Virus record (IMG/VR): IMGVR_UViG_3300025309_000419
Coordinates: 1 to 28,146 of that record
Length of the DNA: 28,146 bases
Source of the DNA: a virus
Reading direction: 5' to 3' (one strand)
Shown here piece after piece: positions 1 through 28,146 of this stretch; positions within the stretch are counted from its first letter, which is position 1; each line of letters begins with the position of its first letter. The position numbers and the translations under genes were made by a program. The notes under the pieces are model-generated. The model saw nothing but the letters and a program-made list of their open reading frames with translations. It was not told the DNA's origin and did not search any database.

Positions 1-1185
1 ATGGCAAAAACTGAAATTACCGGCACAATTTATTTGAATCACGGCAGATATTGGTATCGAATCAAGTTGCCCGGCGAAACATCATTCCGCCAGATACCAC
101 TCAAGCCAACCGGCTCAAAATACGCAACAAAAGATTATCAGGTTGCTCAATCAATCGCCGAAGATGTTTATAAGCAACTCTGCCAAAAAAAAGATACCCC
201 ACTGCCGGACTGTAAGACGATAGCCGATTTAACAATCCGATACTTGACGCACGCCGAGGGCTATTACAAGGATAGCCGGGAGCCGGAAAACATCAGCTAT
301 GCTCTTAAACCGCTCAAAGAACTTTATGGCGGAATCCCCCTGGATGATTTCGGCGTTGACAAACTTGACCAACTCCGTGAAAAAATGGTTGAGGGCAAGA
401 AACAATGCCGCAAAGTTATCAATAAGCGAATTTCTATGATATGCCGTATGTTCAAGTGGGCGGTGTCCAAGCAGCTCTGTTCGATTTATACCTATCAGAC
501 CTTGCTTACATTAGAAAGCCTCAAATTCGGTCGCAGCACTGCCAGAGAATCAAAAAAGGTATTGCCTGTGCCTGTGGAGCACATCGAAGCCGTTTTGCCG
601 TTCCTAAGTCAAACCGTTGCGGATATGGTGAGATTACAGTTGCTTACAGGTATGCGGTCAACAGAGCTTTGCACGCTCCGGCCTTGCGATGTTGACCGGT
701 CAAAAGATATTTGGATTTACAAGCCGACAAAATTCAAAAATCCACACATTGAGAATTACGAGCGGACTGTGTATCTCGGCAAAAAGGCACAGGCGATTTT
801 AGAGCCTTATTTGCTCCGGCTGCCGGGCAGTTATTGCTTTACCCCGGAAGAAGCCGAGCGGCAGGCCGGTAGAATCCGGCACAAAAAATATCAGCCGTGT
901 TACAATCGTCGGAGCTTTTATACCGCGGTCAACAGAGGAATAAAGGCTTGCAATAAAGACATAAAAAAGAAATATAAAGGCGTAGAGATTGATTCCGATA
1001 AAATTCCCTTGATACCCCACTTTCACCCCCACCAATTCAGGCACACACAGGGGACAAACGTAAGAGCCAAGATGGGATTAGAAGTTGCATCGGCTTCATT
1101 AGGACATAAAAGCCTTAAAATATCAGAGGTTTATGCCGAGCGGGACACGAGCAAGGCGGTCGAGGCTGCTAAAATAATGGGATAA
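1..1185 (+). CDS. int: Tyrosine recombinase (phage integrase)
   Basis: Site-specific recombinase expected to integrate and excise the phage genome. The protein is 394 aa, a normal length, with an N-terminal arm/core-binding part (to about residue 180) and a C-terminal catalytic part. Catalytic residues can be read directly: Arg219 in LLTGMRSTEL, His344 and Arg347 in HPHQFRHT, His369 in SLGHKSL and the nucleophile Tyr378 in SEVYAERD. It therefore looks intact and active. The window begins exactly at its ATG, so its promoter and ribosome site cannot be judged. It is on the strand opposite to the late genes, and a short intrinsic terminator overlaps its stop codon. The family assignment is firm; the attachment site is not visible. 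Confidence 0.95.
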   Translation: MAKTEITGTIYLNHGRYWYRIKLPGETSFRQIPLKPTGSKYATKDYQVAQSIAEDVYKQLCQKKDTPLPDCKTIADLTIRYLTHAEGYYKDSREPENISYALKPLKELYGGIPLDDFGVDKLDQLREKMVEGKKQCRKVINKRISMICRMFKWAVSKQLCSIYTYQTLLTLESLKFGRSTARESKKVLPVPVEHIEAVLPFLSQTVADMVRLQLLTGMRSTELCTLRPCDVDRSKDIWIYKPTKFKNPHIENYERTVYLGKKAQAILEPYLLRLPGSYCFTPEEAERQAGRIRHKKYQPCYNRRSFYTAVNRGIKACNKDIKKKYKGVEIDSDKIPLIPHFHPHQFRHTQGTNVRAKMGLEVASASLGHKSLKISEVYAERDTSKAVEAAKIMG

Positions 1186-1203
1186 GCAATGTCTTGCTTT
1201 TTT
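1184..1203 (+). terminator. Intrinsic terminator after the integrase
   Basis: AAGCAA and TTGCTT form a perfect 6-bp stem with a TGTC loop, running directly into six T residues (1198-1203). It starts inside the integrase stop codon. The stem has only two G-C pairs, so termination may be partial. Confidence 0.5.
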
Positions 1204-1222
1204 GATTAAAAAATTGTATTAT
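1194..1222 (+). promoter_or_regulatory. Possible sigma70-type promoter of the PEP-CTERM gene
   Basis: TTGCTT (1194-1199, 3 of 6 consensus bases) and TATTAT (1217-1222, 5 of 6) are separated by exactly 17 bp. They lie 43 bp before the ATG at 1265. The -35 hexamer would sit in the 3' arm of the integrase terminator, which would let the downstream gene be transcribed independently in the lysogen. The -35 is weak, so this is tentative. Confidence 0.35.
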
Positions 1223-1264
1223 CTCATAGAAGATTGAACAAAACATTTTTTGGGAGCAGGGATT

Positions 1265-1954
1265 ATGAGGTTATTTGTTTTACTGGCACTGGTTTTCATC
1301 GTTACAAGTCCGGCAGTCGCTTTAACAGAATGGTATCTCGGCTATGCGGCGGGGTCGAATGATTTATATAGCCTGTGGAGTGGCTCGTTGAATTATGATT
1401 GTATCGGGCTGGGATGGAGTGGCACTGGCCGTCTGAAACAAATCAGCCCTTTTATCACGACTGTTAATGCCAAAGTTCTCGGTATGGGTTATTATTCTGG
1501 AAGCTACGGCTATTGGGAACTTAAAAACGGCACGGCAAATATCGCTCTCGGAGCAATTGTCGGTTATGCTGGTAATGCCGAAATAAAACAGCTTGCCGGG
1601 ACGTGTACGATAGGCAACGGAACTACTTTGGGTTATGTTGGCACTGACCCGCTTACCACTGGCGGCAATGGCATTTATTCTTTGCTCGGCGGCTCACTGA
1701 TAACCCCTGCGATTCAAATAAACGGCACAAGCAAGCTGAATATCACTGACGGCATATTGAGGCTTACAGGCGACAAGACGGCTCTGGTAAGCGGATATGT
1801 AACGGCAGGCAAGATAACAGCCTTTGACGGCGTTGGCTCTGTAATCGCTTCCTATGCTTCTGGATATACCACCGTCTCGGCGGTTATTCCAGAACCAGCA
1901 ACGATGCTTTTGGCCGGATTAGGGTTGATTATTTTTCAACGATTCCGGCGTTAG
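1265..1954 (+). CDS. Secreted PEP-CTERM protein (cargo)
   Basis: The 229-aa protein has an N-terminal signal peptide (MRLFVLLALVFIV..., likely cut after SPAVA near residue 22). A glycine- and tyrosine-rich body without recognisable catalytic motifs follows. The C-terminus is a classic PEP-CTERM sorting signal: PEPA at residues 209-212, a hydrophobic helix and the terminal QRFRR. In bacteria such signals are recognised by exosortase, which anchors or releases the protein at the envelope, so the host must supply the sorting machinery. I chose the ATG at 1265 because it directly precedes the signal peptide and follows a purine-rich GGGAGCAGGGA. The gene lies between the integrase and the tail module, the usual place for lysogenic-conversion genes. 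The body's function is unknown. Confidence 0.8.
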   Translation: MRLFVLLALVFIVTSPAVALTEWYLGYAAGSNDLYSLWSGSLNYDCIGLGWSGTGRLKQISPFITTVNAKVLGMGYYSGSYGYWELKNGTANIALGAIVGYAGNAEIKQLAGTCTIGNGTTLGYVGTDPLTTGGNGIYSLLGGSLITPAIQINGTSKLNITDGILRLTGDKTALVSGYVTAGKITAFDGVGSVIASYASGYTTVSAVIPEPATMLLAGLGLIIFQRFRR

Positions 1955-2016
1955 TTTCCAATTTTTGTAGTCTGTCCAGAACATCTTGCCACTGTGCTGT
2001 TGTGATAAGGCCAGGC

Positions 2017-2256
2017 TTATCTATTCTTCTGGCCGTAATCTCTCAAAATTCTTTCATCGTTATTAAAGTACGAAGCCTTGCAACCTATCAGAGTGGGGGC
2101 TGTTTTGACTAATCCCGTGCGGGTATCCATAACAGCGACAATTCGACCATCGTAGCTCATCTGCATTTGATATGTTCCTGAACCGCCTTCGTTTATCATA
2201 CCGTAGGCACAAAATAAACAAAGACCCAAAATTAAGCCAATTACTATTTTTGTCAT
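2017..2256 (-). CDS. Small exported protein of unknown function
   Basis: A 79-aa protein starts MTKIVIGLILGLCLFCAYGM, a hydrophobic N-terminus consistent with a signal peptide or membrane anchor, followed by a short soluble part with one Cys (GCKASY). I recognise no family. It is convincing as a gene: a strong AAGGAG ribosome site lies 6 nt before the ATG, and a consensus promoter lies about 75 bp upstream. It sits alone between the end of the tail module and the convergent PEP-CTERM gene. Its own strong promoter suggests expression outside the late programme, for example in the lysogen as a superinfection or surface factor; that role is inference. Confidence 0.7.
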   Translation of the reverse strand: MTKIVIGLILGLCLFCAYGMINEGGSGTYQMQMSYDGRIVAVMDTRTGLVKTAPTLIGCKASYFNNDERILRDYGQKNR

Positions 2257-2333
2257 TTTCCGCTCCTTATGGATTTTGAAATACTTTAAAAATTTAACAT
2301 CCGTGAAACGATAAATATCCCTCTGATTTTTGG

Positions 2334-2362
2334 ATTATAACAAAACCGACAATCAAAGTCAA
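2334..2362 (-). promoter_or_regulatory. Consensus sigma70-type promoter for the 79-aa exported protein
   Basis: Read on the - strand: TTGACT (2362-2357, 5 of 6) and a perfect TATAAT (2339-2334), separated by 17 bp. Transcription should start near 2327, giving a roughly 70-nt leader before the ATG at 2256. This is the best promoter match I found in the window. Confidence 0.75.
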
Positions 2363-2412
2363 GAAGTTTCCTCATTCAAGACAACTTCCAGTTATACGCA
2401 ATATAGTTGTTA

Positions 2413-5400
2413 TTATTTTTTAAACTCTTTTAAAGATAAATAACGAACTCTGGCATAGGTGGTACCTGCACTTGTGGAAGTTACTTTCATATAATAAGTA
2501 TATGTACCTGCTGCCGGATTATCAGAGAAACTTCCACCAAACAACATTATTCCAGCCTGCCCCAAAGCGTCTTCGCTATCGTAAATTTCCGTACTACCCC
2601 TATATATCCTAAGCCTATGATAGTAACTCATCGAATAACTAAAATCAATATACACGGTGTTACCAGTGGTGGTAATTTCGACGCTCTGTATAGTAGTTTC
2701 CGTAGTGCCGCTTATTGCCAGTTGTGCTGCTGTGTAATTACTAACCGGTACAGTTACCGCATTATTTGCTATATTCGAGGTATCTACTTCCAAGTCTCCA
2801 ATTTTTGCTGACGTGATTGAGGCATCGGTAACTGTTAATTTTGTAGTTCCTGAATCGTTAAATAAAATAGCTGTCCAGTTTGCACCAGCGTCATTTGATA
2901 CACTTATCCCACTGGTGTTTATCTTCATTCTTGTATTTTCGCCGAGACTAAATAAAATCTCTCCCGATGTGATATTTCCGAGATTTGCGGAAAGAGAGGA
3001 CAGATATTCTGCGGTTATTGTCCCTGCCTGAATCAGTCCACCGTGCATTATTTTTTGAATGTTTGGGGCATAGACCGTGCCTGCTTCGTTAATACACATT
3101 ATCCATTTGCCAACACCAATGGCCGTGGCTAATGTATTTGTGCTTAAAAAGACAGTAGGCGACCCACCGTCCCAATATATGTATTTATCGGTAGTATTTC
3201 CCGCTGTGATTTCATAGCTTATGCCTGAAAGATTGAACAGTATCGGGTTTGTGCCATCCGTTTTCGACCAAGAGACTTTGCCGGCAACCGGAGTATTTGC
3301 GTTCCAAGTCAGATTGGTTGTTGACGGCGTGTCAATGTTCGGAATGTTTAGAATAGTTGACGGATACATTCTCTTGATTTCATCCCAAGTTATTGGCTGG
3401 GATGGATTGCCGCCTGCATTGCTTCCGGGCGATGTGTAATTTGTTATAGGAATAACCGGCGTTAAGTCATCGGTCTCGTACACTTCATCATTGTATTCCA
3501 AGCAGGTAAGCGTAAAGACCTGCTCCGCTGTCGGCTGAATTGCAATAACTCTGTATAGTTTTACAGGGCTTGTCTGTTCGCCGAAAATATAAACATCGTC
3601 AGCCTGTGGAGCGATTGCGAATGCTGTTGATACTACAATCCTGTTGAGATTATAAAGCCCGCCGTCAACGGCTACGTCTGGAATATCCTCATTGACAGTT
3701 ATGATTGTGTTTGTACCATCAAACGTAGAGTCGCCGTCCAGCGTATAAATGCCATCATTGCCAGTCGAATCGGCAATTTTAATCCTATCCTCATCTTTGT
3801 AGCAAAGGGTATAATTGCCCGCGATTTTGAATTGCTTAGTTTTATATGCCTCTATCGGCGGCGTAAAATCTGCTGTCCAGCGAGCGATGCCTTTAGAGAT
3901 ACGAAATTCGTCTATCCAGCCATTAAGCGGCCAAGAGGCTCCCTGATAGCCGCCAATTTCAAGTACAGCAGGTACATTTGTAAGTGCACCAATTGAGCTT
4001 GTTGTCGCGATAGCTATACCATCAAGACGAATAGTCATTGTATCGCCATTCCTAACCAACTCTATGTGATACCAAGTGTCCGCAACAATGGACACAGCAG
4101 CTCCTAAAGTTATATAAGGAGATTCACCTGTTGCGAATGCAATACCACCAGCGTAGTACCTAAGCCACCAATAGTTACCTACACCATCCGATTGCCCGCA
4201 AAAACACGCAACATCTACTCCTGTAGGCACGACTGCAAATCTAACCCAAAAATCTATCGTAAAATCACCACTTCCAAAATTCCAATCTTCTGAATCAGGA
4301 ATAGTTACATAATCAGAATCACCATCAAGCAAAAGAGAGGCAGTGCCGAACGCTTTTTGGGCGGTATCAAGCTGTGCCGTACCTTCAAGTGAAATCGTTT
4401 GCCCCGTTATGGCAATTTGGTCAGTAGTATCGGCATCAGTCCCGTCAAAATGGCATAGCAATTTAGTGTACGCATCTTCGCCAAAGCCCACAATGTCGTT
4501 GTACTGCGATAGAACCGCCTTTTGCTCTATATCGTCCGTATTTCGGCGAACATATAGACTGTAAAGAGCATCGGCTCTATACTCCAAATCTTTATCTACA
4601 ATAACATCCTGCTCCGAACCGGATAACACTCTGCCGCCGTCTCCCCATTGAGGGACATCGTGCTGAAAATAAATAATATCGCCGATTGTGCAGGCAATAG
4701 CATCGACATCGGCAGAAAATTCAATCGTTGATTTCAGTAGCCGATTTTGAGCAAGCTGATACATACCAGCCCGCCAAGCCTCTGATTGTTTAGAAATACC
4801 GAAAAGTTCAAGCGTTATTTTATTTGATATGTTTTCGATACCAACATCAAAAACCGTCAAAGGCACCCTGTTAAAGTCCTGCAATTCATCTCTGTAATTT
4901 ATTTCGATTTCAGACGCTAAATCCTGTTGCGGCAAAAATGTTTGTTTAAAGCTGTCCGCGTGAATGTTTCCAACGCTGAATAATTGAACAGCAGTACCGG
5001 CCTTGTCAATGGCTAATGTTAAATTTATTCCATTCCAAACGAGCACGCAGCGGGCAATTTCGCAGACTTTCCAAGCCGCTTCCCACATAGTCGTTGCTGT
5101 GTCAAATCCACCATTGAAAGTAATGCGTTTTTCCGTTGAACCCGCTCCATCGTCAACTAATTCATCGCAAAACAGAGCAAGTTCATAAAACTTTGCGATG
5201 TCAAGACGTGCAGGGTCTATCCCATCGTATCTCTCGATTTCGTATGGGTCTAATTCTGTGCCGCTGCCAGTAATAACCGGCTGTGTTAAAATGTCCCAGA
5301 GAACCCAAGCCGGATTCGTATTGTATTCCAAGCTCCAGGTTGAGCCACCAAATACGTTGACAATCGCACCCTCTTGTACGCAAGATACTGTTATTGAGCC

Positions 5401-6636
5401 TGACAACTGGTCTGTGGCAAGGGCTTCTATGCCAAGCAAGGATGTTTTCGGATAAACAAAATCATCGTTTATAACTTCACGAACCGAACCAAGTCGCAAC
5501 TGGTCGCCGTATCTCGACCCGGCTTCTGCGGTTGTTTTCGTAACCCTAATATCATATTTTTTACCATTGGTTATCGACACAGCAGAACCGCCTGTATAAG
5601 TTTCGCTCGATAAATATGATGCTCTTACCGCCGATGTTGATGATGCCGAAATGGTCTCCGCGACCAATATGTCCCAATCATTTAAACCCGATTCACTAAT
5701 CTCAATTTTTATACCAATGCCGTGCGAACTCAATCCGCCAGCATCGTTTGCGTAATAAATACCCCTATCAAAAAGCAATTCTATTTCCAGTGCATCAAAA
5801 TCACTATCCGGCGTTATGTATATGCGGGGCGTTCCATTCGCAACAACAATGTTTGGTCGATATTCTGGCTTTGTTTCTGTAAAAAAGCTGATTACTGTCT
5901 GGTCTATTGTACCAAAACGCTCCTCGGTAGTAACATTTGAATAATAACTTGCCGGCTGATTGTTTATTTGTATAGAATCGGAAACTATTCCTTTGACGGG
6001 TCCCGCACCAAGAGCAACCAGCATTTTTAAATACTGTTTCGTGCTATCTGTTTCGTCAACTTCGGTATGAACAGCAACTACATTGCCATACAGTTTGTTT
6101 TTACCGTAAAATTTTGGAGTAACAAGCCCTTGTTCTTGTGTAGTCTGCGGCGACCAGCCATATACTTGTGAGTTTTCCCAGTTATTATCGAAATTAGACT
6201 TTGCCCCCTTATTCATCATTGAGCTTATGAGCAGTCCACCGGCCACGACAACTGTAGCCATAGCGATTGTATAAGCCATAGTACCTGCCGTAAGTCCCAA
6301 CATCGTACCTGCAACGAACGGAGCGGCAATACCCGCAGTTGCAATCATAAGAAAAATACCCAAAAAACCTTTTCCGTTACCACCCCCATCGCCTCTTAAA
6401 ATCGGGACAAGTGCTACGCTATCCCCGGCTCTCGGTATCGTTATTTTCCAGTATTTTTCATCAACTATTTGGCCATTGACAGAAATTGCAATATCTACGT
6501 TATCAGGCAAAGTCATTAATCGGAGTTCGTGCAAGGTCTCCTGACGATAAGGCATTGTTGCAATTTCACGCTTTGACTTATCGAGCGGATTTTTAACTTT
6601 AATTATTTGGAGTTCTAACATAGCGATAGTACCCAT
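2413..6636 (-). CDS. Tail tip / host-specificity protein, lambda gpJ type, with a nested LamG domain
   Basis: This protein of about 1400 aa closes the tail-tip series, as J does in lambda, and should form the tip that contacts the receptor. The N-terminal 90 aa resemble the gpI-type segment fused to J in many phages. A glycine-rich hydrophobic stretch follows (about 92-140), then the J-like core with LVALGAGPVKGIVSDSIQIN and LAQNRLL...IGDIIYFQHDVP. A LamG jelly-roll domain lies at about residues 720-930, inserted into the J architecture. The C-terminal 300 aa are fibre-like (TSAKIGDLEVDTSNIANNA, then a beta-rich end domain). The start is ambiguous among TTG 6639, ATG 6636 and ATG 6621, all inside the preceding NlpC/P60 gene. 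LamG probably binds a surface glycan or glycoprotein. Confidence 0.88.
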   Translation of the reverse strand: MGTIAMLELQIIKVKNPLDKSKREIATMPYRQETLHELRLMTLPDNVDIAISVNGQIVDEKYWKITIPRAGDSVALVPILRGDGGGNGKGFLGIFLMIATAGIAAPFVAGTMLGLTAGTMAYTIAMATVVVAGGLLISSMMNKGAKSNFDNNWENSQVYGWSPQTTQEQGLVTPKFYGKNKLYGNVVAVHTEVDETDSTKQYLKMLVALGAGPVKGIVSDSIQINNQPASYYSNVTTEERFGTIDQTVISFFTETKPEYRPNIVVANGTPRIYITPDSDFDALEIELLFDRGIYYANDAGGLSSHGIGIKIEISESGLNDWDILVAETISASSTSAVRASYLSSETYTGGSAVSITNGKKYDIRVTKTTAEAGSRYGDQLRLGSVREVINDDFVYPKTSLLGIEALATDQLSGSITVSCVQEGAIVNVFGGSTWSLEYNTNPAWVLWDILTQPVITGSGTELDPYEIERYDGIDPARLDIAKFYELALFCDELVDDGAGSTEKRITFNGGFDTATTMWEAAWKVCEIARCVLVWNGINLTLAIDKAGTAVQLFSVGNIHADSFKQTFLPQQDLASEIEINYRDELQDFNRVPLTVFDVGIENISNKITLELFGISKQSEAWRAGMYQLAQNRLLKSTIEFSADVDAIACTIGDIIYFQHDVPQWGDGGRVLSGSEQDVIVDKDLEYRADALYSLYVRRNTDDIEQKAVLSQYNDIVGFGEDAYTKLLCHFDGTDADTTDQIAITGQTISLEGTAQLDTAQKAFGTASLLLDGDSDYVTIPDSEDWNFGSGDFTIDFWVRFAVVPTGVDVACFCGQSDGVGNYWWLRYYAGGIAFATGESPYITLGAAVSIVADTWYHIELVRNGDTMTIRLDGIAIATTSSIGALTNVPAVLEIGGYQGASWPLNGWIDEFRISKGIARWTADFTPPIEAYKTKQFKIAGNYTLCYKDEDRIKIADSTGNDGIYTLDGDSTFDGTNTIITVNEDIPDVAVDGGLYNLNRIVVSTAFAIAPQADDVYIFGEQTSPVKLYRVIAIQPTAEQVFTLTCLEYNDEVYETDDLTPVIPITNYTSPGSNAGGNPSQPITWDEIKRMYPSTILNIPNIDTPSTTNLTWNANTPVAGKVSWSKTDGTNPILFNLSGISYEITAGNTTDKYIYWDGGSPTVFLSTNTLATAIGVGKWIMCINEAGTVYAPNIQKIMHGGLIQAGTITAEYLSSLSANLGNITSGEILFSLGENTRMKINTSGISVSNDAGANWTAILFNDSGTTKLTVTDASITSAKIGDLEVDTSNIANNAVTVPVSNYTAAQLAISGTTETTIQSVEITTTGNTVYIDFSYSMSYYHRLRIYRGSTEIYDSEDALGQAGIMLFGGSFSDNPAAGTYTYYMKVTSTSAGTTYARVRYLSLKEFKK
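4235..4314 (-). repeat. 80-nt block identical to 7882-7961 (LamG, copy in the J-like gene)
   Basis: The block encodes the LamG stretch around TIPDSEDWNFGSGDFTIDFW. I find all 80 bases identical to the block at 7882-7961 in the L-like gene, in the same orientation and frame, while sequence immediately beyond diverges. A second related pair, 3857-3924 and 7486-7553, differs at about 8 of 68 bases yet encodes identical residues (WIDEFRISKGIARWTADF). Confidence 0.85.
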
Positions 6637-7048
6637 CAATTTTTTTAATCCAGTTTAGATTATCAAGCCTCTCGACAACAACGTTGCGTTTAGCCATAAC
6701 GTGTATAAATGTCCGGCAATCCTCTAATACCACGCCGACGTGCGTTACATACGGCGGCCTGACTTTGAATGTAACCAAGCAATATGGCTCAGGCTTTTCA
6801 ATGTTAATAAAATGCTCACATAAACCTTGTTCAATAGCTACTGAACGTTCTGACAAATCTTCAATCGGTTGTCGTTCTGGTATTTCGACACCTGCCCTGC
6901 GACATACCTCACAACACAAATTGTAGCAGTTCCATCCGGTATCGCCTGTGCCGTTAAGGTCGAACGGTTTGCCGATTAAATCAGTAATGTCGATTTTTGC
7001 GTCAGGCAATCCGCACGCTCCCGCTCCGCATTCCCGTAAATCCGCCAA
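6599..7048 (-). CDS. NlpC/P60 tail-tip peptidase, lambda gpK type
   Basis: This protein of at most 149 aa is a cysteine peptidase of the NlpC/P60 family, expected to cut peptide cross-links in peptidoglycan during DNA entry. Visible catalytic set: Cys41 in GWNCYNLCCEV, His103 in YVTHVGVVL and His116 in FIHVMAK. The family core begins at DLIGKPFD. Order L-K-J is as in lambda. The start is uncertain: TTG 7048 lies just after an in-frame stop, while TTG 7009 has GGGAG 8 nt upstream and would overlap the L-like gene by only 8 nt; I lean to 7009. The 3' end overlaps the J-like gene by about 38 nt. It is the only cell-wall hydrolase I can recognise in the window. Confidence 0.9.
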   Translation of the reverse strand: MADLRECGAGACGLPDAKIDITDLIGKPFDLNGTGDTGWNCYNLCCEVCRRAGVEIPERQPIEDLSERSVAIEQGLCEHFINIEKPEPYCLVTFKVRPPYVTHVGVVLEDCRTFIHVMAKRNVVVERLDNLNWIKKIDGYYRYVRTPNN

Positions 7049-8282
7049 ATCTTACGGAATTACTTCGCAACCGGCAGTCGGCTAATGTTCGTTTGCAAGT
7101 TGTTTCGGCTCCGGTATATCCACACTCACAAGATTTAAAATGCCAGCGACAATGCAAAGCTAAATATCGTTCCAACGGATACCTCCGCCGCAATGGATTC
7201 GGAGCACCAAGCGTAAACGTTACCCATTCAGCCGTGCTTTGGCAGGCCAAAATATCGCAGGTGATTTTGAGTTCGCTGTAATTTTCGGCAAGTAACTCAG
7301 AATTCACAATCGTTATATCAACAACAGAGCCGTTGCCACCGCTTAAAGTTTGTAAATAGGGCTGCAAAAGTCTTGTGATATTTCCAACTCTTAGTGTATA
7401 AGTCGGTATTTCACCTTTAGATGTTGTTTTGGGCGGGTCAAATTCAAAAGGAAAGGCTGTATAAAGATGCCCGTATGCGGCTGTCGGCGGTGTGAAATCT
7501 GCCGTCCAGCGAGCTATGCCTTTGGATATACGAAATTCATCTATCCAGCCATTGAAAGGTATAGTTGATAAATTTGAGCCTATGTTAAAAGGAGCAGTAG
7601 TTATTGTTAATGTTCCCGCTTGTGTTACAACTAAATCAGAAATTCCATCTACGCGTAAAGTGTAAACATCGCCACTTCTAATAAGGGAAATATGATACCA
7701 AGTATCAACAGCAAAATCTGATTTAGAACCATTATTGTCTATCGCCCAGGAAGTTCCGTTTATTGAAACTGCTAAATGCAAAGTACCGCTTGCTCCCCCT
7801 GTAAAGAATAATAAAATCGGAGAATAACCAGTACCATTTGATTTAGAAAAAAGAGCTTGATAGGGACTTCCTGTAAGCGAAGCAAATCTAACCCAAAAAT
7901 CTATCGTAAAATCACCACTTCCAAAATTCCAATCTTCTGAATCAGGAATAGTTACATAATCTGAATCACCATCTAACAAAAGTGATGCTGTGCCAAATTT
8001 CTTTTGTGCTGTATCAAGTTGTGCTGTGCCTGCGAACGTCGCCGCTCCCTGTACTGGGTCGGTGTATGCCGTTGCTTCGTCCGCTCCATCAAAATGAGAG
8101 CATAATTTAGTGTAGGAATCTGTTACAACGTCAGACGGAAAAACAACGTCTTCATTATTCCTGACAAGTTGCAAAACGGTTTCCGCATCATCGGTCAACG
8201 CAATATCGAGCAAAATTAGCCAAGCCGCTTTTGTGCTTAATTTATTTTTCTCTATTACCAGATTACTTGAAATGGTTTTAAT
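7002..8282 (-). CDS. Minor tail protein L with a nested LamG domain; probable ATT start
   Basis: Lambda gpL-type tail-tip protein. The C-terminal half carries hallmark motifs: AFPFEFDPPKTTSKGEIPTYTLRV, EWVTFTLGAPNPLRRRYPL and a Cys-rich end (HCRWHFKSCECGY...TCKRTLADC). In the lambda gpL family such cysteines bind an iron-sulfur cluster. The N-terminal part, KTISSNLVIEKNKLSTKAAW to LVRNNEDVVF, is also typical of the family. A LamG domain (about residues 53-267) sits between VVF and YTAFPFEF, which are contiguous in ordinary L proteins as I remember them. No ATG or GTG precedes the conserved N-terminus. The best start is ATT at 8282, 6 nt after an AGAGG; a TTG at 8213 would delete conserved residues. 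With ATT the product is 426 aa. The 3' end overlaps the NlpC/P60 gene. Confidence 0.87.
   Translation of the reverse strand: MKTISSNLVIEKNKLSTKAAWLILLDIALTDDAETVLQLVRNNEDVVFPSDVVTDSYTKLCSHFDGADEATAYTDPVQGAATFAGTAQLDTAQKKFGTASLLLDGDSDYVTIPDSEDWNFGSGDFTIDFWVRFASLTGSPYQALFSKSNGTGYSPILLFFTGGASGTLHLAVSINGTSWAIDNNGSKSDFAVDTWYHISLIRSGDVYTLRVDGISDLVVTQAGTLTITTAPFNIGSNLSTIPFNGWIDEFRISKGIARWTADFTPPTAAYGHLYTAFPFEFDPPKTTSKGEIPTYTLRVGNITRLLQPYLQTLSGGNGSVVDITIVNSELLAENYSELKITCDILACQSTAEWVTFTLGAPNPLRRRYPLERYLALHCRWHFKSCECGYTGAETTCKRTLADCRLRSNSVRFGGFTGMRSGSVRIA
7882..7961 (-). repeat. 80-nt block identical to 4235-4314 (LamG, copy in the L-like gene)
   Basis: Second copy of the LamG-encoding block described at 4235-4314. 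Full nucleotide identity over 80 bases between two separate genes, with divergent sequence between the conserved ends, suggests recent duplication or gene conversion. Confidence 0.85.
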
Positions 8283-8283
8283 G

Positions 8284-8640
8284 TTACACCTCTACGATTT
8301 CAATTTGAACGTTCCATTCGTGTTGCTGGCTATCTTCAAGCGTATAAACAACAAGCTTTCCAAATTTGACAGTATAAGACGCATTATCAACAGGATTTAC
8401 CCAAGTGAATGAATCCGCTCCATATCGCACTGTAGTTCGCTCAAAGGTCTCAATCAGTTCTTTGTCGGTGTTCGACAACTGGCTGTAATTGAAAGACCAT
8501 TTTTGAGGAACTGACGTAAATTTTGCCCGCGTCTGGACTTTACCGTTTTCAAAACCATTCCGCAAGGTCGGGTCTGTGGCGGCTTCCTGCTGAAAGCCTA
8601 CGGCATCTGGATTAACTGAAAGCGTAGGAAAACTACTCAT
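8284..8640 (-). CDS. Minor tail protein, lambda gpM type
   Basis: A 118-aa beta-rich protein of the phage minor tail protein (gpM) family, recognised from FPTLSVNPDAVGF, the central KWSFNYSQLSNTDKELIETF segment and the C-terminal VKFGKLVVYTLEDSQQHEWNVQIEI. In lambda gpM acts with L, K, I and J when the tail-tip complex is completed around the tape measure. Length is normal. Its ATG overlaps the tape-measure stop codon by one base (TAATG), so the two are probably translationally coupled. The L-like gene follows two bases after its stop. Confidence 0.85.
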   Translation of the reverse strand: MSSFPTLSVNPDAVGFQQEAATDPTLRNGFENGKVQTRAKFTSVPQKWSFNYSQLSNTDKELIETFERTTVRYGADSFTWVNPVDNASYTVKFGKLVVYTLEDSQQHEWNVQIEIVEV

Positions 8641-10778
8641 TAGCCATTCCCTCTCATCTTGTGATATAGCGTGCCGTAATTATCAATGTTATCAGCAACA
8701 ACCGATATAATCCATTCTTTGCCATTAAATTGCGGCTTACCCTGTTGTTTCATTGGCTGGCCTGTATTGTTATTGATTATCACGTTGGGCGGTATGTTAT
8801 TTGAGGATTCCCCGCTGGTTACTGCCTGAACGCCAAGCTTGCCATTGATTCTTGTCAGTGGCATTACGGCTTCGGCACCGGCTTCGCCCATAAGACCATA
8901 GCCCCTTGCCATAGGGAAGTATGTCGGACTTTCAACTATTCCACCGTAAGCATAAGGCGTAACCGCTCCATCACTGAAAACTCTGCCCTGGGCAGCATAC
9001 GAACTCATAGCGGCATTTGAATCACCTGCCGGACTGCCGCCAAAAACGCCACCAAATATCCCGCCGATACTACCTGTCATTGACGACACGATACTTGCCA
9101 TCGCAGCCCGCATTTGTACTTTGATAATATCAGCAATCATTTCGTTGCAAAGCGATTTAAAATCAATCTTGCCAGTCATAACCATTTCGGAAATAGCGTC
9201 TGACATTCGATTGAGATTGTCAACTGCAACATCGCCCATATTTGCCCAGACATTAGTAGAGGACGATACCCAGTCGTCAATTTTCTGGTTAAATGCACCA
9301 ACGCCCCTTTGAGCCTTTTGGACTTCAATTAGCTTTTGCCGGTATTCTTCCATTACCCTGATATTTTCTTCTGTACCCGCACCATAGGCAATATCAGCCT
9401 CTTTTTGGAGCTTCATCATTTCAACTGCACGCTCTCGCTCGTCATTGCTTTTGCCTATTAGAGACCGCTCAAACTCAAGCGTTTTGAAAGCATCTTCAAT
9501 TTTCTCTTTGGCGTTTATTTGCTCGGTCGAAAATTTCTGGACTGCATCGGCGGCATCTTCAAAACCCGCAGTTGTCGCGGTTGTCGCTACGGCCTGCTCC
9601 TTTAAGCTCTTTTCTGTTGTTGTTTTTTCCGGTGGATTTAACATATCAGAAAAAACCTTACCAGTCAGATTGTCCCTTTGGAATGAATTATAAAACGCCT
9701 TGTCTCTAAGCTCGGACTGAACCTTTCTGTTTGCTGCGGCTGTATCATCTATGTCCGAAGTGTCCCAATCAACCTTGTCAATATGTAGTTTTTTGCCAAT
9801 CCAAGAGTCGGCAAGTTTGTTTTGTATCTTCTCAATACCGTTTATGGCCTCGGACGTTGCCTCTAAAAGCGTTGCAGGTATGCCAATTAAAAACGTGGCC
9901 GTAAGCTGCATAAGGCCGTAAAATGTTTCGCCTAAATCAACGCATAGTGCCAGCGGAATAGTTAAAGCCCTGAAAATACTTTCAAGGCTCTCTGTTGAAT
10001 CTGTAAAGGCTTTATTTTGTGAAATTGTTTCAGTAAGACGCAAATTAAAGCTATCCAATGCGGCTGCCGCTCCATTTGCAGACGGTATCATTTCTCCGAA
10101 TGTTTGAGCGACATTACCTAATGAGTTTTTGAATTGTTCCCAAGACCCGCTACTTGTACTTATTGCAGCGGTAGCAAGATGAAAAGAATCTGTACCGATT
10201 CTCAAGACCTCAGTAAATTTTTCCTGTGCCGTCAGGCTATCATCAAGGACAATGCCGTATCTGGACAGCATTTGGGTTTGTCCCTGCGAAGCCCTGCCGA
10301 TAAGTTGCATTGCAGAAGCCAAATCCATGCGGTATTTTGCGGCTAATCCCGCTGCGGCTATGGCGGCATCGTCAAGCTGACTGGTGGTAACGCCAAGATT
10401 CTTTGCATACGCCATTTGTGATATTATCAAATCATCGTCATAAATGGTTAGCTTTTGCATTTCCGATGCAAACCCGTTGAATTTACTCATAACAGAATCA
10501 AGCTGTTTGCCGGTATCACTAAGGGCTGCCGCAAGTTCGGACTGTGCCTTTTCCGCTTCCCACGCATTAGAAATCATATACTTAAAGACGGCACCGGCAG
10601 ACACTACGCCAACAAGCCGTTTAAAAGATGACATAAGCGTATTATTCGAGCCGCTCACCTTATCAACGGCATTCGCGGCTTTTGCAGCTGAATCAGAGAT
10701 ACTTGCTGTTGCACCGTTAAATTGAACTGCTCCGGTAGCCGCCCCTCTTGCATCAATCGCTAATTGTAGTGTTGCCAT
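8640..10778 (-). CDS. Tail tape measure protein
   Basis: This 712-aa protein sets tail length and is probably injected or expelled ahead of DNA. It is the longest gene between the chaperones and the tip, the canonical position. The N-terminus is Ala-rich (ATASISDSAAKAANAVDKV). A hydrophobic segment lies near residues 275-310 (MQLTATFLIGIPATLLEA), a charged helical stretch follows (about 400-470), and a second hydrophobic Gly/Ala patch lies near 555-590 (SSMTGSIGGIFGGVFGG). The C-terminal GLMGEAGAEAVMPLTR motif is typical of siphovirus tape measures. At the usual 1.5 A per residue the tail would be about 107 nm. The ATG overlaps the previous stop (TAATG). Confidence 0.92.
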   Translation of the reverse strand: MATLQLAIDARGAATGAVQFNGATASISDSAAKAANAVDKVSGSNNTLMSSFKRLVGVVSAGAVFKYMISNAWEAEKAQSELAAALSDTGKQLDSVMSKFNGFASEMQKLTIYDDDLIISQMAYAKNLGVTTSQLDDAAIAAAGLAAKYRMDLASAMQLIGRASQGQTQMLSRYGIVLDDSLTAQEKFTEVLRIGTDSFHLATAAISTSSGSWEQFKNSLGNVAQTFGEMIPSANGAAAALDSFNLRLTETISQNKAFTDSTESLESIFRALTIPLALCVDLGETFYGLMQLTATFLIGIPATLLEATSEAINGIEKIQNKLADSWIGKKLHIDKVDWDTSDIDDTAAANRKVQSELRDKAFYNSFQRDNLTGKVFSDMLNPPEKTTTEKSLKEQAVATTATTAGFEDAADAVQKFSTEQINAKEKIEDAFKTLEFERSLIGKSNDERERAVEMMKLQKEADIAYGAGTEENIRVMEEYRQKLIEVQKAQRGVGAFNQKIDDWVSSSTNVWANMGDVAVDNLNRMSDAISEMVMTGKIDFKSLCNEMIADIIKVQMRAAMASIVSSMTGSIGGIFGGVFGGSPAGDSNAAMSSYAAQGRVFSDGAVTPYAYGGIVESPTYFPMARGYGLMGEAGAEAVMPLTRINGKLGVQAVTSGESSNNIPPNVIINNNTGQPMKQQGKPQFNGKEWIISVVADNIDNYGTLYHKMRGNG

Positions 10779-11122
10779 TATTTGCCCTTTTTCTTTTTGG
10801 CATTCTGTTCCTGTGTATGCTTATCGGAAGCCCATTTGCACCACTCATTGTCCATCGCCAAAATCAGTTCGTAAAACTCTAAATCATCAATCTGACGAAA
10901 ATTCAAATACGTCAAAATATCAGACGTTCTCAGTGGGCTTATGCCAAACCCACTTTGCCTGCCACTGTGAAGCTGTTCAAATGCCTGCCATATTGGAATA
11001 AGGTCGTCAAAAAGCTCCGGCCTGTTTTCAATCGCCGGTACTCGCTTACCTTTTGCCGCAATTTTTTCGAGTTGTTGAGCATAATTTCCCCATTCCAATT
11101 GCCATCGCAGGCATTCAATTAG
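10778..11122 (-). CDS. Tail assembly chaperone T part, made as a -1 frameshift extension of G
   Basis: This reading frame continues the 11119-11523 gene after a -1 slip and is the equivalent of lambda T in the gpGT fusion. From the slip (CTA at 11122) it adds 114 aa, so the fused product is 248 aa. The sequence is charged and helical, ending in a Lys-rich tail (HTQEQNAKKKKGK). Its only possible independent start is a TTG at 11098 without a convincing ribosome site, supporting expression by frameshift. In lambda, gpG coats the tape measure and gpGT recruits tail tube subunits. The stop codon overlaps the tape-measure ATG. Confidence 0.85.
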   Translation of the reverse strand, partial: LIECLRWQLEWGNYAQQLEKIAAKGKRVPAIENRPELFDDLIPIWQAFEQLHSGRQSGFGISPLRTSDILTYLNFRQIDDLEFYELILAMDNEWCKWASDKHTQEQNAKKKKGK

Positions 11123-11523
11123 TTTTTTATTGATTCCTTTTTAGTTTCCTGTCGATAACGTGCAGCACTCGTTGACTCGTTGATAATAAAATCGTACAAA
11201 TCGACAAGTTCAGGTTTTCTGAATAACTCGAGAGCGTTTTCGGGACTGTAAGGAATTGGCTTGCCGGCCTCGTCCTCAACGTTTTTCCAGCCGACCAGTA
11301 TGCATTTTGCGGCTGCCTGTTTTGTCAAGTCGAGGCGTTTCTCTGCGTCAAATGAACCAGCTCTCATTTCTTTTAAATGTGGCTCAATGAGAGTCTTTAA
11401 GTACTTTATATATTCCGCATTGTCCATTCGAGCAATTTTGAAACTATAACCCAAATAATGCTCAACCCATACGCCACCGACAACCTTTTGCGTATCAACG
11501 GCGATTGCACTTAATTTTGCCAT
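11119..11523 (-). CDS. Tail assembly chaperone, lambda gpG type
   Basis: A 134-aa protein, the major product of the chaperone pair between tail tube and tape measure genes. It contains KIARMDNAEYIKYLKTLIEP and FRKPELVDLYDFIINES, typical of the siphovirus chaperone family. I chose ATG 11523 rather than an upstream TTG because AAGGAG sits 8 nt before it. Its last codons read ATA AAA AAC TAA, placing a slippery heptamer directly before the stop. Most ribosomes would terminate here, and a minority would shift to make the GT-like fusion. Two hairpins precede it, perhaps lowering its expression relative to the tail tube gene. Confidence 0.88.
   Translation of the reverse strand: MAKLSAIAVDTQKVVGGVWVEHYLGYSFKIARMDNAEYIKYLKTLIEPHLKEMRAGSFDAEKRLDLTKQAAAKCILVGWKNVEDEAGKPIPYSPENALELFRKPELVDLYDFIINESTSAARYRQETKKESIKN
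11122..11128 (-). promoter_or_regulatory. Programmed -1 ribosomal frameshift site A AAA AAC
   Basis: On the - strand, frame 0 reads ATA AAA AAC TAA, so A AAA AAC fits the X XXY YYZ rule exactly in phase. A -1 slip gives AAA AAA CTA ATT GAA..., open through to 10778. A small stem-loop can form just downstream (TGCC/GGCA or the outer AATTG/CAATT), a possible stimulator. Confidence 0.85.
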
Positions 11524-11575
11524 TTTAAAAACTCCTTTTTTAAATAACTTTCCTATTTCCAATCCACTCCTTTTT

Positions 11576-11617
11576 GTCGTAGCAGGGCTGGCATACGAAC
11601 CAGCCCCAAGCCACGAC
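11576..11617 (-). terminator. Long intergenic hairpin between tail tube and chaperone genes
   Basis: GTCGT/ACGAC and GGGCTGG/CCAGCCC make a two-part stem (5 + 7 bp, plus an internal GC pair) with an 8-nt loop. It lacks a downstream T-tract on the - strand, so it is better read as an mRNA-stabilising or attenuating structure after the tail tube gene than as a full terminator. Confidence 0.5.
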
Positions 11618-11620
11618 TAT

Positions 11621-11645
11621 TTAAAAAGGAGAAAACTCTTTTTAA
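11621..11645 (-). terminator. Intrinsic terminator/attenuator at the tail tube stop codon
   Basis: The TTAAAAAGAG arm pairs with CTC(C)TTTTTAA around a TTTT loop, with one bulged base; the 3' arm itself is T-rich. It overlaps the tail tube stop codon (11642-11644). Since the chaperone and tape measure genes lie downstream, it probably reduces rather than abolishes read-through. Confidence 0.5.
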
Positions 11646-12826
11646 GCTGCAAACTTAACGATTCTGATTGTTACGTTTTCTGTTGCATCACGAGAAGCAG
11701 AAAACTTCATATCAGATATACAATCCTGAGACTGGCCGCCCGCAACTCTCTGGCCGTCTGTGTACTTCACTTCGGGAAAGTCGAAAACATAGGCATTGCC
11801 CGCAACATCATTAACCAAAAACGCCAAGGACGAGGCTGTAAAGTTCAGATATTTGTCCATCAGTGCCGCCGTTGCAAAATACGCCTTAAGCGTGCCTGTT
11901 ATATTCAATGCTCCTTTACCGAGCGACAGAGTGTTGCCATTGTTTCCAATGAGTAACCGGCTTCGCAGGTTATTTGATAACTGGAACGAGAATTCGGTTG
12001 CGTCAAAATCGGCCTGATTTTCAAGGATTGAATGAACATTATCGACACCGGACATTACTTCTGTCGAAGTCGCAACATCATATCCCTGAGCCGCAGACGC
12101 AGCAGCTGATACTTCATTTGCCCCCATAAATGTAATTCCGCCGCCTATCATTGCCTCTGCGGACACGCTTAGCGACACACCGTCAACGCACATACCCTTA
12201 AGCAACGAATACACATTGGTTAAATCGGTGTATTTTTTCTCGATATTGAACGATGGGCAGGTTACGCCGTTTTTAATATACGCTCCCTGCTTAATCGTTA
12301 CCGAGTCGCCAGCCGCTTCATCGACAAGCGTCAAGCCTGAAACCGTGAGAATGTTATTCTCTGTTGTCGGCGAATCGGAATGGGTTATGCTGACAATCTT
12401 CGCATAGCCGTTGTTTCCGGCTGTCGTAAATCCAGCGATTTTAACCCACGAACCGACTACCCAGTCCTTGAAATCATCATCGGTTGCACTCTGATACTTA
12501 TTGCCGGACGCAATGGCCTGAATATCTGTGCCAGTTGCTGTTAATACAGACGTCCAATCAGCATCGGCCATAAGAGCGGCTTTAAGCAGGTCGTCATAAG
12601 TGCCATAACTTAGCTCGAAATTGATACCGCCTGACGCAGAAATCTTTGTGCGTTTCAAGCCTGATATTTGACGGTCTGAGCGAATTTCCTTACTGGATTC
12701 TGCCGCTGAATCCTGCTTTAATGATTCGCCAGTATGTCGCAGCGTTTGCATATTTCCGCTGGTTACCGCCACTCCAAAAGTTGATTCTGCTATGTATGCT
12801 AATTGTACTAAATTACTATCTGACAT
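11642..12826 (-). CDS. Major tail tube protein
   Basis: A 394-aa tail tube protein of the long siphovirus type. The N-terminal ESTFGVAVTSGNMQTLRHTGESL and SKEIRSDRQISGLKRT segments, with IRSDR before a beta-rich body, are characteristic. A middle insertion (about residues 95-180, KYQSATDDDFKDWVVGSWVKIAG to SVTIKQGAY) looks like an added beta domain exposed on the tube surface. The gene lies between tail-completion genes and the G-type chaperone, the standard place. It has a strong ribosome site (TTTAGGAGTACAAAAATG), close to those of coat and chaperone, consistent with high expression. Two hairpins follow its stop. Confidence 0.85.
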   Translation of the reverse strand: MSDSNLVQLAYIAESTFGVAVTSGNMQTLRHTGESLKQDSAAESSKEIRSDRQISGLKRTKISASGGINFELSYGTYDDLLKAALMADADWTSVLTATGTDIQAIASGNKYQSATDDDFKDWVVGSWVKIAGFTTAGNNGYAKIVSITHSDSPTTENNILTVSGLTLVDEAAGDSVTIKQGAYIKNGVTCPSFNIEKKYTDLTNVYSLLKGMCVDGVSLSVSAEAMIGGGITFMGANEVSAAASAAQGYDVATSTEVMSGVDNVHSILENQADFDATEFSFQLSNNLRSRLLIGNNGNTLSLGKGALNITGTLKAYFATAALMDKYLNFTASSLAFLVNDVAGNAYVFDFPEVKYTDGQRVAGGQSQDCISDMKFSASRDATENVTIRIVKFAA

Positions 12827-12844
12827 TTTTGTACTCCTAAAAAA

Positions 12845-13255
12845 TTAGTTTATCTCATCAAATTTAAAGGGACAAACCACGTTGATTTGCCACTCGCTAT
12901 CAACCCTGCCAATACGTTTAATTGACGGCGTTAAAAACCTTACGCCGTTTACTGTAATTCGCCTGAAAGCCACTTTAATTTTGTCCGCCATTACGATACC
13001 GGCCTTATCACCAATTCCGATAGGCGTAAATACCTGAGCTATCACAATGCCGCTTGTTCGCTCCGTCCGGCTGCCTGTGCTGCCGATGCTGACCTGTTCA
13101 CTGTCTCCCTCTTTAATTGTTAGCCGACACCACATAGAGCCGTCTGCGGGCTTCGTGAAATCCTGATTGTCGTATTGAGTAGATAAACTGTTTGTATCCG
13201 CAATAAGCGTTTTAAACCTGCCCCGAATCGTATTTGCCACTGTTTCGTGCGTCAT
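12845..13255 (-). CDS. Tail terminator-like protein (DUF4128 type)
   Basis: A 136-aa protein with the pattern of phage tail terminators (lambda gpU role): an N-terminal helix (ETVANTIRGRFKTLIAD), a beta-rich middle (WCRLTIKEGDSEQVSIG, SGIVIAQVFTPIGIGDKAG), the helix ADKIKVAFRR, and the ending IKRIGRVDSEWQINVVCPFKFDE. It would cap the tail tube and form the interface to the head. The position directly before the tail tube gene agrees. It overlaps the preceding gene by 4 bases (ATGA), indicating translational coupling. The family name is from pattern memory; the terminator role is inference from position and fold. Confidence 0.72.
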   Translation of the reverse strand: MTHETVANTIRGRFKTLIADTNSLSTQYDNQDFTKPADGSMWCRLTIKEGDSEQVSIGSTGSRTERTSGIVIAQVFTPIGIGDKAGIVMADKIKVAFRRITVNGVRFLTPSIKRIGRVDSEWQINVVCPFKFDEIN

Positions 13256-13653
13256 TCTATAGCCCCCTCAAACATTGACCTTAATTCCTCAACGGTTAAG
13301 GCAAGCATACCTGTAGGAGCCTGTTGAGAGCTTCCATCTTCAAGAAATTCAATGTAATCAACATTGTTGCTTATCCAAACGATGCTATAATCAGGCAAGC
13401 CTGTAATCGCCGCGATACCCTTTGCTACTGTTGCCATTCCATCTTTATCTAATGTTTCAAGCTGGCCAGCAGCAGCCAGGTCGATTGTTGTTTGCCAATT
13501 GCCTCTTGCTCTACCGGTATCAACCGGAGTTTTTTCAACCAGCCTTTTCAGAGCCTCAAGGACAATCTTCTTTTGCAACAACGACACTTTGCCCGGTATC
13601 GTTTCTGAAAAAGCCTGAATCTCTTTATTGAATTCTTGTAGATTGTTTCCCAT
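13252..13653 (-). CDS. HK97 gp10-like tail completion protein
   Basis: A 133-aa protein with the HK97 gp10 family signature KTPVDTGRARGNWQTTI, followed by SIVWISNNVDYIEFLEDGSSQQAPTGML and a C-terminal helix. Members connect head and tail between the head-completion protein and the tail terminator. The order head closure, gp10-like, terminator, tail tube is the usual siphovirus order. The ribosome site AAGGCG lies 3-4 nt from the ATG, a short spacing. The 3' end overlaps the next ATG by 4 bases. Confidence 0.85.
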   Translation of the reverse strand: MGNNLQEFNKEIQAFSETIPGKVSLLQKKIVLEALKRLVEKTPVDTGRARGNWQTTIDLAAAGQLETLDKDGMATVAKGIAAITGLPDYSIVWISNNVDYIEFLEDGSSQQAPTGMLALTVEELRSMFEGAIE

Positions 13654-13662
13654 TATCGCCTT

Positions 13663-13953
13663 TTAAATTTCAGGTAGTTCTACTGTTTGGCCTGCCATTT
13701 TATGCGTACAGTCGCTTAAAAATTGAATCTGTCCGTTCCTGACAAAACTATGACATCTTGGCTGACAAGCACTTTGATGCACGAGCATTGACGGACTAAA
13801 TGTTGGCTTTTCGGTATTCCCGTCAAATATCCAATTACACTTAGGATTGCTATGGTTTGTATAGAATAAATGCCCGCACTCACAAGCTGGACAGAAAATC
13901 ATATAGCCTGCCAGTTCGTCTTTATCGTTTTTTACTGGTACTGCTTTTGCCAT
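13663..13953 (-). CDS. DUF6527-type small protein
   Basis: A 96-aa protein with an N-terminal zinc-ribbon-like part (FCPACECGHLFYT, then C in PKCNWIF) and the conserved NTEKPTFSPSMLVH, PRCHSFVRNGQIQFLSDCTH and AGQTVELPE motifs. I recognise this as the phage-associated DUF6527 family, commonly found among head-tail genes. No biochemical role is known to me; the Cys and His pattern suggests metal binding and a structural role. It has an AAGGCG ribosome site (spacing 6) and sits tightly between the head-completion-like and gp10-like genes. Confidence 0.75.
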   Translation of the reverse strand: MAKAVPVKNDKDELAGYMIFCPACECGHLFYTNHSNPKCNWIFDGNTEKPTFSPSMLVHQSACQPRCHSFVRNGQIQFLSDCTHKMAGQTVELPEI

Positions 13954-13955
13954 TT

Positions 13956-14396
13956 TTATCGCCTTAACTGAAACATATACAAAGCTATCTGCTGGCCGGT
14001 ATAAATCGGCATAACCCTAATAATTTTCCAAGTCATATCATCAAAGCAAACCGTCATACTTTTGGCTGGTGTAAATTCTAAGTCTTTGGCCGCAATGCCA
14101 GACTGCATATCACCGACTTTTATCAAATCGCCGTCAATATATTTTGATTCATACTCAAATGGCGGTATTATTTTTTTGATAGGGTAAATCGGGTCAAGTC
14201 CTGTCGCTTCCCCCTTTGTAGGGTCATAATCTTTTTGAGGCTGAATAACAAAAACCACAGATTTACCGAGCTTTGCAATCAACGCCAAGACCTTAGCCCT
14301 GAGCTTTTTATCGAGCTTTGTCGGACTATCCTGCAATCCGGCAAGTAAATCAAACGGATTGATAGAGTTCAGATTATTTCCCGATTCAATGGTCAT
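13956..14396 (-). CDS. Probable head closure / head-tail joining protein
   Basis: A 146-aa protein whose C-terminal two thirds match the pattern of phage head-closure proteins: VVFVIQPQKDYDPTKGEA, then LIKVGDMQSGIAAKDLEFTPA, then DDMTWKIIRVMPIYTGQQIALYMFQLRR. The last motif, a W-x-I strand followed by a Y-x-x-QLRR end, is typical. An N-terminal helical segment (LLAGLQDSPTKLDKKLRAKVLALIAKLG) precedes it. It would seal the portal/adaptor and receive the tail. Its ATG overlaps the upstream stop (TAATG). Family is by pattern, so the assignment is probable rather than certain. Confidence 0.65.
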   Translation of the reverse strand: MTIESGNNLNSINPFDLLAGLQDSPTKLDKKLRAKVLALIAKLGKSVVFVIQPQKDYDPTKGEATGLDPIYPIKKIIPPFEYESKYIDGDLIKVGDMQSGIAAKDLEFTPAKSMTVCFDDMTWKIIRVMPIYTGQQIALYMFQLRR

Positions 14397-15346
14397 TATT
14401 CCGGTGCCTCAATTTTTGTTTGTATCTCGCTTGTACTGGTAACTGTGTAATTCTGCTGAGATATAGCAGTATCGTTTGAATCATAAACATAGATTTTTCG
14501 GACTGTTCGGTCTTTTTCGTACTTATAAGCAAGGCGGCTATACAGCCAATACATCATCTCATCGCCCGCCCAGGTATTTGGGTCGCCAGTCGGTACAGAG
14601 AATTTGACTATCACGGGGTCAGTATTCGGGTCGAAAGTTGAATGAGTTATATTGTCATTAACATCGTTAATAGCTGTTTTGATTGCAGGCAGTCCGTAAG
14701 TTGGATTCCAAAGCCCCGTTATGACATAGCTATTGACATCTTCAACCTGTGAAGCGGTTGCAACACCGTAAGAAGTCAAAGCGTTTTGAGCCTGGGCATT
14801 GACATCCGCTACCGTCAATGTTGAAAATCCAGTTATCTTGAAATCAGATATACCACTAACAGACGTGCCTGCGACCTGAGAAATATCGACCTGCAATTTG
14901 CCAGAACCAGCGTAAAGTGAATCGTAGGTATTTGCTGGCAAAACAGTATAATCCTCACGGAAAGCCAAAATTGTGTCGGTTGATACTCCGCAAGGGTCTG
15001 TATATGACGTGAATGACAACATTAGATTGCCCGCCACATTTACATCATTGGGACAAAGCGTAAGTGTGGCAAGGCCGTAGCCTGTCAGCGTCAATATGTT
15101 ATCATTGGCATCGCCGGTTTTTTTAAGCGGCAAGATTCTGTTTTCGCTCCCGATTGCCAACTCACAGACAATATCATTCACGTCAAAGTCGTTATTGTCT
15201 GTCAATACCGCTTTGCCGTCCGACCAGTCCCGGAAATGTCCGACTGTGATAGTTGTGGCGGTATTTTGCCGCAATGTCGCTGCTGATACATAGGCTGCCG
15301 CCGCCAAAATTAAGACCAATCCTGTAATTTTTAAAATCCGTTGCAT
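14396..15346 (-). CDS. Phage structural-type protein with a signal peptide
   Basis: The first 22 of 316 aa form a clean signal peptide (MQRILKITGLVLILAAAAYVSA). The following beta-rich part and the VLPANTYDSLYAGSGKLQVDISQVAGTSV motif resemble a family of virion proteins, often neck or fibre-like, with PANVYDSL...LQVDVSQV. In the relatives I recall there is no secretion signal. The C-terminal part (WAGDEMMYWLYSRLAYKYEKDRTVRKIYVYDSNDTAI) resembles the end of such proteins. The ribosome site GGAG is 8 nt before the ATG, and the gene overlaps the dockerin/LamG gene by 16 nt, so it belongs to the late operon. Whether it is a virion part or an exported product is unresolved. Confidence 0.65.
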   Translation of the reverse strand: MQRILKITGLVLILAAAAYVSAATLRQNTATTITVGHFRDWSDGKAVLTDNNDFDVNDIVCELAIGSENRILPLKKTGDANDNILTLTGYGLATLTLCPNDVNVAGNLMLSFTSYTDPCGVSTDTILAFREDYTVLPANTYDSLYAGSGKLQVDISQVAGTSVSGISDFKITGFSTLTVADVNAQAQNALTSYGVATASQVEDVNSYVITGLWNPTYGLPAIKTAINDVNDNITHSTFDPNTDPVIVKFSVPTGDPNTWAGDEMMYWLYSRLAYKYEKDRTVRKIYVYDSNDTAISQQNYTVTSTSEIQTKIEAPE

Positions 15347-16911
15347 TTTCGTTTCTCCATATCATCATAGTATTTTTGTACAGATACATCTGTAAAAATT
15401 GTTATTTGCGGATGCCACTTGACATTATTACTGTCGCTAAAATTCCCTACAAGACCGAGTTTGCTATCAGTAATTGTATATCCCCCGGCCTCATTGCACA
15501 TAAACAGAACAGCAGAGGCTTTGCCGAATTCTCCCCAAATAACTTCATTGGCACTTTGAGTTCTGCTGCTCTGCCCCTGCATATAGCAAAGATTTTGTGT
15601 TGTGTCGTATCCAGTAAAGAATCTGATTTTGTCTATCTGGTCTTTGTGTGGATTCTTGCTGTTAAGACCAATAAATAGATTTCCATTATTAGCAAATGTT
15701 CCTGCGTAATTCACAGCAGAGGATTGTTCGTAGGTATCAACCTGAATAATTAAATTGTTATTATCGTAAATAAAACCTACTTCGTGCCATTGGCCATCGT
15801 CAATGCGACTGGAGTATCGAGCCTCAAAGACAAGACCGTTTGAATCATACAGATAAATTTTCGGCCTGCCGGAAACAATACCAATTTCGTAGCCCTTGCC
15901 GTCCGTGCCTCTTTTTTTCATCAGGCCAGAAAACGGTGTTCTGGTATTTACCCAAAAATCAATAGCCCAACCATCAACAATATCGAATTTGTCATTATCA
16001 GGTATTTCAACAAATCCCCTGCCGTTAAAAGCAAGACTGTCGAGTATGTTTGCCGCAACATCGAGCGAAATAGTTGCTACGTTTGAATCGCTATAACTGT
16101 CATTGGCCTTAAATTTAAAGCTGTCCGTACCGTTCATATCCGTGATAAACCAGACAATATCACCCCAAGAGCTTAAAGTATAAGGCACTTTGGTTATCAT
16201 ACCGGCTCCGCTTTTTGGGTCTTGCAATGTGCCGTGAGCGGGTAATTGAGTGATTATATATTTCAGTTTGCCGGGCGGGTCTGGCTGTCCATCATCGGTT
16301 GCGATTAAGGTTATGGCCTCTGTAATATAGGCCATAGCACTGACCGTCCGATTACTGACCGTTGGACTTATAGGCTGGGCATTGACTTGTATTGTAGCCG
16401 TGCCGACAGACAGGCCGCCACACGGCGGATTGAAGCCGGTATTATCGTTAGCTCCGACATTAAAAACTACCGTGCCAGTATAATTCGGGTCTGCATTGAA
16501 TTGGAATGTATTACCCGCTAAATTATGAGGTACAGAGCTAACGCCGGTAATTGTACCCTGATTAGCATCCGGCAAAGACCGTATGCTGTAAGTAATGCTC
16601 TGTTCGTCTGTGGCAGTTATGGTAAGCGTTCGGCTCGTGCCGGCCAACATTATCACGCCCGATATATTCTGGATTACAGGCGGGCTGTCGTTGCTATCTC
16701 TTGCGAGCCATTCGCTGGCCATAATCGCAAGGTCGCCCGCATCAACATTGCCGCTTTCGTCAATATCAGCCGTAACATCATCGGTTTGCCAGCCATTTGC
16801 CAAAAGAGCAAAATCCCGCAAATCAACACAGCAATCGCCATTGCGATTCGACCGTGAAGCAATCGCTCCACAAGCCACTACCAACAAAATTATTAAAATT
16901 AGCTTTTTCAT
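15331..16911 (-). CDS. Secreted multidomain protein: dockerin-like, Ig-like repeats and LamG
   Basis: Domains of the 526-aa protein in order: signal peptide (MKKLILIILLVVACGAIA), then a dockerin-like pair of EF-hand repeats at about residues 23-72 (GDCCVDLRDFALLANGW and DIDESGNVDAGDLAIMASEW), two Ig/cadherin-like beta domains (about 76-180 and 183-290, containing NYTGTVVFNVGANDN and GTDSFKFKANDSYSDSN), a LamG domain (about 293-445; FVEIPDNDKFDIVDGWAIDFW) and a short C-terminal tail. This architecture is typical of planctomycete surface proteins. It is nonetheless locked into the late operon: ATGA overlap with the upstream gene and 16-nt overlap with the downstream one. Glycan or surface adhesion is the likely function. 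The LamG part is not a near copy of those in the tail proteins. Confidence 0.72.
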   Translation of the reverse strand: MKKLILIILLVVACGAIASRSNRNGDCCVDLRDFALLANGWQTDDVTADIDESGNVDAGDLAIMASEWLARDSNDSPPVIQNISGVIMLAGTSRTLTITATDEQSITYSIRSLPDANQGTITGVSSVPHNLAGNTFQFNADPNYTGTVVFNVGANDNTGFNPPCGGLSVGTATIQVNAQPISPTVSNRTVSAMAYITEAITLIATDDGQPDPPGKLKYIITQLPAHGTLQDPKSGAGMITKVPYTLSSWGDIVWFITDMNGTDSFKFKANDSYSDSNVATISLDVAANILDSLAFNGRGFVEIPDNDKFDIVDGWAIDFWVNTRTPFSGLMKKRGTDGKGYEIGIVSGRPKIYLYDSNGLVFEARYSSRIDDGQWHEVGFIYDNNNLIIQVDTYEQSSAVNYAGTFANNGNLFIGLNSKNPHKDQIDKIRFFTGYDTTQNLCYMQGQSSRTQSANEVIWGEFGKASAVLFMCNEAGGYTITDSKLGLVGNFSDSNNVKWHPQITIFTDVSVQKYYDDMEKRKCNGF

Positions 16912-17393
16912 CGCGGCTCCGCAACCTCAAAACAGACGTTCATAAATTCAAGATTACGCTGTATCTCTGCCGCATAATTCGGGTCGTTCGGGTCTGGCAG
17001 GATATTCGGGTCGTTGAGACATTCTATCACTGCCGACAAAAATTCATTGTTTTGTTGTTTTGTTTCCAGCGTGGTTTTCTTTTCGCAAACAATTTTGCCG
17101 ATAACTTGACAGCTACTCCCCGGCAAATTCATATCTGTACAAAGGGGCGGAGCGATAGCGTTCACGTCAACCGCAACCTGTCGGACTTCGCAAACATCCG
17201 CAATCCGCTGGCGTAATACTTCGTCAATCGTGCCAGTGTATATTTTCGTTGTGAGGTCTTGTTCCATTACTTTTAGCTCGGCAACTTTTTCGGAAAGCTC
17301 CGCCTGTCGAACTTCAAGACTATTTGGGTCTGTTGCCAAAACACACACACCCGCGAACACTATAACTACCAAAAAAATAATTATATTTTTCAT
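16908..17393 (-). CDS. Exported coiled-coil protein of unknown function
   Basis: The 161-aa protein has a signal peptide (MKNIIIFLVVIVFAGVCVLA), a predicted coiled coil (about residues 25-70, RQAELSEKVAELKVMEQDL), a Cys-containing middle (VCEVRQ, PLCTDM, SSCQVIGKIVCE) and a charged C-terminus. Six cysteines after the signal peptide suit an oxidising compartment, which supports export being real. I do not recognise a family. AGGGTG precedes the ATG by 6 nt, and the stop overlaps the dockerin/LamG ATG (ATGA), so the two are translated together and may form one exported complex. Confidence 0.55.
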   Translation of the reverse strand: MKNIIIFLVVIVFAGVCVLATDPNSLEVRQAELSEKVAELKVMEQDLTTKIYTGTIDEVLRQRIADVCEVRQVAVDVNAIAPPLCTDMNLPGSSCQVIGKIVCEKKTTLETKQQNNEFLSAVIECLNDPNILPDPNDPNYAAEIQRNLEFMNVCFEVAEPR

Positions 17394-17397
17394 TTTT

Positions 17398-17586
17398 TCA
17401 CCCTACCTGTTCAATTTGTACAATAATTTTTTCATCCTTTTTCGGCTTTTTAAAATCAAGTTTTCCGGGGAATTTCTCTGCAATTTCCTGCATACGCTTA
17501 CGGACAGTTTCCATATCTTCTGTCCCGTCAACAGGAATTTCAGCAACTTCGCTAACCCGATAAAATGCCGCTCTTAGCTTTGCCAT
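17398..17586 (-). CDS. Small protein of unknown function in the connector region
   Basis: A charged 62-aa protein with RKRMQEIAEKFPGKLDFKKPKKDEKIIVQIEQVG. No transmembrane segment and no family recognised. It has an AGAGG ribosome site 5 nt before the ATG, is separated from the upstream connector gene by a single base, and is followed four bases later by the exported coiled-coil gene. Context suggests a minor connector or regulatory role, but nothing in the sequence shows it. Confidence 0.55.
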   Translation of the reverse strand: MAKLRAAFYRVSEVAEIPVDGTEDMETVRKRMQEIAEKFPGKLDFKKPKKDEKIIVQIEQVG

Positions 17587-17587
17587 A

Positions 17588-18109
17588 TTAGCCTCTCTCG
17601 CAAACGCTGTTATCTGTGAGAAGTGATTTTAAAAGACATTCGACCAAAGAGTATTTTTTGACCTGTGATTTTCCACCTACATAAGTTGTTGATGTTTCTA
17701 TTGGTCCCGCCTTTGTGCTTTCACTTTTAATGTCCCCAGGCTCATCAATATCACCAAGTAGAGTATCGCCGCCGATAACTTTCAAAGCAAGCTCCGCACA
17801 AGCGTCTTTTAAGACCTGTGGAATTACATTGTATTCGATAAGGCAGTTCTCAATGTCGTAAGCTCCCGACCTCGGCCAAGCCAAAGCCTGAGTTGTCGAA
17901 TACTTTGTACCTCTCCATTTACCGGCGTGTTTTGCGTCAAGATACTGGGTCGCCAATCGCAAAGCTGATTCTTTTTCCGCATCGCTCGCCCCGCTCCAGG
18001 CTGTTGAGCCTGAATGCGATAAGTGATAAGCGTCAGCATCCGCAATGGACAAATAGCTTACTGCCGTTGACAACCCTGTGCCCGTTTCTACTACAAAAGT
18101 CGCAGCCAT
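17588..18109 (-). CDS. Head-tail connector, DnaT-like family
   Basis: A 173-aa protein with the pattern VETGTGLSTAVSYLSIADADAYH, then SDAEKESALRLATQYLDAKH, WRGTKYSTTQALAWPRSGAYD and IPQVLKDACAELALKVIGGD. This matches the phage protein family often labelled DnaT-like ssDNA-binding, whose position after the coat gene and helical architecture suggest a head-tail adaptor that docks on the portal. I favour the adaptor role. The AGGGA ribosome site lies 9 nt before the ATG, and the gene follows the signal-peptide protein gene by five bases. Confidence 0.75.
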   Translation of the reverse strand: MAATFVVETGTGLSTAVSYLSIADADAYHLSHSGSTAWSGASDAEKESALRLATQYLDAKHAGKWRGTKYSTTQALAWPRSGAYDIENCLIEYNVIPQVLKDACAELALKVIGGDTLLGDIDEPGDIKSESTKAGPIETSTTYVGGKSQVKKYSLVECLLKSLLTDNSVCERG

Positions 18110-18114
18110 TGGAC

Positions 18115-18885
18115 TTATTCCCTTTTGAATGGTTGGTAATATACTGTTATATCTCTCGCATCTAAATCACTACCACCCCTTTTGGTTTCGACAATTGAGG
18201 CCGTAGCTCCCGTTAAATTTGCGTCAACAACTAACAACTCAACATTGCCAAGTGATTTTGGGAATGTGAAAACAAAACTTTCCTCATTGGCCAAATTCCC
18301 ATCGCTCACCGAAACTTCGCCGGTGTTAAGAACAGATAAAGCCAGTAAGGCGGCCTGAACATTTGCAGCATTTATATCATAAGCCAGATTCGATGTTCGT
18401 TCGCCCAAATATGACAAAGTAAAATTACCGTCCGTTGCCGGAGCATCAACAGAAAGCGTTTGCACTTCGTTTGCATCGTTGACATCGGAAGCAGTAAGTG
18501 TCAACGGTGAAAAAACAGGGATACCCCGATGATTTATATTAGGGTCTATGCTGTCTTTTTCGGTAATTGCATAGCCATACGGCTCTAATACACTGTTGCA
18601 ATCGGTCTTAGAAAATAGCGTCAGGCCGATGTTGTCTTTGAGTTCTACGCTCCAGTCGGTTTCCGTGCCGTTGGAATCAATAGTAATTCGCTCAATCGTT
18701 CCATAAATCGGCTCTGTCGTCAAGCTAACCGTACCGACATCTGTATCGGTCAGACCAAATTTGACCATACCCCATTTGCTTTCGTGATTAGCCGTTGAAC
18801 CGTCTGGATAACTCACGGTAGCTGCCTGAGCCGTCATACAGCACATCAAGAGTATCAAAACTATTGTGAAAATGAATCGTTTCAT
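18115..18885 (-). CDS. Phage structural-type protein with a signal peptide
   Basis: The 256-aa protein begins with a signal peptide (MKRFIFTIVLILLMCCMTAQA). Residues about 40-125 resemble a virion protein family in which IERITIDSNGTETDWSVEL, LTLFSKTD and FSPLTLTASDV are recognisable. Residues about 130-240 (NEVQTLSVDAPATDGNFTLSY, ANVQAALLALSVLNTGEVSV, SFVFTFPKSLGNVELL) form the NEVQ/VQAAL-type beta domain that recurs in phage structural and large bacterial surface proteins. It lies between the head-associated gene and the connector, where phages often keep a decoration or structural protein. The added signal peptide is unexpected. A GAGGT ribosome site is 4 nt from the ATG. Confidence 0.65.
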   Translation of the reverse strand: MKRFIFTIVLILLMCCMTAQAATVSYPDGSTANHESKWGMVKFGLTDTDVGTVSLTTEPIYGTIERITIDSNGTETDWSVELKDNIGLTLFSKTDCNSVLEPYGYAITEKDSIDPNINHRGIPVFSPLTLTASDVNDANEVQTLSVDAPATDGNFTLSYLGERTSNLAYDINAANVQAALLALSVLNTGEVSVSDGNLANEESFVFTFPKSLGNVELLVVDANLTGATASIVETKRGGSDLDARDITVYYQPFKRE

Positions 18886-18935
18886 ATTTACCTCACTTTG
18901 TTTTTGTCTTTGATTTTCGTTGTTCCGGCCGCAGA

Positions 18936-19232
18936 TTATTCGGTCTTTGCTTCGGGCATAAAGCCTGCCTCTGTCAGTTTAGCGATGATTGTTTCACGCT
19001 TCTTGACATTGGCTGAAAGACCGGCTTTTACTGCAAATTCGGCAATTTGTTCATCGCTACACGTAGCGAAATCAAATACGATATTTGCATTGCCTGTTCC
19101 TGTTGAGCCTGTTTCGGTCTTTGCTTCGGGCATAAGTTTATAGCCCATATCAGCCCACTTTTGTTGGTCGATTTTATTGACGATGAGACGGCCTTTTTTG
19201 CCATACATTACGATTGTTTCTAAACTTGACAT
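18936..19232 (-). CDS. Small head-associated protein with a duplicated MPEAKTE segment
   Basis: The 98-aa protein has an N-terminal beta segment (VMYGKKGRLIVNKIDQQKWADMGYKL), the sequence MPEAKTET, a linker, and a helical SAP/HeH-like part (CSDEQIAEFAVKAGLSANVKKRETIIAKLTEAG). It ends in a second MPEAKTE. The duplication is visible in the DNA as a 23-bp direct repeat. The position immediately after the coat gene, and a strong AGGAG ribosome site, suggest a minor head protein comparable to gpFI. That role is inference from position. Confidence 0.6.
   Translation of the reverse strand: MSSLETIVMYGKKGRLIVNKIDQQKWADMGYKLMPEAKTETGSTGTGNANIVFDFATCSDEQIAEFAVKAGLSANVKKRETIIAKLTEAGFMPEAKTE
18939..18961. 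repeat. 23-bp direct repeat, copy 1 (partner 19113-19135)
   Basis: Identical to 19113-19135 over 23 bp. Both lie within the small head-associated gene and encode MPEAKTE in the same frame. Copy 1 forms the C-terminus of the protein. Confidence 0.85.
19113..19135. repeat. 23-bp direct repeat, copy 2 (partner 18939-18961)
   Basis: Second copy of the in-frame direct repeat; it encodes the internal MPEAKTE. The 151 bp between copies hold the SAP/HeH-like segment, which recombination between the repeats could delete in frame (174-bp period, a multiple of three). Confidence 0.85.
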
Positions 19233-19263
19233 TTTTAAACACTCCTAAATTTTTCGTTTTAAA

Positions 19264-19300
19264 TAATACCCGCCCGCCACAACTTGACAGGCGGGTATTA
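19264..19300 (-). terminator. Strong hairpin downstream of the coat gene
   Basis: TAATACCCGCC (19264-19274) and GGCGGGTATTA (19290-19300) pair perfectly over 11 bp around a 15-nt loop, 24 bp after the coat stop codon. On the - strand the stem is followed by TTTAAAA, a short T-tract. Likely a partial terminator and 3' stabiliser that raises coat mRNA above that of the downstream genes. Confidence 0.6.
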
Positions 19301-19323
19301 CATTTCTTTTTTGGTTTCAGCCG

Positions 19324-20472
19324 TTAGCTTTGGCCGCAACCACGACAAGCGAGATTCGGGTCAAGGGTCTTGACACCATACAGGATGTCAAGAGCAACCT
19401 TTACAGCCGAGGAATCGCCGACATAGAAGATTCTCGAACGAATCGCAAGGCCGGTTATTGGGTCTGTGATTGTCGCAATCTTCGCACCAAGTTCTGCCCC
19501 CATTTCGGATAGTGGGGCGGTTGCCAATGCAAATGCGTTTCTATGGAACGCAAGATTTGCACGGTGCGTGTCGATTCTCAAATCAACAACAGCATCGGCA
19601 AGGGCAGCCGCTTTTAATGGCGGTGTGATTGACAACGTAACAGTTGTATCAACCGTTGCATCGGCAGTAATCGCATAACGCTGCGTGTCGCCGGTAATAA
19701 CCAGTGAATCTCCAGCCTTAAACGTTCCGCCGTTTGTAATTGACTTGACAACGATACTTGTCGCACCTTTTGCGGCATTAGCGTTCAACGCACCGGCAAC
19801 GTCAGCACAAACACCGCCAGTATGAAGCGGTACGTTCTGGTTTGCGAAAATTTCCATACCAAACTTTGTGCCGAGAGAACCACGCATCAAGGTCTCAAGA
19901 CCAGCTTGGCCGGCAGTAGCGGCCTGATTAAACGCTGTAAGCCCCTGCAAGCCGAGTTGCAAGTTTCCGTCAACCATATAGTGTAGATTCCCAATATCAG
20001 AGACAGGCACTTTATTGTCGAACAGAACCTTATATACTCCGGTTATATCTGACAATGCCGTGCTACCATTGTTTGCAAGGTCGTAATACCAAGGAATGTC
20101 TTTGTACTTAGCACAAAGAGCCTGATCAATGTTATCGGCCAATGCGATAGCTGCCGGTCTGATATGCTCAGAGATAATCCGCTCATCTGACCACGCCAAT
20201 TCTTTATCTGTCAGACTGAACTTGACCTCTTTCCACTGGTCAAGAGTAATATCAACAGACTCTGTTTCCAAGTCCTGAGCTGAGGACGGAGCATTTTCGG
20301 CGGTAAATGTTGATGGTTTGCGGATGCTTACCGTCTGACCTTTGCCAAAAGCCTTTCGTTCTGCGTCATATCCACGATGGACACGGCCTGCCATACCAAG
20401 AGCCTTTTCAAGCTGTATCAAGGCTTCCTGTGCATAAAAAATCGGGTCATAAATCCCAAGTGATTGTGTCAT
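19324..20472 (-). CDS. Major capsid protein, P22 coat (gp5) type
   Basis: A 382-aa coat protein with an HK97-type fold expected to form the icosahedral head. Recognisable P22-coat-family segments are the N-terminal FYAQEALIQLEKALGMAGRVHRGYD, DITLDQWKEVKFSLTDKEL, IRPAAIALADNIDQALCAKY and the C-terminal LAFHRNAFALATAPL. An inserted beta domain lies at about residues 230-300 (AKGATSIVVKSITNGGTFKAGDSLVITG), comparable to insertion domains of this family. The C-terminus CRGCG carries two cysteines. The ribosome site TTTTAGGAGTTTTAAAATG is strong. Scaffold lies upstream and a strong hairpin downstream, fitting the most abundant virion protein. Confidence 0.9.
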   Translation of the reverse strand: MTQSLGIYDPIFYAQEALIQLEKALGMAGRVHRGYDAERKAFGKGQTVSIRKPSTFTAENAPSSAQDLETESVDITLDQWKEVKFSLTDKELAWSDERIISEHIRPAAIALADNIDQALCAKYKDIPWYYDLANNGSTALSDITGVYKVLFDNKVPVSDIGNLHYMVDGNLQLGLQGLTAFNQAATAGQAGLETLMRGSLGTKFGMEIFANQNVPLHTGGVCADVAGALNANAAKGATSIVVKSITNGGTFKAGDSLVITGDTQRYAITADATVDTTVTLSITPPLKAAALADAVVDLRIDTHRANLAFHRNAFALATAPLSEMGAELGAKIATITDPITGLAIRSRIFYVGDSSAVKVALDILYGVKTLDPNLACRGCGQS

Positions 20473-20524
20473 TTTAAAACTCCTAAAAAACTTTTACTTA
20501 AATTTTTTGCCAGCCAACACGTTG

Positions 20525-21328
20525 TTAGCTTTTTGCAATTTGAAGCTGGCATCCCGCCTTTGTCGCTGCTTCTTTAGCGGCTCTATATTTCTGCGGGTCT
20601 CTGGCATCAGCCTGAGACAGAACGTGTACTCCGTTCTGAATCTTAACACCACTGCCTGTTGCACCGCTACCCGATGCACCTGTACCCTCAAAAGCCGGAG
20701 CGTATGTATCTTTGGTTTTCATTTCTTGAACAAGTTCAGCAATCGACATATTGCCGGTCTGCCCGGTCGCCGGACTGATTCGCACAACACCGTCCTTATC
20801 TACAACCTCAACAACAAATTCGCCGTTTTCGAGCTGCTTCATTCTGACGCTGTTGCGAACGTGCGGCAGTAATAATTCGATATTGCCCTTGTTTTCTGAA
20901 ATGGCTTTTATCGCAGCAGATTCGACCAGAAGTTTTTCAAGCTGCTTAGTCAATTTGCTTACCGAGGTATCTTTCGCACTAAGTTCCCCTTTGTGCTTAT
21001 CTTCAAGTTGTTTCTTGATAGCCTCAATCTGTTCTTTGACCTTTCCCTCGGTCGGCAATTCTCCAAGATTCTTAATCTTTTCAAGTGCCGCTCTGGCTGC
21101 CTGAGCATCAAGTCCCTCGAATGCTTTCAGGCCACCTAAAGCCGTGTCTTTTGCGGCTCGCTCTGCACTGAGAGCAGATTTAAGACCTTTGACGTTTTCC
21201 AGAGCAAAATCATTCACCGGCATCACATCAAGCAAGTATGACCCATCATCTTGTTTTTTGTACTCCGGCCTGATTGCTTCTGGTAATTTGTCGAACGCTT
21301 CACTTTTGATAATCGCTGCTAATGCCAT
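20525..21328 (-). CDS. Capsid scaffolding protein
   Basis: A 267-aa protein directly before the coat gene with scaffold character. It has a long charged helical/coiled-coil middle (about residues 45-145, ALSAERAAKDTALGGLKAFEGL to KLTKQLEKLLVESAA), a conserved-looking GNIELLLPHVRNSVRM segment, a Gly/Ser-rich linker (GTGASGSGATGSG), and a C-terminal RDPQKYRAAKEAATKAG helix that could contact coat. It would direct procapsid assembly and then leave the head. No protease gene is visible nearby. AAAGGAG lies 8 nt before the ATG. The gene is first in the transcript that begins in the 21329-21532 control region. Confidence 0.82.
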   Translation of the reverse strand: MALAAIIKSEAFDKLPEAIRPEYKKQDDGSYLLDVMPVNDFALENVKGLKSALSAERAAKDTALGGLKAFEGLDAQAARAALEKIKNLGELPTEGKVKEQIEAIKKQLEDKHKGELSAKDTSVSKLTKQLEKLLVESAAIKAISENKGNIELLLPHVRNSVRMKQLENGEFVVEVVDKDGVVRISPATGQTGNMSIAELVQEMKTKDTYAPAFEGTGASGSGATGSGVKIQNGVHVLSQADARDPQKYRAAKEAATKAGCQLQIAKS

Positions 21329-21342
21329 AACATATACTCCTT

Positions 21343-21395
21343 TGGCTTCCCGCCATAACTTTTAAGAGGTTTCCCGCCTCTCGGACTTCCCGTCC
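21343..21395 (-). promoter_or_regulatory. Leader with three hairpins sharing a GGGAA loop
   Basis: In the scaffold mRNA leader, three consecutive stem-loops can be read on the - strand. They are GGAC-GGGAA-GTCC (21395-21383), AGAGG-CGGGAAA-CCTCT (21381-21365) and TGGC-GGGAA-GCCA (21355-21343). Stems differ but the loop sequence is the same, a sign of selection on loops displayed by stems. The last hairpin ends one base before the AAAGGAG ribosome site. The arrangement suits a translational operator for an RNA-binding protein; the GGA-in-loop pattern is that bound by CsrA-type proteins. Confidence 0.6.
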
Positions 21396-21449
21396 TAATT
21401 TATTCGTAAGCAGGCAACACACCTGCATTAAACGCTTTATGCGGGCAAT

Positions 21450-21492
21450 AAAAAAAGACGGAGTTAGTGAGTTAGCACTAACTTGCCGTCTT
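21450..21492 (-). terminator. Strong intrinsic terminator between head-morphogenesis and scaffold genes
   Basis: On the - strand AAGACGG pairs with CCGTCTT and inside it AGTTAGTG pairs with CACTAACT (CTAACT loop, two unpaired bases). Seven T residues (21456-21450) follow. It would stop transcripts arriving from the packaging genes before the scaffold/coat genes. Confidence 0.8.
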
Positions 21493-21493
21493 C

Positions 21494-21523
21494 ATTATTC
21501 TTGCGTCCTTAACGCTGTTGCAA
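21494..21523 (-). promoter_or_regulatory. Candidate promoter for the capsid-tail transcription unit
   Basis: On the - strand TTGCAA (21523-21518, 4 of 6) and AATAAT (21499-21494, 5 of 6) are 18 bp apart. The predicted start is near 21487, inside the 5' arm of the terminator hairpin. Such transcripts would carry a shortened hairpin arm and could escape termination, while read-through transcripts would not. Moderate match only. Confidence 0.4.
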
Positions 21524-21529
21524 CAACGT
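21512..21529. promoter_or_regulatory. 18-bp operator-like palindrome
   Basis: ACGCTGTTGCAACAACGT is palindromic except for one pair of positions (4 and 15), with a perfect 10-bp TGTTGCAACA core. It overlaps the -35 of the candidate promoter. Size and symmetry suit a dimeric repressor or activator. Confidence 0.5.
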
Positions 21530-21559
21530 CAAGAAACCCGCTTAAAATTTATTTACTTT

Positions 21560-21856
21560 TTATCTCGAATACTTTCCGCAACATTTTCTATGTTGCCTGC
21601 CTGAGCCACATCTACAAAGCTCTTTACGCTTATTACCGCCTATGCCCATTCGCTCTCGCATTGTCTTGGCTTTTCTTAAAAAACTATCAACATCATCAGT
21701 GGCTATGCCGTTTTTCTCAGCGACAATCATTTTCAGATTATCGCAATGGTCAGCCATTTCATCATCTGTCGGCTTATGGCCGCCACGAACCTTTGCGAGA
21801 AATTCCCGCGTATCTGCCAGTGTCGGATTTACAACTGTTTCGGTATTATTAGTCAT
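21560..21856 (-). CDS. Small SEC-C zinc-motif protein
   Basis: A 98-aa protein with a helical N-terminal part (TLADTREFLAKVRGGHKPTDDEMADHCDNLKMIVAEKNG) and a C-terminal SEC-C motif. The zinc ligands are visible in CRCGSGRQHRKCCG (Cys81, Cys83, Cys92, Cys93). SEC-C motifs are best known from SecA, where they mediate contacts with SecB and the ribosome. Here it is attached to a short domain I do not recognise and lies last in the packaging/portal operon. AGGA precedes the ATG by about 8 nt. A role in adapting or recruiting a host factor to head assembly is speculation. Confidence 0.72.
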   Translation of the reverse strand: MTNNTETVVNPTLADTREFLAKVRGGHKPTDDEMADHCDNLKMIVAEKNGIATDDVDSFLRKAKTMRERMGIGGNKRKELCRCGSGRQHRKCCGKYSR

Positions 21857-21861
21857 AAAAC

Positions 21862-28146: not shown

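Follow-up and report, generated by a model that had tools for sequence, protein, structure and literature searches.

A candidate exported adhesin cassette in the structural operon of a temperate Planctomycetota siphovirus

We have found that two adjacent prophage genes, designated SP2 and SP3, are central to a mobile cassette that recurs in 12 distinct phages, and that their products begin with leaders of signal-peptide type. Judging from sequence, the two proteins may be an exported adhesin pair that acts at the host envelope, with receptor masking as the likeliest role; we place this reading a little short of an even chance. Of the options in the original prediction, namely receptor blocking or decoys at the envelope, binding proteins freed by lysis and virion parts joined outside the cytoplasm, envelope action is probably the foremost, although the sequence cannot choose between them.

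The window, i.e. the whole 28,146-nt stretch analyzed (IMG/VR record IMGVR_UViG_3300025309_000419), represents a siphovirus that has inserted close to tRNA-Val of the MAG Planctomycetes bacterium GWC2_45_44. A gap of ~105 bp separates its integrase from tRNA-Val, on the far side of which host genes follow, and the phage is therefore temperate. The original prediction described four signal-peptide genes in the structural operon, three of them in overlapping succession, and both observations were borne out. The four open reading frames lie on the minus strand, start with ATG and comprise SP1 (18115..18885; 256 aa), SP2 (16908..17393; 161 aa), SP3 (15331..16911; 526 aa) and SP4 (14396..15346; 316 aa), with overlaps of 4 nt between SP2 and SP3, 16 nt between SP3 and SP4, and 1 nt between SP4 and the head closure gene Hc1 that directly follows it (13956..14396, minus strand; phrog_161, E 1.4e-17). 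The head-tail adaptor gene Ad1 (17588..18109, minus strand; phrog_477, E 1.2e-43), which has no leader, sits between SP1 and the cassette. Six genes lie between gene g98 (18936-19232) and Hc1.

Signal peptides were called using a self-written rule that looks for a charged n-region, a hydrophobic h-region and small residues at -3 and -1. The rule was calibrated on 86 proteins from two segments of the E. coli K-12 genome, classed by us from annotation and general knowledge; the set excludes 16 further full-length protein genes listed for these segments and three genes that were cut or pseudogenes. It called 9/11 exported, 0/63 cytoplasmic and 1/12 inner membrane proteins. SP1 to SP4 all pass, with mean Kyte-Doolittle (KD) values of 3.0-4.1 for the h-region. 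The same rule identified two further leadered genes in the window that were absent from the original prediction, at 1250-1954 (plus strand, PEP-CTERM) and 2256-2017. Background rates were obtained from 79 of 80 MCP-related loci (L025 lacks a complete MCP ORF), with alternative starts allowed. Among these loci, leaders were called in six of 451 core virion proteins (TMP 3, Tt 2, TerL 1), with none for MCP (0/79), portal (0/48) or Ad1 (0/51), and in 45/758 ‘other’ ORFs. Leaders in four of the six genes between g98 and Hc1, a stretch chosen post hoc, are thus far above background. When the structural modules of other Planctomycetota prophage regions (L137-L142) were inspected by eye, no leaders stood out. 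One of these regions, L142, has a single lipoprotein-like gene with a leader, which is not in the head-tail stretch.

The original prediction proposed a check of leaders in homologues, which was carried out here by rule. The SP2 leader (17334..17393, minus strand; 20 aa) is likely cut after VLA, the rule having chosen an earlier site, and a leader ending in a cleavable site was found in 8/8 family members. Leader identity among these is 20-40% versus 27-49% for the mature part. The SP3 leader (16858..16911, minus strand; 18 aa) has a probable SPase I site, AIA/SR, assigned from the family. All ten SP3 homologues with a complete N-terminus are leader-like and nine pass the rule, seven from the first Met tried and two (L094, L151) from an upstream start; the tenth, from G159, misses it with a net charge of 0 and a KD of 2.09. 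Leader character and small cut-site residues are kept throughout in proteins that are 27-53% identical in their mature parts. The export originally proposed for the four proteins is accordingly supported for SP2 and SP3, as predicted from leaders in every complete N-terminus despite sequence drift. A conserved structural helix, which the original prediction had named as the contrary outcome, was rejected because the leader sequence drifts, with only hydrophobic character kept, and because most SP4 homologues start directly at the mature domain without such a segment. The rule assigned SP1, SP2 and SP4 to SPase I and the window SP3 to SPase II, through a lipobox at C14. A lipoprotein assignment for SP3 is disfavored by family evidence, as its nine homologues were called SPase I, unlike the window protein.

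SP2 and SP3 gave no virion-family match, and SP2 matched no named family in Pfam or PHROGs. A putative SP2 match in G013 was discarded, its neighbor protein being read by eye as a kinase. Six cysteines following a signal peptide, as originally noted for one protein, fit SP2 (and also SP3 by the chosen cut), but the number is not conserved, since the mature SP2 of L028 has two. SP3 consists of the leader, a dockerin-like module (16720..16842), an Ig-like domain and a LamG (ConA-like lectin) domain (15613..16023, Pfam), all on the minus strand, with Pfam matches to LamG_3 (E 1.9e-10), Big_9 (E 9.9e-6) and, below cut-off, Dockerin_1 (E 0.0023). Against dockerin type I (PF00404) the window SP3 scores 18.5 bits, under the cut-off of 22.9, and G159 SP3 passes at 35.2 bits. 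The dockerin-like module is also encoded by the host itself, beyond the prophage: the SP3 profile, mostly through its dockerin end, has 21 further matches in that genome, and four of the seven retrieved lie in ORFs with a leader by rule. Docking of SP3 to a cohesin is not supported, as PF00963 had no match in either the host (G002) or G159 genome, both of which may be incomplete.

The cassette is found at various insertion places, namely between Ad1 and Hc1, between Ne1 and Tt, before TerL and portal, and at the end of a tail module. SP3 is followed by SP4 in 10/12 cassette phages, and in most cassettes SP3 is leadered and SP4 leaderless. The SP4 signal peptide (15281..15346, minus strand; 22 aa; probable site VSA/AT, the rule having chosen an earlier one) is present in only 2/15 homologues and absent in 13, and the SP4-family tree fits one or two leader gains. 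Rule calls at the starts of L028 and L083 SP4 were rejected, as these residues, once aligned, belong to the mature domain, in its first strand. The Ig-like N-terminal domain of SP4 (14912..15280, minus strand; model residues 23-145; AlphaFold2 pLDDT about 80) resembles baseplate Ig structures at the fold level (3uh8, E 1.5e-3; 4v96), and the model reaches Z 6.0-7.1 to entries from phage baseplates, although other Ig folds score equally well. An N-terminal Ig-like domain followed by a variable C-terminus is likewise the arrangement of lactococcal BppU (TP901-1 ORF48), although this similarity is of fold only and tied with unrelated Ig domains, and the window SP4 differs in having a signal peptide. 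The SP4 family is probably a usually leaderless baseplate-type Ig protein that forms part of the virion adhesion equipment.

SP1 has a signal peptide (18823..18885, minus strand; 21 aa; predicted cut after AQA by rule), an N-terminal domain without a match and a C-terminal adhesin-type domain. Its leader is kept in 3/3 family members, the relatives being in L020 and L024. The C-terminal part resembles repeated domains in giant Planctomycetota proteins, and it is only through this domain that the SP1 profile reaches 26 other Planctomycetota genomes, which are thus uninformative on leaders. The C-terminal half also has a weak match in Skermania phage SPI1, and the structure model is poor (pLDDT 42.7). 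Of the two resemblances to virion families first proposed, that of SP4 stands on homologues and fold, and that of SP1 is weak, resting on PHROGs matches to major tail and sheath proteins that cover mainly the C-terminal half. Nucleotide and protein searches of cultured phages with SP1, SP3 and SP4 gave no homologue, with one weak exception for SP1; SP3 had no tblastn match in 50,697 phage records, and a viral-contig search using SP4 alone as query was also negative.

Export of proteins from a structural operon was originally considered paradoxical. The paradox is real for SP4, a baseplate-like protein with mostly leaderless homologues, but weaker than stated for SP2 and SP3, because these lack virion-family matches and because exported phage proteins beside receptor-binding genes are already known from coliphages. 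The superinfection exclusion lipoproteins Llp of phage T5 and Rtp45 of phage Rtp block receptors from the envelope, and receptor-binding protein loci are thought to carry cognate exclusion genes. Like these proteins, SP2 and SP3 are phage-encoded, have a Sec leader predicting export, and may be likened to them in being encoded together with a receptor-binding gene. Llp and Rtp45 differ in their small size, in being lipoproteins and in having an outer-membrane protein as target, whereas SP2 and SP3 are larger, SP3 being a lectin with a dockerin-like module, and lie in the head-tail module. Lom-type outer-membrane morons of lambdoid phages are also exported and encoded among virion genes, but are beta-barrels rather than lectins; the barrel-like proteins with leaders that L003 and L020 encode come closer to Lom. 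In DGR systems, it is the signal peptide that distinguishes lectins displayed at the surface from those of phages. Lectin-like proteins of the siphophage neck region are also represented by the carbohydrate-binding modules in the neck and tail of 936 lactococcal phages, which in contrast are virion parts, with no leader mentioned in the portion of the source used here (PMC6669499). Among the titles listed by literature searches, none described a virion or structural protein of a tailed phage that carries a signal peptide, or a phage dockerin.

What the sequences show are the leaders and how they are conserved, the synteny and the domains; from here on, export, an envelope location and receptor masking are inferred. 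SP2 and SP3 would be expressed from the structural operon, pass through Sec and be cut by signal peptidase I. SP3, bearing a dockerin-like module of the host’s own exported proteins, would present its Ig-like and LamG domains in the periplasm or on the cell surface, and SP4 of the window phage, having gained a leader, would be exported as well. The likeliest job would be to occupy or mask a surface ligand used by the virion, so that reinfection is reduced and fewer progeny are lost on debris. Against this, the late operon position is ill-suited to early exclusion, both proteins are far larger than Rtp45 (about 6 kDa), and no lipobox is supported at the family level. In addition, phages without SP3 (Microcystis phage Mvi-Yong1342-1, L091, L092, L155 and G335) encode a leaderless adhesin-like protein directly upstream of the SP4 homologue; that SP3 occupies this slot fits a virion role equally well.

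Such a role is the basis of a less likely proposal, that in some Planctomycetota phages SP3, an SP4-type adaptor and SP1-type proteins encoded after the major capsid gene are Sec-exported and joined to the particle at or after lysis, their Ca-binding or disulfide-bearing domains folding only outside the cytoplasm. Besides the exchange of SP3 for a leaderless adhesin, this draws on the resemblance of the SP4 N-terminal domain to baseplate Ig domains, on leaders in unrelated proteins encoded shortly after the major head protein (SP1, and proteins of 296 aa in L087 and 301 aa in L095), and on the mature-part cysteines of the two leadered SP4s (3 and 4), versus 0 to 3 in the 12 leaderless SP4s counted. 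However, a leadered SP3 beside a leaderless SP4, as in most cassettes, would put the two in different compartments, and we know of no tailed phage that adds exported parts to its virion; if true, such addition would be new.

Lysogenic conversion, in which SP1 to SP4 serve as surface adhesins that help the lysogen attach to surfaces or polysaccharides, is similarly improbable. The phage is temperate, the dockerin module is of host type, and the PEP-CTERM gene adjoins the integrase, with a similar gene in G001. The overlaps of the genes with each other and with Hc1 nevertheless suggest co-expression with late genes, and promoter-like matches in this region (17 versus a shuffle mean of 13.4, sd 3.9) show no clear excess. 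Leaders that had hitchhiked from host genes, or that simply anchor the proteins in the membrane, and that have no role, would agree with the sporadic SP4 leader, but we regard this as quite unlikely given the leader character and cut-site residues kept in SP2 and SP3. Least likely is an i-spanin-like lysis role for SP2 (an N-terminal hydrophobic segment and a helical periplasmic part) with SP3 as outer partner, which would suit the size, leader position and gene overlap of SP2 but is disfavored by the cleavable sites ending all eight SP2 leaders, by the large lectin SP3 and by Pfam and PHROGs searches, which gave no Rz/Rz1 or related match up to E 1.

Taken as a whole, the cassette of SP2, dockerin-LamG SP3 and baseplate-like SP4 corresponds to no named family, and it offers a handle on phage-envelope interaction in Planctomycetota, a phylum with few studied phages. 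The split between leadered and leaderless SP4 makes exported virion-type proteins a testable question.

Four minus-strand genes, SP1 (18885-18115), SP2 (17393-16908), SP3 (16911-15331) and SP4 (15346-14396), were recovered as open reading frames with ATG starts, and the signal peptide (leader) that the original prediction had placed on each was borne out by our rule-based test (charged n-region, hydrophobic h-region and small residues at -3/-1). Applied to E. coli proteins, whose classes we assigned ourselves, the rule called 9/11 exported, 0/63 cytoplasmic and 1/12 inner-membrane proteins; 6/451 core virion proteins were called in relatives identified by the major head protein (MCP). Among 32 window genes tested, the only further calls were a PEP-CTERM gene (1250-1954) and a 79-aa gene (2017-2256).

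The rule found the leader in 8/8 SP2 homologues; 3/3 SP1 proteins (window, L020 and L024) and 2/15 SP4 proteins (window and L090) also carry one. SP4 is leaderless in L028, L083, L087, L089, L094, L151, L153, L154 (start uncertain), L155, L091, L092, G335a and a Microcystis phage protein; of the two G335 copies, the tally covers G335a. In SP3, 10/10 proteins have a hydrophobic leader whose inferred -1 position is taken by a small residue. The rule accepts seven of them at the Met chosen initially, accepts L094 and L151 from an upstream start, and rejects G159 (net charge 0, Kyte-Doolittle hydrophobicity 2.09). Identity to the window is 20-40% in the SP2 leader versus 27-49% in the mature part, and 28-56% versus 30-53% for SP3. 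As judged from these alignments, leader character is preserved and leader sequence much less so, except that conservation of the SP3 leader is not clearly below that of the remainder of the protein. Export of SP2 and SP3 is thus a well-supported prediction from sequence.

The window, a viral contig 28,146 bases long, carries a siphovirus structural operon on its minus strand, in the order Mom-like gene, TerS, TerL, portal, head morphogenesis, scaffold, major head protein, head-tail adaptor (Ad1), head closure (Hc1), tail completion, tail terminator, major tail-type protein, tape measure and J-like tip; the integrase is encoded on the opposite strand. The operon-opening Mom-like DNA modification gene lies at 27156-27839. 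The LamG domains of the tip (4235-4384) and a minor tail protein (7882-8031) share 89% DNA identity over 150 bases, pointing to recent duplication or gene conversion. The metagenome-assembled genome (MAG) Planctomycetes bacterium GWC2_45_44 contains this DNA at 100% identity over 1-19029 and 19040-28118. Its contig is longer by 114 bases inside gene 18936-19232 (98 aa in the window versus 136 aa), the probable cause being a difference in repeat length or a collapsed assembly. Since the integrase lies ~105 bases from a tRNA-Val, with host genes beyond, the phage is temperate and integrated; its sequence breaks off at the other contig end. The leadered PEP-CTERM gene (1250-1954, plus strand) adjoins the integrase; in a related phage, G001, a leadered protein whose end looks PEP-CTERM-like by eye (44222-44863, L119) lies near one contig end and the integrase at the opposite end. 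Both may be lysogenic cargo.

The MCP scan kept 80 of 172 loci, among them L028 (MCP 64% identical), where SP2-SP3-SP4 lies between Ad1 and Hc1 as in the window. Further scans with SP2, SP3 and SP4, and an SP2 search of 392 Planctomycetota genomes, placed SP3 in 12 distinct phages (window, L028, L083, L087, L089, L090, L094, L095, L151, L153, L154 and G159), with L083 and its near copy L084 counted once and L086 left out as a weak, leaderless match (29% along a portion of the protein). The contigs of L089 and L090 end within SP3. SP2 occurs in eight (window, L028, L083, L087, L094, L095, L151 and G159); none was found beside SP3 in L153 or L154. The unit sits between Ad1 and Hc1 (window, L028, L151), between Ne1 and the tail terminator (L153), before TerL and portal (L090), after TerS (L154), before the portal gene (L083) or at the end of the tail module (G159), and is a mobile cassette.

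Accessory lectin genes have a hot spot in the MCP-to-Hc1 stretch; several of them are leaderless (L003, L007 and L018; LamG was Pfam-tested in L003 only). Unrelated leadered proteins lie shortly downstream of the major head protein in L087 and L095, like SP1 in the window, and a leadered barrel- or porin-like protein directly follows Ad1 in L003 (2994-3677) and L020 (4349-5029), with a weak Porin_4 match in L020 only.

SP3 comprises the leader, a dockerin-like module scoring under the Pfam cut-off, an Ig-like repeat and a LamG lectin; in L087 and L153, LamG domains follow the leader in place of the module. In L154, SP3 is immediately preceded by one more leadered protein (4158-4742; 194 aa) that shows a partial dockerin-like match. 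The host genome holds 21 further SP3-profile matches outside the prophage, mostly via the dockerin end; of seven read, four lie in ORFs leadered by the rule, with the module towards the C-terminus. Pfam searches for cohesin families in the host (G002) and G159 gave no match.

The AlphaFold2 model of SP4 is confident only for residues ~23-145, an Ig-like sandwich. Foldseek and VIA-align retrieved many Ig folds with tied scores, among them the baseplate entries of TP901-1 BppU, 80alpha and NF5, so the modelled likeness would be one of fold and not of family membership. In phages without SP3, the gene or genes preceding the SP4 homologue are leaderless (seven proteins, five phages or prophages) and adhesin- or beta-helix spike-like by eye; SP3 therefore occupies a slot that in other phages holds a leaderless adhesin. 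Because of this slot and the baseplate-like fold predicted for SP4, joining of the exported proteins to virions outside the cytoplasm is kept as an alternative, albeit an unlikely one.

By precedent, we favor the reading that SP2 and SP3 would mask a receptor at the host envelope. Passages of PMC9586334 and PMC12685063 describe Llp (phage T5) and Rtp45 (phage Rtp) as acting from the envelope, part of PMC8594841 presents Drexlerviridae receptor-binding protein (RBP) loci as thought to hold cognate exclusion genes, and signal peptides have served to separate surface-displayed from phage lectins (PMC6199706, in part).

Follow-up and report, generated by a model that had tools for sequence, protein, structure and literature searches.

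The leader of the head scaffolding protein gene in the viral DNA analysed here (the window, a virus record of 28,146 bases taken whole) carries three small hairpins with different stems and one shared pentaloop. Such hairpins make up a family of sites that act in cis as RNA, probably as translational operators, and that extends much more widely than the window, to the scaffold and often also the coat leaders of many tailed phages. Their appearance is that of a hitherto unreported site at which a protein would dock to control the timing or the amount of head protein.

The initial annotation had placed three hairpins of different stem and identical GGGAA loop at 21343-21395, and all of them are present there, on the minus strand (Table 1). 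On that strand hairpins 1, 2 and 3 are followed by AA, by GGAG and, eight bases on, by the ATG (21328) of the scaffold gene, after which the coat gene begins at a distance of 52 nt. Folded alone, the 72-nt leader forms exactly these three hairpins (-18.2 kcal/mol, z -1.8, 13 of 200 shuffles being as good); for a 125-nt stretch of the window the energy is unremarkable (z -1.1, 31/200 shuffles as good), and hairpin 3 pairs there instead with an upstream CCCGC. Folding energies of leaders are in general mildly better than those of shuffles (z between -0.9 and -2.5). The proof of the window hairpins is thus that given by comparison with relatives, as energy by itself would not suffice. Rfam 15 gave no match above the gathering score in the window and in 13 related loci, and the leader alone, searched against Rfam at E<=10, gave two sub-threshold matches and none above that score. 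The fourth, upstream hairpin may represent a second conserved loop class, since a pentaloop like its own occurs at the same place in three of the seven relatives compared (GTGTT in L013, GCGTT in L016 and L009).

Table 1. Features of the window around the scaffold leader, with the basis of each assignment.
Feature	Position	Strand	Basis or remark
P22-type coat protein gene, 382 aa	19324..20472	-	PF11651, E 4.6e-30; phrog_283, E 4.4e-70
Head scaffolding protein gene, 267 aa	20525..21328	-	phrog_206, E 7.6e-37
Shine-Dalgarno (SD)-like GGAG of scaffold gene	21337..21340	-	sequence
Hairpin 3 (H3), TGGC-GGGAA-GCCA	21343..21355	-	two bases 5' of GGAG; 40/44 pairs kept
Hairpin 2 (H2), AGAGG-C.GGGAA.A-CCTCT	21365..21381	-	C.A mismatch closes the loop; 64/66 pairs kept, 11 relatives
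Hairpin 1 (H1), GGAC-GGGAA-GTCC	21383..21395	-	sequence; 44/44 pairs kept, 11 relatives
Fourth, upstream hairpin GCAGGT-GTGTT-GCCTGC	21410..21426	-	possible accessory element
Terminator-like stem and T-run, upstream of leader	21453..21483	-	pattern scan: 1 found vs 0.2 in shuffles

Relatives were collected for the comparison by several routes. A first query with the scaffold returned two far relatives, both without such hairpins; of the 172 relatives from a scan with the coat protein 80 were retained, and further scans added more. Among the resulting 98 entries (the window, 80 loci and 17 later ones), 82 offered sufficient sequence upstream of a usable scaffold start, and removal of 17 near-identical leaders left 65 non-redundant ones. 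A larger set of 75 leaders consists of these 65, nine picked from 16 further leaders, and L034. Start codons were set by rule, some of them by hand, and the carriers in the 75-leader set include five that rest on one doubtful hairpin (L045, L071, L079, L080 and L084).

The recurrent feature in these relatives is a pentaloop of the form GNRAN (GGGAN, GAGAN, GTGAN, GCGAN or GGAAN) set on stems of almost any sequence, and GGGAA is one member of this wider loop class. With stems of at least 4 pairs, 60 GNRAN hairpins were counted in 32 of the 65 leaders, compared with 3.8 in 500 dinucleotide shuffles (sd 1.9, max 11), and at least two of them occurred in 21/65 leaders as against 0.14 leaders in the shuffles; the eight commonest pentaloops in this set are all GNRAN. 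A search that presupposed no motif led to the same loop length, 21 of 75 leaders containing at least two pentaloop hairpins identical in the first four bases of the loop, as against a mean of 0.35 and a maximum of 3 leaders in 100 shuffles. It gave none for loops of 4, 6 or 8 bases in these leaders and seven leaders for loops of 7, six of them scoring with five-base loops too. L022 and L035, which belong to the 21, display tandem hairpins of the same architecture around another shared core, CGAG, that is, a different loop code. Flanking stems of at least 4 pairs accompany 58 of 350 GNRAN pentamers in leaders, only 4 of 215 on the antisense strand and 43 of 2188 in coat genes, while other pentamers in leaders have them in 112 of 7062 cases. 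Within the loops the A at position 4 is fixed, and position 5 is T in 38, C in 18, G in 14 and A in 9 (n=79). Most often 13-15 nt separate the end of the proximal hairpin from the start codon, and in some leaders the loop of this hairpin, GGGAG, is the SD itself, carried on stems as diverse as TCACC/GGTGA, ACACC/GGTGT, AAGTC/GACTT, GCTAC/GTAGC and GCGAC/GTCGC.

The stems covary. Almost all expected pairs are formed in the window's clade, across 11 leaders (Table 1), whereas sliding the 3' arm by 1-3 bases leaves at most 21/44 pairs for H1, 31/55 for H2 and 19/44 for H3. Two to four pair types are found at five of the six positions of H2 and several also in H1, H3 varying at its outer pair only; elsewhere, L046 and L047 differ by one A-T to G-C compensation. 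Within a phage the loops are uniform. Leaders with two or more GNRAN hairpins number 36 (25 from viral or prophage loci, 11 from isolates); among them the same four-base core is shared by 34 of 51 within-leader pairs, a value reached by 0 of 10,000 permutations (mean 13.6, sd 3.0), while an identical stem arm is shared by 0 of the 51. Between L036 and L125, whose coats are 78% and scaffolds 59% identical, all three stems are kept and every loop is switched, being GAGA in the former and GGGA in the latter. Covariation, constancy of the loop within a phage, this concerted switch and the variety of stems under the SD loops are all predicted if selection acts on a loop read by one partner. The loops had been proposed from the window to be selected as recognition sites, a claim open to refutation by uncompensated stems or an unconserved loop in relatives; the comparison found the stems compensated and the loop class conserved, and did not refute it.

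In 75 loci (544 kb), 23 arrays lie in scaffold leaders and 2 in scaffold-coat gaps; of those elsewhere, 16 are on the same strand and 8 on the opposite one. The 16 include two that prove to be scaffold leaders once the start or boundary is improved (L031 and L042) and one, in L048, that is a tail-gene leader. The latter array, at 8933-9035 of L048 (G002, minus strand near 20296), comprises three hairpins with the loop GGGAT, and the gene downstream of it looks by eye like that of a major tail protein. In L039, L041, L082 and L122 hairpins precede the coat gene and not the scaffold gene. Specificity of GNRAN rests on the leaders, whole-record cluster counts being no higher than for one control motif: in seven viral records raw clusters numbered 15 for GNRAN, 15 for the control CNYCN and 12 for the control NTYNC, in a scan whose intergenic label is unreliable owing to long spurious ORFs over high-G+C DNA. 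Two clusters were dropped, G003:38304 lying inside coding sequence and L025:3793 in the glycine-rich part of a scaffold gene.

The feature is also found in cultured phages. Searches with scaffold proteins led to YuA-like phages, and 22 isolates were picked by hand from their match lists, so that the 13 of 22 with GNRAN hairpins before the scaffold gene represent no frequency. The carriers are YuA, PaMx28, Epa5, QDWS359, Donnerlittchen, Elanor, Sonora, ZQG1, V45iii, Ab18, AIIMS-Plu-RaNi, CN2 and RcSimone-Hastad; no GNRAN hairpins before the scaffold gene were found in phiAxp-1, PSV3, KL1, SPLA2, Loki, R5C, Pan1, MAR10 and P22. In phiAxp-1, KL1, Loki and P22 at most 22 nt separate the scaffold gene from the gene before it, while in R5C, Pan1 and SPLA2, and by its annotation also in PSV3, there is room for hairpins yet none is present. 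The coat leader bears GNRAN hairpins as well in PaMx28, YuA, Epa5, Ab18, AIIMS, CN2 and RcSimone; in Sonora they are uncertain, with one forming part of a terminator-like stem. The gene after the scaffold gene lies on the opposite strand in PaMx28 and four others, and their coat gene therefore belongs to another unit. The first 50 kb of YuA contain six intergenic GNRAN hairpins on the + strand, two before the scaffold gene, one before the coat gene and three A+T-rich ones elsewhere.

Considering the position of the hairpins, the behaviour of their loops and the neighbouring genes, we infer a cis-acting RNA operator that would be read by a phage-specific protein and would control translation of the scaffold gene and often of the coat gene, a reading that we regard as reasonably probable. 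In it, the scaffold leader would form two to four small hairpins, each presenting the five-base loop G-N-R-A-N, probably folded like a GNRA tetraloop with one extra base, and an RNA-binding protein specific to the phage would recognize the loop and not the stem. The last hairpin adjoins the SD or holds it in its loop, and for this reason the bound protein would be expected to control access of the ribosome to the scaffold gene; in many phages the coat gene would be controlled likewise through its own hairpins. The effect would most likely be repression by excess unassembled head protein, by which supply would be matched to assembly. A link of the hairpins to the expression of head genes, of the kind advanced by the initial annotation, is supported.

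As to the protein, the scaffold itself would be the best single candidate, a choice made tentatively. In the 75 leaders a phrog_206 scaffold accompanies 46 of 46 carriers and 22 of 29 non-carriers (L031, whose leader was later corrected, counting among the 29), while the coats of carriers fall into two families, P22-type and phrog_212; hence the scaffold is the best shared candidate. Its model for the window (mean pLDDT 75, pTM 0.38) has a long helix between a small N-terminal part and a C-terminal part, and a fold search with it gave no PDB match at E<=0.001 and no known RNA-binding fold. At the scaffold C-terminus there is a conserved stretch, YRAAKEAATKAG, that by eye looks like the arginine-rich helix of lambda N; non-carriers conserve this stretch also, and it may therefore be a coat contact instead. 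Possible as well, and to be taken as speculative, is a fuller scheme in which phrog_206-type scaffolds, which are paired with at least two coat families, would be sequence-specific RNA-binding proteins reading GNRA-type pentaloops on their own and on the coat mRNA. Free scaffold would then titrate translation of head genes against assembly, and loop and protein would co-evolve into separate loop codes (GGGA, GAGA, GTGA/GCGA, GGAA and CGAG). Autoregulation by the scaffold alone would not explain L039, L041, L082 and L122 or the tail-gene array.

Hairpins before the coat but not the scaffold gene, and before a tail-like gene, would suit a more general late regulator. Such a dedicated phage RNA-binding protein for abundant late virion genes might be N-like, placing an arginine-rich helix on boxB-like GNRA pentaloops and leading to antitermination, activation or repression; we consider it unlikely, while noting that arrays do occur before scaffold, coat and, in G002/L048, tail-protein-like genes and that N peptides read GNRA-fold pentaloops (PMC12550061). 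The P22 boxB has its extra base inside the GNRA, and GNRA-like pentaloops with the extra base after it are known, facing protein in RNase MRP (PMC12550061). In the present loops the extra base follows the GNRA, contrary to boxB, and the position of the hairpins against the SD suits translation. Antitermination through boxA was rejected, as a boxA-like pattern is without enrichment in hairpin-bearing leaders (3/39, against 6/36 of the others, the reversed-pattern control giving 4/39).

Quite improbable is a passive role, in which stable 5' hairpins would shield the most abundant late mRNAs or leave the start site accessible with no specific partner. In its favour, the genes concerned are presumably highly expressed and GNRA-type loops are stable; it leaves aside the fixed loop length of five, the core that is uniform within a phage and differs between phages, and the concerted loop switch of L036/L125 on unchanged stems.

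The initial annotation had put forward host CsrA/RsmA, repressing head genes through a GGA in the loop, and had called for a search of the host for csrA, which is indeed present in its genome. GGGAN contains GGA, as do 44 of 71 loops, and several sites near an SD make up the CsrA arrangement (PMC4005645). Recognition by CsrA/RsmE, however, needs A(N)GGAX (PMC4005645, PMC7652899), and the A before GGA is absent from the window loops; ANGGAN hexaloops occur in just 4 of 75 leaders. Moreover, GGA is absent from 27/71 GNRAN loops and from every such loop in 11 of 39 leaders, the scaffold-leader loops of YuA-like isolates (GTGA, GCGA, GAGA) all being without it, and the acidobacterial MAG with the hairpin-bearing prophage L088, a possibly incomplete genome, has no csrA match. 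CsrA as the general reader of the loops was accordingly rejected, and repression of the head genes by it is very improbable; the autoregulating virion protein, which the same annotation had named second, is the better alternative. Finally, DNA operators for a transcription factor are hardly credible, even with inverted repeats in intergenic DNA and an active promoter annotated over the scaffold leader in the YuA record, as arms that vary freely around a conserved asymmetric spacer are the reverse of a DNA operator and the loop motif is strand-specific.

The coat gene of the window is 100% identical to one in a contig of Planctomycetes bacterium GWC2_45_44 (locus L086). Hairpin 1, searched for with one mismatch allowed, has a single, exact occurrence in this host genome, on contig C101, which is taken to be the prophage copy, and it is therefore common to no host gene. 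Several other features of the phage were observed along the way. A Mom-like DNA modification protein is encoded at 27156-27839 (-) (phrog_1384, E 2.1e-56). Two proteins of the tail region, 2413-6639 (-) and 7002-8213 (-), contain a near-identical stretch, GTASLLLDGDSDYVTIPDSEDWNFGSGDFTIDFWVRF, by eye LamG-like, which suggests a duplication, and the protein of the late region at 15331-16911 (-) has a stretch that by eye appears dockerin-like, NGDCCVDLRDFALLANGWQTDDVTADIDESGNVDAGDLAIMASEWL. The protein at 1250-1954 (+), adjoining an integrase-like gene (1-1185), ends in a PEP-CTERM-like tail, VPEPATMLLAGLGLIIFQRFRR, and is perhaps host flank or cargo. Between a MuF-type gene and the leader lies a small protein, 21560-21856 (-), with no Pfam or PHROG match at E<=0.01 and a cysteine-rich end, CRCGSGRQHRKCCG, SEC-C-like by eye.

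The balance between scaffold and coat synthesis in tailed phages has been an open question since scaffold expression in P22 was reported to be coupled to assembly. The hairpins supply a concrete RNA site, carried by YuA, PaMx28 and other cultured Pseudomonas phages, that makes the question directly testable. Should a phage protein read the loop, the natural loop variants would provide a set of separate RNA-protein pairs. A literature search, which left most subscription journals uncovered, found neither these hairpins nor P22 scaffold autoregulation described, and a term search of a recent paper on the P22 scaffold gave nothing on the latter (PMC12005531).

Comparison with known systems places the GNRAN hairpins near several of them. 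Like CsrA/RsmA leader sites they comprise several hairpins, at the SD and ahead of it, whose loops are rich in purines; they differ in that GGA is not conserved and the required preceding A is absent. With the N-boxB system of lambda and P22 they have in common a GNRA-type pentaloop hairpin in a phage leader, with loop classes that vary between phages; here, on the contrary, two to four hairpins stand together in an array, placed at the start codon of a head gene. In work of King, Casjens, Wyckoff and colleagues (1978-1985), the P22 scaffolding protein was reportedly autoregulated post-transcriptionally in a manner coupled to assembly. In the window and its relatives the hairpins lie next to a scaffold gene that, as in P22, just precedes the coat gene, P22-type in the window, and control of scaffold expression would likewise be tied to assembly. 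Nonetheless, the P22 scaffold gene follows the portal gene after only 13 nt, a gap devoid of GNRAN hairpins, and the RNA site of P22, if any, must differ from them. In the coat operators of RNA phages and the translational operators of T4, a hairpin at the start site is read by a virion or replication protein; the hairpins described here likewise stand at the start site, while showing one loop on many stems, in arrays, in dsDNA phages, and before both scaffold and coat genes.
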